Assembly (NCBI RefSeq): GCF_009883635.2
Contig: NZ_CP026115.2
Location: forward strand, 2,604,001 to 2,668,000
Reading direction: 5' to 3'
DNA: 64,000 nt
From: Pseudomonas putida
Lineage (GTDB): Bacteria; Pseudomonadota; Gammaproteobacteria; Pseudomonadales; Pseudomonadaceae
Shown here piece after piece: positions 1 to 64,000 of this stretch. The position numbers were made by a program, and so were the translations under genes. Position 1 is the stretch's first letter; every line of letters begins with the position of its first letter. Under the pieces are notes generated by a model. The model had not been told where the DNA came from. It did not search any database and saw only the letters and a program-made list of their open reading frames with translations.

Positions 1-350
1 CCCACGAACGACCAGAGCCACTCGGCTGGGTTATCCACAGCCAGCCAGGCCTGCGCGTTACGCCGGGCAGCCTTGAGCTTGAGGCGGTTGCGGATGATGC
101 CGGCGTCGAGCATCAGCTCCTCGATTCGTTCGTCGCTCATGGCCGCCAGTTTGACGGGGTCGAAGCCATGCATCACCTCGCGATAACGCTCGCGTTTGCG
201 CAAAACGGTGATCCACGACAACCCCGCCTGGAACCCTTCGAGCAAAAGCATCTCGAACAGCAACGCCGGGTCACGCTGTGGCGTTCCCCATTCCTGGTCG
301 TGGTAGGCCTGGTACAACGGATCGTCGGTACACCAAAAGCAGCGTGGCAT
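1..350 (-). CDS. tag: DNA-3-methyladenine glycosylase I (partial, runs off left edge)
   Basis: Base-excision-repair glycosylase that removes 3-methyladenine from alkylated DNA in the cytoplasm. The reading frame starts at an ATG at 350 on the minus strand and stays open to the left edge, so only about the N-terminal 116 residues are present. The N-terminus reads MPRCFWCTDDPLYQAYHDQEWG, close to the family's N-terminal pattern with the cysteine and histidine that contribute to its zinc site, followed by the LLFEMLLLEGFQAGLSW segment typical of Tag. It is divergent from glyQ, a neighbour arrangement known in Pseudomonas. The C-terminal half with the second zinc ligands is outside the window. 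Identification is confident from sequence. Confidence 0.93.
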   Translation of the reverse strand, partial: MPRCFWCTDDPLYQAYHDQEWGTPQRDPALLFEMLLLEGFQAGLSWITVLRKRERYREVMHGFDPVKLAAMSDERIEELMLDAGIIRNRLKLKAARRNAQAWLAVDNPAEWLWSFV

Positions 351-433
351 AAGGCTCCAATGAGTAGAGGGCGAGGCGAATCAGGTTATACTCCCGCTCT
401 TTACATCCGCATCCCCAGATACAGGTGAATTTC

Positions 434-1381
434 GTGAGCCAGCCTACGCCAGCCGTGCGTACCTTCCAAGACCTGATCCTCGCCCTGCAAAACTACTGGG
501 CAGCTCAAGGTTGTGTGGTGCTTCAGCCCTACGATATGGAAGTAGGCGCCGGCACTTTCCACACCGCTACATTCCTGCGCGCCGTGGGTCCAGAAACCTG
601 GAACGCCGCCTATGTGCAGCCTAGCCGTCGCCCTGCCGACGGGCGGTATGGCGAAAACCCCAACCGCCTGCAGCACTACTACCAGTTCCAGGTGGTCCTG
701 AAGCCGAACCCGGCCAACTTCCAGGAGCTGTACCTCGGCTCGCTGAAGGCCATCGGCATCGACCCGCTGGTCCACGACATCCGCTTCGTCGAAGACAACT
801 GGGAGTCGCCGACCCTGGGCGCCTGGGGCCTTGGCTGGGAAATCTGGCTGAACGGCATGGAGGTCACCCAGTTCACCTACTTCCAGCAGGTCGGTGGTAT
901 CGAGTGCTACCCGGTCACCGGTGAAATCACCTACGGCCTCGAGCGCCTGGCCATGTACATCCAGGGCGTCGACTCGGTCTACGACCTGGTGTGGGCCGAC
1001 GGCCCGTTCGGCAAGGTCACCTACGGCGACGTGTTCCACCAGAACGAGGTGGAACAGTCGACCTACAACTTCGAGCACGCCAACGTCGAGAAGCTGTTCG
1101 AACTGTTCGACTTCTATGAAAGCGAAGCCAACCGCCTGATCAAGCTGGAGCTGCCGCTGCCGACCTATGAAATGGTCCTGAAGGCCTCGCACACCTTCAA
1201 CCTGCTGGACGCCCGCCGCGCCATCTCGGTAACCGAGCGCCAGCGTTACATCCTGCGCGTACGTACCCTGGCCCGGGACGTGGCGCAAAGCTATCTGCAA
1301 GCCCGCGCACGCCTGGGCTTCCCGATGGCCACCCCTGAACTGCGTGACGAAGTGTTGGCGAAGCTGGAGGCTGCACAATGA
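434..1381 (+). CDS. glyQ: Glycine--tRNA ligase alpha subunit
   Basis: Alpha subunit of the tetrameric bacterial glycyl-tRNA synthetase, which charges tRNA-Gly in the cytoplasm. The protein (315 aa from the GTG at 434) contains the class II synthetase core, including [17 protein letters not shown] (motif 2 region) and [26 protein letters not shown] at 425 would add three residues, but the AGG at 423-425 is well spaced for the 434 start and gives the usual [12 protein letters not shown]-terminus. Its stop codon overlaps the glyS start in an ATGA, which implies translational coupling of the two subunits. Confidence 0.97.
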
Positions 1382-3429
1382 GTGCTCAAGATTTCCTGGT
1401 AGAACTGGGCACCGAAGAGCTGCCACCCAAAGCCCTGGCCAGCCTCGGCGACGCCTTCCTGGCCGGCATCGAGAAGGGCCTGCAGGCCGCTGGCCTGAAT
1501 TACACCGGCAAGCAGGTTTACGCAGCGCCACGCCGCCTGGCCGTGCTGATCCGCCAGCTCGACGTGCAGCAGCCTGACCGCAGCATCAACATCGACGGCC
1601 CGCCCATACAGGCAGCCTTCAAAGACGGCGAGCCGACCCAGGCTGCCCTGGGCTTCGCCAAGAAGTGCGGCGTGGAGCTGTCGGAAATCGACCAGAGCGG
1701 CGCCAAGCTGCGCTTCTCCCAGCACATCCCGGGCAAGGCTACCGCCAGCCTGCTGCCGACCATCGTCGAAGATTCGCTCAACGACCTGCCGATCCCCAAG
1801 CGCATGCGCTGGGCCGCCAGCCGTGAAGAGTTCGTGCGCCCGACCCAGTGGCTGGTGATGCTGCTCGGCGACCAGGTGGTCGACTGCACCATCCTGTCGC
1901 AGAAGGCCGGCCGTGAATCCCGTGGCCACCGCTTCCACCACCCGGAGAACGTGGTCATCACCACCCCGGCCAACTATGTCGAAGACCTGCGCAAAGCCTA
2001 CGTGCTGGCCGACTTCGACGAGCGTCGCGAGCTGATCAGCAAGCGTACCGCCGAGCTGGCCATGCAGCAGGAAGGCAGCGCCATCGTGCCACCGGCGCTG
2101 CTGGACGAAGTGACTGCCCTGGTCGAATGGCCAGTGCCGCTGGTGTGCTCGTTCGAGGAGCGTTTCCTCGAAGTGCCGCAGGAAGCCCTGATCACCACCA
2201 TGCAGGACAACCAGAAGTACTTCTGCCTGCTGGACAGCGAAGGCAAGCTGCTGCCGCGCTTTATCACCGTGGCCAACGTCGAGAGCCGTGACCCCAAGCA
2301 GATCGTTCAGGGTAACGAGAAGGTCGTTCGCCCGCGCCTGACCGACGCCGAGTTCTTCTTCAAGCAGGACAAGAAGCAGCCGCTGGAAACCTTCAACGAG
2401 CGCCTGAAGAACGTGGTGTTCCAGGCCCAGCTCGGCACTGTCTACGATAAGGCCGAACGTGTTTCCAGGCTGGCTGCCTTCATTGCCCCGCTGATCGGCG
2501 GCGATGCCCAGCGCGCTGGCCGTGCCGGCCTGCTGTCGAAGTGCGACCTGGCTACCGAGATGGTCGGCGAGTTCCCTGAAATGCAGGGTGTTGCCGGCTA
2601 CTACTACGCGCTCAACGACGGTGAGCCGGAAGACGTCGCCCTGGCCCTGAACGAGCAGTACATGCCGCGCGGTGCTGGCGCCGAGCTGCCGCAGACCCTC
2701 ACCGGTGCTGCCGTGGCCATCGCCGACAAGCTCGACACCCTGGTCGGCATCTTCGGCATCGGCATGCTGCCCACCGGCAGCAAGGACCCTTATGCCCTGC
2801 GTCGTGCCGCCCTGGGCGTGCTGCGCATCCTGATCGAGAAGCAGCTGGACCTGGACCTGAGCGCTGCGGTCGAGTTCGCGGTCAAGCAGTTCGGTGCCAA
2901 GGTCAAGGCCGCAGGCCTGGCCGAGCAGGTGCTGGAGTTCATCTTCGACCGCCTGCGTGCACGTTACGAAGACGAAGGCATCGACGTTGCCACCTACCTG
3001 TCGGTACGTGCCCTGAAGCCGGCTTCTGCCCTGGACTTCGACCAGCGCGTGCAGGCCGTGCAGGCCTTCCGCAAGCTGCCGGAAGCCGAAGCCCTGGCCG
3101 CGGTGAACAAGCGCGTTTCGAACCTGCTGAGCAAGGCCGAAGGCGCCATCGCCGACCAGGTCGAGCCGAAGTACTTCGACAACGCGAACGAGTTCTCCCT
3201 GTACTCGGCCATCCAGCAGGCCGACCAGGCCGTGCAACCGATGGCAGCCGCTCGCCAGTACAGCGAATCGCTGGCCCGCCTGGCGGCTCTGCGTGACCCG
3301 GTCGACGCCTTCTTCGAGGCGGTGATGGTCAACGCCGAAGACGCCAAGGTACGTGCCAACCGTTATGCCCTGCTCAGCCGCCTGCGCGGGCTGTTCCTGG
3401 GCGTGGCCGACATTTCGCTGCTGGGGTAA
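1378..3429 (+). CDS. glyS: Glycine--tRNA ligase beta subunit
   Basis: Beta subunit (683 aa) of glycyl-tRNA synthetase; it supplies tRNA-binding regions and an HD-type domain and assembles with GlyQ. The sequence begins [20 protein letters not shown], a signature of the family, and includes the conserved [16 protein letters not shown] segment near residue 465. Its ATG overlaps the glyQ TGA by 4 nt (ATGA). It is followed after 3 nt by gmhB, so glyQ, glyS and gmhB are probably cotranscribed. Length and sequence are normal for Pseudomonas. Confidence 0.97.
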
Positions 3430-3432
3430 ACC

Positions 3433-3960
3433 TTGAAACTGCTGATTCTCGATCGTGACGGGGTGATCAACCAAGACTCCGACGCCTACATCAAGACGCT
3501 GGAAGAGTGGATCCCGATCCCTGGCTCGGTCGAAGCGATCGCGCAGTTGAGCAAGGCGGGCTGGACGGTGGCCGTGGCCACCAACCAGTCCGGCATCGCC
3601 CGTGGCTATTACTCGCTGGCAACCCTCGAGGCCATGCACGCGCGCCTGCGCGCGCTGGTGGCCGAGCAGGGCGGCGAGGTGGGGCACATCGTATATTGCC
3701 CGCACGGGCCGGACGAAGGCTGCGATTGCCGCAAACCCAAGCCTGGCATGCTGCGGGCGATCGCCGAGCATTACCAGGTAGGCCTTGAAGGCGTCTGGTT
3801 CGTTGGCGACAGCAAAGGTGACCTGGAGGCCGCCCTGGCCGTCGGTGCACAACCCGTGTTGGTGAAAACCGGCAAGGGTGAGCGGACCCTGGAAAAAGGC
3901 GTCCCGGAAACTACACTGATTTTCGACGATCTGGCAGCTATCGCCAGAGAAATTATTTAA
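3433..3960 (+). CDS. gmhB: D-glycero-beta-D-manno-heptose-1,7-bisphosphate 7-phosphatase
   Basis: HAD-superfamily phosphatase (175 aa) that removes the 7-phosphate from heptose bisphosphate in synthesis of ADP-heptose for the LPS inner core. The catalytic motif DRDGVIN is at residues 7-13, ATNQSGIARG follows, a cysteine cluster CPHGPDEGCDC gives the zinc-binding loop typical of GmhB, and GDSKGDLEAA is HAD motif III/IV. The start is a TTG at 3433, 3 nt after glyS. A strong intrinsic terminator follows the stop. The D-glycero-beta isomer specificity is taken from the family, not shown by the sequence itself. Confidence 0.9.
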   Translation: MKLLILDRDGVINQDSDAYIKTLEEWIPIPGSVEAIAQLSKAGWTVAVATNQSGIARGYYSLATLEAMHARLRALVAEQGGEVGHIVYCPHGPDEGCDCRKPKPGMLRAIAEHYQVGLEGVWFVGDSKGDLEAALAVGAQPVLVKTGKGERTLEKGVPETTLIFDDLAAIAREII

Positions 3961-3965
3961 ACAAC

Positions 3966-3988
3966 AATGCGCCCTCGGGCGCATTTTT
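3966..3988 (+). terminator. Intrinsic terminator after gmhB
   Basis: A 9-bp stem (AATGCGCCC / GGGCGCATT) with a 2-nt loop followed by a T run lies 6 nt after the gmhB stop. It should end the glyQ-glyS-gmhB transcript, with partial readthrough into plsC possible. Confidence 0.85.
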
Positions 3989-4024
3989 CCCAGGCGGGCA
4001 CGCCCCGCAACGGTACTTGCCACT

Positions 4025-4795
4025 ATGTCGATCCTGCAGGCGATCAGAATCTTTCTTTTTTACCTGCTGCTGGGCACCAGTTCGCTGCTGTGGTGCTCGC
4101 TGAGCTTCTTCGTCGCGCCGTTCTTGTCGTTCCCCAAACGCTACAAGTTCATCAACGTGTACTGGTGCCGTTGCGCACTGTTCCTGGTGCGCACCATCCT
4201 CGGTATCAACTACAAGGTCACCGGTGCCGAGAACGTACCAGATGAACCCTGCGTGATCCTGTCCAACCACCAGAGCACCTGGGAAACCTTCTTCCTTTCC
4301 CAGTATTTCTCGCCGCTAAGCCAGGTGCTCAAGCGCGAGCTGCTTTATGTGCCGTTCTTTGGCTGGGCCATGGCCATGCTGAGGCCGATCGCGATCAACC
4401 GCGACAACCCCAAGGAAGCCCTGCGCCAGGTGGCCAGCAAGGGTGACGAGTTGCTCAAGCAGAAAACCTGGGTGCTGATCTTCCCGGAAGGTACCCGTGT
4501 GCCGTTCGGTACCGTGGGCAAATTCTCCCGGGGCGGTACCGCGCTGGCCGTGAATGCCGGGTTGCCAGTGCTGCCGATTGCCCACAACGCTGGCAAGTTC
4601 TGGCCCAAGACGGGCTGGGGCAAGCGCTCGGGCACCATCGAGGTAGTGATCGGCAAGCCGATGTACGCCGAAGGCAGCGGCCCTCGGGCCATTGCCGAGC
4701 TCAACGACCGTGCTGCGGCATGGAACGAAGCGACCCAGCGGGCCATGGGCTCGCTGCCGCCAGTGGATGAAAAACCGCAGGAGCAGATGGCCTGA
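4025..4795 (+). CDS. plsC: 1-acyl-sn-glycerol-3-phosphate acyltransferase (PlsC-like)
   Basis: Inner-membrane acyltransferase (256 aa) that adds the second acyl chain to lysophosphatidic acid to make phosphatidic acid. It has a hydrophobic N-terminal segment (FLFYLLLGTSSLLWCSLSFF), the acyltransferase box NHQSTWE (catalytic His plus acidic residue) around residue 79 and the FPEGTR motif near residue 152. Its position after gmhB is conserved in P. putida. Pseudomonads carry several PlsC paralogues, so the exact in vivo role (main phospholipid enzyme or a paralogue) is uncertain. The ribosome binding site is weak. Confidence 0.88.
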   Translation: MSILQAIRIFLFYLLLGTSSLLWCSLSFFVAPFLSFPKRYKFINVYWCRCALFLVRTILGINYKVTGAENVPDEPCVILSNHQSTWETFFLSQYFSPLSQVLKRELLYVPFFGWAMAMLRPIAINRDNPKEALRQVASKGDELLKQKTWVLIFPEGTRVPFGTVGKFSRGGTALAVNAGLPVLPIAHNAGKFWPKTGWGKRSGTIEVVIGKPMYAEGSGPRAIAELNDRAAAWNEATQRAMGSLPPVDEKPQEQMA

Positions 4796-4927
4796 CCATC
4801 TGTGGATAACTTGTGAACAGTTTTTTCGAGAAGCGCCAAGATACGAAGCTAAGTGTATGAATTAGCTGTTTATTTCTCGGTGTGACATTTTTCTGAAAAA
4901 CGTGCATAAGTTTTTTCGGGGCATAAG

Positions 4928-4955
4928 AAAACCGGCTTTTACAGCCGGTTTTTTT
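4928..4955. terminator. Bidirectional terminator between plsC and MFS gene
   Basis: A hairpin with the stem AACCGGCT / AGCCGGTT is flanked by A-rich sequence on the left and a T run on the right. It can stop plsC (plus) and the convergent MFS gene (minus). Confidence 0.8.
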
Positions 4956-4972
4956 ATGGCTTGGTGATGGCG

Positions 4973-6592
4973 TCAAACCTTGTCGATATCCACGTCCTTG
5001 GTTTCTTTCAGGCAGAAGATTCCCACCACCAGGCTGATGCCGGTCACCAGCACCGGGTACCACAGGCCGTAGAAGATATCCCCGGTATACACCACCAGCG
5101 CGAACGACACCGTTGGCAGGAAGCCGCCGAACCAGCCGTTGCCGATGTGATAGGGCAGCGACATCGAGGTGTAGCGGATGCGGGTCGGGAACAGCTCGAC
5201 CATCACCGCCGCCAGCGGCCCGTAGGTCATGGTCGCGATCAGGATCATTGCCACGATCAGCACCACCACCATCACCTGGTTGACCTGTCCCGGGTCTGCC
5301 TTGGCCGGGTAACTCGCCTGATCGATCGCCGCGCGCATGGCCGCTTCATCGAAGCCGTTGATGGTCTTGTCGCCAATGTTCACCACCACATCACTACCAG
5401 CCACATTCACCGAGCTGTACGGCAGGCCCTGCTTGACCAGGAAGGTCTTGACCTTGTCGCACGGGCTGTCGAAACGCGCCTTGCCAACCGGGTCGAACTG
5501 GAAGGTACAGCCTTGCGGGTCTGCGGTGACCACGATCGGCGCCTGACGGCTGGCCGCGTCGATCTGCGGGTTGGCGTAATGGCTCAGGGCCTTGAACATC
5601 GGGAAATACAGCACAGTGGCCAGCAGCAGGCCGAGCATCAGGATCGGCTTGCGCCCAATGCGATCGGACAGCCACCCAAAGAACACAAAGAACGGCGCTC
5701 CGATGACCACACTGATGATCAGCAAGGTGTTGGCCTGGGCCGGGTCCATCTTGAGCATCTGGGTCATGAAGAACAGCACATAGAACTGCGCCGTGTAGAA
5801 GGTCACGGCTTGCCCGGCATTGATACTGAACAGCGCCGTGAGCACGACCTTCAGGTTGGGCCAGGAGGTGAACGACTCGCGGATCGGCGACTTGCTGACC
5901 TTGCCCTGGGCCTTCATTTTCACGAAGGCCGGCGACTCGTGCATGCTCATGCGGATCCAGGTGGAGATCGCCAACAGGAAGATCGACAGCAGGAACGGCA
6001 GGCGCCAGCCCCAGCTTTCGAACTGGTCACCACTGATGTAGCGGCTGCCCAGTACCACCAGCAATGACAGCAGCAGGCCCAGGGTCGCAGTGGACTGGAT
6101 GAAACCGGTGTGGAAGCCACGCTTGCCGGGTGGCGCGTGCTCGGCCACGTAGGTCGCGGCGCCGCCGTATTCCCCGCCCAATGCCAGCCCCTGGAGCATG
6201 CGCAGGATCACCAGGATGATCGGTGCCGCGATGCCGATGCTGGCGTAGGTGGGTAGCAGGCCGACGGCGAAGGTCGACAGGCCCATCAGCACGATGGTCA
6301 CCAGGAAGGTGTACTTGCGCCCTATCATGTCGCCCAGACGGCCAAACACCAGCGCACCGAACGGCCGCACCAGGAAGCCGGCGGCAAAGGCCATGAGGGC
6401 GAAGATGAAGGCGGTGGTGTCATTCACCCCGGCGAAGAACTGCTTGCTGATGACAGCTGCCAGCGCGCCATAGAGAAAAAAGTCATACCACTCGAACACT
6501 GTCCCGAGGGATGACGCGAAAATGATCTTGCGTTCTTCACGACGACTGGAGGTACTCGCCGTCGCACCCTGCTCTTGGATGTAATCCGACAT
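4973..6592 (-). CDS. MFS transporter, metabolite:H+ symporter type
   Basis: Inner-membrane major facilitator protein (539 aa), probably importing a metabolite with protons. Both halves carry the MFS loop motif: GRLGDMIGRKYTFL in the N-terminal half and GWLSDRIGRKPILM in the C-terminal half. GGEYGGAATYVAEHAP is typical of the MHS (sugar/osmolyte/organic acid) family. An insert of roughly 90 residues between helices in the C-terminal half contains two cysteines (CTFQF and SPCDKV) and is probably periplasmic. The start at 6592 is chosen because GAGGA lies about 8 nt upstream and the protein then begins MSDYIQEQG. It lies in tandem with the GMC oxidoreductase gene, so its substrate may be related to that enzyme's. 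Substrate unknown. Confidence 0.85.
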   Translation of the reverse strand: MSDYIQEQGATASTSSRREERKIIFASSLGTVFEWYDFFLYGALAAVISKQFFAGVNDTTAFIFALMAFAAGFLVRPFGALVFGRLGDMIGRKYTFLVTIVLMGLSTFAVGLLPTYASIGIAAPIILVILRMLQGLALGGEYGGAATYVAEHAPPGKRGFHTGFIQSTATLGLLLSLLVVLGSRYISGDQFESWGWRLPFLLSIFLLAISTWIRMSMHESPAFVKMKAQGKVSKSPIRESFTSWPNLKVVLTALFSINAGQAVTFYTAQFYVLFFMTQMLKMDPAQANTLLIISVVIGAPFFVFFGWLSDRIGRKPILMLGLLLATVLYFPMFKALSHYANPQIDAASRQAPIVVTADPQGCTFQFDPVGKARFDSPCDKVKTFLVKQGLPYSSVNVAGSDVVVNIGDKTINGFDEAAMRAAIDQASYPAKADPGQVNQVMVVVLIVAMILIATMTYGPLAAVMVELFPTRIRYTSMSLPYHIGNGWFGGFLPTVSFALVVYTGDIFYGLWYPVLVTGISLVVGIFCLKETKDVDIDKV

Positions 6593-6689
6593 CGTTGCTG
6601 TCCTCGGCCCGCAGGCCACAGTGATTATTCTTGTTGTTCCACTGTCGGCAGCTTGTGACCGCGAGCTGCCGGTATTGCACGCTCCCGGG

Positions 6690-8336
6690 TCAGGGGGTCG
6701 GTACTGCGTCTTCGTTCAGGTAGGTCTGGGTTGCGGCTCCTTTGAGGATCAGTTGCGCCGCCTTCTCGGCGATCATCAGGGTGGGGGAACAGGTATTACC
6801 GGAAGTGATCCGCGGCATGATCGAGGCATCGGCCACACGCAAGCCAGGGATGCCGTGCACACGCAGCTGGTTATCCACAACGTCCAGCTCGCCGCTGCCC
6901 ATGCGGCAGGTGCCGACCGGGTGGAAGATGGTGGTGCCGATCTTGCCGGCCGCGTCGAACAGTTCTTCCTCGGTTTGCAGGGTCGGGCCTGGCAGATATT
7001 CCTGGGGATCGAAAGCGGCGAGGGCAGGGGCCTGGACGATGCGCCGGGTCAGGCGGATGGCATCGGCGGCAACGCGCAGGTCCTGGGGGTCGCTCAAGTA
7101 GTTGGGATCGATCAGCGGTGTGCTGTTCATGTTCGCACTGCGGATATCGATGCGCCCACGGCTGGCCGGGCGCAGGTTGCACACCGAGGCGGTGAAGGCC
7201 GGGAACGGATGCAACGGCTCGCCGAAGCGCTCCAGTGACAGCGGCTGCACGTGATACTGCAGGTTGGCTGTGGCCTGCTCCGGGCTCGAACGCACGAAGG
7301 CACCCAGCTGGCTCGGCGCCATGGCCAGCGGGCCACTGCGGTCGTAGAGATAGCGCAGGCCCATGCCCAGCTTGCCCCACAGGCTGTTGGCCATCTGGTT
7401 GAGGGTGCGGGTGTTGCGAATCTGATAGATCAGCCGCAGTTGCAGGTGATCCTGCAGGTTACCGCCGACGCCAGGCATGTCGTGGCGCACACCGATACCC
7501 AGGCTTTCGAGCAGCTTGCGCGGGCCGATGCCCGAGCGCTGGAGGATGCCGGGCGAGCCCACGGCGCCAGCACAGAGGATGATCTCGCGACGCGCAGCGA
7601 ACTCATGCCAGGCACCTTGCCACTGGGCCTTGACCGCACGGGCACGGGTGTTGTTCAACAGCACCTGGTCAACCTCCACGCCGGTCAGCACAGTGAGGTT
7701 GGGACGGTCCTTGATTGGCCGGAGAAAAGCCTTGGAGGCGTTCCAGCGCACACCGCTGCGCTGATTGACCTGAAAGTATCCACAGCCCTGGTTGTCGCCG
7801 GTATTGAAGTCCTCGACTTTGCCAATGCCACTCTGTTCGGCGGCGTCACGGAAGGCATCAAGGATCGGCCAGCTGTAGCGCTGGCGCTCGACCCGCCATT
7901 CACCCTCACCGCCATGGTGCTCGCTGGCGCCGGCAAAGTGGTTCTCGCTGGCCTTGAACAACGGCAGCACATCCTTCCAGGCCCAGCCGTCGTTGCCTTG
8001 CTCGGCCCAATGGTCGTAATCGGCGGCCTGGCCACGCATGTAGATCATGCCGTTGATCGACGAACAACCACCGAGCACCTTGCCCCGTGGATATCCCAGG
8101 ACCCGACCTAGCAGGCCGGGCTGTGCTTCGGTCTTGAAGCACCAGTCGGTGCGGGGGTTGCCGATGCAGTAGAGGTAACCGACGGGGATGTGAATCCAGG
8201 GATAGTTGTCGCGGCCGCCGGCTTCGAGCAGCAGGACGCGGCAGGAAGGGTCGGCGGACAAACGATTGGCCAGCAGGCAGCCGGCGGGGCCAGCGCCTAC
8301 GACCACGTAGTCGAAGACAGAATCGGCTGATGGCAT
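6690..8336 (-). CDS. GMC family FAD-dependent oxidoreductase (choline/alcohol dehydrogenase-like)
   Basis: Flavoenzyme of 548 aa of the glucose-methanol-choline family, oxidising an alcohol or polyol with FAD. The FAD-binding Rossmann motif VVVGAGPAGCLLANRL is at residues 11-26, followed by GGCSSINGMIYMRGQ (GMC signature 1), CAGAVGSPGILQRSGIGP (signature 2) and the C-terminal HPVGTCRMG with the catalytic-base His region ending NTCSPTLMIAEKAA. The start is the ATG at 8336 with GAGG 6 nt upstream; an upstream TTG at 8342 is less likely. It resembles BetA-type proteins, but no betaine genes are nearby, so choline is not assumed. It is divergent from a LysR regulator that may control it. Confidence 0.9.
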   Translation of the reverse strand: MPSADSVFDYVVVGAGPAGCLLANRLSADPSCRVLLLEAGGRDNYPWIHIPVGYLYCIGNPRTDWCFKTEAQPGLLGRVLGYPRGKVLGGCSSINGMIYMRGQAADYDHWAEQGNDGWAWKDVLPLFKASENHFAGASEHHGGEGEWRVERQRYSWPILDAFRDAAEQSGIGKVEDFNTGDNQGCGYFQVNQRSGVRWNASKAFLRPIKDRPNLTVLTGVEVDQVLLNNTRARAVKAQWQGAWHEFAARREIILCAGAVGSPGILQRSGIGPRKLLESLGIGVRHDMPGVGGNLQDHLQLRLIYQIRNTRTLNQMANSLWGKLGMGLRYLYDRSGPLAMAPSQLGAFVRSSPEQATANLQYHVQPLSLERFGEPLHPFPAFTASVCNLRPASRGRIDIRSANMNSTPLIDPNYLSDPQDLRVAADAIRLTRRIVQAPALAAFDPQEYLPGPTLQTEEELFDAAGKIGTTIFHPVGTCRMGSGELDVVDNQLRVHGIPGLRVADASIMPRITSGNTCSPTLMIAEKAAQLILKGAATQTYLNEDAVPTP

Positions 8337-8455
8337 GTGCAACCTCGCGCCTGATTATTATTCTTGTCCCGATCCATCTTAGTGAGTAATTTCGCTAAGG
8401 AAACACGAGATTTCACGCAGCCGTTGTGCGTTTTAGCACAGCCCTAAGGATCAGC

Positions 8456-9343
8456 ATGTTCGACTGGAACGATCTGCGGTTTTTCCTCGAGTTGCAGCGC
8501 AGTGGCCGCCTGCTCAGCGCGGCCAAGCGCCTCAATACCACCCACAGCACGGTCGCCCGGCATATCGAAAGCATCGAGAAGAGCCTGGGTACGCCACTGT
8601 TCGTGCAACACGCCCAGGGTTATGAACTGACCCCGTCGGGCCAGGCGCTGCTCAAGCACGCCGAAGCCATGGAGAACGTAGCCCTGCTGGCGCAGGAAGA
8701 AATCACCCAGGCCATCACCCCGCTGGGCAAGATTCGCCTGGGCGTCACCGAGGGCATCGGCATCATGTTCTTCACCCCGCGCATGAGCGAGCTGTTCGCC
8801 CGCTATCCTGGGCTGGAGGTGGAACTGGTGGCGGTACCGCGCTTCGTCAGTATCCTCAACCGCGAGGCAGAGATCAGCATTCATCTGGAGCGGCCCAACG
8901 CCGACCTGCTGATCACCCGCAAGCTCACCGACTACCGCCTGGCGCTGTATGCCAGCCAAGGCTACCTGGACCGGGCGCCCCCTCTGCGCAACCGCGAGGA
9001 CCTGGCCCGGCACAGCTGGATCGGCTACGTCGATGACCTGCTGTTCAGCCAGGAACTGCTGTTTCTCAACAGCTTCTGCCGCGCGCCGAACGTGGCCTTC
9101 CGCAGCACCAGTGTGATCGCTCAGCAAACCGCCGCACGGGCAGGGCTGGGCATCGCCGTGCTACCCAACTACATGGCTCGCCATGACCCGACGCTAGTGC
9201 GCGTGCTGCCCAGCGAGACCATCCAGCGCAGCTACTGGATCTGTACCCGCCGCGAGTTGCACAAGTCGGTGCGCCTGCGGGTGGTGTGGGACTACCTGCT
9301 GGCGCTGTGCGCGGCGGAACAGGACGAGCTGCTAGCCGAATAG
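8456..9343 (+). CDS. LysR-family transcriptional regulator
   Basis: DNA-binding regulator of 295 aa. The N-terminal winged helix-turn-helix reads MFDWNDLRFFLELQRSGRLLSAAKRLNTTHSTVARHI, with the LysR effector-binding domain from about residue 90. The start at 8456 is preceded by TAAGGA; an upstream in-frame ATG at 8426 lacks a site. It is divergent from the GMC oxidoreductase/MFS pair, the usual LysR-target arrangement, so these are likely targets (inference). Its 3' end overlaps the convergent exporter gene by 12 nt. Confidence 0.92.
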   Translation: MFDWNDLRFFLELQRSGRLLSAAKRLNTTHSTVARHIESIEKSLGTPLFVQHAQGYELTPSGQALLKHAEAMENVALLAQEEITQAITPLGKIRLGVTEGIGIMFFTPRMSELFARYPGLEVELVAVPRFVSILNREAEISIHLERPNADLLITRKLTDYRLALYASQGYLDRAPPLRNREDLARHSWIGYVDDLLFSQELLFLNSFCRAPNVAFRSTSVIAQQTAARAGLGIAVLPNYMARHDPTLVRVLPSETIQRSYWICTRRELHKSVRLRVVWDYLLALCAAEQDELLAE

Positions 9344-10150
9344 CGCCTTGCCGCCCAGCAGCACGGCCGCCAGCCAACCGGCGACAGCGAACATCTGCTG
9401 CAGGCGGGGCCCGGCGATTTTTGCCGCCAGTGGTCGGGCCAGCAACAGGCCGATCACCGCACCGATGGCAAAAGGTGCGCCGATCCGCCAGTGCATCACA
9501 CCGGCGAGGCTGGCGCTCACCACGCTCCCCGTGGAAACCAGCGCGATGACAGCCAGGGAAGTCGAGACGATGCTCTTCATGCGCAGGTTGGTATAGCGGT
9601 TCAAGGCGGGGATGATCACAAAACCGCCGCCGACCCCCAGCAGGCCGGAGAGCAAGCCGGACATGGCCCCGGTAAACGCAAGGGCGCGTGCGCAGGGTAA
9701 CGTCCAGCGCAAGCGCCCCTGCAATGGGTTCAACACGCAGGGCTCGATATAGCGATGAGCTTCGCTGCCTTCGCCGCGCAGGTCCTTGGCCGCCTTGCGC
9801 CAGATGCGCAGACAGGCATAGATCAGCACGGCAGCGAACACCAGCGCCAACGGTGTATTGGGCAAGCGGTGGGCCAGCATCAGGCCGAACGGTGCCGCCG
9901 CGATGCCGATCAAGGCGATGAAGAGGGCGGCGCGATAACGCACCAGCCCCTCGCGCAAGCCGAGTACCGCACCTACCGCTGCAGCAAGCCCCACGGCGAG
10001 CAGCCCGATGGGAGCAGCTTCGACCATCGACAGGCCCAGCCCGAACACCAGCAGCGGCACCGCCAGGATGCCACCGCCAGCGCCGGTCAACGCCAGCACT
10101 GCACCGATGATCGCGCCCAGGCCAGCGCCCAGCAGTTGATGTTCGATCAC
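9332..10150 (-). CDS. Sulfite/sulfur exporter, TauE/SafE (TSUP) family
   Basis: Multi-pass inner-membrane protein of 272 aa of the TSUP family. It has the family glycine-rich repeats in both halves: GAIIGAVLALTGAGGGILAVPLLVFG near the N-terminus and GAMSGLLSGLLGVGGGFVIIPAL in the middle. The GTG start at 10150 overlaps the TGA of the upstream sulfide:quinone oxidoreductase gene (GTGA), so the two are translationally coupled. The context (SQR and persulfide dioxygenase) suggests export of sulfite or another sulfur oxidation product. Substrate is inferred from the family and neighbours. Confidence 0.88.
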   Translation of the reverse strand: MIEHQLLGAGLGAIIGAVLALTGAGGGILAVPLLVFGLGLSMVEAAPIGLLAVGLAAAVGAVLGLREGLVRYRAALFIALIGIAAAPFGLMLAHRLPNTPLALVFAAVLIYACLRIWRKAAKDLRGEGSEAHRYIEPCVLNPLQGRLRWTLPCARALAFTGAMSGLLSGLLGVGGGFVIIPALNRYTNLRMKSIVSTSLAVIALVSTGSVVSASLAGVMHWRIGAPFAIGAVIGLLLARPLAAKIAGPRLQQMFAVAGWLAAVLLGGKALFG

Positions 10151-11403
10151 TGCGCGGCCTCGGCGTCCAGCGGTTGTGGGCGCGCCAGCCACTCACGGCC
10201 TTTGAGCATCCCCTGCCAGTACAACGGCGGCAGCACCCGTGCCTTGAGCAGCCAGGCCAGGCGGGTCGGCTGGCGCCCATCGAGCAGCCAGCGAGGAAAG
10301 CTCGGTGCGACCTTGCCGCCATAGGTGAACTCGGCCAGGACGATCTTGCCGCGCTCGACGGTCAGTGGGCAGGAGCCATAGCCGTCGTATTGGGCCAGGG
10401 TTGGGAGGCGGCCCAGCGCGACCAGCACATTATTGGCTACCACTGGCGCCTGCTTGCGCGCAGCCGCAGCAGTCTTGGCATTGCTGGTGTTGGCCACATC
10501 GCCCAGCGCGTGGACGTTGCCGAACTGCCGGTGGCGCAAGGTATGCGGATCGACGTCGACCCAGCCGGCGGCATCGGCCAAGGGGCTCTGGCGGATGAAG
10601 TCCGGAGCAACCTGCGGCGGCACCACGTGCAGAATGTCGAAGGCTTCAGTACGAGTTTCACTGCTGCCGTCGGGCAGCGTACGAACGAAGGTGGCACGCT
10701 GGTTGGGCCCATCCACGGCCACTAGGCGATGGCTGTAATTGAGGTTCACACCGTACTTGTCGATGTAGGCCATCAAGGCTGGCACATAGTCGGGAACGCC
10801 GAACAGCACGGCACCAGCATTGAAGAAACTGGCTTTTACGTCGCCCAGCCGACCACTGCGCAGCCAATGGTCACAGGACAGGTACAGTGCCTTTTGCGGC
10901 GCACCAGCGCACTTGATCGGCATCGGCGGCTGGGTGAACAGGGCACGCCCTTGCTTGAGCGATTGCACCAACTCCCAAGTGTAAGGTGCCAGGTCGTAGC
11001 GGTAGTTGGAGGTTACACCGTTGCGACCTAGGGTTTCGCTGAGCCCGTCGATTGCGTCCCAGTCGAGCTTGAGACCGGGGCAGACCACCAGCTGTTCATA
11101 ACTGATGGCGCGGCCTCCCTCCAGGGTCACCAACTGGGCAGACGGGTCGAAGCCCTGGACGCGCGCCTTGATCCAGCGCACGCCGCGCGGGATGGCCGAG
11201 GCCATGGTGCGGGCGGTGCTCGGCGCACTGAAGACGCCGGCGCCGACCATGGTCCAGCCTGGCTGGTAGTAGTGCACGTCGGCAGGGTCGATCAGGGCGA
11301 TGTCCAGTGACGGGTCACGGGCGATCAGGCTTGAGGCAGTGGCGATACCGGCGGCACCGGCACCGACGATGACCACCTTGTGGTGGTCGGCATTGGCAGG
11401 CAT
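10147..11403 (-). CDS. sqr: Sulfide:quinone oxidoreductase (type II-like)
   Basis: Membrane-associated flavoprotein (418 aa) that oxidises H2S to sulfane sulfur and passes electrons to quinone. It shows the FAD Rossmann motif VVIVGAGAAGIATASSL near the N-terminus and the diagnostic PIKCAGAPQKALYLSCDHWL segment, matching the redox-cysteine region of SQRs related to the mitochondrial enzyme. A C-terminal hydrophobic, positively charged tail fits membrane attachment. The start is the ATG at 11403 with AGGA about 9 nt upstream. It lies between the persulfide dioxygenase and the exporter in one minus-strand operon. Generic annotations would call it an NAD(P)/FAD oxidoreductase; SQR is favoured by the motif and neighbours. 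Confidence 0.87.
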   Translation of the reverse strand: MPANADHHKVVIVGAGAAGIATASSLIARDPSLDIALIDPADVHYYQPGWTMVGAGVFSAPSTARTMASAIPRGVRWIKARVQGFDPSAQLVTLEGGRAISYEQLVVCPGLKLDWDAIDGLSETLGRNGVTSNYRYDLAPYTWELVQSLKQGRALFTQPPMPIKCAGAPQKALYLSCDHWLRSGRLGDVKASFFNAGAVLFGVPDYVPALMAYIDKYGVNLNYSHRLVAVDGPNQRATFVRTLPDGSSETRTEAFDILHVVPPQVAPDFIRQSPLADAAGWVDVDPHTLRHRQFGNVHALGDVANTSNAKTAAAARKQAPVVANNVLVALGRLPTLAQYDGYGSCPLTVERGKIVLAEFTYGGKVAPSFPRWLLDGRQPTRLAWLLKARVLPPLYWQGMLKGREWLARPQPLDAEAAQ

Positions 11404-11443
11404 GGCAGTCAATCCTGGAATTTCTGGTAATGGGGCAGGGCAG

Positions 11444-12328
11444 TCAAAGCTTGTTCAGCGGGATCTTCAGGTAGCTCACGCCGTTTTCCTCAGGCTCCGG
11501 GAGCTGGCCGCTGCGCATGTTCACCTGCACCGATGGCAGGATCAGCACGGGCATGTCGAGGGTCTTGTCACGGGCTTCGCGCATGGTCACGAAGCTGTCC
11601 TCGTCGATACCCTGGTGGATGTGGATATTGCTGGCGCGCTGCTCGGCCACCGTGGTGACGTACTGCATCTCGCGCCCGCCTGGCAGGTAGTCGTGGCACA
11701 TGAACAACTGGGTCTGGTCGGGGAATGCCAGCAACCGGCGGATCGAGCGGTACAGCGTCCGGGCATCGGCGCCAGGGAAGTCGCAGCGGGCGGTGCCGTA
11801 GTCAGGCATGAACAGGGTATCGCCGACGAACACCGCAGTTTCGCCAGCGTCCACGACCATGTAACTGATGCATGCCGGCGTGTGCCCAGGGGTATGCAGC
11901 GCACGGGCATACAGGTTGCCGATGCGGAAACCTTCTTCATCTTCGAACAGCACATCGAACTGGCTGCCATCGCGGGCGAAGCCAGGCTCCGCATTGAACA
12001 GCGTGCCGAAGACTTTCTGCACCTGAGTAATGTGCGCACCGATGGCGGTATGGCCGCCGAGCTTGCCCTTCAGATAAGCCGCCGCCGAGAGGTGGTCGGC
12101 GTGCACATGGGTTTCCAGAACCCACTGCACCTTGGCATTCAGTTCAGCCACGCGCTCGATCAGGCGATCCGCCGAAGCAGTGCAGGTGCGCCCGGACTTG
12201 GGGTCGTAGTCCAGCACGCTGTCGATCAGCGCGCACTGAAGGGTTTCACGATCCATCACCAGGTAGCTGATGGTCGAGGTCGCCTTGTCATAGAAGGCGT
12301 CCACGTGAAGGTTGTTGCCGATGATCAT
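11444..12328 (-). CDS. pdo: Persulfide dioxygenase, metallo-beta-lactamase fold
   Basis: Mononuclear-iron enzyme (294 aa) that oxidises glutathione persulfide to sulfite. The metal-binding motif THVHADHLSAAAYL (HxHxDH) is near residue 95; further His/Asp ligands are in HTPGHTPACISYMV, VFVGDTLFMPDYG and MCHDY. It closely resembles the class with the N-terminal FYDKATSTISYLVMD region. The start at 12328 has GGAGA 6-7 nt upstream. The gene is first in the pdo-sqr-exporter operon and is divergent from the sigma-54 activator. A general MBL-fold hydrolase is the fallback call. Confidence 0.85.
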   Translation of the reverse strand: MIIGNNLHVDAFYDKATSTISYLVMDRETLQCALIDSVLDYDPKSGRTCTASADRLIERVAELNAKVQWVLETHVHADHLSAAAYLKGKLGGHTAIGAHITQVQKVFGTLFNAEPGFARDGSQFDVLFEDEEGFRIGNLYARALHTPGHTPACISYMVVDAGETAVFVGDTLFMPDYGTARCDFPGADARTLYRSIRRLLAFPDQTQLFMCHDYLPGGREMQYVTTVAEQRASNIHIHQGIDEDSFVTMREARDKTLDMPVLILPSVQVNMRSGQLPEPEENGVSYLKIPLNKL

Positions 12329-12386
12329 CACGTTCTCCAAATTATCTGCCTCGCCTTGTACAGGCGTAGGCAGTGGATGGAGATTT

Positions 12387-12403
12387 ATCAAGATGCATGC
12401 CAG
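12387..12403 (-). promoter_or_regulatory. Candidate sigma-54 promoter for pdo-sqr operon
   Basis: On the minus strand CTGGCATGCATCTTGAT fits the -24/-12 pattern (TGGCAC-N5-TTGC) with correct GG spacing but GA in place of GC at -12. It lies about 60 nt upstream of the pdo start and next to a gene for a sigma-54 activator. Not experimentally supported here. Confidence 0.5.
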
Positions 12404-12473
12404 GCATTTTCAGACGCCATGACCAGTAAAACCGGCGCCCAATTTATGAAAATGCCGAAAGTGGCAGCGCTAA

Positions 12474-12489
12474 TGGCAGTCGACTGTCA
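12474..12489. promoter_or_regulatory. Candidate activator-binding palindrome
   Basis: TGGCAGTCGACTGTCA is a near-perfect 16-bp inverted repeat located about 80 bp upstream of the candidate sigma-54 promoter, a typical distance for an upstream activating site. It sits among four copies of TGGCAG at 12462-12510. Binding by the neighbouring FisR-like protein is inference. Confidence 0.45.
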
Positions 12490-12550
12490 GCCAATGGCAG
12501 TGTTTGGCAGTCCTTGTTACCCTGCGCCAGGTTATCCAATCGGTGCCGTC

Positions 12551-13840
12551 ATGCCTGAATCTCATCCACTCATCCTAGCTCTGGTTTCCTACCTGGAGCA
12601 CGATGCCCTGCCTACCATCGTGCTGGACACCGACTACAACATCCTCGCGGCCAACGCGGCTTATCGGCGGCAGTTCGGTCGAGACAAGCAGGCTCCTCTG
12701 GGTGAGAAGTGCCATCGTGTATCACATCATTACGCCGTCCCCTGTGACCAGGCCGGCGAGCACTGCCCGATGCGCAAGGCGTGGGACAGCAAAGTGCCGG
12801 AGCGTGTGCTGCACATTCATCACACACCGCGAGGCCCTGAGCATGTGGATGTGGAGCTGCGGCCGATCCTCGATGAGCAGGGCAGGGTGGTGGCCTTCGT
12901 CGAGCGCCTTACCAGCATCACCCTGGCCTCTGCACAACCTCAGGAACAAGGGCTGGTCGGGCGAGCACCTGCCTTCAAGACTGCGTTGGCCAGCCTTCAA
13001 CGTGCGGCACCCGCACAGATTCCTGTACTGCTCCAGGGCGAATCGGGTACGGGCAAGGAGCTTTTCGCCCGCGCTATTCACATCGGTAGCCCACGGGCCG
13101 ATGGGCCACTTGTCGTCGTTGACTGCACCGGCCTGACCGAATCGCTGTTCGAGAGCGAACTGTTCGGCTACGAGAAAGGCGCTTTCACGGGCGCCCACCA
13201 ACGCAAGATCGGCTTGGCTGAAGCTGCCCATGGCGGTACGTTGTTCCTTGACGAAATCGGCGAGGTGCCATTGGCGATGCAGGTCAAGCTGCTGCGCCTG
13301 ATAGAGTGCGGGAGCTTCCGCCCGGTGGGCAGCCTGCGCACCGTGCATTCGGATTTCCGCCTGGTTTCGGCAACCCATAAACCATTGAAGAAGATGGTGG
13401 CAGAGGGTACCTTCCGTGAAGATCTGTATTACCGCATCAGTGGTTTCCCGATACGCCTGCCGGCTTTGCGCGAGCGTGTGGAAGATTTGCCATTGCTAGC
13501 CGAGAGCCTACTTCAGCGCATGGCAGGCAAGCCGACACCCAGTCTGACCGAGGAAGCGCTGAAGCAACTCACGCTGCATGCGTTCCCCGGGAACATTCGC
13601 GAGTTGCGCAACATCCTGGAAAGGGCTCGGCTGTTTGCCGATGACGGGCTGATCCGGCCTGAGCATCTGCCGGAAGAGCTTGGGCCACAACAGGCATTTG
13701 GCATGAGCAGAGGACGAAACGACTTGGGTGATCTCGCGCAAGCGCTGGAGCAGTTCCAAGGATCACGCAGCGAGCTGGCCCGTCACCTTGGCCTGAGTGA
13801 GCGAACCTTGTATCGCCGCTTGAAAGCGCTGGGTTTGTAG
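12551..13840 (+). CDS. fisR: Sigma-54-dependent activator, FisR-like sulfane-sulfur sensor
   Basis: Transcription activator of 429 aa that probably senses reactive sulfane sulfur and switches on the divergent pdo-sqr operon. Residues 1-125 form a PAS-like sensor domain with three cysteines at 54, 65 and 72; their spacing (11 and 7) equals that of the sensing cysteines C53, C64 and C71 described for FisR of Cupriavidus. The AAA+ domain has Walker A GESGTGKE at 163-170, the sigma-54-contacting GAFTGA at 210-215 and Walker [13 protein letters not shown]. The C-terminal Fis-type helix-turn-helix reads [20 protein letters not shown]. The start at 12551 begins at the sensor domain; the open frame extends further upstream without a recognised domain. 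Confidence 0.85.
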
Positions 13841-13966
13841 TCCGCCGACTTTACCTGACCTTTACCTCTGCCCTTACATTATGTGGAAAAGTTTGTGGTC
13901 TGATCAGTTAACCGCACCGGGCAGCCCGTATTACCTGCCGGGCGTTAACAGGCAGAGGATCCGCAA

Positions 13967-14371
13967 ATGAAGAAAGCCATAACCGTACTCTGCGCCGCGC
14001 TTGTGCTCAGCGCACCCCTGGCCAGTTTTGCTCAACCGGGCCCGGATCACTATGACGGTGGTCCATCCCATCAGGGCAACCCGCCACATGGTCAACCCGA
14101 GCGCTATGACCGCCATGACAATGGTCGCTACCCGGCCTACCACAACCCAAACTTCCGTCCTGAAGCGGGCATGCCGATGCCTCATCAGCAGTGGCATCGA
14201 GGCTATGTCGTGGAACCGCGTTACCGCACCGACCGCTACTGGGTGACCGACTGGCGCGCGCGTCATCTGTACGCACCACCACGCGATCACCGCTGGTTGT
14301 ACGTAAACGGTGACTACGTGCTGGTGGCGATTGCAACTGGCGTGGTCGTCAGCGTCCTCTCCGGTTATTGA
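13967..14371 (+). CDS. RcnB-family periplasmic protein
   Basis: Small exported protein (134 aa) with a clear Sec signal peptide (MKKAITVLCAALVLSAPLASFA). The C-terminal part (HLYAPPRDHRWLYVNGDYVLVAIATGVVVSVL) matches the RcnB family, linked in enterobacteria to nickel/cobalt homeostasis. The middle is rich in His, Tyr and Pro. AGAGGAT upstream of the ATG is a good ribosome binding site. Its role in Pseudomonas is not known; a metal or envelope stress function is inference from the family. Confidence 0.8.
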   Translation: MKKAITVLCAALVLSAPLASFAQPGPDHYDGGPSHQGNPPHGQPERYDRHDNGRYPAYHNPNFRPEAGMPMPHQQWHRGYVVEPRYRTDRYWVTDWRARHLYAPPRDHRWLYVNGDYVLVAIATGVVVSVLSGY

Positions 14372-14383
14372 TTCCGACAGCCA

Positions 14384-14415
14384 CAAAAAAGCCCGCGTCA
14401 GCGGGCTTTCTTGTT
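14384..14415. terminator. Bidirectional terminator between rcnB-like gene and gyrB
   Basis: The stem AAGCCCGC / GCGGGCTT with a TCA-containing loop has an A run on the left and a T-rich run on the right. It fits termination of the RcnB-like gene and of the convergent gyrB transcript. Confidence 0.8.
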
Positions 14416-14453
14416 TCTGCCGAACTCAAAGCTCAGGGTTCTCAGAAAGGATG

Positions 14454-14469
14454 GGTTCCACGTGGAACA
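14454..14469. other. parS: parS site (one mismatch)
   Basis: GGTTCCACGTGGAACA differs from the perfect Pseudomonas parS palindrome TGTTCCACGTGGAACA only at the first base. It lies just downstream of the gyrB stop, about 6.5 kb from oriC. ParB, encoded in this window, is expected to bind here and spread. Confidence 0.8.
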
Positions 14470-14492
14470 TAGTGTGTTGCTGCCGAGGGCGA

Positions 14493-18021
<3,529 letters not shown>

Positions 18022-18036
18022 TTCGCCTGCTACAGA

Positions 18037-19140
18037 TTACAGGCGCATCGGCATGACAACGTAGGAAGAATCGTCATTGCCAGCCTCCTGCAGCAGGGCA
18101 CTGCTATTGGAGTCAGACAAAATCAGACGAACTTGCTCGGTAGTCATAACGCCCAACACGTCCAGCAGGTAGCTGACGTTGAAGCCGATCTCCAGCGAGC
18201 TACCTTCGTAGTCCACGCTGATCTCTTCTTCTGCTTCTTCCTGCTCAGGGTTGTTGGCCTGGATTTTCAATTGGCCGGCGGCCAGCTGCAGGCGAATACC
18301 GCGGTATTTCTCGTTGGAAAGAATTGCGGTACGGCTGAACGCTTCACGCAGCGCCTGGCGATCACCGACTACCAGCTTGTCACCACCTTTTGGCAGTACG
18401 CGTTCGTAGTCCGGGAACTTGCCGTCGACCAGTTTCGAGGTGAAGGTGAATTCACCGGTGGTCGCTCGAATGTGGTGCTGACCGAGAACGATGCTGACCA
18501 TGCCTTCCGGATCGGTGAGCAGGCGCGCCAGCTCAAGAATACCTTTACGTGGAACGATGACCTGATGGCGATCATCCTGCTCGATCGGTGCGCTCATCGA
18601 GCACAGCGCCAAGCGGTGACCATCGGTAGAAACCGCACGCAGGGTGTTGCGCGACACTTCCAGCAGCATACCGTTGAGGTAGTAACGCACGTCCTGCTGG
18701 GCCATGGCGAAGCTGGTGCGCTCGATCAGGCGGCGCAGTTTGCTCTGCTCCAGGTTGCAGGTCAGCGAACCCGGGCCTTCTTCAACCGTAGGGAAATCGT
18801 TGGCAGGCAGTGTCGACAAGGTGAAGCGACTACGGCCGGCTTTGACCAGGAGCTTCTGCTCATCGACCTTGATATCGATCAGAACGTCGTTTGGCAGGCT
18901 CTTGCAGATGTCCATCAGCTTGCGCGCCGGGACAGTGATCTCGCCTGGCTCGGCCGGCTCTTCCAGTTGCACGCGGCCAACCAGTTCGACTTCCAGGTCG
19001 GTACCGGTCAACGACAGCTGCTGGCCTTGCACGACCAGCAGGACGTTGGACAGCACCGGCAAGGTCTGGCGGCGCTCGACGACACCGGCGACCAGTTGCA
19101 GGGGTTTCAACAGGGCTTCGCGTTGAATGGTGAAATGCAT
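18037..19140 (-). CDS. dnaN: DNA polymerase III beta sliding clamp
   Basis: Ring-shaped processivity clamp (367 aa) that holds DNA polymerase III on DNA. The N-terminus MHFTIQREALLKPLQLVAGVVERRQTLPVLSN and the C-terminal SDSNSSALLQEAGNDDSSYVVMPMRL are canonical. It is 40 nt downstream of dnaA and 15 nt upstream of recF, in the dnaA operon. Length and sequence are normal. Confidence 0.98.
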   Translation of the reverse strand: MHFTIQREALLKPLQLVAGVVERRQTLPVLSNVLLVVQGQQLSLTGTDLEVELVGRVQLEEPAEPGEITVPARKLMDICKSLPNDVLIDIKVDEQKLLVKAGRSRFTLSTLPANDFPTVEEGPGSLTCNLEQSKLRRLIERTSFAMAQQDVRYYLNGMLLEVSRNTLRAVSTDGHRLALCSMSAPIEQDDRHQVIVPRKGILELARLLTDPEGMVSIVLGQHHIRATTGEFTFTSKLVDGKFPDYERVLPKGGDKLVVGDRQALREAFSRTAILSNEKYRGIRLQLAAGQLKIQANNPEQEEAEEEISVDYEGSSLEIGFNVSYLLDVLGVMTTEQVRLILSDSNSSALLQEAGNDDSSYVVMPMRL

Positions 19141-19180
19141 GGTCTAGTCCCTTGCCTTCAAATAGCTGCGCTGGCGACCA

Positions 19181-20719
19181 TCACGTCGTCAGCGTCCGCA
19201 GCAGGTTCTTGTAGTCCTCGCGGATGTCCGCGTCGGATTCCTTCAATTCGTTGATCTTGCGGCAGGCGTGCAGCACGGTGGTGTGGTCGCGGCCGCCAAA
19301 CATGTCACCGATTTCCGGCAGACTGTGGTTGGTCAGTTCCTTCGACAGTGCCATGGCTACCTGACGCGGGCGCGCAACGGAGCGCGAACGGCGTTTGGAC
19401 AACAGATCGGCGATCTTGATCTTGTAGTATTCAGCCACCGTGCGCTGGATGTTATCCACACTCACCAGCTTGTCCTGAAGCGCCAGCAGGTCCTTCAACG
19501 ACTCGCGAATCAGCTCGATGGTTATGTCACGGCCCATGAAGTGCGAGTGAGCGATCACCCGCTTCAGGGCGCCTTCGAGTTCACGTACGTTGGAGCGAAT
19601 ACGCTGGGCGATGAAGAACGCAGCATCATGCGGCAGCTCGACCTTGGCCTGGTCGGCCTTCTTCATCAGGATCGCCACGCGGGTTTCCAGTTCCGGCGGC
19701 TCGACAGCCACCGTCAGGCCCCAGCCGAAGCGCGACTTCAGGCGCTCTTCCAGGCCTTCGATTTCCTTCGGATAGCGGTCACTGGTGAGAATCACCTGCT
19801 GGCCGCCCTCGAGCAAGGCGTTGAAGGTGTGGAAGAACTCTTCCTGGGAACGCTCTTTACGGGCAAAGAACTGGATGTCGTCGATCAGCAGCGCATCGAC
19901 CGAGCGGTAGAAGCGCTTGAATTCGTTGATTGCGTTGAGCTGCAGCGCCTTGACCATGTCCGCGACGAAGCGCTCGGAATGCAGGTACACGACCTTGGCA
20001 TTCGGATTCTTCTTCAGCAGGTGGTTACCTACAGCATGCATCAGGTGGGTCTTACCCAGGCCCACACCACCATAAAGGAACAGTGGGTTGTAACCATGCT
20101 TGGGGTTGTCGGCGACCTGCCAGGCCGCAGCGCGGGCCAGCTGGTTCGACTTACCTTCGACAAAGGTCTCGAAGGTAAAGGTGCGGTTCAGATAGCTGGT
20201 GTGCTTGAGCGCGCCTTCCACCTGAACCGTGCGCTGCTCGGTACGGCTGCCAGCAACAGGCGCCGAAGTGCTGTCGCCCATGCCATCGAAGCTGTCACGC
20301 GATGCCGACTCAGCGGCTTCATTCACCTGCACCGGTTCGGCAACTGGCGCTTGAACCGGCTCGGCAACGGCAGCGGCCGCAGGCGCGGCGGCCTGTTGGG
20401 TCTGGCTGTGCGCAAGCGAAGCCGCAACTGCAGCACTGACGGGGGCATTGGGTGCAGCACGTGGAGCAGAGCTGCGGCGGCTGCCTATTAACAAGGAAAG
20501 GGCTGGCGCCATGCCGCTGCCGTTTTCACCCAACAGTTCGAGCAGACGGCCAAGGTACTTTTCATTCACCCAATCGAGCACGAAACGGTTAGGCGCATAG
20601 ACGCGCAACTCGTCGCCTTCGGCTTCGACCTGTAGCGGACGGATCCAGGTGTTGAATTGCTGGGCAGGCAGTTCATCGCGCAGAAGCTCCACGCACTGCT
20701 GCCAAAGTTCCACTGACAC
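19181..20719 (-). CDS. dnaA: Chromosomal replication initiator protein DnaA
   Basis: AAA+ initiator (512 aa) that binds DnaA boxes and opens oriC. Domain I covers about residues 1-85 ([25 protein letters not shown]), a low-complexity Ala/Pro/Gln linker follows, then the AAA+ domain with Walker [11 protein letters not shown] and Walker [11 protein letters not shown], and domain IV with the DNA-binding segment [19 protein letters not shown]. The start is the GTG at 20719 (GTG TCA GTG GAA), with AGGGGAT just upstream; a longer open frame upstream is not homologous. The adjacent DnaA boxes suggest autoregulation. Confidence 0.98.
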
Positions 20720-21213
20720 GGATATCCCCTGAGTTGAAAGCCGGATGAGGCAAAAACAAACCGCCATTGTACCGGTCGAGCGATCAGTTATCCACATGTG
20801 GAAACATTCAGAGCCATGACAAAACAGCCATTTAGCGGCAAAAACGTCTTCCAACCTCTGTGAATAAACCCTGTGGATAAGCGACCTTGAGGTCTATGCA
20901 CAACCCCGGGGTTAGCCCTGTTGATAACTCGCCTGTGGATAACGACCCTTTCTATCCACAGCCTTTCCGCACGTCCAACACAAGCGCAGCACCTGTTACC
21001 GACAAGGTTTCAAATCTCTGTACATCGCGTAATGCATGGGCTGCATCATGTTATCCACAGAAGGTTATCCACTTAAGATTTATAAGTTCTTCAGAAAAGC
21101 TTTTTATATCTCTCTTCTTTTTTTTTCGTTTTGTCGTCCGTCTGCCTGGCTGATCAACCCTCCCTGGCATCCAGCAGTCAGGGCGCCTTCTATAAGGAAA
21201 GGCTGGTTGGAAA
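20720..21213. other. oriC: Chromosomal replication origin (oriC), dnaA-rpmH intergenic region
   Basis: The intergenic region holds four perfect DnaA boxes (TTATCCACA or its complement) at 20788-20796, 20872-20880, 20934-20942 and 21051-21059. One-mismatch boxes lie at 20859-20867, 20919-20927, 20952-20960 and 21065-21073. A strongly AT-rich stretch at about 21074-21135, including a long T run, is the likely unwinding element. Genes on each side run away from it, and dnaA and rpmH flank it, as in the origin described for P. putida and P. aeruginosa. Confidence 0.9.
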
Positions 21214-21242
21214 TTGACCTATGGGCTTGCTTTCTCTAGAAT
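21214..21242 (+). promoter_or_regulatory. Sigma-70 promoter for rpmH-rnpA
   Basis: TTGACC at 21214-21219 and TAGAAT at 21237-21242 are separated by 17 nt, close to the sigma-70 consensus, and lie about 60 nt before the rpmH start. Confidence 0.7.
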
Positions 21243-21303
21243 CGCCGATCTCTTAAAAAGGGGGCCATTCCGGCCCGTAGTCGACAAACCAGGTAACAAC
21301 GCC

Positions 21304-21438
21304 ATGAAACGTACTTTCCAACCAAGCACCATCAAGCGCGCTCGCACCCACGGCTTCCGTGCCCGTATGGCTACCAAGAACGGCCGCGCTGTTCTGTCGC
21401 GTCGTCGTGCCAAAGGCCGTAAGCGTCTGGCCATTTGA
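21304..21438 (+). CDS. rpmH: 50S ribosomal protein L34
   Basis: Ribosomal protein of 44 aa with the canonical sequence start [19 protein letters not shown], extremely rich in Arg and Lys. It is the first gene of the rpmH-rnpA-yidD-yidC cluster and lies directly beside oriC. Confidence 0.98.
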
Positions 21439-21451
21439 TTTTTCGGCACAG

Positions 21452-21856
21452 GTGGTGAGTCAGGACTTCAGTCGGGAAAAGCGACTGCTTACACCCCGGC
21501 ACTTCAAAGCGGTCTTCGACTCCCCAACCGGCAAGGTTCCAGGGAAAAACCTGCTGATCCTTGCTCGCGAGAACGGCCTGGATCACCCGCGCCTCGGCCT
21601 GGTGATCGGCAAGAAGAGCGTCAAGCTCGCCGTTCAACGCAACCGCCTCAAGCGCTTGATGCGCGATTCCTTCCGGCTCAACCAGCAATTGCTGGGTGGC
21701 CTGGATATAGTGATCGTCGCGCGCAAGGGATTGGGTGAGATAGAAAACCCGGAATTGCACCAACATTTTGGCAAGCTCTGGAAACGCCTGGCGCGCAGCC
21801 GGCCAACTCCAGCGGCAAACGCCGATTCCGCAGGGGTAGACAGTCAAAATGCGTAA
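21452..21856 (+). CDS. rnpA: Ribonuclease P protein component
   Basis: Basic protein subunit (134 aa) of RNase P, which processes tRNA 5' ends with the RnpB RNA. The RNR motif region [21 protein letters not shown] is present. The start is uncertain: two adjacent GTG codons (21452 and 21455) fit the expected [19 protein letters not shown]-terminus, and the first is chosen. The longer open frame starting inside rpmH is unlikely. The 3' end overlaps yidD by 8 nt. Confidence 0.93.
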
Positions 21857-22094
21857 ACTGGCCCTCGTTCCGATCCAGTTTTACCGTTACGCCATCAGTC
21901 CCCTGATGGCCAACCACTGTCGTTTCTACCCCAGTTGCTCCTGTTACGCTCTTGAAGCCATTGAGAACCATGGTCTCTTGCGTGGCGGGTGGCTAGCCGT
22001 TCGTCGCCTGGGGCGTTGTCATCCGTGGAACGACGGCGGTTTCGATCCCGTTCCCCCCGCTCCTTCCTCCCGAACTTCTTCGATAGCCGAGTAA
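21849..22094 (+). CDS. yidD: Membrane protein insertion efficiency factor YidD
   Basis: Small membrane-associated protein (81 aa) with the conserved cysteine-rich core [19 protein letters not shown] and [14 protein letters not shown]. It sits between rnpA and yidC, its standard position, and helps YidC-dependent insertion. Overlaps rnpA by 8 nt. Confidence 0.95.
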
Positions 22095-22096
22095 TC

Positions 22097-23773
22097 ATGG
22101 ATATTAAACGCACGATCCTGATCGTCGCCCTGGCAATCGTGTCCTACGTCATGGTCCTCAAGTGGAACGAGGACTACGGCCAGGCTGCCCTGCCGACTCA
22201 GAATACTGCTGCCAGCACTGTTGCCCCGGCCTTGCCGGATGGTGTGCCGGCCGGTACCGCCAGCGCCGATGTGCCGAGCGCCAATGCCGAATCCAGCCCT
22301 GCCGAACTGGCTCCGGCCGCGGTCAGCAAGGATCTGATCCGGATCAAGACCGATGTCCTGGAACTGGCTATCGATCCGGTCGGTGGTGACATCGTCCAGC
22401 TGAACCTGCCGAAGTACCCGCGCCGTCAGGACCATCCGGACATTCCGTTCCAGCTGTTCGACAATGGTGGCGAGCGCATCTACCTGGCACAGAGCGGCCT
22501 GACCGGCGCCAACGGTCCGGATGCCCGTTCGTCGGGTCGCCCGCTGTATGCTGCCGAGCAGAAGAGCTATCAGCTGGCTGATGGCCAGGACCAACTGGTC
22601 GTCGACCTCAAGTTCAGCGACAACGGCGTCAACTACATCAAGCGCTTCAGCTTCAAGCGCGGTGAGTACGACCTGACCGTCAGCTACCTGATCGACAACC
22701 AGAGCGGCCAGGCCTGGAACGGCAACATGTTTGCCCAGCTCAAGCGTGACGCCAGTTCCGATCCATCGTCGAGCACCGCCACCGGCACCGCGACCTACCT
22801 GGGCGCCGCCATGTGGACAGCTTCCGAGCCTTACAAAAAGGTCTCGATGAAGGACATCGACAAAGGTAGTTTGAAAGAAAATGTGTCGGGCGGCTGGGTT
22901 GCCTGGCTGCAGCACTACTTCGTGACCGCTTGGATTCCGGCCAAGTCGGATAACAATGTTGTCCAGACCCGCAAGGACAGCCAGGGTAACTACATCATCG
23001 GCTACACCGGCCCGGCCCTCAGCGTTCCGGCTGGCGGCAAGGTTGAAACCAGCGCCATGCTGTATGCCGGTCCAAAGATCCAGTCCAAGCTGAAAGAGTT
23101 GTCCCCAGGCCTGGAACTGACCGTCGACTACGGCTTCCTGTGGTTCATCGCCCAGCCGATCTTCTGGCTGCTGCAACATATCCACAGCCTGCTGGGCAAC
23201 TGGGGCTGGTCGATCATCGTGCTGACCATGCTCATCAAGGGCCTGTTCTTCCCGCTGTCGGCTGCCAGCTACCGCTCGATGGCGCGCATGCGTGCCGTGG
23301 CGCCGAAGCTCGCCGCACTGAAGGAACGCTTCGGTGACGATCGCCAGAAGATGTCCCAGGCGATGATGGAGCTTTACAAGAAAGAGAAGATCAACCCGCT
23401 GGGCGGCTGCTTGCCGATCCTGGTGCAGATGCCGGTGTTCCTGTCCCTGTACTGGGTACTGCTGGAAAGCGTCGAAATGCGCCAGGCTCCGTGGATGCTG
23501 TGGATCACCGACCTGTCGATCAAGGATCCGTTCTTCATCCTGCCGATCATCATGGGCGCCACCATGTTCATCCAGCAGCGTCTGAACCCGACGCCTCCGG
23601 ATCCGATGCAGGCCAAGGTGATGAAAATGATGCCGATCATCTTCACCTTCTTCTTCCTGTGGTTCCCGGCTGGTCTGGTGCTGTACTGGGTTGTGAACAA
23701 CTGCCTGTCGATCACTCAGCAGTGGTACATCACCCGCCGTATCGAAGCAGCCACCAAAAAAGCTGCTGCTTGA
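22097..23773 (+). CDS. yidC: Membrane protein insertase YidC
   Basis: Inner-membrane insertase (558 aa) that folds and inserts membrane proteins, alone or with Sec. An N-terminal membrane helix (TILIVALAIVSYVMVLKW) is followed by the large periplasmic domain of Gram-negative YidC and the conserved insertase core from about residue 365, including GGCLPILVQMPVFLSLYWVL. The ATG at 22097 gives MDIKRTILIVALAIV; an upstream extension overlaps yidD in another frame and is rejected. A strong terminator follows. Confidence 0.98.
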   Translation: MDIKRTILIVALAIVSYVMVLKWNEDYGQAALPTQNTAASTVAPALPDGVPAGTASADVPSANAESSPAELAPAAVSKDLIRIKTDVLELAIDPVGGDIVQLNLPKYPRRQDHPDIPFQLFDNGGERIYLAQSGLTGANGPDARSSGRPLYAAEQKSYQLADGQDQLVVDLKFSDNGVNYIKRFSFKRGEYDLTVSYLIDNQSGQAWNGNMFAQLKRDASSDPSSSTATGTATYLGAAMWTASEPYKKVSMKDIDKGSLKENVSGGWVAWLQHYFVTAWIPAKSDNNVVQTRKDSQGNYIIGYTGPALSVPAGGKVETSAMLYAGPKIQSKLKELSPGLELTVDYGFLWFIAQPIFWLLQHIHSLLGNWGWSIIVLTMLIKGLFFPLSAASYRSMARMRAVAPKLAALKERFGDDRQKMSQAMMELYKKEKINPLGGCLPILVQMPVFLSLYWVLLESVEMRQAPWMLWITDLSIKDPFFILPIIMGATMFIQQRLNPTPPDPMQAKVMKMMPIIFTFFFLWFPAGLVLYWVVNNCLSITQQWYITRRIEAATKKAAA

Positions 23774-23798
23774 CGGGCTACTGCGCTAGCCTGTGAAT

Positions 23799-23824
23799 AA
23801 AAACGCCCCCTCGGGGGCGTTTTT
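23799..23824 (+). terminator. Intrinsic terminator after yidC
   Basis: The stem ACGCCCCC / GGGGGCGT with a 2-nt loop is followed by a T run, 26 nt after the yidC stop; mnmE begins about 36 nt later. Confidence 0.87.
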
Positions 23825-23859
23825 GCTATCTGTCGTTTTTGTCGTAGAGGCTTTCGAGC

Positions 23860-25230
23860 ATGAACACTGTGCGTGAAACCATCGCCGCCATCGCCACTGC
23901 CCAGGGCCGCGGAGGCGTCGGCATCGTGAGGTTGTCCGGGCCATTGGCGAGCAAGGCGGGGCAGCTGATTACCGGCCGAACGCTGACGCCCCGCCATGCC
24001 CACTACGGGCCATTCCGCGACGAGGATGGCCTGGTGCTGGATGAAGGCATCGCGTTGTACTTCCCAGGTCCCAACTCGTTCACGGGTGAGGATGTACTCG
24101 AGCTGCAGGGGCATGGCGGCCCTGTGGTCCTGGATATGCTGCTGCAGCGGTGTGTACAAGTGGGCTGCCGCCTGGCGCGTCCGGGCGAGTTCAGCGAGCG
24201 TGCGTTCCTCAACGACAAGCTCGACCTGGCCCAGGCCGAAGCCATTGCTGACCTGATTGAAGCGAGCTCCAGCCAGGCTGCGCGCAATGCCTTGCGCTCG
24301 CTGCAGGGGGAGTTCTCCAAGCGTGTGCACGGCCTGACGGAGGCGTTGATTGCCCTGCGCATCTACGTCGAGGCCGCGATCGACTTTCCTGAAGAGGAAA
24401 TCGACTTCCTTGCCGATGGCCATGTGTTGTCGATGCTCGATGCGGTGCGCAGCGAGTTATCCACCGTGCAGCGCGAGGCCGGGCAGGGCGCCTTGCTGCG
24501 TGACGGCATGACGGTGGTCATAGCCGGCCGGCCAAATGCAGGCAAATCGAGCCTGCTGAACCAGCTGGCGGGGCGTGAGGCGGCAATCGTTACCGACATC
24601 GCAGGCACCACCCGGGACATCCTGCGCGAACATATCCACATCGACGGCATGCCACTGCATGTGGTCGATACTGCCGGCCTGCGGGATACCGACGACCATG
24701 TGGAAAAGATCGGCGTGGAGCGCGCGCTGAAGGCCATTGGCGAGGCTGATCGAGTGCTGCTGGTGGTCGACTCCACCGCCCCCGAGGCTAGTGATCCGTT
24801 CGCCTTGTGGCCTGAGTTTCTCGACCAGCGGCCAGACCCGGGCAAGGTAACGCTGATTCGCAACAAAGCCGATCTCAGCGGTGAGCGGGTAGCCCTGGAA
24901 CAATGCGACGATGGCCACGTGACCATCACCCTGAGCGCCAAAGGGGACGATCAGGGGCTACAACTGCTGCGCGATCACCTCAAGGCCTGCATGGGTTATG
25001 AACAGACCGCCGAGAGCGGTTTCAGCGCCCGCCGGCGCCACCTCGATGCCTTGCGCCAGGCCAGTTCTCACCTGGAACATGGTCGCGCACAGTTGACTCT
25101 GGCTGGAGCGGGTGAACTGCTGGCCGAGGACTTGCGTCAGGCGCAGCAGGCGCTCGGTGAGATCACCGGTGCGTTCAGTTCCGATGACCTGCTGGGGCGG
25201 ATCTTCTCCAGTTTCTGCATCGGCAAGTAA
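23860..25230 (+). CDS. mnmE: tRNA modification GTPase MnmE
   Basis: GTPase (456 aa, also called TrmE) that with MnmG modifies the wobble uridine of certain tRNAs. The N-terminal formyl-THF-binding domain starts [27 protein letters not shown]. The G domain has [14 protein letters not shown] (G1), DIAGTTRD (G2), DTAGLRD (G3) and NKADL (G4). The protein ends with CIGK, the family's essential C-terminal cysteine motif. Its partner mnmG is the next gene but is separated by a long origin-like region. Confidence 0.98.
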
Positions 25231-25252
25231 TCCACAGCTGGCTAAAACCAAG

Positions 25253-25279
25253 GCCGCTCCTCCGGGAGCGGCTTTTTTT
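25253..25279 (+). terminator. Intrinsic terminator after mnmE
   Basis: The stem GCCGCTCC / GGAGCGGC with a 4-nt loop precedes a run of seven T, 22 nt after the mnmE stop. Confidence 0.85.
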
Positions 25280-25325
25280 GCCTGCAATTTATCCACTCGT
25301 CGGATCTTTCAAATACCACACCGAG

Positions 25326-25360
25326 CCCTGTAGGAGCGGCTTTAGCCGCTAAGAGGCCCG
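25326..25360. repeat. REP-like palindromic element
   Basis: The sequence CTGTAGGAGCGGCTTTAGCC and its continuation CGCTAAGAGGCCCG resemble the 35-bp P. putida REP consensus (TAGGAGCGGG-tttacCCGCGAAGAGGCCGG) with several changes. The inner arms AGCGGCT / AGCCGCT pair. Only one copy is seen in this window. Confidence 0.6.
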
Positions 25361-25784
25361 ATCACGCATACGCAAATCCATCCACAGACCCAAAACCCTG
25401 TTCAGGAGACCTGTGGAAAACCCGCCTTCAGCTCCGTTGATAAGCAGGCTTTTTTTCTGAGGACAAATCCACCTGTGGGTAAACAGGCATTTAATCCACA
25501 GGCTAAATGGCGTTATCCATAACCCTCATGGTGGGTAAGCCACAGGGTTCAATTTCTCTGTACACCATGTAAATATTAGCCTACAGAACGTTATCCACAG
25601 AAAGGGCTGTGCATAAGAATAAAGATAAAAACAAAGCTTTTTTAAATTTCTTCTCTTTGATTTCTGTTGTCTGCCACTCATCCACAGACTGGTCAAAATT
25701 TGCTCAGACGGTTTCTTTAGAGGGGGTGAAGTCCCTATACTTGTCCGCTTACCTTCTCTATTCGCAAAAACAGGCACGAGGTGC
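25361..25784. other. Second DnaA-box-rich, AT-rich region upstream of mnmG
   Basis: Contains one perfect DnaA box at 25591-25599 and one-mismatch boxes at 25412-25420, 25474-25482, 25492-25500, 25513-25521, 25608-25616 and 25678-25686 (two more at 25228-25236 and 25289-25297 lie just to the left). An AT-rich tract at about 25609-25675 follows the perfect box. A TATACT at 25736-25741 may serve the mnmG promoter. No gene is seen. Function as a second origin or a DnaA reservoir is inference. Confidence 0.6.
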
Positions 25785-25787
25785 GTG

Positions 25788-27680
25788 GTGGATTTCCCTT
25801 CCCGTTTTGAAGTGATCGTCATCGGCGGCGGCCATGCCGGTACCGAGGCTGCGCTTGCGTCAGCACGCATGGGTGTGAAAACCCTGCTGTTGACCCACAA
25901 CGTGGAAACCCTCGGTCACATGAGTTGCAACCCCGCCATCGGCGGTATTGGTAAAAGCCATCTGGTCAAAGAGATCGATGCACTCGGCGGCGCCATGGCG
26001 CTGGCCACCGACAAGAGCGGCATCCAGTTCCGCATCCTGAACAACCGCAAGGGCCCGGCCGTACGCGCCACCCGTGCGCAAGCCGACCGCGCCATCTACA
26101 AGGCGGTGGTACGCGAGATCCTGGAAAACCAGCCGAACCTGTGGATATTCCAGCAGTCCTGTGACGACTTGATCGTCGAACAGGACCAGGTCAAAGGCGT
26201 GGTGACCCAGATGGGTCTGCGCTTCTTCGCCGAATCCGTGGTGCTGACCACCGGTACTTTCCTCGGTGGCCTTATCCACATCGGTCTGCAGAACCATTCC
26301 GGTGGTCGCGCCGGTGATCCGCCTTCGATCGCCCTGGCTCACCGCATGCGTGAACTGCCGCTTCGCGTCGGCCGCCTGAAAACCGGTACTCCTCCGCGTA
26401 TCGATGGGCGTTCGGTCGACTTTTCGGTCATGACCGAGCAGCCAGGCGACACGCCGATCCCGGTGATGTCGTTCATGGGCAATGCCGAGATGCACCCGCG
26501 CCAGGTGAGCTGCTGGATTACTCACACCAACGCCCGGACCCACGAGATCATTGCCTCGAACCTTGACCGTTCGCCCATGTACTCGGGGGTGATCGAAGGT
26601 GTCGGCCCGCGCTATTGCCCGTCGATCGAAGACAAGATCCACCGCTTCGCCGACAAGGAAAGCCACCAGGTGTTCATCGAGCCGGAAGGCCTGACCACCC
26701 ACGAGCTGTACCCCAACGGTATTTCCACTTCGCTGCCGTTCGATGTGCAGCTGGAGCTTGTGCGCTCGATCCGCGGTATGGAAAACGCCCATATCGTTCG
26801 CCCGGGCTACGCCATCGAGTACGACTACTTCGACCCGCGTGACCTGAAGTACAGCCTCGAGACCAAGGTCATCGGTGGGCTGTTCTTCGCCGGCCAGATC
26901 AACGGCACCACCGGCTACGAAGAAGCCGGCGCCCAGGGCCTGCTGGCCGGTACCAACGCCGCGCTGCGTGCGCAAGGCCGCGAAAGCTGGTGCCCGCGCC
27001 GCGACGAGGCGTACATCGGCGTACTGGTCGACGACCTGATTACTTTGGGTACCCAGGAGCCGTATCGCATGTTCACTTCGCGCGCCGAGTACCGGCTGAT
27101 CCTGCGTGAAGACAACGCTGACCTGCGCCTGACCGAGAAAGGTCGCGAGCTCGGCCTGATCGACGATGATCGCTGGGCGGCGTTCTGTGCCAAGCGCGAC
27201 GGCATCGAGCGGGAAGAGCAGCGCCTGAAGTCGACCTGGGTGCGCCCGAACACCGAGCAAGGCCACGCCATTGTGGATAAGTTCGGCACCCCGCTGGCCC
27301 ACGAGTACAGCCTGCTCAACCTGCTGGCCCGTCCAGAGATCGACTATGCCGGGCTGATCGAAGCGACCGGCGGTGCAGAAATCGATCCACAGGTTGCCGA
27401 ACAGGTCGAGATCAAGACCAAGTACGCCGGTTACATCGACCGCCAGCAGGACGAAATCGCCCGCCTGCGCGCCAGTGAAGACACCCGCCTGCCTGTGGAT
27501 ATCGACTACACCACGATTTCCGGGCTTTCGAAGGAAATCCAGGGCAAGCTCGGCCAGACCCGTCCAGAGACCCTGGGCCAGGCTTCGCGCATCCCCGGCG
27601 TTACCCCGGCGGCGATTTCCCTGTTGCTGATTCATCTGAAAAAACGCGGCGCTGGCCGCGAATTGGAGCAAAGCGCTTGA
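25788..27680 (+). CDS. mnmG: tRNA uridine-5-carboxymethylaminomethyl modification enzyme MnmG
   Basis: FAD-dependent enzyme (630 aa, GidA) that pairs with MnmE to modify wobble uridine. The N-terminal FAD-binding motif [21 protein letters not shown], the [26 protein letters not shown] segment and [21 protein letters not shown] are all canonical. Two tandem GTG codons exist at 25785 and 25788; GAGG at 25778-25781 is better spaced for 25788, giving [15 protein letters not shown]. The last bases overlap the rsmG TTG start. Confidence 0.97.
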
Positions 27681-28327
27681 GTTCCCTGGTCACCCCGCAA
27701 CACGCCGAAGAGTTGTCCACAGGTGCGCGCCAGCTTGGTGTCGAGCTGAGCGCCGAGCAGCACGAAAAGCTGCTGGGCTACCTGGCCCTGTTGATCAAAT
27801 GGAACAAAGCCTACAACCTCACTGCCGTGCGCGACCCGGACGAGATGGTGTCCCGCCATCTGCTCGACAGCCTCAGCGTCATGTCGTTTATCCACAGCGA
27901 GCGTGACAACTGGCTGGATGTTGGCAGCGGCGGTGGCATGCCCGGCATTCCTTTGGCTATCCTGCATCCGCACAAGCAGGTGACGGTGCTGGACGCCAAT
28001 GGCAAGAAGACGCGCTTCCTGACCCAGGTGAAGATGGAACTGAAACTGGACAACCTCACGGTTATCCACAGCCGGGTCGAAGCTTTCCAGCCGTCGCTAC
28101 CGTTCAGCGGAATCATCTCCCGCGCCTTCAGCAGCATGGAGAACTTCACCAACTGGACCCGCCATCTGGGCGACACCGGGACGCAATGGCTTGCAATGAA
28201 GGGGCTGCATCCTGCCGATGAACTGGTAGCATTGCCCGCAGACTTCACAGTGGAAAGCGAGCAGGCCCTGACCGTTCCAGGTTGCCAGGGCCAGCGCCAT
28301 CTGCTGATACTGCGCCGCAAGGCTTGA
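27677..28327 (+). CDS. rsmG: 16S rRNA (guanine-527-N7)-methyltransferase
   Basis: SAM-dependent methyltransferase (216 aa, GidB) acting on G527 of 16S rRNA. The SAM-binding motif [17 protein letters not shown] is near residue 76. It starts with TTG at 27677, overlapping the mnmG stop in a TTGA, so it is translationally coupled. It leads into parA with a short gap, the conserved mnmG-rsmG-parA-parB order. Confidence 0.96.
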
Positions 28328-28345
28328 TTGGGAACACACGCAACA

Positions 28346-29137
28346 ATGGCTAAGGTATTCGCAATCGCGAACCAGAAAGGTGGTGTCGGCAAGACCACCA
28401 CCTGTATCAACCTCGCAGCATCGCTGGCCGCGACCAAGCGTCGTGTGCTGCTGATCGACCTCGATCCGCAGGGCAACGCGACCATGGGCAGCGGTGTGGA
28501 CAAACACGAACTCGAGCATTCGGTCTATGACCTGCTGATCGGGGAATGCGACCTTGCCCAGGCCATGCACTATTCCGAGCATGGCGCCTACCAGCTGCTG
28601 CCGGCCAACCGCGACCTGACCGCCGCGGAAGTGGTGCTGCTGGAAATGCAGGTCAAGGAGAGCCGCCTGCGCAACGCGCTGGCGCCGATTCGCGAAAACT
28701 ACGATTTCATCCTCATCGACTGCCCGCCGTCGCTGTCCATGCTGACGCTCAACGCGCTGGTCGCCTCCGATGGCGTGATCATCCCGATGCAGTGCGAGTA
28801 CTACGCACTGGAAGGTCTCAGCGACCTTGTGGATAACATCAAGCGCATCGCTGCCCGGTTGAACCCGCAGCTGAAAATCGAAGGCCTGCTGCGGACCATG
28901 TACGACCCGCGCCTGAGCCTGAACAACGATGTGTCGGCGCAGCTCAAGGAACACTTCGGCGAGCAACTATACGACACGGTCATTCCGCGCAACATCCGCC
29001 TGGCCGAGGCCCCGAGCTTCGGCATGCCGGCGCTGGCCTACGACAAGCAATCGCGTGGCGCGCTGGCCTATCTGGCTCTGGCCGGGGAACTGGTACGCCG
29101 TCAACGCCGTCAATCTCGCACTGCACAAACAACTTAA
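28346..29137 (+). CDS. parA: Chromosome partitioning ATPase ParA
   Basis: Walker-type ATPase (263 aa, Soj) that forms dynamic nucleoid-bound gradients to segregate replicated origins with ParB. The deviant Walker A motif KGGVGKTTT is at residues 11-19, with DLDPQGNATMGSG and DCPPSLSMLTLNAL following. The ATG at 28346 gives MAKVFAIANQKGGVGK; the six residues upstream in the open frame are not conserved. It is 9 nt upstream of parB. Confidence 0.97.
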   Translation: MAKVFAIANQKGGVGKTTTCINLAASLAATKRRVLLIDLDPQGNATMGSGVDKHELEHSVYDLLIGECDLAQAMHYSEHGAYQLLPANRDLTAAEVVLLEMQVKESRLRNALAPIRENYDFILIDCPPSLSMLTLNALVASDGVIIPMQCEYYALEGLSDLVDNIKRIAARLNPQLKIEGLLRTMYDPRLSLNNDVSAQLKEHFGEQLYDTVIPRNIRLAEAPSFGMPALAYDKQSRGALAYLALAGELVRRQRRQSRTAQTT

Positions 29138-29146
29138 GGAATCCGC

Positions 29147-30019
29147 ATGGCCGTTAAGAAACGGGGTCTCGGACGTGGGTTGGATGCACTGCTCAGTGGT
29201 CCTTCCGTCAGCGCGCTCGAAGAGCAGGCTGTGACGATCGACCAGAAAGAACTGCAACACCTGCCCGTCGAACTGATCCAGCGCGGCAAGTACCAGCCGC
29301 GCCGCGACATGGACCCCGAGGCACTGGAAGAACTCGCGCACTCGATTCGCAGCCACGGTGTGATGCAGCCGATCGTGGTGCGCCCGATCGACGGTAGCCG
29401 CTACGAGATCATTGCCGGTGAGCGTCGCTGGCGCGCCACCCAGCAAGCTGGTCTCGACACCATCCCGGCGATGGTGCGCGAAGTGCCGGACGAAGCTGCC
29501 ATCGCCATGGCGCTGATCGAGAACATTCAGCGCGAGGACCTCAACCCGCTGGAAGAAGCCCTTGCCCTGCAGCGCCTGCAGCAGGAGTTCGAGCTGACCC
29601 AGCAACAGGTGGCCGATGCGGTGGGCAAGTCGCGGGTAACCGTGGCCAACCTGCTGCGCCTGATCTCGCTGCCTGAGGCGATCAAGACCATGCTCGCCCA
29701 CGGCGATCTGGAAATGGGCCACGCCCGCGCCTTGCTCGGCCTCGAGGAAGATCGTCAGGAAGAGGGGGCGCGTCATGTTGTCGCACGTGGCCTCACCGTG
29801 CGCCAAACCGAGGCACTGGTCCGTCAGTGGCTTAATGGCAAGCCTGATCCGGTCGAACCGAGCAAACCTGATCCGGACATCGCGCGCCTTGAACAGCGGC
29901 TCGCAGAGCGCCTGGGCTCTGCCGTGCAGATACGCCACGGCAACAAGGGCAAAGGCCAATTGGTTATTCGCTACAACTCGCTTGACGAGTTGCAAGGCGT
30001 GCTTGCTCACATCCGCTGA
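29147..30019 (+). CDS. parB: Chromosome partitioning protein ParB
   Basis: CTP-dependent DNA clamp (290 aa) that loads at parS and spreads along DNA. The N-terminus MAVKKRGLGRGLDALLSG interacts with ParA; the GERRWRA (CTP-binding/ParB box II) motif is near residue 90, with the helix-turn-helix QQQVADAVGKSRVTVANLLRLISLP, and a C-terminal dimerisation domain. Three parS sites lie 12-15 kb away in this window. No terminator was seen directly after it. Confidence 0.97.
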   Translation: MAVKKRGLGRGLDALLSGPSVSALEEQAVTIDQKELQHLPVELIQRGKYQPRRDMDPEALEELAHSIRSHGVMQPIVVRPIDGSRYEIIAGERRWRATQQAGLDTIPAMVREVPDEAAIAMALIENIQREDLNPLEEALALQRLQQEFELTQQQVADAVGKSRVTVANLLRLISLPEAIKTMLAHGDLEMGHARALLGLEEDRQEEGARHVVARGLTVRQTEALVRQWLNGKPDPVEPSKPDPDIARLEQRLAERLGSAVQIRHGNKGKGQLVIRYNSLDELQGVLAHIR

Positions 30020-30064
30020 AACAATTCCTGTTGTAGCGCGCAGTCGGAAATCACTACCGAAGAG

Positions 30065-30093
30065 TTGAATAGGGGTTAATCCACCCCTATACT
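30065..30093 (+). promoter_or_regulatory. Sigma-70 promoter of the atp operon
   Basis: TTGAAT at 30065-30070 and TATACT at 30088-30093 with 17-nt spacing lie about 75 nt upstream of atpI. The spacer is almost entirely an inverted repeat, AGGGGT-taatcc-ACCCCT (30071-30088). Confidence 0.7.
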
Positions 30094-30168
30094 CTGCGCG
30101 CATTTTGTCGGCACAAATTATGCCAAGTCATAGCTGACTTGTTGGTCGACTTCCGAGGAGCAGTTGTG

Positions 30169-31462
<1,294 letters not shown>

Positions 31463-31483
31463 GACCGCCTGGCGTGTCTTGTA

Positions 31484-31513
31484 GCCTTCCCCGCTCGTTT
31501 GGGGGGAGGGCTT
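31484..31513 (+). terminator. Intercistronic hairpin between atpB and atpE
   Basis: An imperfect GC-rich stem (CCTTCCCC / GGGGGGAGGG) followed by TTT sits in the 143-nt atpB-atpE gap. Within an operon it more likely acts as an RNA-stability element or attenuator protecting the abundant atpE message than as a full terminator. Confidence 0.4.
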
Positions 31514-31590
31514 TAAAAGTCCGCAAGGGCAGCTGTACCAAACGATTTGTTTTACCGCTTCAACTTAAAAACCTAACCAATACGACGTAA

Positions 31591-31863
<273 letters not shown>

Positions 31864-31920
31864 TCACTCGTAACCACGAGTTGATGGCTGTGATGAATTA
31901 AGACCGAGCGAGGTGTTGGC

Positions 31921-32391
31921 GTGAACATTAATGCAACCCTGATTGGCCAATCCGTTGCCTTCCTGATTTTTGTACTCTTCTGCATGAAGTACGTATGGCC
32001 TCCGGTCATCACTGCTCTGCAAGAGCGTCAAAAGAAGATTGCCGACGGCTTGGACGCTGCCAACCGCGCAGCTCGCGACCTGGAGCTGGCCCAAGAGAAA
32101 GTGGGTCAGCAACTGCGTGAAGCTAAAGCACAGGCAGCCGAAATCATTGAGCAAAGCAAGAAACGCGCTGCTCAGCTTGTCGAGGAAGCCCGTGACCAGG
32201 CCCGCGTCGAAGCTGACCGTGTGAAGGCTCAGGCTCTGGCCGAGATCGAACAGGAACTGAACAGCGCTAAAGACGCCCTGCGTGCCCAAGTGGGTGCCCT
32301 GGCTGTTGGCGGTGCTGAAAAGATCCTTGGCGCCACAATCGATCAAAACGCGCATGCGGAGCTGGTTAACAAACTGGCCGCTGAAATTTAA
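31921..32391 (+). CDS. atpF: F1Fo ATP synthase subunit b
   Basis: Peripheral-stalk subunit (156 aa) with one N-terminal membrane helix ([22 protein letters not shown]) and a long Ala/Glu/Gln-rich amphipathic coil. The start is GTG at 31921. It links Fo to subunit delta in the stator. Confidence 0.97.
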
Positions 32392-32403
32392 GCGAGGGCG
32401 ATC

Positions 32404-32940
32404 ATGGCAGAACTGACCACGTTGGCCCGACCTTACGCTAAGGCTGCCTTTGAGCATGCCCAGGCCCATCAGCAACTGGCCAATTGGTCAGCCATGCTCG
32501 GCCTGGCTGCTGCGGTGTCGCAAGACGACACCATGCAGCGCCTGCTCAAGGCCCCGCGACTGACGAGCGCAGAAAAGGCCGCCACGTTCATTGACGTGTG
32601 CGGTGACAAGTTCAATGCACAGGCACAGAATTTCATTCATGTTGCCGCGGAAAACGACCGTCTCCTGCTTCTGCCGGAGATTGCCGCCCTGTTCGACCTG
32701 TACAAGGCCGAGCAAGAGAAATCCGTGGACGTGGAAGTCACCAGTGCCTTCGCGTTGAACCAAGAACAGCAAGACAAACTCGCCAAGGTTCTCAGTGCAC
32801 GGCTAGGCCAGGAAGTTCGCCTGCACGCGTCGGAGGATGCCAGCCTGATTGGCGGCGTCGTCATCCGCGCTGGTGACCTGGTAATCGATGGCTCTGTTCG
32901 CGGCAAGATCGCGAAACTGGCCGAAGCATTGAAATCTTGA
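32404..32940 (+). CDS. atpH: F1Fo ATP synthase subunit delta
   Basis: Stator subunit (178 aa) connecting F1 to the b dimer. [19 protein letters not shown] is the canonical N-terminus and the C-terminal [27 protein letters not shown] is a family signature. It follows atpF after 12 nt. Confidence 0.97.
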
Positions 32941-32961
32941 GTTTGAAGGGGCAGCAGAGCA

Positions 32962-34506
32962 ATGCAGCAACTCAATCCTTCCGAAATTAGTGAAATCATC
33001 AAGGGCCGCATCGACAACCTCGATGTGAGCTCCCAAGCCCGTAACGAAGGTACCGTTGTTTCGGTATCCGACGGTATCGTGCGGATCCACGGTCTGGCCG
33101 ACGTCATGTACGGCGAAATGATCGAGTTCCCTGGCAGCGTATTCGGCATGGCCCTGAACCTGGAGCAAGACTCCGTAGGTGCAGTGATCCTGGGTGCCTA
33201 TGACACCCTCGCCGAAGGCATGAGCGCCAAGTGCACCGGCCGCATCCTGGAAGTTCCGGTTGGTAAGGAACTGCTGGGTCGCGTCGTTGACGCACTGGGC
33301 AACCCGATCGACGGCAAAGGTCCTCTGGGCAACACCCAGACCGACGCGGTCGAGAAAGTAGCTCCAGGCGTGATCTGGCGTAAGTCGGTAGACCAGCCTG
33401 TACAGACTGGCTACAAGTCCGTCGACGCCATGATCCCTGTCGGCCGTGGCCAGCGCGAGCTGATCATCGGTGACCGTCAGATCGGCAAGACCGCCATGGC
33501 CATCGACGCCATCATCAACCAGAAAGACTCCGGTATTTTCTGCGTTTATGTTGCTGTCGGCCAGAAGCGTTCCACCGTTGCCAACATCGTTCGCAAGCTG
33601 GAAGAAGCCGGCGCCCTGGCCAACACCATCGTGGTCGTTGCCAGTGCTTCGGAATCCGCCGCACTGCAGTTCCTGGCACCATACGCCGGCTGCACCATGG
33701 GCGAGTTCTTCCGTGACCGCGGCGAAGACGCCCTGATCGTATACGATGACCTGTCCAAGCAGGCCGTTGCCTACCGTCAGATCTCCCTGCTGCTGCGCCG
33801 TCCACCAGGACGTGAAGCGTACCCAGGTGACGTGTTCTATCTCCACTCCCGTTTGCTGGAGCGTGCATCGCGCGTTTCGGAAGAGTACGTCGAGAAGTTC
33901 ACCAACGGCGCAGTCACTGGCAAGACCGGTTCCCTGACCGCCCTGCCGATCATCGAAACCCAGGCTGGCGACGTTTCCGCGTTCGTTCCGACCAACGTGA
34001 TTTCCATCACCGACGGTCAGATCTTCCTGGAATCGGCCATGTTCAACTCGGGCATCCGCCCTGCAGTGAACGCCGGTGTTTCGGTATCCCGCGTAGGTGG
34101 TGCCGCTCAGACCAAGATCATCAAGAAGCTGTCCGGTGGTATTCGTACCGCTCTGGCTCAGTACCGTGAACTGGCTGCATTCGCCCAGTTCGCTTCCGAT
34201 CTGGACGAAGCGACCCGCAAGCAGCTGGAGCATGGTCAGCGCGTAACCGAGCTGATGAAGCAGAAGCAGTACGCGCCAATGTCCATCGCGGACATGGCCC
34301 TGTCGCTGTACGCCGCTGAGCGTGGTTTCCTGACTGACGTGGAAGTCTCCAAGATCGGCAGCTTCGAGCAAGCACTGATCGCCTTCTTCAACCGTGATCA
34401 CGCCGAACTGATGGCGAAGATCAACGTGAAGGGTGACTTCAACGACGAAATCGACGCTGGCCTGAAAGCCGGTATCGAGAAGTTCAAGGCCACCCAGACC
34501 TGGTAA
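32962..34506 (+). CDS. atpA: F1Fo ATP synthase subunit alpha
   Basis: Non-catalytic nucleotide-binding subunit (514 aa) of F1. It carries the P-loop [13 protein letters not shown] near residue 170 and the alpha/beta signature [14 protein letters not shown]. Length and sequence are normal. A GC-rich hairpin lies between it and atpG. Confidence 0.98.
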
Positions 34507-34512
34507 GCCGCA

Positions 34513-34532
34513 GCGGGGGCCCAGGCCCCCGC
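34513..34532 (+). terminator. GC-rich intercistronic hairpin between atpA and atpG
   Basis: A perfect 9-bp stem (GCGGGGGCC / GGCCCCCGC) with a 2-nt loop and no T run. It is probably an mRNA processing or stability hairpin rather than a terminator. Confidence 0.5.
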
Positions 34533-34554
34533 TTGCTAACCTGATAGGTGATAC

Positions 34555-35415
34555 ATGGCAGGCGCAAAAGAGATTCGCAGTAAGATTGCGAGCATCAAAA
34601 GCACGCAAAAAATTACCAGCGCCATGGAGAAAGTGGCGGTCAGCAAGATGCGCAAGGCACAAATGCGCATGGCTGCTAGCCGTCCTTACGCGGAGCGTAT
34701 CCGCCAGGTGATCGGTCATCTGGCCAACGCCAACCCGGAGTACCGCCACCCGTTCATGATCGAGCGCCCTGTAAAGCGCGCCGGTTATATCGTGGTGAGC
34801 AGTGACCGTGGTCTGTGCGGTGGCTTGAACACCAACCTGTTCAAGGCCCTGGTCAAGGACATGAACGAAAACCGCGAACAGGGCGTTGAAATCGACCTGT
34901 GCGTGATCGGCAGCAAGGGTGCGACTTTCTTCCGCATCTTTGGCGGCAATGTCGTAGCCGCGATCAGCCACCTGGGCGAAGAGCCATCGATCAACGATCT
35001 GATCGGCTCCGTCAAAGTGATGCTGGACGCCTACCTGGACGGCCGTATCGATCGCCTCTCGGTGGTTTCGAACAAGTTCATCAACACCATGACCCAAAAA
35101 CCGACGGTCGAGCAATTGGTACCGTTGGTGGCAACCCCGGATCAGGATCTCAAGCATCACTGGGATTACCTGTACGAACCCGACGCAAAAGAGCTGCTGG
35201 ACGGCTTGATGGTGCGTTACGTGGAGTCGCAGGTATACCAGGCGGTGGTCGAGAACAACGCTGCTGAACAAGCGGCCCGGATGATCGCCATGAAGAACGC
35301 CACAGACAACGCCGGTGATTTGATCAAAGAGCTGCAGTTGATCTACAACAAGGCGCGTCAGGCTGCGATCACCCAGGAGATCTCGGAAATCGTCGGCGGC
35401 GCTGCCGCGGTTTAA
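34555..35415 (+). CDS. atpG: F1Fo ATP synthase subunit gamma
   Basis: Central rotor subunit (286 aa). The N-terminal helix [32 protein letters not shown] and the C-terminal [15 protein letters not shown] are canonical, forming the coiled coil that turns inside the alpha/beta hexamer. It lies between atpA and atpD as usual. Confidence 0.98.
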
Positions 35416-36819
<1,404 letters not shown>

Positions 36820-36824
36820 TCCCG

Positions 36825-36842
36825 GCGCCCCGCAAGGGGCGC
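36825..36842 (+). terminator. Intercistronic hairpin between atpD and atpC
   Basis: A 7-bp stem (GCGCCCC / GGGGCGC) with the stable GCAA tetraloop and no T run; probably an RNA-stability element. Confidence 0.5.
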
Positions 36843-36863
36843 TAATCAGGTTGAGGCAAGCAG

Positions 36864-37283
36864 ATGGCTATGACAGTCCATTGCGATATCGTCAGCGCGG
36901 AAGGAGAAATCTTCTCCGGCCTGGTCGAGATGGTAGTAGCGCACGGCAACCTGGGCGATCTTGGTATCGCTCCAGGCCACGCCCCGCTGATCACCAATCT
37001 CAAGCCGGGTCCGATCACGCTGACCAAGCAAGGTGGCGATCGTGAGGTGTTCTACATCTCCGGTGGTTTCCTCGAAGTGCAGCCGAACATGGTCAAGGTT
37101 CTTGCCGACACCGTGCAGCGCGCTGCCGACCTGGACGAAGCTCAGGCTCAGGAAGCCCTCAAGGCTGCTGAGAACGCCCTGAATGCGAAAAGTGCGGACT
37201 TCGACTATGGTGCTGCTGCCGCACGCCTGGCCGAGGCTGCAGCTCAGCTGCGTACCGTCCAGCAAATGCGCAAGGGCAAGTAA
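36864..37283 (+). CDS. atpC: F1Fo ATP synthase subunit epsilon
   Basis: Regulatory rotor subunit (139 aa) with the N-terminal beta sandwich ([38 protein letters not shown]) and a C-terminal helical hairpin. It closes the atpIBEFHAGDC operon and is followed by a strong terminator. Confidence 0.97.
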
Positions 37284-37320
37284 TCCGGTTCAGGCCGCAT
37301 ACTTCCGTTGCGATTGAGTT

Positions 37321-37347
37321 AAAGGGTAGCCTCGGCTACCCTTTTTC
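37321..37347 (+). terminator. Terminator of the atp operon
   Basis: A 10-bp stem (AAAGGGTAGC / GCTACCCTTT) with a CTCG loop and a T-rich tail lies 37 nt after atpC. Confidence 0.9.
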
Positions 37348-37404
37348 TTTTTCTGAATTCCCCTCTTCGGTCATCCCTGACCGCCCAGGATCGGTACCCA
37401 GCCA

Positions 37405-38772
37405 ATGTCCCTCGATATCGTCATTCTCGCCGCAGGCCAAGGTACTCGCATGCGCTCGGCGCTGCCCAAGGTGCTGCACCCGGTAGCCGGCAATTCCATG
37501 CTCGGCCACGTTATCCACAGCGCTCGCCAGCTTCAGCCCCAAGGCATCCACGTGGTCATCGGCCACGGTGCGGAGCTGGTACGTGAGCGCCTGGCAGCCG
37601 ACGACCTGAATTTCGTCATGCAGGACAAGCAGCTGGGTACCGGCCATGCCGTTGCGCAGGCATTGCCGGCGATCACCGCCGAGACGGTGCTGGTACTGTA
37701 TGGCGATGTACCGTTGATCGAAGTGGAAACCCTGCAGCGCCTGCTGGCCAAGGTCAGCGACAAGCAGTTGGGCCTGCTCACCGTCAACCTGCAAGACCCG
37801 ACCGGTTATGGCCGTATCGTGCGTGATGCCGAGGGGCAGGTGATCGCTATCGTCGAGCACAAGGACGCCAGCGAAGCACAGAAGGCGATCAAGGAAGGCA
37901 ACACTGGCATCCTGGCCATGCCGGCCGCGCGCCTGGCTGACTGGATGGGTCGCCTGTCGAACAACAATGCCCAGGGCGAGTACTACCTCACTGACGTCAT
38001 CGCCATGGCGGTGGCCGACGGGCTGGTGGTTGCCACTGAACAGCCGCACGACCCGATGGAAGTGCAGGGCGCCAATGACCGTCGCCAGTTGTCGGAACTC
38101 GAGCGCCATTACCAGCTGCGCGAAGGCCGCCGGCTGATGGCCCAGGGTGTCACCTTGCGCGACCCTGCACGCTTCGATGTACGTGGCGAAGTGACCGTTG
38201 GGCGCGACGTGCTGATCGACATCAACGTGATCCTCGAAGGCAAGGTGGTCATCGAGGACGACGTGCAGATCGGCCCGAACTGCGTGATCAAGGACAGCAC
38301 ACTGCGCAAGGGCGCGATCATCAAGGCCAACACTCACCTCGACGGTGCGGTGATGGGCGAGGGCAGCGATGCCGGCCCGTTCGCCCGCCTGCGCCCGGGC
38401 AGCGTGCTTGAAGCCAAGGCCCATGTGGGTAACTTCGTCGAACTGAAAAATGCCCACCTCGGTGAAGGCGCCAAGGCCGGTCACCTGACCTACCTGGGCG
38501 ATGCCGAGATTGGTGCACGCACCAACATCGGTGCCGGTACCATCACCTGTAACTACGATGGCGCCAACAAATTCAAGACCGTGATGGGGGAGGATGTCTT
38601 CATCGGCTCCAACAACTCCCTGGTGGCGCCTGTGGAAATCAAGGCCGGTGCAACTACGGCAGCCGGTTCGACCATCACCCAGGCAGTCGAAGCCGGTGAC
38701 CTTGCCGTGGCGCGTGCGCGCCAGCGCAACATCTCCGGCTGGAAGCGGCCAGAGAAGATCAAGAAAAGCTGA
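37405..38772 (+). CDS. glmU: Bifunctional UDP-GlcNAc pyrophosphorylase / glucosamine-1-P acetyltransferase
   Basis: Enzyme (455 aa) making UDP-GlcNAc for peptidoglycan and LPS. The N-terminal uridyltransferase domain has [11 protein letters not shown] near residue 8; from about residue 250 a left-handed beta helix of hexapeptide repeats forms the acetyltransferase domain, with [23 protein letters not shown]. It works one step downstream of the pathway begun by glmS, encoded 1 kb away. Confidence 0.98.
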
Positions 38773-38796
38773 GTTATACACAGCCGTTTCTCTCGA

Positions 38797-38828
38797 AAGC
38801 CGACTTATGTGAATAAGTCGGCTTTTTT
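38797..38828 (+). terminator. Intrinsic terminator after glmU
   Basis: An 11-bp stem (AAGCCGACTTA / TAAGTCGGCTT) with a 6-nt loop runs into a T tract. Confidence 0.88.
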
Positions 38829-38912
38829 ATTGGCCCAGGCGGCAGGTGGTCAGGAAAATTTATCCACACCTTGACGAACCGGCCATCTTAGGTTTTGATT
38901 GCAACCATTATC

Positions 38913-38925
38913 TTTCGAATCGAAA
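38913..38925. promoter_or_regulatory. Candidate DeoR-family operator
   Basis: TTTCGAATCGAAA is a perfect odd-length inverted repeat about 12 nt before the deoR-type gene start. A related perfect palindrome, CGTTTCGAAACG, lies inside the gene at 39027-39038. Autoregulation by the encoded repressor is inference. Confidence 0.5.
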
Positions 38926-38936
38926 CTTAGACGCCC

Positions 38937-39713
38937 ATGTCGAAACGTAACACCCCCCAGCGGCGCCACAACATCCTGGCCCTGCTTAGCGAGCAAGGCG
39001 AAGTGAGCGTGGATGCCTTGGCCAAGCGTTTCGAAACGTCGGAAGTGACCATTCGCAAGGACCTTGCCGCGCTGGAGGCCAACGGCCTGCTGCTGCGCCG
39101 CTACGGCGGTGCGGTGCCAGTACCGCAGGAGATGCTCAGTGAACCTGCGCAACCGATCTCTGCCTACAAGAAGGCTATCGCTCGTGCAGCGGTTGGCCGT
39201 ATCCGCGAGCATGCGCGGATCATCATCGACAGCGGCAGCACTACCGCCGCCATGATCCCGGAACTGGGCCGTCAGCCCGGTCTGGTGGTGATGACCAATT
39301 CGTTGAATGTGGCCCGCGCCATCAGCGAGGTCGAGCACGAACCGGTGCTGCTGATGACCGGCGGCACCTGGGACCCGCATTCGGAGTCGTTCCAGGGCCA
39401 GGTCGCCGAGCAGGTACTACGCTCTTACGATTTCGACCAGCTGTTCATCGGTGCCGACGGCATCGACCTGCAGCGCGGCACTACCACCTTCAATGAGCTG
39501 CTTGGCCTGAGCCGAGTGATGGCCGAGGTGGCCCGTGAAGTGATCGTCATGGTCGAGTCCGACAAGGTCGGGCGCAAGATCCCCAATCTCGAACTGCCCT
39601 GGGGCAGTGTGCACACCCTTATTACAGACGAACGCCTGCCCGCAGCGGCACGCGAACAGATTCAAGCCCGCGGCATCAACCTGATCTGCGCCGCGATCAG
39701 CCAGGAGCAATAA
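38937..39713 (+). CDS. DeoR-family transcriptional regulator (glmS-linked)
   Basis: Regulator of 258 aa. The N-terminal winged HTH reads [42 protein letters not shown], with the DeoR sugar-phosphate-binding domain after about residue 75 ([40 protein letters not shown]). It ends 2 nt before glmS, so it is probably cotranscribed with it. Control of amino-sugar synthesis, perhaps sensing an amino-sugar phosphate, is inferred from position. Confidence 0.92.
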
Positions 39714-39715
39714 CC

Positions 39716-41551
39716 ATGTGTGGAATCGTTGGTGCCGTAGCCGAGCGCAACATCACTGCCATTCTCATCGAAGGCCTCAAGCGTCTTGAGTATCGCGGGT
39801 ACGACAGTGCCGGCCTGGCGGTCTACACCCAGCAGGGCGAACTGCAACGCCGCCGCCGCATCGGCAAGGTCGCCGAGCTGGAGGCGGCTGTTGCTGCCGA
39901 GCCGCTGAACGGCCAGCTGGGCATCGCCCATACGCGTTGGGCCACTCACGGTGCACCGACCGAAGGCAATGCCCACCCGCATTTCTCCGGTAGCGAAGTA
40001 GCCGTTGTGCACAACGGCATCATCGAGAACCACGAAGAGCTGCGTGAAGAACTCAAAGTCTTGGGTTATGTCTTCACCTCGCAGACCGATACTGAAGTTA
40101 TCGTGCATCTGATCCACCACACCCTGAAGACCATTCCAGACCTGGCCGATGCGCTGAAATCCGCCGTCAAGCGTCTGCACGGAGCCTATGGCCTGGCACT
40201 GATCAGCGTGAAACAGCCTGACCGCCTGGTCGCCGCGCGCAGCGGTAGCCCGCTGGTGATCGGCCTGGGCCATGGCGAGAACTTCCTGGCTTCCGACCAA
40301 CTGGCTCTGCGCCAGGTGACCGACCGCTTCATGTACCTGGAGGAAGGCGATATCGCCGAGATCCGCCGCGACCAAGTGAAGATCTGGGACCAGGCTGGCA
40401 ATCCGGTACAGCGTGAAACCGTGAGATACCACGAGGGGGCTGAAGCCGCCGACAAAGGTGCCTATCGCCACTTCATGCTCAAAGAGATCCACGAGCAGCC
40501 GACCGTGGTCCAACGCACCCTGGAAGGCCGCTTGGGCAAGGACCATGTGATGGTTCAGGCTTTCGGCCCGCAGGCTGCCGAGCTGTTCGCCAAAGTGCGC
40601 AACGTGCAGATCGTCGCCTGTGGTACCAGCTACCACGCCGGCATGGTCGCCCGTTACTGGCTGGAAAGCCTGGCTGGCATTCCTTGCCAGGTCGAAGTGG
40701 CCAGCGAGTTCCGTTATCGCAAGGTGGTGGTGCAGCCAGACACCCTGTTCGTCTCGATCTCCCAGTCCGGCGAAACCGCCGACACCCTGGCCGCCCTGCG
40801 CAATGCCAAGGAATTGGGCTTCCTCGGTAGCCTGGCCATCTGCAACGTCGGCATCAGCTCGCTGGTGCGTGAGTCCGACCTGACCCTGCTGACCCTGGCC
40901 GGCCCGGAAATCGGCGTGGCGTCGACCAAGGCCTTCACCACTCAGCTGGTTTCGCTGATGCTGCTGACCCTGGCCCTTGGCCAGGTGCGTGGCACCCTAG
41001 AAGCGGGCGTCGAAGCCGGGCTGGTGGAAGAGCTGCGTCGCCTGCCAGCGCGCCTGGGCGAGGCGCTGGCCATGGACAGCACCGTGGAGAAAACCGCCGA
41101 GCTGTTCGCCGACAAGCATCACACCCTGTTCCTCGGCCGTGGTGCTCAGTACCCGGTGGCCATGGAAGGTGCGCTGAAGCTCAAGGAAATCTCGTACATC
41201 CACGCCGAAGCCTACCCGGCCGGTGAGCTCAAGCACGGCCCGCTGGCGCTGGTGGATAACGACATGCCAGTGGTGACCGTGGCGCCGAACAACGAACTGC
41301 TGGAGAAGCTCAAGTCCAACCTGCAGGAAGTGCGCGCCCGTGGTGGAGAGCTGGTGGTGTTTGCCGACGAGAACGCCGGCATGAGCAACGGCGAAGGCAC
41401 CCACGTGATCAAGGTGCCGCACATCGTCGACGAGCTGGCGCCGATCCTTTACACCATCCCACTGCAGCTGCTGTCGTACTACGTGGCAGTGCTCAAGGGT
41501 ACTGACGTTGACCAGCCGCGTAACCTGGCTAAGTCGGTGACTGTGGAGTAA
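39716..41551 (+). CDS. glmS: Glutamine--fructose-6-phosphate aminotransferase
   Basis: Makes glucosamine-6-phosphate from fructose-6-phosphate and glutamine (611 aa). After Met, Cys2 in CGIVGAV is the glutaminase nucleophile; the two SIS domains include [15 protein letters not shown], and the C-terminus [13 protein letters not shown] is canonical. Its last 36 bp form the conserved TnsD-recognition part of attTn7, and a Tn7-like element begins just downstream. No glmS ribozyme is present upstream; the deoR gene abuts it. Confidence 0.98.
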
Positions 41552-41600
41552 GCGTTTTCCATCCGGAAAACCAATAGATTTAGGGAATTAAACCTGTCGC
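41516..41600 (+). other. attTn7: attTn7 region: glmS 3' end and junction with Tn7-like element
   Basis: The last codons of glmS ([13 protein letters not shown]) are the known TnsD target. Tn7 inserts about 25 bp past the stop, which here is near 41576. The sequence just after is AT-rich and leads into element repeats. The exact element end and target duplication cannot be fixed because the other end is outside the window. Confidence 0.65.
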
Positions 41601-41620
41601 AAGGGAAATAAAGCTGTCGC
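41581..41620 (+). repeat. Two tandem 20-bp repeats, candidate TnsB-binding sites at the element end
   Basis: 41581-41600 and 41601-41620 match at 17 of 20 positions, with the shared core GGGAAwTAAAsCTGTCGC. A degenerate third unit may follow at 41621-41637 (GGGTAACCCTGTTCG). Tandem sites of about 20-22 bp at the glmS-proximal end are the usual arrangement of TnsB sites in Tn7-like ends. Confidence 0.65.
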
Positions 41621-41639
41621 GGGTAACCCTGTTCGTGAC

Positions 41640-41923
41640 CAATCCGGGTTGGCGGGGTGCAGTGATGCACGCCGTTGTCCCGACTTGGAATTACGCCTCA
41701 GAATCTAATTGACAGGTGTGTCACGCTGTATAGGCTTGTAGTCGAGGACTGCAACTGCGCATCCGTTGGGACTGGGTACCAGCAAGGCCCCCCCGCAATT
41801 TCGGCAGCAGAGAATGCTGGTTTCTCTGAAGTAGTGACGACGGGCATAGCCGGTCGGATTCTGAACCCAAGGTCGCAAGGCTGGGAGTTAAAGGATCGCT
41901 GCGACTACTCCTCGAACCTTCCG
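41640..41923 (+). other. Non-coding stretch between element end and short tniQ
   Basis: No convincing gene. TTGACA at 41709-41714 is followed at a short 14-nt spacing by TATAGG. An internal hairpin, CAGAGAA / TTCTCTG, occurs near 41806-41830, and the stretch ends at a strong terminator. It could encode a small RNA or the leader of the tniQ transcript; this is inference. Confidence 0.3.
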
Positions 41924-41949
41924 AAAAGGCACCTTTGGGTGCCTTTTTT
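41924..41949 (+). terminator. Intrinsic terminator upstream of short tniQ
   Basis: The stem AAAAGGCACC / GGTGCCTTTT with a 4-nt loop is followed by T residues. It lies 83 nt before the tniQ start and so ends a transcript coming from the glmS side or from within the element end. Confidence 0.8.
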
Positions 41950-42031
41950 ACACCTTATTTCTGGCAATGTTTGCTCAACCGCAACCTTTGAACGATGACG
42001 CGGGATCAGTCGCTGAGGGGCCAACCCATCC

Positions 42032-42946
42032 ATGCTGTTGCGTATCCAACCTGATGAATCTTTGCGCTCATATGTTGACCGCAATTTGCTCGTGAATTTT
42101 ATGGACTGGAGGGTAGACAGGTTACGATGGCTTTCTGAAGGGGAGATTACTCACCAAGCAGTTAAGGTGATCGCCTCAACGATGGGTTGGCAAGGATGCT
42201 ATGGCTTCAACCGCTTGCTGCACGAACACACTCAATTGCCCCTGCAGTTTGTTATCAGGGATACCCGAGATGCCAGTTATTCTCGAACGGCGTATCTCAA
42301 ACCCCGAATGGCGATTACTAATTCCGACTTGCACGCCTACTGCCCGGAATGCGTCAGGCAGGACGTGCAGGATTTGGGCTTTTCCTACTGGCGACGAAAT
42401 TTCCCTGATCATGTGAGCGTGTGTGCCACACACAATGTGGTGCTGCTGTCCACTTGCCCATATTGCGATCAACCTTTCTCATCAAAAGGCCACAATCTCG
42501 ATGTGATGTGGAGAAAGTGTTCTGGGCGACACCTCGGTAACGCAGAGAGCGTAATGAACTTGGATGAAGATGCTCTCAAACATGCTCGCTTCGTAGAAGC
42601 GCTATGCGCTTATGAATTCTCCATTTCAATCCATTCTGCAGTGGCCATTCTCTCCGATAAGTTGCGCAGCCTCAAGAAACTGACGAAGCGGATGAAATCT
42701 GAGCGGACAGCCATGATTGAGTATCTCGATCGGATTTCAAATAATTTGGAAGAAAAAAGATTTGAGAGTCCTGTTGTAAAGACGGAATTTTTCCCCGAAG
42801 AAATTTTGAAAATCGTGGTTTATGCCTATGAGACTTTCGATGAATTTGTTGTTGATTTGTACGAGTATGATAAAGATTTGATTCCTATTGAGTCTCTATG
42901 GCGAAATTATGGTAATGGTAGGTATGCGACCACTTGTCGGGAATAG
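42032..42946 (+). CDS. tniQ: Short TniQ-family transposition targeting protein
   Basis: TniQ/TnsD-family protein of 304 aa, much shorter than TnsD (about 500 aa). The N-terminal TniQ region reads MLLRIQPDESLRSYVDRNLL, with FNRLLHEHTQLPLQFV; a zinc-finger pattern follows with C104, C107, C131 and H134 (YCPECVRQ...CATHNVVLL) and a further CPYC at 142-145. The C-terminal 150 residues are helical and AT-rich in codon use, with no recognised DNA-binding domain. GAGGGG lies 11 nt before the ATG. It is probably a target-selection adaptor bridging TnsC to a site; which target is unknown. Confidence 0.8.
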   Translation: MLLRIQPDESLRSYVDRNLLVNFMDWRVDRLRWLSEGEITHQAVKVIASTMGWQGCYGFNRLLHEHTQLPLQFVIRDTRDASYSRTAYLKPRMAITNSDLHAYCPECVRQDVQDLGFSYWRRNFPDHVSVCATHNVVLLSTCPYCDQPFSSKGHNLDVMWRKCSGRHLGNAESVMNLDEDALKHARFVEALCAYEFSISIHSAVAILSDKLRSLKKLTKRMKSERTAMIEYLDRISNNLEEKRFESPVVKTEFFPEEILKIVVYAYETFDEFVVDLYEYDKDLIPIESLWRNYGNGRYATTCRE

Positions 42947-42973
42947 CTGACTGAGCGTTGCTGCACTTGCATG

Positions 42974-44608
42974 TTAAGTCTTGGTCGATTGGGTAACAAT
43001 TTCTAGTAGGTTTCGTGCTTCTGGGTAGCGATTCCTTTTTTCTAGGCACCGATGCAGTGTGGGCACCAACGCGAAAATATGACTAGCTCGAACAGGGAAA
43101 TTCGTGGCCGAGTATTTCAGTCTTTGAATGCTCAATTCAATTGATTCGCATAGTTGCCTGTCGCGAGCACTCCAATCGATTTTTTGATTGTTGCCTACGC
43201 GACCACTTGGCATCCGCTTAGTTTGAGCCATCAACCAGTCATTATCGTTCCGGTATAGCCATTGATAGACCTTGGGGAGCATTGATCTCAGGCTTTTCGG
43301 ACTGGCGTCTGGATTCATGCCGATGGCGCTAACCCACTCCGCACGGTGATTGTGTAGCAGTAGCTCCCTGCGCTGAGTTGTCCAAGCAGCCATCAGTAGA
43401 GGATCAGCACTTAGGATCCTGTTTATTGTAGAAACCGAAACGTCATATCGTTCCGCTATGGAATGTTTCTCCACTCCTTTGCCCAAGCAACCCAAGATTT
43501 GTTCCCGAAGCTCGGGTTTCAGCTTTTTAGGCTTCAGTTTTTTGAAGACTCTATCCCTGATTTCCTGACCTTTAAATCGGTGTGCTGCTTTATCGCCTAC
43601 TGCTCGTCTTCCGTGGTCTGGAGACTGTACTGGGGTTTCCTGATCCCCTGGAGACTGAAATCTTTTTAACGCACATAAAAACGGCGCAAACTCGCCGAAT
43701 ATACAGGTGATCAAAATCAGATGTTTGAGCGGATGGGAGTAAACGCGCGGTGTACGGGTCAGACTCTGTATAAAAGTTTCAGCTCTCTTTGGAGTGGTCG
43801 GAAGCGAGGCCAGTGGAAGATACGGTTGCAGTTGTGAAGCGAACGAAGCTAGGTCTGCTTGGGCATCAAAGCATGCTTCTGTATTGACTGAGAGGCGACG
43901 AATAGCTTCGTTATAAGCAGCCGTGACATTTTCTGGACGAAATTGCTCAGAAATGCCTAGCTTGGCTAACTCAATCACTGAGTGTCCTAAACGCTTGAGG
44001 GTTTGTACCACTGTCGGGCATACGGGCTGCTCTGCAACGCTCGCTATTAGGTGCTCGGCAGGTAATACCCAGTGCGCAGAGTCCGACCACTGCCGGTTGG
44101 CCGAGCAAATCCTGATGAGAGTTCCGTGCTTAGGGCATAACGTGACGCCTGGATACTGATGGGACAGGTGCCAGTAGGCGACCCCATGATTGATACGGTC
44201 TTCCCTTAAACATTCGAGGCATGCTTTCAATGGGTGCTCTGCGCCAAAGCGACCGGTCACCAGACCCAGGCGATATTTTAAGGTGCCCAAAGAATTGTTT
44301 GAAACTGTATGAAAGACGTCGTCAATTCTTTCCTTGGATTGAAAAGGAAAAAACAACGGCAATATCGTATGTTCTGTAATGATGTTGAATGGGCTTCCCC
44401 ATACTTCTTTGGCTTTTTGGGGCAAAGAGTTTAGTCTGCTAGGAAAGTCATGCTGCACACTACTTGATCCCTCACCAAATAGCCATGCAGTGGTGCTAGC
44501 CTTAGTAACGTGGCACATAAAACGATGCTGACGACAACAAATACTGAAAAAGGTCTCATCCGGTAGCCATCGAACGACAGGGACAGATGCATTTGCAGAA
44601 TCAGCCAT
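42974..44608 (-). CDS. tnsD: TnsD-like attTn7 targeting protein
   Basis: Full-length TniQ-family target selector (544 aa from the ATG at 44608; upstream TTG/GTG starts would add up to four residues). It resembles Tn7 TnsD along its length: LPDETFFSICCR at the N-terminus, EHTILPLFFPFQSKERIDD, a zinc finger CLECLREDRINHGVAYWH...CPKHGTL, and the C-terminal VYQWLYRNDNDWL and KIDWSARDRQLCESIE. A helix-turn-helix-like stretch, KHSIAERYDVSVSTINRILS, is near residue 390. It should recognise the 3' end of glmS and recruit TnsC. Unlike in Tn7 it is transcribed opposite to tnsABC and lies ahead of tnsA. Confidence 0.88.
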   Translation of the reverse strand: MADSANASVPVVRWLPDETFFSICCRQHRFMCHVTKASTTAWLFGEGSSSVQHDFPSRLNSLPQKAKEVWGSPFNIITEHTILPLFFPFQSKERIDDVFHTVSNNSLGTLKYRLGLVTGRFGAEHPLKACLECLREDRINHGVAYWHLSHQYPGVTLCPKHGTLIRICSANRQWSDSAHWVLPAEHLIASVAEQPVCPTVVQTLKRLGHSVIELAKLGISEQFRPENVTAAYNEAIRRLSVNTEACFDAQADLASFASQLQPYLPLASLPTTPKRAETFIQSLTRTPRVYSHPLKHLILITCIFGEFAPFLCALKRFQSPGDQETPVQSPDHGRRAVGDKAAHRFKGQEIRDRVFKKLKPKKLKPELREQILGCLGKGVEKHSIAERYDVSVSTINRILSADPLLMAAWTTQRRELLLHNHRAEWVSAIGMNPDASPKSLRSMLPKVYQWLYRNDNDWLMAQTKRMPSGRVGNNQKIDWSARDRQLCESIELSIQRLKYSATNFPVRASHIFALVPTLHRCLEKRNRYPEARNLLEIVTQSTKT

Positions 44609-45237
44609 TTCCCTCACCAAACGCTTGTCGTTTTCAACATTTTATTTGATTGGGGCTAAACCCTTAAATTATCAGTTGAGATAAGGGGGTGAAGATATAT
44701 ATCCGATGGGTGTGAGGCGCACGGTTGATCTAGATAATGACCCAAGCTGGACAATTTTGAATCCAGTCGCGACCCAGAGAGGGATGACTTTTCAGTTGTC
44801 ACCCTGTTAACCACGGCGGTAACATACCCTGCTAAGCGAAGCGCTTTAAAATGTGCACACAGATACGTGTACACCCAGCGAATCCATTGCAGATAGCTGC
44901 TAACTATGTCCTAGATTCTTAACACGTATGAATAATAAGGAAGTATTGAATGAAATCTGACTAGTTAATTAGCGCTAGAATTCAGATAGACAAAGGCCCA
45001 AGTGCGACCTTGGGCCTCTGTGGATAAGTCAGAATTTAGCGACCTGACCTTTCCATTGTCTATTCCGAACATGCGGGACGTCAAGTCCTGCAGGGCTTCG
45101 TTCATCCACAAGAAGGTGAGCGTTATCCACAACCCGCACTCTTGGGTACGCCCGGGAGGCAAGGGCTATAGGGGCATCCAGCAAATTATCCCCAGGCTGG
45201 ATGACGATCCTAGGTCCGTAGACATTGGACTGTATTG
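44609..45237. promoter_or_regulatory. Divergent control region between tnsD and tnsA
   Basis: 629 bp without a supported gene. Visible elements are two near-palindromic octamers GTGCACAC and GTGTACAC at 44853-44860 and 44867-44874, an 8-bp stem AGGCCCAA / TTGGGCCT at 44994-45017, a TTATCCACA at 45123-45131, and an inverted repeat CCAGC / GCTGG at 45178-45200, about 38 nt before tnsA. Weak promoter-like TATAGG at 45167-45172. Likely holds the tnsABC and tnsD promoters and operators. Confidence 0.4.
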
Positions 45238-46200
45238 ATGACTTTGCAGGAGAGATTTGCCCTCATCAGGAGCCGACAAGCTCACTTCGCGTGGGGCGAT
45301 ATCTACACGCCTTCGATTTTAGCGGTTCCACGAGAAGCCCCTAAGGGCTCTCGTATCAGCAGAATGAATAGCCGGAAGCTCGGCCGTGCGATTCACTCGC
45401 TGTCCACCCCAGAAGCGGTGTTCGCACAGCTCGCGCTCTTCCATCCTCAGCTGCTCGATATTCACGAGCAGAAGATGCTGTGGCCATATCACGCCCCGCA
45501 TCCATTGCACGGGCATCCACTCACCAAAGGACATTTTTCTCATCCTGTCACTGGGACGATGGAAATTGCCAAGCAAATTGGCTTCAAGCATCACCAGGTG
45601 GTGATTACCACTAAAGCTGGTAGCCGACAGAGAATGCCCTTTCCCTATCAGGGGGACCTTTTACTGTATTTGATGGGTTCAGATGGGAAACCCTACGCGG
45701 TCAATTGGACGGTGAAGGATCAAGCTCATGCCTTCAGCGAGAGGCGCTACTCAGCAGCCAAGACCCCTAATCAGCAAAAAAAGGACCGTGATCATGCTGA
45801 GCTACGCACAGCCCTAGAGCAACTGCATTACGCAAGCGGCGGTATCAGGACCGTGCAAATGTCTTTGGATCGTCTGGACCCGATCGTCATGGGCAATCTC
45901 GATCTGCTATTTCCGATGCATGGCTTGCCGCTGACCCACGACCCCGAGCTGCTCAGGGAGTTTAGCGCTGAGATTGAGGGCGCTGTGCATGCTGGGGCCT
46001 TGATCCACCCCATCATTTACCGGTATGCAGCCCGATGGGGTAAGCGTGACCAGTTTATTGCGAAGGTCTACCAAGACATCTGGGACCGAAAGCTGCCAGT
46101 AAATTTCTTCAAGCCGATTCTGATCGACCATCCTCTCGATACCGACGGTGGTGATCTGCTGGCAGCCTACGGCAAATTTTTCTTGGAGATTGAGCCGTGA
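45238..46200 (+). CDS. tnsA: Transposon Tn7-like transposition protein TnsA (endonuclease)
   Basis: Restriction-enzyme-like nuclease (320 aa) that cuts the 5' ends of the element while TnsB cuts the 3' ends, allowing cut-and-paste movement. Candidate PD-(D/E)XK residues are Glu59 in STPEAVFAQLALF, Asp140 in YQGDLLLYLM and Lys160 in NWTVKDQ, in the order of TnsA E63, D114 and K132. It is somewhat longer than Tn7 TnsA (273 aa). The ATG at 45238 follows a TTG at 45235; neither has a strong ribosome binding site. The stop overlaps the tnsB GTG start. Confidence 0.85.
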   Translation: MTLQERFALIRSRQAHFAWGDIYTPSILAVPREAPKGSRISRMNSRKLGRAIHSLSTPEAVFAQLALFHPQLLDIHEQKMLWPYHAPHPLHGHPLTKGHFSHPVTGTMEIAKQIGFKHHQVVITTKAGSRQRMPFPYQGDLLLYLMGSDGKPYAVNWTVKDQAHAFSERRYSAAKTPNQQKKDRDHAELRTALEQLHYASGGIRTVQMSLDRLDPIVMGNLDLLFPMHGLPLTHDPELLREFSAEIEGAVHAGALIHPIIYRYAARWGKRDQFIAKVYQDIWDRKLPVNFFKPILIDHPLDTDGGDLLAAYGKFFLEIEP

Positions 46201-48206
46201 TCACGGGCGCTAGGTTATTTGCGCCTGAAGGTTATCGGAGCCTTGTCAAAGGCCACTATTACCATTTCCTGAACAGTGATGCGGTCCACAACCGGGTGCG
46301 CTTGGTGGAGTTCAGTGATCTAGCGAAAGACGTGCGCACCACCTTGATCACCCTCACAAGGTTCGAGTTCGAAGAAGCGCTCGAAGCGGGTGCGCTGCTG
46401 GCGTCAGGGGAGACGGACAAATTTCCGCCATGGCTGGAACCGATTAAGGGGATCGCAATTTCAGATCGTGAAACGAAGCGGGTTTCTGCTAAGGAAACCT
46501 ACGACCAAAAGGTCAACCGCCGTTTTCTGGCTATCTCAGGCCTGATGGTTCGTCTCCAGGAGGTTCTAGCCAGTGACGATCCGGACGCTGTAATTAACGC
46601 TCATGCCAAAAGCCAGTCGCCTCAGCAAAATGCAGCTCGCTTGAGGTTGTGGTTCTACACTTACATTACTTTTGGACAAAACAAGTGGGCTCTCATGCCT
46701 CCCCTGCACCGCATCGGGAGGTGGGACAGGGAGGGGCCGGGGAAATTACGCAGGCTGGGCCGGCCATCACCCAATGGCAAAGAGTGGGGTTACCGGGCCG
46801 ATAGCGCCATGAGGGAAAGAATCCTTTCTGCGTATCTTAGGTTCCGTTCCGCTGACAAAACATATAGTCAAGTTTACCGAAAAATCCTTACAGAGGAATT
46901 TGGTTGCGTTTCCGTTGAACGAAATGGAGTAGCATTTTTCATCAATCGTAAAGGGCACCCATTTCCAACTATTGACCAAGTGCGTTACTGCATCGAACAA
47001 CAAGTTAGCGCTAAAGAGAAATCTATTGGCGTAAGAGGTAAACAAAAGACCCGCGACCAGAGCGGCAGTTTGGGCAGTTTCTCAGAACGCTTGACGAATC
47101 TAAATCAGCAGGTCGAGTTTGATGGTTACTACATAGTTGAAAAACTTTCGGGCCTGACAGAGGGTAGCCCCGTTGACGGATTTTGCGTCGTTCGTGCCGT
47201 GTGTGGATTGTCCGGAATGGTGGTTGGCATTGGATTTGCCGAAGGTAAAGAAACCAAAGAAGCTTATCGGATGTGTCTGTTTTCCATGGCTGTCGACAAA
47301 GTATGGTTTTGTGGGCTTTTCGGAGTAACCATCAAACCGGACTGGTGGCCCTGCGAAGGCTTGGCAGGTGGGCTGGTGTTTGATCGAGGTCCTGCAGCAG
47401 CCCTGGACACGGAGCCTGAGATCCACTGGCTAGGCACACTTGAAAATACGCCAGTTTTTTCTGGCCAGTCTAAAGCTACGGTTGAGTCATCGCACCCGCG
47501 AGCAAAATCCGACCTCGATCAACCCACCTATGTTCATAGCACACTGAATTTTGTCCAAATGGCCCGCAGGGAGATTCACCAAGTCCTGAAAGACAACCGG
47601 TCGTCTGACGCAAGTGGCCGCATGGAAACCGAAATGTATTGGTGCGGAATAAAGCCCACCCCGCTGGGTATCTGGAATTACTGGGACAGCCGCTTCCGTA
47701 ATTCTGCAATCGGGATGCAGCAAGAGGTTGCCATAAAGAGCTTCCTGTCTGTGCACCCGGCCGTTGTACGTCAAGACGCAGTCTATCTGTACGGGCGCAA
47801 GTATAGGTCTGTTGATTTGATCAATACCGGGATATTTGATCGAGTTGCTAGGAGCAGCGTTATTGAAGTTGATGTATATGTACTGACTATGTGCGTTCGG
47901 CATATATGGATTGAGGTAGGAGGCACACTGTTCGAACTGGACTTTGTAACGACGCAAAGGACCGTTGACGGTGATCGGGACATATCATTACGTGATCTTC
48001 AGTCACTAGATGCCTTAAGGCGAAAATCTCAAACCTTGCTTCGTAATGAGATGCCGGCAATTCATCAATTTCACGATGATAGATTCAAAGAAGATACCGG
48101 TGAAGAGTGTAAAGGTGGCGTGAGAAGAATTGGTCGACCACCTAAATCGGCATCTGCGCAGCGAGATACAGATGACTATGATCGATTCCGAGGTAAAGCC
48201 AAATGA
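46197..48206 (+). CDS. tnsB: Transposon Tn7-like transposition protein TnsB (DDE transposase)
   Basis: Main transposase (669 aa; GTG start overlapping the tnsA TGA) that binds element ends and does 3'-end cleavage and strand transfer. The likely catalytic triad is Asp309 (VEFDGYY), Asp396 (LVFDRGP) and Glu430 (KATVESSHPR); spacings of 87 and 34 residues match TnsB of Tn7. An N-terminal DNA-binding part covers about residues 1-290. The C-terminal tail is basic and probably contacts TnsC. Codon use in the middle is more AT-rich than in the host genes. Confidence 0.92.
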   Translation: MITGARLFAPEGYRSLVKGHYYHFLNSDAVHNRVRLVEFSDLAKDVRTTLITLTRFEFEEALEAGALLASGETDKFPPWLEPIKGIAISDRETKRVSAKETYDQKVNRRFLAISGLMVRLQEVLASDDPDAVINAHAKSQSPQQNAARLRLWFYTYITFGQNKWALMPPLHRIGRWDREGPGKLRRLGRPSPNGKEWGYRADSAMRERILSAYLRFRSADKTYSQVYRKILTEEFGCVSVERNGVAFFINRKGHPFPTIDQVRYCIEQQVSAKEKSIGVRGKQKTRDQSGSLGSFSERLTNLNQQVEFDGYYIVEKLSGLTEGSPVDGFCVVRAVCGLSGMVVGIGFAEGKETKEAYRMCLFSMAVDKVWFCGLFGVTIKPDWWPCEGLAGGLVFDRGPAAALDTEPEIHWLGTLENTPVFSGQSKATVESSHPRAKSDLDQPTYVHSTLNFVQMARREIHQVLKDNRSSDASGRMETEMYWCGIKPTPLGIWNYWDSRFRNSAIGMQQEVAIKSFLSVHPAVVRQDAVYLYGRKYRSVDLINTGIFDRVARSSVIEVDVYVLTMCVRHIWIEVGGTLFELDFVTTQRTVDGDRDISLRDLQSLDALRRKSQTLLRNEMPAIHQFHDDRFKEDTGEECKGGVRRIGRPPKSASAQRDTDDYDRFRGKAK

Positions 48207-49534
48207 ATGAGGCCATTGCGAGTTGGTTCGACGGCTGCCAAACGGCTGATCAGGTCCGCCAGATCATCACGCGTCGACCTGAGCCATTGGAAAGTCTGTA
48301 CGAAATTGAACCTCGGTTGGCGGCAGAGGTGCTGTCTCAAGCATTGCGTGAATCGTTCATTCCCAACGCATTTACGATTGAGTTCATCCAGGAGATGGTG
48401 GGGCGCGCAGCGCTGCATGCGCGAGCATTGTTCTCTTCTGAGCGCGAGTACGCCCGAGGGCTCTATGAAGCACCTGCAGTCGATGCTGTGCCGGTGTGTT
48501 TTACAGGGCTTGCAGGGGTTGGGAAGAGCCAGACCATTGCTGCGCTGCGCAAGGTTCTGCCTGGCCCCGTTGATCTGTCCTGCGATCACTTCCAGGGTGA
48601 GCTACCGTTGCGGTCGCATTGGTATGCAAGCGCCCGAGGTACCACCAATGCTAAGGCCCTTCTTCGAGAGTTCGTTGAGTTGCCTCTGTCGCGACTGACC
48701 GTTGCTGAGCTGCTGAGTGAATGCCGGCGTAGGGCGAATCGTGATGGGGTATCGTTAGTCATCCTGGATGAAATGCAGTACATCCAAAAGGGGCTTGGTG
48801 CAGCGAAGGTTACCGATATCCTCTTGAACATGGCTGGTATCGGTCCGCCAATGGTCTACGTGTGCAATTACAGCTTGGGTCACAAGTTGTTTGAGAGAAA
48901 CAATGAGGATCAGCAGCGCTTGCTGACGGACCCAAGAATCATGCTTCCCGATGAGCCTGGCAGTTCCGACTGGAAAGCTTTCATTGATGAATGTGTTCGC
49001 GTGGGCAATGGCGCGATTCGCGGTAATCAGGGTGAATTGGCAAGGGAAATTTACCGTTGCACCTTCGGTATCAAGCGCCTGGCGGTGGAGTTGTTGAAGC
49101 AGGCGTACATTGAGTGCCGCAGTGCAGGCCGTCATGCGGCCTCCCTTCAAGACATCGGCCATGCTTACCGCTCAGCGGCTTACACGTCCAGTGCCAAACA
49201 GGTCGAACACCTTCAAAAATTGGCTCTGGGTGGTCGGGTGTCCAAACAGCATCCAGACCTGCGGTGTCCGTTTGACCTGCCAGCCGCGTTCACGTCCAAC
49301 GTAGTGAAATTTGCGCGAGCTGAACGGCAGGACCGAGTCACCCAGAAGGTTTTCGACTCATCGCTCACTGCGTCGGAACGATCTGTAAAAAAGCAACTTG
49401 ATGCCTCAGCGAATGCTCTGCAGAAGCCGACTGCGCGCCCGCGGCGGACTCCGGTTGAGGAGCTCTCCGAGGAAGAGCAGGCCAAAGCTTTCTTTGCCTT
49501 GATGGAGGACGACAAGGACCCCAAACCCAAGTGA
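48203..49534 (+). CDS. tnsC: Transposon Tn7-like AAA+ regulator TnsC
   Basis: AAA+ ATPase (443 aa) that links the target selector (TnsD or TniQ) to TnsAB and gives target immunity. Walker A is GLAGVGKS at residues 102-109 and Walker B VSLVILDE at 183-190 with YNY-type sensor region VYVCNYSLGHKLFE. It starts with an ATGA overlap with tnsB. The C-terminal tail is rich in Lys, Arg and Glu and may contact TnsAB. It is followed by a large palindrome. Confidence 0.9.
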   Translation: MNEAIASWFDGCQTADQVRQIITRRPEPLESLYEIEPRLAAEVLSQALRESFIPNAFTIEFIQEMVGRAALHARALFSSEREYARGLYEAPAVDAVPVCFTGLAGVGKSQTIAALRKVLPGPVDLSCDHFQGELPLRSHWYASARGTTNAKALLREFVELPLSRLTVAELLSECRRRANRDGVSLVILDEMQYIQKGLGAAKVTDILLNMAGIGPPMVYVCNYSLGHKLFERNNEDQQRLLTDPRIMLPDEPGSSDWKAFIDECVRVGNGAIRGNQGELAREIYRCTFGIKRLAVELLKQAYIECRSAGRHAASLQDIGHAYRSAAYTSSAKQVEHLQKLALGGRVSKQHPDLRCPFDLPAAFTSNVVKFARAERQDRVTQKVFDSSLTASERSVKKQLDASANALQKPTARPRRTPVEELSEEEQAKAFFALMEDDKDPKPK

Positions 49535-49575
49535 TGGTGTGGCGAAGAATTCCGTTCGCGGGCCCTATGATTGCT

Positions 49576-49644
49576 GGCGTGTAAACCTATTTTTTTCACT
49601 GTTAACCAGAGTGGTTTACAGTGAAAAAAACAGGTTTACACGCC
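49576..49644. repeat. 69-bp near-perfect palindrome downstream of tnsC
   Basis: Two 33-nt arms (49576-49608 and 49612-49644) are inverted copies with only two mismatches, separated by GAG. Each arm runs GGCGTGTAAACCT, a 7-T tract, then CACTGT and AACCA. It begins 42 nt after the tnsC stop and ends 154 nt before the next gene. It could work as a hairpin terminator, a protein-binding palindrome or a scar of back-to-back inverted repeats. No identity is assigned. Confidence 0.85.
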
Positions 49645-49798
49645 TGAGTTAGCGAGGGGCAGGTACACCAGGATAGAGCACCTGAGCTCGGATGCATCTC
49701 CGACGCCGCTGAAATGTGCTATCACGTGCCAGTACAAGCATGTCCAGATTCGCGTCATGCATTGGCGTTAGACAGTTAACTCCAGGTACAAAGATCTT

Positions 49799-51097
49799 AT
49801 GAGCACACCAATTACGCTGTCTGTGGGTAGCCTCGATCTCACATACAACACTGGCTATATGGGCATGGATCACGGGATGCTCTATCAAGAGTCCGACCGC
49901 CAGTACCGTCGGCACGAGGGCATCGACTACGACTACGCTCATAGCCCTGAAAGTCTGGAGCAAATGGAGCTGTGTTTTTGCCGGACACTTGGTTCGATGG
50001 TGTCACGGTTGGAGCTGCTCGGATACACATTGGCGGCGGTGAGGTCGGAATACGAAAATCAGGTCGTGCTCGACAGAGACCAGTTCGAGGAATACCTGCC
50101 AGGTGAGCGTCGATCCGACCGTTTGACTTTCGATCAATTTATCGACTTCATCAAAGCGTACGCATTGCGAGACCTAAAAAGCGACTATGTCGCCAGCTAC
50201 GATTCCGATCATGCACAGGGCCGGGGCCGCTTTGCGGCTGATCCAGCGGCATCTCTACTCCCGACGGGAGTGTTTGATCGAGACATCGGAGGCTACTCCG
50301 AGCGCAGCCATTTCGGCTCAATGTTAGGATTTCTGAGCCCATATGCAACTCTGCGAATCCTTGCCGAAAACCCCGCTAATCTAGGTGAAGATGTCGTCTG
50401 GGATTACGGCAATTTTGTGGATGCAGGATGGGCTAAAAATGAGGATTTCATTGGGAACGCACGTCGGACCCAGACCTATTTGATAGCGACTGAAGGCACT
50501 TCTGATACCCACATTCTGAAGCGGGGTCTGGCGCTGCTCCGCCCGGACATCGAGGATTTTTTTCGATTCATTGACATCGAGGAGCGTCACCCATTTTCCG
50601 GTACAGGTAATCTGTCCAAGTTCGCCGAGGGACTGGTCAAAATTGATGTTCACAATCGCGTGGTCTTCCTGTTCGATAACGACGCCGAAGGAGTGGATAC
50701 CTATAAAAATCTACTCAAACGCTTTCAATTCCCAGTGAACATGAAAGCTATGGTTCTTCCTGACTTGGACGAGCTGCGCGAGTTTCCGGCGAAAGGCCCG
50801 TGTGGTGTTGCCAACGCTGACATCAACGGCTGCGCGGCCGCTATCGAGTGCTATCTCGATCTCAATCTTAAGGGGCGACCCCCAGCGCAGGTGACCTGGA
50901 CGAATTACAAGGAGTCGTTAGGTATTTATCAGGGCGCCCTCGATTTCAAAGATAGCTACGCAAAGGCGTTTTATGAAACCACTCAGGAGGATGTTGAATC
51001 AGGTGTGTATGACGCGAGTAAGCTCCGATCCGTGATAGCGGCGCTTCTTGAGGAATGCACTGGTTTGGCTGCTGCGATGCTCTATTCGAAGTCCTAA
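49799..51097 (+). CDS. HEPN/Toprim-type protein, putative defence function
   Basis: 432-aa protein with an N-terminal region like the HEPN/Toprim N-terminal domain (starting SVGSLDLTYNTGYMGMDHGMLYQESDRQ) and a C-terminal Toprim-like fold. In the latter the motif YLIATEGTSDTHILKR gives the glutamate and VVFLFDNDAEGVDTYKNL the DxD, the pattern of metal-binding Toprim nucleases and primases. It lies where tnsD/tnsE sit in Tn7 but shows no TnsE similarity to my reading. HEPN and Toprim domains occur in RNA- or DNA-cleaving anti-phage systems, so a defence role as transposon cargo is inference. The family call is moderate. Confidence 0.6.
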   Translation: MSTPITLSVGSLDLTYNTGYMGMDHGMLYQESDRQYRRHEGIDYDYAHSPESLEQMELCFCRTLGSMVSRLELLGYTLAAVRSEYENQVVLDRDQFEEYLPGERRSDRLTFDQFIDFIKAYALRDLKSDYVASYDSDHAQGRGRFAADPAASLLPTGVFDRDIGGYSERSHFGSMLGFLSPYATLRILAENPANLGEDVVWDYGNFVDAGWAKNEDFIGNARRTQTYLIATEGTSDTHILKRGLALLRPDIEDFFRFIDIEERHPFSGTGNLSKFAEGLVKIDVHNRVVFLFDNDAEGVDTYKNLLKRFQFPVNMKAMVLPDLDELREFPAKGPCGVANADINGCAAAIECYLDLNLKGRPPAQVTWTNYKESLGIYQGALDFKDSYAKAFYETTQEDVESGVYDASKLRSVIAALLEECTGLAAAMLYSKS

Positions 51098-51290
51098 ACC
51101 TCAATAGCCTCTCGGCGAAGGCGCTTCCACCTAACGCGGACCGAGATGATTTCTGGCCCCTACCATCCGCTCGTCGCTACCTCTTGGAGATGGCCATCCA
51201 TCCAATGCCCATGGGGTACAGCATGGCTAGAATGGTATAGTCTCTCATTTATTTGCAGAACAGCCGCAGGAAGCCGCTGGGAGATTTCAC

Positions 51291-51767
51291 ATGGCGATCT
51301 ACACCGCAGGCTATGAAGGGTTGTCTATCGACGCCTTCATCGCTCGTCTTAAGCAAGCTCAGATCGACAAGGTTCTGGACGTTCGCGAGTACCCTCTGTC
51401 CAGAAAGCCTGGTTTCTCCAAGAAGGCTTTCGCCCAGTGCTTGGCGGATGCAGGAATTGCCTACGAGCATTCCCCTCCCTTGGGTTGCCCAAAACCGATT
51501 CGAAACCGCTATAAGGTCGATGGCGATTGGGGGGTCTATGCGCGCGACTTCAGGGCTTACATCCGTACCCGGATGGACCTTCTGGAGAACCTGACAGCTG
51601 ATGCCTCAAGCCAGCGCATTTGTATGGTTTGCTACGAAGCTGACGCGAATTTTTGTCACCGCAGCCTTATCGCCGAGGCTGCGAGTGAATTGGATTCATC
51701 CCTGGATACGCGGCATCTGCCTCTCAAAATAGAGAAATTTGCTGATTTGCTTCGGGCGGTTGCTTAG
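51291..51767 (+). CDS. DUF488 domain-containing protein
   Basis: 158-aa protein of the DUF488 family. Conserved features are the N-terminal IYTAGYEGLSIDAFIARLKQ, VLDVREYPLSRKPGFSK, and MVCYEADANFCHRSLIA with the Cys-His pair. The function of the family is unsettled. GGGAGA 6 nt before the ATG is a good ribosome binding site. Its 3' end overlaps the convergent unknown gene by 44 nt, a close pairing that suggests the two are inherited together. Confidence 0.82.
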   Translation: MAIYTAGYEGLSIDAFIARLKQAQIDKVLDVREYPLSRKPGFSKKAFAQCLADAGIAYEHSPPLGCPKPIRNRYKVDGDWGVYARDFRAYIRTRMDLLENLTADASSQRICMVCYEADANFCHRSLIAEAASELDSSLDTRHLPLKIEKFADLLRAVA

Positions 51768-52551
51768 GTGGATAGATGAGACTGATGATAAGCCACTGTT
51801 GCGGAAATCGATGAATCGTTCCCATTAGAAGCATAAGATCTTTTCCTGGTAACTCGACCTCCAGCTTCTGTCGAAACGGCGCTTCCCAGCCGTTAGGCCC
51901 ATGAGCTCGGCGCATGTTTCTGTACAGCTGGCTTGCCTCCCAGTCTACGATCTTGTGCTTATAAATCTTTACCTCACCATCAAGTACTGACTCATAGCTG
52001 TAGTAGAAATCGAAGGGCACCTTCTCTAGGCGCTTGATGCTGGCTTTGACATCGTCCTGATCGAATAAACCGGGCTGGCGCTGCAGTCTCTCCAGTTTTT
52101 CAAGCTCCTCATCAGTCCAGCTTTCTGACGCGGCTTTACGGATCTCTAATCCAATAATTCGCTCAGGCTTGATCAAGCCGAGCGTGACATTGGAATTCTG
52201 TCGAGCCTGCTCCAGAGCCTCAAAACTGTCGTAGATGGGCAGCTTGCTAAGCATTTCCCTCCTTCGAATCCACGCTTTCGAGGTTGGAATAATGTCTTGG
52301 GGCTGAATCGTATCCACGCCAATCTTATGGCTTTCAGGTCGGTGATCGTTGGAGCTTTTTTCGATGGAGGCTTCGATCCACTGCCACTTTGAAAATCGTT
52401 GATCATCAGTGACCAGGCGGAACGGTACAGGGTAAAGACGGATCAGATTGCCTGCCTCGTCCATCCCCGCAACGCACGAAGTCTCTGTATAGGCAGCGCT
52501 GGGTGACGGGTATGTTTTGCATAGGATTAGTATGCGAGCTTTCCTTCTCAT
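51724..52551 (-). CDS. Uncharacterised protein paired with DUF488 gene
   Basis: 275-aa cytoplasmic-looking protein that I do not recognise. It begins MRRKARILILCKTYPSPSAAYTETSC and has CVAGMDEAGNLIRLYPVPFR, then KWQWIEASIEK, a charged middle, and ends PPEANQQISLF. There is no signal peptide or membrane helix. The N-terminal strand-turn with invariant-looking Cys and the RLYPVPFR motif suggest a compact alpha/beta domain. It is convergent with and overlaps the DUF488 gene by 44 nt, and its ATG overlaps the stop of a small upstream frame in an ATGA. Probably part of a cargo cassette; function unknown. Confidence 0.7.
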   Translation of the reverse strand: MRRKARILILCKTYPSPSAAYTETSCVAGMDEAGNLIRLYPVPFRLVTDDQRFSKWQWIEASIEKSSNDHRPESHKIGVDTIQPQDIIPTSKAWIRRREMLSKLPIYDSFEALEQARQNSNVTLGLIKPERIIGLEIRKAASESWTDEELEKLERLQRQPGLFDQDDVKASIKRLEKVPFDFYYSYESVLDGEVKIYKHKIVDWEASQLYRNMRRAHGPNGWEAPFRQKLEVELPGKDLMLLMGTIHRFPQQWLIISLIYPPKQPPEANQQISLF

Positions 52552-52754
52552 ACAGGCACGTCCTTATTGTACTGCTGATACTGTAGCGACCAGAGCGTAA
52601 ACTGGCCATATGATATCGCCCTGTCCCGACAAACCTCATCCATGTGCGGCTGCCACTGAGCGTCATCACCAAGAGCGAGCAATTCAGGCATAGCTGCTGC
52701 TAGGGATTGCCTAACCGGGCTGCACCGCAGAAAGATTGAACGCAGCTTCGGCAC
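52548..52754 (-). CDS. Possible small coupled gene upstream of unknown protein
   Basis: 68-codon frame from a GTG at 52754, whose stop overlaps the ATG of the next minus-strand gene (ATGA). The open frame extends further upstream to a TAG near 52830 without an ATG, TTG or GTG start. The sequence (PVRQSLAAAMPELLALGD, then DEVCRDRAISYGQFTLWSLQYQ) looks protein-like. It could be the intact gene, a truncated gene or a chance frame; the coupling is the main support. Confidence 0.35.
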   Translation of the reverse strand: MPKLRSIFLRCSPVRQSLAAAMPELLALGDDAQWQPHMDEVCRDRAISYGQFTLWSLQYQQYNKDVPV

Positions 52755-52967
52755 GAACTTGCCGTCCGATTGAAGCGGACGAGCTACGCACCGTTTGGGG
52801 TTGCGGCCCCTTTCGATGTTCGTCGATGGGATCTAGCTCAGTCGCAAGGGGCTTCCGGCGTACTGAACACTCCAACAAAATGGCATTTGCAAAGCTGCTT
52901 GAGCAAATCACCGCTTGCATGGCTGCTGGAGTATGATGGGGACTGGTAGCTCTGGCAGGAGAGCCCA

Positions 52968-53156
52968 ATGACTGAATCAGCGCGCACCACGGTAAAGTGC
53001 CTGGATCCCGGCGACGGCTCCGGCGATGTGATTGTGGAATTACCTGACGACATTCTGCGCGAGCTCGGGGTCACGACGGGCGACAGACTCTCCATAGAGC
53101 TCATCAACGGCGATATCGTACTCAAGCCAGTCCGCGAGCGCCGCGAATCTGATTAG
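52968..53156 (+). CDS. AbrB/MazE-type small DNA-binding protein
   Basis: 62-aa protein with a swapped-hairpin AbrB core: VIVELPDDILRELGVTTGDRLSIELINGDIVLKPV. Such proteins are transcription factors or antitoxins. AGGAGA is 5 nt upstream of the ATG. No toxin frame follows directly on the same strand, so an antitoxin role is unproven. Confidence 0.7.
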   Translation: MTESARTTVKCLDPGDGSGDVIVELPDDILRELGVTTGDRLSIELINGDIVLKPVRERRESD

Positions 53157-53221
53157 CTACGCGTTGCAGGCCCTCTGTGTCGTCGTGTTGAGCTGATGAA
53201 GCTTTCTAGCGGGGATACATG

Positions 53222-53248
53222 GGACGGCAGTCAGCCTACTGCCGTCCT
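53222..53248. terminator. Stem-loop downstream of copG-like gene
   Basis: The stem GGACGGCAG / CTGCCGTCC (9 bp) has an 8-nt loop and lies 14 nt past the stop of the minus-strand gene at 53262. It lacks a clear T run, so termination is possible but not certain. Confidence 0.5.
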
Positions 53249-53261
53249 TCTGGTCGGTGCG

Positions 53262-53717
53262 TTATTTGGCTGGATAGTTGGCGACTACTAGGTCCGCGCC
53301 GCTTTTGGTTAACCCAATGACTTGGTAGGCATGGCTTACGCCATCAACCTCCATGCCTGGGGATCCAGCTGGCATTCCTGGCACGGCGATCCCGACCAGA
53401 TCGTTCCGCTCCTTGAGTTCTCGAATCTGCTCAGCTGGCACGTGACCTTCAACAAACTTTCCATCAATCACGGCTGTGTGGCAGGACGCTAACCGTGGCG
53501 CTACGCCCAGCTTCTGTTTCACTGCGCTCATGTCCGTCTCAATATGGTCGGTCACTTTGAAACTATTGGCTTCCAAGTGCGCGATCCATTTCTTGCAGCA
53601 ACCGCAGTTCGCGTCTCGGTGAACGTCGATGGACAAAGGCTCGGCAGCGTAGGCCGCTGAGGTCACCAGCAGCCCAGCGATAGCGGCTAGACGAACGAGT
53701 ATCCGGTTAGTTGGCAT
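53262..53717 (-). CDS. copG: DUF411 periplasmic copper protein (CopG-like)
   Basis: 151-aa exported protein (signal peptide MPTNRILVRLAAIAGLLVTSAAYA) of the DUF411 family. The metal/redox motif is CGCC in HRDANCGCCKKWI, with another Cys in RLASCHTAVIDG and Met/His residues near the C-terminus. CopG proteins bind copper and may exchange its redox state. The ATG at 53717 overlaps the 3' end of the cytochrome gene by 11 nt, so it is translationally coupled. The much longer open frame upstream is an artefact. Last gene of the copA operon. Confidence 0.85.
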   Translation of the reverse strand: MPTNRILVRLAAIAGLLVTSAAYAAEPLSIDVHRDANCGCCKKWIAHLEANSFKVTDHIETDMSAVKQKLGVAPRLASCHTAVIDGKFVEGHVPAEQIRELKERNDLVGIAVPGMPAGSPGMEVDGVSHAYQVIGLTKSGADLVVANYPAK

Positions 53718-54489
53718 GAGTGTGCTCCTTACCGTCTTTGTGAACATGCGTCTTTGTCGACGATTTCGGGTGGGCGTCCGAATGGGCTTCGGCCGCATTG
53801 TGGTCACCGTGATGATCTGCCGCTTGGGTGGCGCCTGCGGGTGGAGCTCCATGGTCGTGAGCTGCCTGGGCATGATCGTTGTCTGCCGCTTCGTCGTGAT
53901 CGCCATGCTCGGCATGCCCGCTCCCGCCGTGCTGGCCCTCATGGTTATGCATATCGCTTTCGCCGCCGCCGTGCTGATGGCCACCGCTCGTGGCCACCAA
54001 AGCCTTGTACTGCTCGGGATTCATTTCGGGAAGTTGATCCAGGAACGCGACTATTCCCCAGATGTACTCATCACCCATGCTCTTGCCCCAAGCGGGCATG
54101 CCGGTGGCTTTGATGCCGTGCTTGATCGTCCAGAATGCGGCAGCCGGTTCGCCTCCGACACCCACCTTGGTGAGGTCAGGTGGCGACGGGTATAGCGCTT
54201 GGCTAAGTTCTGTCTTTCCAACGCCAGGGGCGAGGTGGCACCCAATGCACATGGCGTTGTAGTTGCCTGCGCCTGCCTTGATCAACGCAGCGTTCTTCAG
54301 GTCAGGCACTTCAATGTCTCGCGCTCGAACCTCAATCGACCGGTCGCGAGCCATGGCGAGAAACGAATGGACAGCCGGGAAGTGAGGATCATCGGCGCCG
54401 ACATTCACCAAGCCGAAATACGCGGTGCCCAATACCGCAGCACTTCCGACAGCACCGGCCACAAGCAGCGTTGTAATTGTTCTTTTCAT
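53707..54489 (-). CDS. Periplasmic cytochrome c with histidine-rich C-terminal tail
   Basis: 260-aa exported protein. The N-terminal hydrophobic segment MKRTITTLLVAGAVGSAAVLGTAYFGLV serves as signal or anchor. A single haem-binding motif CIGCH is at about residues 80-84, with a probable distal Met ligand in ATGMPAWG. After the haem domain, a roughly 90-residue tail contains about 20 histidines (GGHQHGGGESDMHNHEG and onward) and few hydrophobic residues, suited to copper binding. It lies between copB and copG in the copper operon, so electron transfer linked to copper redox cycling is inferred. Confidence 0.82.
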   Translation of the reverse strand: MKRTITTLLVAGAVGSAAVLGTAYFGLVNVGADDPHFPAVHSFLAMARDRSIEVRARDIEVPDLKNAALIKAGAGNYNAMCIGCHLAPGVGKTELSQALYPSPPDLTKVGVGGEPAAAFWTIKHGIKATGMPAWGKSMGDEYIWGIVAFLDQLPEMNPEQYKALVATSGGHQHGGGESDMHNHEGQHGGSGHAEHGDHDEAADNDHAQAAHDHGAPPAGATQAADHHGDHNAAEAHSDAHPKSSTKTHVHKDGKEHTHAN

Positions 54490-54499
54490 GTTGGAATTC

Positions 54500-55615
54500 T
54501 CAGAACCACATCCTGATACCGGCAACGAAGCGTGCCTCATCAACATCTCCACCCTCGTCTCGGATGAAGTCAGCGGTGTTGCCGTAGGAGCGGCTCCAGG
54601 TAACGCCTATGTACGGGGCAAACTGGCGGACGATTTCATACCGTAGACGCAGCCCGACTTCGGTATTGGCCAGACCCGATCCAACACCGCGCTCAGGATC
54701 GTTCTTGCCATAGAAGTTCGCCTCGGCCGTGGGCTGCAAAATCAAGCGATTGGTCAGCAGGATGTCGTATTCGCCTTCAAGACGCGCAGCAGTCTGGCCG
54801 TTCTCGCCGATGAACGCCGTAGCTTCGGCCTCGAAGTCATACAAGGCCATGCCCTGAATACCAAAGGCTGCCCAGGTCTGCGGTGATTCCGGTTTGAAAT
54901 CCTGACGGACTCCGGCGACCACGTCCCACCAAGGACTGACCGAGCGCCCGTATAGCAGTTGCAGCTCAGCGTCTTCGGTTACCCCATTGGTGCGCTCGCC
55001 TTCCGAGCGAACCCAGAGTCGATTGATGTCGCCGCCTACCCAGCCTGATGCGTCCCAGGCCAGGGTGCTGCCCTCATCGGCGTCTTGGTATTCGAGCTGG
55101 TCCAACAGGAAGAAGCTGTTGATTCCGCTGTCGTGCACCTGGTGGCCACCCAAAGGCGGAAAGGCTGCCTCGCGGTCGGCATCAGTGAGCACTGGAATCG
55201 GCGTGCGACTCGTTGTGGTCGGAGAAATCGCTGAACCATGATTCATCTGGGAATGGTCCATGCCCTTCATCGAACCGTGATCCATGCCCTTCATGTTTCC
55301 ATGGCCCATTTTGCTGTGGTCCATCTTGCTATGGTCCACCGGGCTGGATTTGCTCTGGCTTTGAGCATGCTCCATCTGGCTGTGATCAACAGGGGCAGGC
55401 TGTTTCTGCTGTTTGCTCACCCCCATCTTGCTGTGATCCATCGCCGGCATCGATTCGGACGGAACAGCATCCATTTGCATGGAACCGTGCCCCATTTTCG
55501 AATGATCCATGCCCGAGTGATCCATTTCTTCAGCGGCGAAGCTGGGCGTTACGCCCAGCATGCCGATTGAAACAGTCAGGGCCAGCAGCGAAGGCCGCCC
55601 AAGGCTATTGACCAT
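54500..55615 (-). CDS. copB: Copper resistance outer-membrane protein CopB
   Basis: 371-aa outer-membrane protein. The signal peptide ends near PSFAAEEM. Residues about 30-125 are a Met/His-rich copper-binding region with repeated MDHSKM and MDHGSM units. The C-terminal CopB domain (from [28 protein letters not shown]) is a predicted beta barrel ending in Phe (GIRMWF), the usual outer-membrane targeting end. The ATG at 55615 is preceded by AGGGA and overlaps the upstream small gene by 11 nt. It binds or sequesters copper at the outer membrane together with CopA. Confidence 0.92.
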
Positions 55616-55928
55616 CTTTCCCTGCCTTAGCTTTGTCGCTGCCATGCGATTCCATCATTTTGTCGTGGTCCATGCCTTCCATCGAGCCATGGTCCATCCC
55701 CTTCATCGAGCCGTGGTCCATACTTTCCATGGACCCATGGTCCATGCCTTCATGGTTCATCCCCTGACCCTGCTTGTCCTGCGAACCTTTGGCTTTACCG
55801 GCCTCGGTAGATTTCTGGGAATGCTGATCATGGTTGTCGCTGGACCACGACGACGGGGCATAAACAGCCAACATGCCGACCATCGCAGCAGAGAGGAAAA
55901 AGGCGCTTCGTTTCATTGGTTTGCTCAT
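55605..55928 (-). CDS. Small Met/His-rich periplasmic copper-binding protein
   Basis: 107-aa exported protein with a signal peptide ([24 protein letters not shown]) and a tail of GMDHGSM-type repeats ([18 protein letters not shown] and on), then a charged Lys/Asp/Gly end. GGAGA lies upstream. It is between copA and copB, with an 11-nt overlap into copB. The shared repeats suggest it arose from or serves the same copper sites as CopA and CopB. No defined family recognised. Confidence 0.8.
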
Positions 55929-55942
55929 CTCAAATCTCCAGC

Positions 55943-57856
55943 TCATTCGTCCACACGGACTTCTCGGAACATGCCCATTTCCATGTGGAACAGTAGGTGA
56001 CAGTGATAGGCCCAACGTCCCAAGGCATCTGCGGTGACGCGATAGCTTCGTTTTGAGCCAGGTGGCATGTCGATGGTGTGCTTGCGAACCATGAAGTTGC
56101 CGTTCTCGTCCTCCAGATCACTCCACATACCGTGGAGATGGATGGGGTGAGTCATCATGGTGTCGTTGACCAAGGTGATGCGAAGACGCTCGCCATATTT
56201 CAACCGCAGCGGTTCAGCATCAGAGAATTTGATACCGTCGAACGACCACGCGAACTTCTCCATGTGGCCGGTAAGGTGCAGTTCGATTGTGCGTCCAGGC
56301 TCTCGACCATCGGGATCGATGAAGGTGCTCCGCAAATCGGCGTAGGTCAGCACTCGGCGCCCGTTGTTGCGCAGGCCAATTCCCGGATCGTTCAGCTTCG
56401 GGGTCGGCGACATGGTCTGCATATCGACCAACGGGTTGTTTGTCTCGGAAGCCGGATGGCTCTGCATTGCACCGCTCATGCCGGCCATGCCCTCATGACT
56501 CATCCCAGCCATCGTGCTGTGATCCATGCCGGCCATGTTGCTATGGTCCATTCCAGCCATCTTGCTGTGGTCCATGCCGGCCATGCTGCTATGGTCCATT
56601 CCAGCCATCTTGCTGTGGTCCATGCCGGCCATGCTGCCATGGTCCATCCCAGCCATCTTGCTGTGATCCATCCCGGCCATGTTCCCCTGGTCCATGCCAG
56701 CCATGCCGCCGTGATCCATTCCGCCCATGCTGCCGTGGTCCATGCCCATATCGCTCATGGCGATGATCGGGCGTGGATCTACCTCCGGCACGGGCGCTTG
56801 CAAGCCTTCACGAACTGCCAGGGTGCCTCGGGAGTACCCGGTACGGTCCATGGATTGCGCGAAGATTGTATAGGCCTGCTCGTTTTCAGGTTCGACGATG
56901 ACATCGTAGGTTTCGGCAACGGCGATCCGGAACTCATCGACCGATACGGGTTTGACGTACTGGCCGTCGGCAGCCACAACCGTCATCTTGAGCCCAGGAA
57001 TCCGGACATCGAAATAGGTCATGGCCGAGCCGTTGATAAAGCGCAGGCGGATCTTCTCGCCGGGCTTGAAGATACCCGTCCAGTTGCCGTTCGGAGCCTG
57101 GCCGTTCATGAGGTAGGTGTAGGTATACCCGCTCACGTCAGCGAGGTCGGTGGGGCTCATCTTCATTTCAGCCCACATCTTCCGATCCGCTACAGCGGCC
57201 GACCAGCCTTTCTCGCTCACATCGTCAACGAAGTCGCTAACAGTGCGCTTGTGGAAGTTGTAGTAGTCAGATTGCTTCTTGAGTTTGGAGAGCACCCGCG
57301 CCGGGTCTTCATCCGTCCAATCGCTGAGCATGACGACGTAATCACGGTCGTACACAAACGGCTCCGGATCCTTGGCATCGATCACCAACGCCCCATAGAC
57401 CCCGGACTGTTCCTGGAAGCCTGAGTGGCTGTGATACCAGTAGGTGCCGTTCTGGTGGACCTTGAACTTGTATTCGTACATGCCATCGGGAGCGATGCCG
57501 TGGAAGCTCAAGCCCGGCACACCGTCCATGTTGGCGGGCAGGATGATGCCGTGCCAGTGAATGGAGGTGTCTTGTTTCAGCCGGTTGCGTACGCGCAGTG
57601 TCACGGTGTCGCCTTCGCGCCATCGCAGGATCGGCCCTGGCACCGAACCGTTGATGGCCATGGCCGTGCGAGCTGCACCCGTGATATTGACGGGGAGTTC
57701 GCCGATATACAGATCGAAGTCCGTGCCGCTCAGCACGTTCGGTTGGCCAGGGCTGGTCACGGCCCAGACCGGCGCGCGCCACATGCCGAGCCCACCCAGA
57801 AGTCCGGTAGCGGCCAGGCCTTTGACGAAAGATCGTCTCGTGGTTTTGCTTTGCAT
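55943..57856 (-). CDS. copA: Copper resistance multicopper oxidase CopA
   Basis: 637-aa periplasmic multicopper oxidase that binds copper and probably oxidises Cu(I). The Tat signal is [16 protein letters not shown] near the N-terminus. Copper-ligand motifs include [38 protein letters not shown] and [14 protein letters not shown] (type 1 Cys-His-Met). A Met-rich insert around residues 370-460 holds ten GMD(H/Q)xxM units plus two degenerate ones. The ATG at 57856 is supported by the Tat peptide. First gene of the copA operon. Confidence 0.95.
56500..56752 (-). repeat. 24-bp tandem repeats in copA (Met/His-rich region)
   Basis: About ten imperfect 24-bp units encode the octapeptide GMDHSKMA and variants. 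Alternating near-identical units suggest growth by slippage or unequal exchange. This array can vary in length between strains and may be mis-assembled with short reads. Confidence 0.85.
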
Positions 57857-58014
57857 GCCGTTGCGTCCAGTCAGGTAGATCGCTGATATCCAGGCTGCTC
57901 GATGGGGCAGCCCTTGGGTTCATTGGAGCTCTCACCAGTCTCGTAGACTTTCGTCACTGCGCGAGGCTGATGAGAGGCCGTAGTCTGAAACTGCCATAGT
58001 TCAGATTCCGGGGT

Positions 58015-58032
58015 GATTACATTTCTGTAAGC
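58015..58032. promoter_or_regulatory. Candidate CopR box upstream of copA
   Basis: GATTACATTTCTGTAAGC contains the inverted repeat TTACA-tttc-TGTAA and matches a second site at 58332-58349 at 14 of 18 positions. It lies about 160 nt upstream of copA. Binding by CopR is inferred. Confidence 0.55.
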
Positions 58033-58037
58033 TGGGA

Positions 58038-58244
58038 TCAGCAGCTTTCGTGGCCGGCATGCTTGCTGGACTGGGCGGCAACTGGCGCCTGCTCTTTCTT
58101 CTCCTGCGCAACTTGGAATGCCTGCATGGAGCTTTGGCGAGCCGCTTCCATCCGCGCAAAGGTCCGGTCCGCGCCGCCCTCTGCCAGGGCGATGCCTGCC
58201 ATGCCGAAGGTAACGACCATCACAATTGCTTTGACCATGTTCAT
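58038..58244 (-). CDS. Small exported copper-locus protein with C-terminal HxxHxxC
   Basis: 68-aa protein with a signal peptide (MNMVKAIVMVVTFGMAGIALA), a helical middle (TFARMEAARQSSMQAFQVAQEKKEQ) and a possible metal-binding end KHAGHESC. GAGGA lies 7 nt before the ATG. It is divergent from copR and upstream of copA. Homologous small proteins beside copRS are usually left hypothetical; a copper-binding role is inference. Confidence 0.72.
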   Translation of the reverse strand: MNMVKAIVMVVTFGMAGIALAEGGADRTFARMEAARQSSMQAFQVAQEKKEQAPVAAQSSKHAGHESC

Positions 58245-58331
58245 CTGGAGATCCTCAGTGGGTTCTGCGCCTCATGGCGTCAGGTACAGGGTCAAGTTAG
58301 CTTCGCGGTGCTGTCAGAAAACTGATCTCGA

Positions 58332-58349
58332 CATTACTTTTCCGTCAGC
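58332..58349. promoter_or_regulatory. Candidate CopR box between small gene and copR
   Basis: CATTACTTTTCCGTCAGC matches the copA-upstream site at 14 of 18 positions. It lies 60 nt upstream of copR and about 88 nt upstream of the divergent small gene, so it could control both. Confidence 0.5.
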
Positions 58350-58409
58350 TTCTGGTTGGGCGTCTTTTTTCCTGCAAACTGGAGATGCACCCCGCGTGGA
58401 TGAGAGCAG

Positions 58410-59087
58410 ATGAAATTACTCGTAGCCGAAGATGAGCCAAAAACCGGTGTCTACCTCCAGCAAGGTCTGACAGAAGCTGGCTTCACCGTTGACCGGGTGA
58501 TGACAGGCACTGACGCCCTGCAACAGGCACAGAGCGAAGCGTATGACTTGCTGATACTCGACGTGATGATGCCGGGGCTCGATGGCTGGGATGTCCTGCG
58601 CAAGATCCGTGCGGCGGGTCAGGATGTGCCGGTTCTTTTCTTGACGGCCCGAGACGGCGTAGACGACCGCGTGAAAGGTTTGGAACTGGGCGCTGATGAC
58701 TACCTGGTGAAGCCCTTTGCGTTCTCGGAGCTGCTGGCTCGGGTTCGCACGTTGTTGCGCAGAGGCAACGGTGGTGCTGCTCAAACCACCATGAAGATGG
58801 CAGACCTTGAGGTAGACCTGCTCAAGCGTCGAGCTACGCGAAACGGCAAGCGGATCGACCTTACCGCAAAGGAGTTTTCCCTGCTGGAGCTGCTCATGCG
58901 CCGACGCGGCGAGGTGCTCCCCAAGTCGCTGATCGCTTCTCAGGTCTGGGACATGAACTTCGACAGTGACACCAACGTGATTGAGGTAGCGATTCGCCGA
59001 CTGCGGGCCAAAATAGATGACGACTTCGCGCCAAAGCTCATCCATACCGCCCGAGGCATGGGCTACATGATGGATGTGCCCGAGTGA
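58410..59087 (+). CDS. copR: Copper response regulator CopR (OmpR family)
   Basis: 225-aa response regulator. The receiver domain has the acidic pocket EDE (7-9), phosphoacceptor Asp51 in [10 protein letters not shown], and Lys in [10 protein letters not shown]. The C-terminal winged helix ends with the OmpR-type [20 protein letters not shown] and TARGMGYM. Divergent from the copper-binding genes and overlapping copS by one base. It is expected to activate copA and the cus operon in response to copper. Confidence 0.93.
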
Positions 59088-60493
59088 TGCGCCCGCAATC
59101 ATCGCTCGTCAAGCGACTGACCCTGATGTTCATGTTCGCAGTGACTGCTGTCCTGGTGGTTGCCGGGGTGGCTTTCTACGGGCTCAGCCAGCACCATTTC
59201 CGGATGCTGGATGAGCAGGCGCTTTCCGAAAAGCTGGAGTCAACGCGTCATATCCTGTCCATCTCAGCAGCGCGAGGCGGGCTCCACGATCAGGAGCAGC
59301 AGCTGCGGGCATTGCTCGGCGCACATCAGGATTTGTCGGCGAAAATCACCAAGGCTGACGGTACGGTCCTGTTTTCAGACCCCAAAGCCTCCCAAATTCC
59401 CCAGCGGTTCGAGCAGGCGCACCGGGGTGCGGTCTGGGAATGGCAGGATGAATCGCAGAACTTTCGCGGCATTACCGCCCAGCTGACCATTGCAGGCGAG
59501 CCGGAACCGGTGACGGCCGTGCTGATGCTCGATGTCACCACTCACGCCCATTTCTTTGTCACCCTGCAATGGTGGTTCGGAATTGGCCTGGTGATCAGCG
59601 CGATTGTAAGCGCAGGCTTGGGTTGGGTCGTGGCCAAGAGTGGGCTTCGGCCTGTTGGGCAAATCACCAAAGTGGCCACCGGGATGTCGGCAAGATCGCT
59701 CCGCGAGCGCATTCCCCTGGAGCCCGTGCCGCTAGAGCTTCAGGAGCTCATCCTGTCTTTCAACGGGATGCTGGGACGGTTGGAGGATGCATTCGTTCGG
59801 TTGTCCAACTTCTCTGCCGATATCGCTCACGAGTTGAGAACGCCAGTCAGCAACCTTCTGACCCATACTGAAGTGGTGCTCACCAAGAAGCGTGACCTGG
59901 ATGCCTATGAGGAGAACCTCTATTCGAACCTGGAAGACCTCAAGCGTATGTCGCGCATGATCGACGACATGCTGTTCCTCGCCAAGGCGGATAACGGTCT
60001 GATCGTCCCTGAGCAGATTGATGTGGAGCTCTCCGACCTCGTTTCCAAGCTGTTCGAGTACTACCAGTTCCTGGCTGAGGATCAAGGCATCCAGCTGACC
60101 CTACACGGGCAGGGTAAGGTTCGTGGCGATCGCCTGATGATTGACCGAGCGCTTTCCAACCTTCTATCCAACGCGTTGCGCTACACCCCGGAAGGTAACG
60201 AGATATCAGTGCGAATCGAGCAGACGCCTGAAAGCGTGACGCTTTCCGTGCGTAACAGCGGGGTAATCATCGATTCCCAGCACATTGGCAAGATCTTCGA
60301 CCGATTCTATCGAGCCGATCCAGCCAGGCGCGAAGGCGGCCCAAGCAATGCAGGCCTGGGTCTGTCGATAACCCGCTCTATCATCGAGGCTCATAGCGGA
60401 CGAATCTGGTGTACTTCAGCGGAGGGTGTCACAACCTTCTTCATCAGTCTCCCAGCCTCTAAGCGGTGGGTTAGTGCAGCCCCAACCCCTTAA
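59087..60493 (+). CDS. copS: Copper sensor histidine kinase CopS
   Basis: Inner-membrane histidine kinase (468 aa). One membrane helix near the N-terminus (LTLMFMFAVTAVLVVAGVAFYGL) and another near residues 165-190 enclose a periplasmic sensor domain; a HAMP domain follows. The phosphorylated His lies in FSADIAHELRTPVSNLL, and the ATPase domain has LSNLLSNALRYTPEG, IFDRFYRAD and GLGLSITRSII. The ATG at 59087 shares its A with the copR stop; a GTG at 59084 would add one residue. Senses periplasmic copper for CopR. Confidence 0.92.
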   Translation: MRPQSSLVKRLTLMFMFAVTAVLVVAGVAFYGLSQHHFRMLDEQALSEKLESTRHILSISAARGGLHDQEQQLRALLGAHQDLSAKITKADGTVLFSDPKASQIPQRFEQAHRGAVWEWQDESQNFRGITAQLTIAGEPEPVTAVLMLDVTTHAHFFVTLQWWFGIGLVISAIVSAGLGWVVAKSGLRPVGQITKVATGMSARSLRERIPLEPVPLELQELILSFNGMLGRLEDAFVRLSNFSADIAHELRTPVSNLLTHTEVVLTKKRDLDAYEENLYSNLEDLKRMSRMIDDMLFLAKADNGLIVPEQIDVELSDLVSKLFEYYQFLAEDQGIQLTLHGQGKVRGDRLMIDRALSNLLSNALRYTPEGNEISVRIEQTPESVTLSVRNSGVIIDSQHIGKIFDRFYRADPARREGGPSNAGLGLSITRSIIEAHSGRIWCTSAEGVTTFFISLPASKRWVSAAPTP

Positions 60494-60529
60494 TGCTGAA
60501 CTCATCCCGGTAATCTATACTCGCCCATC

Positions 60530-60877
60530 ATGAATCGGTTCATTCGACTGCTCACCATCCTGATGCTTATCGTGGCGCTTCCGCTTAACGGGATGGCGGG
60601 CATCGATTCGGCGACTGAACCTTGCCCAATGCAGACCATGGGCATGGAAATGATGGCGGGTATGGATCATGACTGCTGCCAGGACCAAGACCTGGGCAAG
60701 GCCGGCGATCACGCCAAATCCTGCAAGGTCGGCCAGGAGTGCAGGACTGCTAGCACAGTGCAGCTCAGCTTCCTGACGCCTGGGCTGACCTTTGCCAAGC
60801 CACGACCTGCCGATACCTACGCGGTAGGCATAGCGACAGGCTCTCCCCCCGATCCATGGCGGCCTCCCCGCGTCTGA
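60530..60877 (+). CDS. Small Met/Cys-rich exported protein upstream of cusC (CzcI/CopL-like)
   Basis: 115-aa protein with a signal peptide (MNRFIRLLTILMLIVALPLNGMAG), a Met/Cys/His-rich middle (PMQTMGMEMMAGMDHDCCQ, then CKVGQECRT) and a Pro-rich end. It is 36 nt after copS and 86 nt before cusC. Small Cys/Met-rich proteins often start RND metal-efflux operons (CzcI, CopL). Metal binding or operon regulation is inferred. The ribosome binding site is weak. Confidence 0.65.
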   Translation: MNRFIRLLTILMLIVALPLNGMAGIDSATEPCPMQTMGMEMMAGMDHDCCQDQDLGKAGDHAKSCKVGQECRTASTVQLSFLTPGLTFAKPRPADTYAVGIATGSPPDPWRPPRV

Positions 60878-60963
60878 TTCCCTCTTAATTTCACACCGTC
60901 GTTCCGCCTAGCAGCGGGGCGATGGCACGCGCCTGGGCGCTGATCTTTCGAGGAATCATTTTC

Positions 60964-62214
60964 ATGACTCCCCAACGTTTTCAGGGACGGATAACCACGG
61001 CCGTCCTGTTCATACTGCTGCCGGCTGTCTCGGCACAGGCTGCAACGCTGTCGCTGGATGAGGCGCTGCAACTGGCTGAACGCAACGCTCCCTCTCTACA
61101 GGCCCGCCAGGAGCAGGCATCAGCTGCGCGCAGCGCAGTCATTCCAGCGGGCGAACTACCCGATCCGCGCCTGAATCTCGGGGTACAGAACCTGCCGATT
61201 GAAGGCACCGACCGCTGGAGCATGAACAGAGACTTCATGACCATGCAGGTGGTTGGCCTGTCCCAAGAAGTACCGAACCGGGACAAACGCAAAGCTCGCA
61301 TAGAGACAGCGCAGGCCACGGTCGAGCGAGCCGATGCCGAGGCGCTGTTCGAACGGCTGAAAGTTCGGGCGGCAACCGCACAGGCTTGGGTGGCTGCATA
61401 CACCGTGCAGCGAAAGCTTGAACAGTTCGACGCCTTCTACAAAGAAAACCAGCTGCTGGCTTCCACGGTGCGGGCCAGCCTGGCCGGAGGCGCAGGCTCA
61501 ACGGCCGATACGTTGGCTCCCAAACAGGAATTGGCACAGTTGGACGAGCAGAAAGACGTTCTGTTGAGTCAGTCAGCTCAGGCGCGAGCCGCGCTGAAGC
61601 GCTGGATTGGGCAGGACGCCGAAGTGGGCGCGCCGACGTTCCCTGTCTGGCCTGTAGATGCAGCTGAATACTTGCACTCCGTCCATGCCCATCCGGAGCT
61701 CAATACCTACAACGCCATGACACGCGAGGCTCAAGCCCAGGTACACCAGGCTCAGGCGGAAAAGAAATCGGATTGGTCCTGGGGGGTGGATTATCAGCGC
61801 CGTGGTCCGGACTTCAGCAACATGGTCAGCCTGCAAGTCAGCTTCCAGTTGCCGTTGTTCACCAGCTCCCGGCAAGACCCAATGATTGCGGCACGACGCG
61901 CATAAGTTCGCCAATTGGAAAATGAGCAGGACGCTGCCCTGCGCGAGCATCAAGCTCAGCTTGAAACAGACCTTGCCGAGTACCAACGCTTGCAACGGGC
62001 TGTACGGCGCAGTCGCGAAACACTTTTGCCCCTGGCCGAGGACCGGGTACGCCTCGCTCTGGCGGACTACCGCGCCGGTAATTCGCCGTTGAGTGAAGTG
62101 CTGTCGGCACGCCGGCAGCGTGTGGAAGCGCTGCTACAGGATGTGGACCTGCAAGGACAGTTGGCGGCAACAGCAGCGCGTCTGCATTTCGTTTATGGAG
62201 AGGTGCGGGCATGA
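60964..62214 (+). pseudogene. cusC: CusC-type outer-membrane efflux factor split by an in-frame TAA
   Basis: TolC-family outer-membrane channel of a copper/silver RND pump. The first part (codons 1-313) has a signal peptide ending near SAQA and the motif LSLDEALQLAERNAPSLQARQEQ. It stops at TAA at 61903-61905, within ARRA-stop-VRQLENEQ. The same frame continues without shift to a TGA at 62212-62214, encoding the rest (QLETDLAEYQRL to [11 protein letters not shown]). One C-to-T change from CAA (Gln) explains it. A restart at TTG 61915 could give a 99-aa fragment, but a working trimeric barrel is unlikely. Could be a real mutation or a sequencing error. The terminal ATGA overlaps cusB. Confidence 0.85.
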
Positions 62215-63674
62215 GGAATAGGTCGATTGGTTTGCTCGTGGCTGCTGCCCTTGCTATTGGGATAGGCGCGGGCTTCTGGCTAGGTGGAAGAGGTGCGTAT
62301 TCCTCATCCCAGCCAGTAGGTGAGGAAAAAAAAGCGCTGTACTGGTATGACCCGATGTATCCCCAGCAGCACTTCCCGGCGCCCGGAAAATCGCCGTTCA
62401 TGGACATGCCGCTCGTGCCCAAGTATTCGGATGACACGGCTGGCGAGGAGCAGCCTGCGGTTCAGGTCTCGGCTGGGCTCCAGCAAAACCTTGGGATTCG
62501 ATTGGCGACGGTGACGGCTGGCCGGCTAGAACGGACCCTGAGTGTGAGCGGCGTTCTAACGTTCGACGAACGCGACTTCAGCGTATTGCAGGCCCGGACT
62601 GGCGGCTACGTCGAGCGCGTCTATGGTCGAGCGACGGGCGACATCGTTGCCAAAGGGGCTCCTCTAGCCGATGTGCTAACCCCGGAGTGGGCTGGTTTGC
62701 AGGAGGAATACCTGGCGCTGCGGCATTCCGGCGACACGCAGCTGACGGCGGCGGCACGACAGCGGCTTGTGCTCGCCGGCATGCCGGCCGACCTGATCAA
62801 CCGGGTCGCGAGCACTGGGAAGGTGCAGCTCTCGGTCACACTCTCCGCACCCATGGCCGGAGTCATCCAGGTTCTCGATTTGCGACCCGGAATGACGTTG
62901 ACGCCGGGGGCTACCTTGGCGAGGATCAATGGAGTGGCCAACGTCTGGCTGGAAGCGGCTGTGCCGGAAGCCCAGGCTCAAGGTCTTCGCGAAGGCCAGC
63001 CTGTGCGGGCGCAATTGCCAGCGTTCCCAGGCGATCCCATACCGGGCAAGTTGACCGCGTTGCTCGCCGATGCCGATTTGCAGAGCCGCACGTTGCGCCT
63101 GCGTATCGAGTTGCCCAACCCGGATGGACGGCTTCGTCCTGGGATGACCGCTCAAGTGGCTCTCCATCCCGGCGAGTCTTCCGAGCAAAGCCTCTTGGTG
63201 CCTGCCGAGGCGGTCATCCGCACCGGCAAGCGAGACCTGTTGATGCTGGCTGAAGACGGTGGTCGCTTCCGGCCGGTGGAAGTCGTGTTGGGCCAGGAGA
63301 GCAGAGGGAAAGTTGCGGTGTTGCAGGGCCTTCAGCCAGGACAGCGCATCGTCGCGTCCGGGCAATTCCTGTTGGACTCCGACGCTAATTTGAAAGGCAT
63401 CGAGGCGGCGACGGCGCAGGATAGTCAGCCTAATGCGGGGCCAGCCCTGCATGAAGCGGATGGCCGTGTCGTGCAGATAGACGGCACCCAGCTCACCGTT
63501 GCCCACGGTCCTTTCATCACCCTGGGCATGCCAGGGATGACCATGACCTTTCCTGTGGTTGATCAGTCTCTCCTTGATGGCCTCAAGGTCGGTGCGCAGA
63601 TTCGCTTTGGCATACGCGAACGCGACGAGGGCATGGTAGTTGAGCAGATCAACGTGGTGGAGGGCCAACCATGA
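62211..63674 (+). CDS. cusB: CusB-type periplasmic adaptor with fused CusF-like domain
   Basis: 487-aa membrane fusion protein linking the RND pump to the outer-membrane channel. An N-terminal helix ([20 protein letters not shown]) is followed by a heavy-metal-binding segment [12 protein letters not shown]...[12 protein letters not shown], the adaptor core with lipoyl-like and beta-barrel regions, and a C-terminal domain (from about residue 410) with [14 protein letters not shown], matching the copper chaperone CusF. The fusion gives the adaptor its own copper-delivery site. It overlaps cusC and cusA by ATGA at each end. Confidence 0.92.
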
Positions 63675-64000
63675 TTGCCAAACTGATCCGCTGGTCGGTA
63701 GGCAACCGTGTGCTGGTGCTCCTCGCCACGCTGTTTCTGGTGGCATGGGGCTTCGTCTCGGTGCGTAGCCTGCCAATCGACGCCTTGCCCGACCTGTCGG
63801 ACGTGCAGGTGATCATCCGCACGTCCTACCCAGGCCAGGCTCCCCAAATCGTTGAGAATCAGGTGACCTATCCGCTGACCACAACCATGCTCTCGGTTCC
63901 GGGGGCCAAAACGGTACGCGGTTTCTCCGCCTTCGGTGACAGCTTCGTCTACGTGCTGTTCGAGGACGGCACCGATCTGTATTGGGCGCGCTCACGGGTG
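63671..64000 (+). CDS. cusA: CusA-type heavy-metal RND efflux pump (partial, runs off right edge)
   Basis: Inner-membrane RND transporter that expels copper/silver using proton flow. Only 110 N-terminal residues are present: the first membrane helix ([20 protein letters not shown]), the HME-RND signature [36 protein letters not shown] and [41 protein letters not shown]. It starts with ATGA overlap of cusB. Metal specificity is inferred from the copper genes around it. Confidence 0.93.

Follow-up and report, generated by a model that had tools for sequence, protein, structure and literature searches.

A second oriC-like DnaA-box module upstream of mnmG in Pseudomonas putida

Introduction

It is an old question why chromosome replication starts at mnmG in E. 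coli and at dnaA-rpmH in Pseudomonas. The 64-kb stretch of the P. putida chromosome analysed here (the window) contains both places, and raises the question of whether the mnmE-mnmG gap carries an origin module of its own, and what role such a module would have next to the oriC of the dnaA-rpmH gap.

Results and discussion

Two modules with a common layout

The first gap lies between dnaA (19181–20719, − strand; open reading frame list, translation P0002) and rpmH (21304–21438, + strand; translated from the sequence), and the second between mnmE (23860–25230, + strand; open reading frame list) and mnmG (gidA; 25785–27680, + strand; open reading frame list, translation P0001). Both hold four DnaA boxes in the order − − + +, with spacings of 62, 18 and 99 bp. 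Module 1, the oriC, runs on the + strand from its first box to the middle of the DUE (20872–21116), and its boxes are found at 20872–20880 (−, exact), 20934–20942 (−, exact), 20952–20960 (+, one mismatch) and 21051–21059 (+, R1-like, exact). Those of module 2 (25412–25656, + strand) are found at 25412–25420 (−), 25474–25482 (−) and 25492–25500 (+), each with one mismatch, and at 25591–25599 (+, R1-like, exact). Each module also has TCTCTGTACA (21015–21024 and 25555–25564, + strand), which is mostly conserved in the genus, and then an AT-rich tract beginning 22 bp past the start of the last box (R1). No other 50-mer in the window is as unstable as these two predicted unwinding tracts (21073–21122 and 25613–25662, + strand), that of module 2 being the least stable, and the modules are separated by about 4.5 kb. 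TCTCTGTACA, GTTATCCACAGAA and AAGCTTTTT each have two + strand copies in the window, one per gap, while GTTGATAA has three, at 20920, 25436 and 57032. The initial annotation had placed GTTGATAA upstream in both gaps, and it is indeed present there, but its distance from the last box differs between the two, and it is therefore outside the register of the modules. By consensus match only, a promoter-like site precedes rpmH (21214–21242, + strand) and a terminator-like hairpin follows mnmE (25250–25275, + strand).

The likeness between the gaps had first been noticed as a block, 21015–21062 and 25555–25602, with 35 of 48 positions identical by hand count. This ungapped identity was reproduced exactly, and the runner-up places for the block in the window reach 26/48 (+ strand) and 28/48 (− strand). 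The twin motif layout is real and larger than originally described, the 48-bp block sitting inside a 245-bp module in both gaps. When module 1 was compared with each position on the + strand of the window, the top place was exactly 25412, with 129 of 245 positions identical, compared with a window mean of 60.4 (sd 6.7) and a second-best place of 89.

Conservation and common ancestry

The genus was sampled through 43 of its 59 genomes, which gave 44 mnmG loci; at the rpmH side, 32 of the 44 loci could be used, as rpmH was not recognised in 11 and one more was too short, and a protein search added three, giving 35. The four-box template of 36 bases fits, with 5 mismatches or fewer, all 44 mnmG stretches and 34 of the 35 rpmH stretches (in the exception, L032, the first box is 182 bp from R1), the fewest mismatches in 116 coding controls being 14. 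Genus alignments of chosen sequences give a mean column identity of 75% for module 2 (23 sequences) and 77% for oriC (21 sequences). Module 2 is thus under strong purifying conservation, at about the level of oriC. The R1 box and its tract have a higher pairwise identity in module 2 (0.77) than in module 1 (0.67), and the conserved borders are sharp, the 120-bp flank upstream of module 2 being near random (0.33). In 14 of 43 genus loci the starts of mnmE and mnmG are 5–9 kb apart, and the module still lies before mnmG there. Both modules are also conserved in most of 20 other family genomes examined. In three genomes of the family, G183, G197 and G199, the 800 bp preceding mnmG contain no box even when one mismatch is allowed, so module 2 is dispensable in some lineages. 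The published P. aeruginosa oriC primer had matches in none of 398 family genomes.

Within the 6.19-Mb genome, the profile of each module matches the other module as the sole further independent locus (E = 1.6e-21 for module 2 with the module-1 model, named R1 and built from 21 aligned genus copies; 1.2e-23 for the reverse search), the further matches listed being partial, on the opposite strand, and located at module 2 itself. In a class-wide search at E ≤ 0.01, the module-2 model matched 28 of 114 genomes and the module-1 model 20 of 114, the source genome being counted in both; all matches outside the source genome, the locations of which were checked for part of them, are far weaker than those within it. 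Aligned without gaps, the modules have an identity of 0.51 in register and of 0.21–0.32 when shifted by 1–15 bp. With the four boxes left out, the in-register value is 0.45 (33 genomes), compared with 0.25 for randomly paired positions, and of the 73 non-box positions that are conserved in both, 49 have the same base. The in-register and outside-box values give good support to the ancient duplication proposed in the initial annotation, and the latter, together with the conservation of both modules across the genus, excludes that nothing is conserved outside the boxes. As judged from these alignments, the modules share ancestry or a strict common constraint, and their divergence predates the genus. 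Concerted evolution between them was considered and rejected (identity of 0.509 within and 0.506 across genomes, permutation p 0.16), and no sign of ongoing conversion is apparent.

Comparison with known origins

Origins of the E. coli type have many GATC sites for SeqA/Dam control. There is no GATC in either module (0 in 25412–25662), and module 2 is therefore not classed as an E. coli-type oriC. The position of the E. coli oriC beside mnmG had rightly been brought into the comparison, as the polarity from box R1 through the AT-rich tract to mnmG is the same (NC_000913 region versus the window), and the outermost box is 180 bp from R1 there and 179 bp here. The inner boxes and the upstream neighbour differ, however, and the sequence likeness of the E. 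coli oriC is weak, with 18.7 bits for the module-1 profile and 6.4 bits, on the opposite strand, for that of module 2.

Module 1 is the Pseudomonas oriC of the dnaA-rpmH gap (Yee and Smith 1990, as cited in the excerpted texts of PMC3056050 and PMC5109545); the characterised origin is placed beside dnaA in excerpts of both and of PMC3642087. Module 2 shares with this oriC the four-box geometry, the R1 box, TCTCTGTACA and the presence of an AT-rich tract, but differs from it in lying before mnmG, in its outer boxes, which are weaker in the window (one mismatch each), and in the sequence of its tract. At the P. aeruginosa oriC, permanganate detects opening 18–46 bp downstream of box R1, according to the excerpt of PMC5109545. 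Two autonomously replicating origins, one of them non-essential, have been reported for P. aeruginosa (Smith 1991 and Jiang 2006, via the excerpted text of PMC4403523). This resembles the two origin elements per chromosome described here, and the second of those origins could be the mnmG module or lie elsewhere. The bipartite origins of B. subtilis and H. pylori are likewise made of two DnaA-box clusters with one or more genes between them. Their unwinding tract is in one subregion only, as stated in the excerpt of PMC4285127, whereas here there is one in each module, both extreme for the window, which departs from the bipartite plan of a single cluster with a tract. A further difference is that the spacer between the modules (rnpA-mnmG) varies in length, from 3.8 to 10.7 kb across the family.

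Role of module 2

Module 2 has two of the features by which membership in the DnaA-dependent oriC class is judged, the box arrangement and the AT-rich element beside an R1-type box, and from this anatomy a second initiation region at mnmG, as raised in the initial annotation, is plausible. Module 2 (25412–25662) is probably a second complete DnaA-type origin module, an old paralogue of the working oriC and subordinate to it. The best reading is that of a retained paralogous origin module, predicted to assemble DnaA and open DNA, and normally secondary to the oriC between dnaA and rpmH. DnaA would bind the four boxes in a complex spanning about 180 bp; growing from R1, the last of them, this complex would enter the AT-rich tract and open it as at oriC. 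In wild-type cells, initiation would mostly take place at module 1, with module 2 kept as a subordinate site of DnaA loading and unwinding, possibly a reserve or accessory origin. Since one working start site is expected though both modules are kept, the second would serve either as a reserve origin or for control. The reading of module 2 as an origin module has against it the report that a single one of the two P. aeruginosa origins is essential, in the excerpted text of PMC4403523, and its absence from some family members. Also against it, though weak and noisy, is the skew at fourfold sites, which in the genes lying between the modules looks more like the leading strand of a fork coming from module 1. 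The cumulative skew has its minimum at 40976, GC skew being too coarse for sites 4.5 kb apart. As for the DnaA-trio, the median run is 7 NAN triplets in module 2, which is also the 95% point of shuffles, and module 1 shows none.

Sites of the datA type are box clusters with an IHF site, and promote the hydrolysis of DnaA-ATP. Module 2 could have a role like that of E. coli datA, as a DnaA sink or inactivation site which damps re-initiation and never opens. The 700 bp before mnmG contain nine boxes when one mismatch is allowed, which would suit such a role, as would the proximity of module 2 to oriC, due to which it is doubled right after initiation, and the non-essential second origin reported in the excerpt of PMC4403523. 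A sink has no need, however, of a least stable tract at a fixed distance from R1, and it is R1 and this tract that form the best conserved part of module 2, so that we consider this role unlikely. More improbable is control of a promoter, in which DnaA would tie the transcription of mnmG to the cell cycle and module 2 would resemble oriC through use of the same DnaA complex as a transcription switch. The terminator-like hairpin at the end of mnmE indicates that mnmG probably needs its own promoter, and the module stays with mnmG when the neighbours change, but a simple consensus scan of 25200–25800 found no sigma-70-like site, the E. coli gidA promoter is described without DnaA boxes in the excerpted part of PMC5835720, and the 180-bp four-box geometry with its unstable tract exceeds the needs of a switch. 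That module 2 is a decaying, unused relic of the ancestral gammaproteobacterial oriC would agree with its place and polarity, which match those of the E. coli oriC, and with its absence from a few family members; the near-equal column identities of the two modules argue strongly against it, as do the sharp borders next to a near-random upstream flank, making it very improbable.

Other families of the order

The geometry of two + boxes 99 bp apart was found at mnmG in 7 of 39 loci and at rpmH in 0 of 29, in 40 of the 54 order genomes from outside the family (one too short at mnmG), which were sampled irrespective of the 99-bp pattern. Across the order, it is thus commoner at mnmG than at dnaA-rpmH; Larsenimonas and strain HdN1 are among those with the geometry at mnmG. 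A pattern scan of contigs gave at least 117 stretches, and a wider survey of the order included twenty genomes picked for carrying the 99-bp pattern, with places missing from the contigs entered as not available. In the dnaA-rpmH gap the 99-bp pair is present in Oceanospirillum linum, in Marinospirillum, in three genomes of family f119 (G204, G245 and G306) and in G277; O. sanctuarii has it before rpmH, dnaA being outside the stretch. In genus g187 (family f148), the matches listed include a copy next to dnaA with two mismatches, and a single matching pair of boxes is present at mnmG. The simple account in which the mnmG copy alone is old is weakened by these pairs beside dnaA or rpmH in other lineages. 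Seven genomes outside Pseudomonadaceae have the geometry at both places (G206, G357, G379, G297, G269, G349 and G302), and the likeness between the two places is above the shuffle maximum in two of them, G269 and G302. Most such genomes therefore have no sequence likeness between the places, which counts against the reading of module 2 as a retained paralogue.

With matching and similarly conserved modules at both places, and the geometry seen at either in other families, the relocation of an origin becomes directly testable, and the presence of two paralogous unwinding modules per cell opens the rules of origin dominance to dissection. It is unlikely that Pseudomonadaceae have two live origins of common descent about 4.5 kb apart, an ancestral one linked to mnmG and a copy on the dnaA side that took over, with module 2 still firing in some cells or conditions. 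If true, the family would show how an origin moves, being copied first and switched later with the old one in reserve, and elsewhere in the order each family would have come to use just one of the two sites.

Two modules with one layout in the origin region

The window (G000:C1:2604001-2668000, in a genome that is a single contig of 6.19 Mb) is a Pseudomonas-type origin region. According to the ORF list, together with translations and gene order, the genes on the left are presumably dnaN and dnaA, and those on the right rpmH, rnpA, yidD, yidC, mnmE, mnmG, rsmG, parA and parB. DnaA boxes with at most one mismatch are abundant (52 observed vs 6.9 expected), and the box scan places four in each of two gaps: at 20872 (-), 20934 (-), 20952 (+) and 21051 (+) between dnaA and rpmH (module 1), and at 25412 (-), 25474 (-), 25492 (+) and 25591 (+) between mnmE and mnmG (module 2). 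The spacings are equal in both (62, 18 and 99 bp), TCTCTGTACA starts 36 bp upstream of the last box (R1) in each, and an AT-rich tract lies downstream of it. The initial annotation had aligned 48 bp of the two gaps with 35 identical positions, a count that our recount reproduces exactly, and the likeness extends beyond this block to 245 bp. When module 1 is slid over the + strand of the window, 129/245 positions match at 25412, against a background mean of 60.4 (sd 6.7) and 89/245 at the next best place.

The same annotation proposed an ancient duplication or shared selection, and several measures support the duplication well. A profile built from module 1 alone matches module 2 (E = 1.2e-23 for the reverse search, 1.6e-21 for this one), with 18 candidate places per genome scored after the first pass; among the matches listed, the only further ones are partial, on the opposite strand and at module 2 itself. 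Over 33 genomes, gapless identity between the modules is 0.509 in register and 0.21–0.32 when shifted by 1–15 bp. Conservation beyond the boxes, which had been put forward as a check, is likewise found: identity without the boxes is 0.448 (33 genomes), compared with 0.25 for randomly paired non-box positions (maximum 0.31 over 300 trials), and the base is the same at 49 of the 73 non-box positions that are at least 80% conserved in both modules. Pairs from the same genome are no more alike than pairs across genomes (0.509 vs 0.506, p 0.16), and the copies therefore split before the genus arose, without mutual conversion.

Conservation in the genus and distribution in the order

In the genus, 43 of the 59 genomes with mnmG were fetched, giving 44 loci (the window's own included, and genome G025 twice). 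The best fit of the four-box template has at most 5/36 mismatches in all 44 stretches before mnmG and in 32/32 before rpmH, the lowest count in 116 coding controls being 14. With rpmH located by protein search, 34 of 35 fit; the exception, locus L032, has 182 bp from the first box to R1 instead of the usual 179. Pairwise identity in successive segments of module 2, from boxes 1-2 to R1 and its tract, is 0.68, 0.62, 0.63 and 0.77 (0.33 in the 120 bp upstream; 44 loci), and 0.72, 0.64, 0.58 and 0.67 in module 1 (0.51 upstream; 22 loci), so conservation of module 2 is about as strict as that of oriC. From the mnmE start to the mnmG start is 5–9 kb in 14/43 loci, against about 1.9 kb otherwise. 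Module 2 stays before mnmG in those 14 (L008, L015 and L020, for example), which thus carry an insertion of several kb between mnmE and the module.

For 20 other genomes of the family (18 at dnaA-rpmH), a module was counted when R1 had at least two partner boxes at the expected spacing, with slips of one base tolerated. This was found at mnmG in 16/20, at dnaA-rpmH in 14/18 and at both in 12/18. Among the four misses at mnmG, G188 has the module with two mismatches in R1, and G183, G197 and G199 have no DnaA box with one mismatch or fewer over the 800 bp searched before mnmG; at dnaA-rpmH, these three have a partial set, none fitting and the full set, respectively. G173 keeps the mnmG copy, though rnpA is absent from the 12 kb fetched before mnmG. 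In some family members mnmG does not adjoin the rpmH operon, both without the mnmG-side module (L064 and L300 of G199) and with it (L046 of G173).

In other families of the order (39 loci at mnmG and 29 at rpmH, chosen regardless of pattern), a ++ pair at exactly 99 bp occurs 7 times before mnmG, in 6 families, and never before rpmH; in 2000 trials with these boxes placed at random, the mean count was 0.22 and the highest 3. Exact - + pairs are found at 117 bp in 3/39 and 0/29, and at 179 bp in 2/39 and 2/29, respectively. The geometry lies at mnmG in, for example, gamma proteobacterium HdN1 and Larsenimonas rhizosphaerae, at dnaA-rpmH in Oceanospirillum linum and Marinospirillum, and before rpmH in O. 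sanctuarii. Among the matches listed, family f148 has it at mnmG in three genomes (G233, G370, G297), and its genus g187 (G349, G269) has a two-mismatch copy adjoining dnaA and one matching pair at mnmG. Within the order, then, the module has not kept to one place. Same-genome pairs score over the shuffle maximum in 11/14 cases in the Pseudomonadaceae vs 2/7 in other families, and the Pseudomonadaceae are the sole group sampled here with sequence-related copies commonly at both places. By eye, sequences like the IHF consensus seem recurrent in the 99-bp interval, about 20–30 bp before R1, in several families among the matches listed. Six Balneolia/Balneolaceae-related loci (L150, L164, L185, L196, L203 and L208) carry, near the dnaA start, a pair of exact DnaA boxes at a distance of 99 bp; the spacing may have been taken up independently there.

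Relation to known origins and role of module 2

The parallel drawn initially with E. coli is correct in that the K-12 origin immediately precedes mnmG and has the same polarity. As in module 2, the order is outermost box, R1, AT-rich tract, mnmG, and the outermost inward box is 180 bp from R1 (179 bp in P. putida). Sequence resemblance is weak (the module-1 profile scores 18.7 bits, that of module 2 only 6.4 bits, on the opposite strand) and module 2 has no GATC, for which reasons only place and layout, not membership, are taken to be shared with the E. coli-type oriC. Of two autonomously replicating elements in P. aeruginosa, the second may have a link to gidA, and may or may not be the mnmG module. 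Both are reported to have been tested in vitro, with only one essential, and the same report suggests that the other may once have been a functional origin (PMC4403523). TATCCACAGAA and an AAGCTT-centred motif, which gammaBOriS gives as motifs characteristic of origins in the Pseudomonadales and Pseudomonadaceae (PMC7174414), fit both modules. Going by titles and opening lines, no published description of the exact shared geometry or two-site distribution was found, and as far as could be checked the pair is new in detail and distribution.

In favour of module 1 as the dominant site, the characterised oriC is placed between rpmH and dnaA in published work (PMC3056050). Pooled fourfold-site GC skew of the genes between the modules (rnpA, yidC and mnmE) is -0.05, nearer the leading-strand reference in 464 kb of the genome (-0.022, 122 genes) than the lagging one (-0.145, 115 genes). 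This favours module 1 weakly, since genes leading under either origin model give -0.065 (dnaA and dnaN) and -0.089 (mnmG to parB); dnaA genus-wide gives -0.103. The cumulative skew minimum over the 464 kb, at about 40976, is some 15–20 kb right of both modules and cannot separate them. It adjoins a low-G+C stretch (42000-53000, about 0.47–0.53 vs about 0.6 elsewhere) suggestive of acquired DNA.

By nearest-neighbour stability, 25613-25662 in module 2 is the least stable 50-mer of the 64-kb window and 21073-21122 in module 1 the second, each starting 22 bp past the first base of its own R1. In P. aeruginosa, oriC opens 18–46 bp downstream of R1 on depletion of the helicase-loading factor DciA (PMC5109545). 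PMC8287927 describes the unwinding system that is conserved broadly. Given the instability of the tract, its distance from R1 and the P. aeruginosa opening site, module 2 has an origin component that would be superfluous in a simple cluster of binding sites. Geometry, tract, conservation and paralogy are observed properties of module 2; DnaA binding, tract opening and a reserve role are inferred. Judged from sequence, the two modules are a real, well-conserved pair of paralogous origin modules, in which module 2 would most likely be a DnaA-loading site able to open its own tract, subordinate to module 1 and possibly serving as a reserve.
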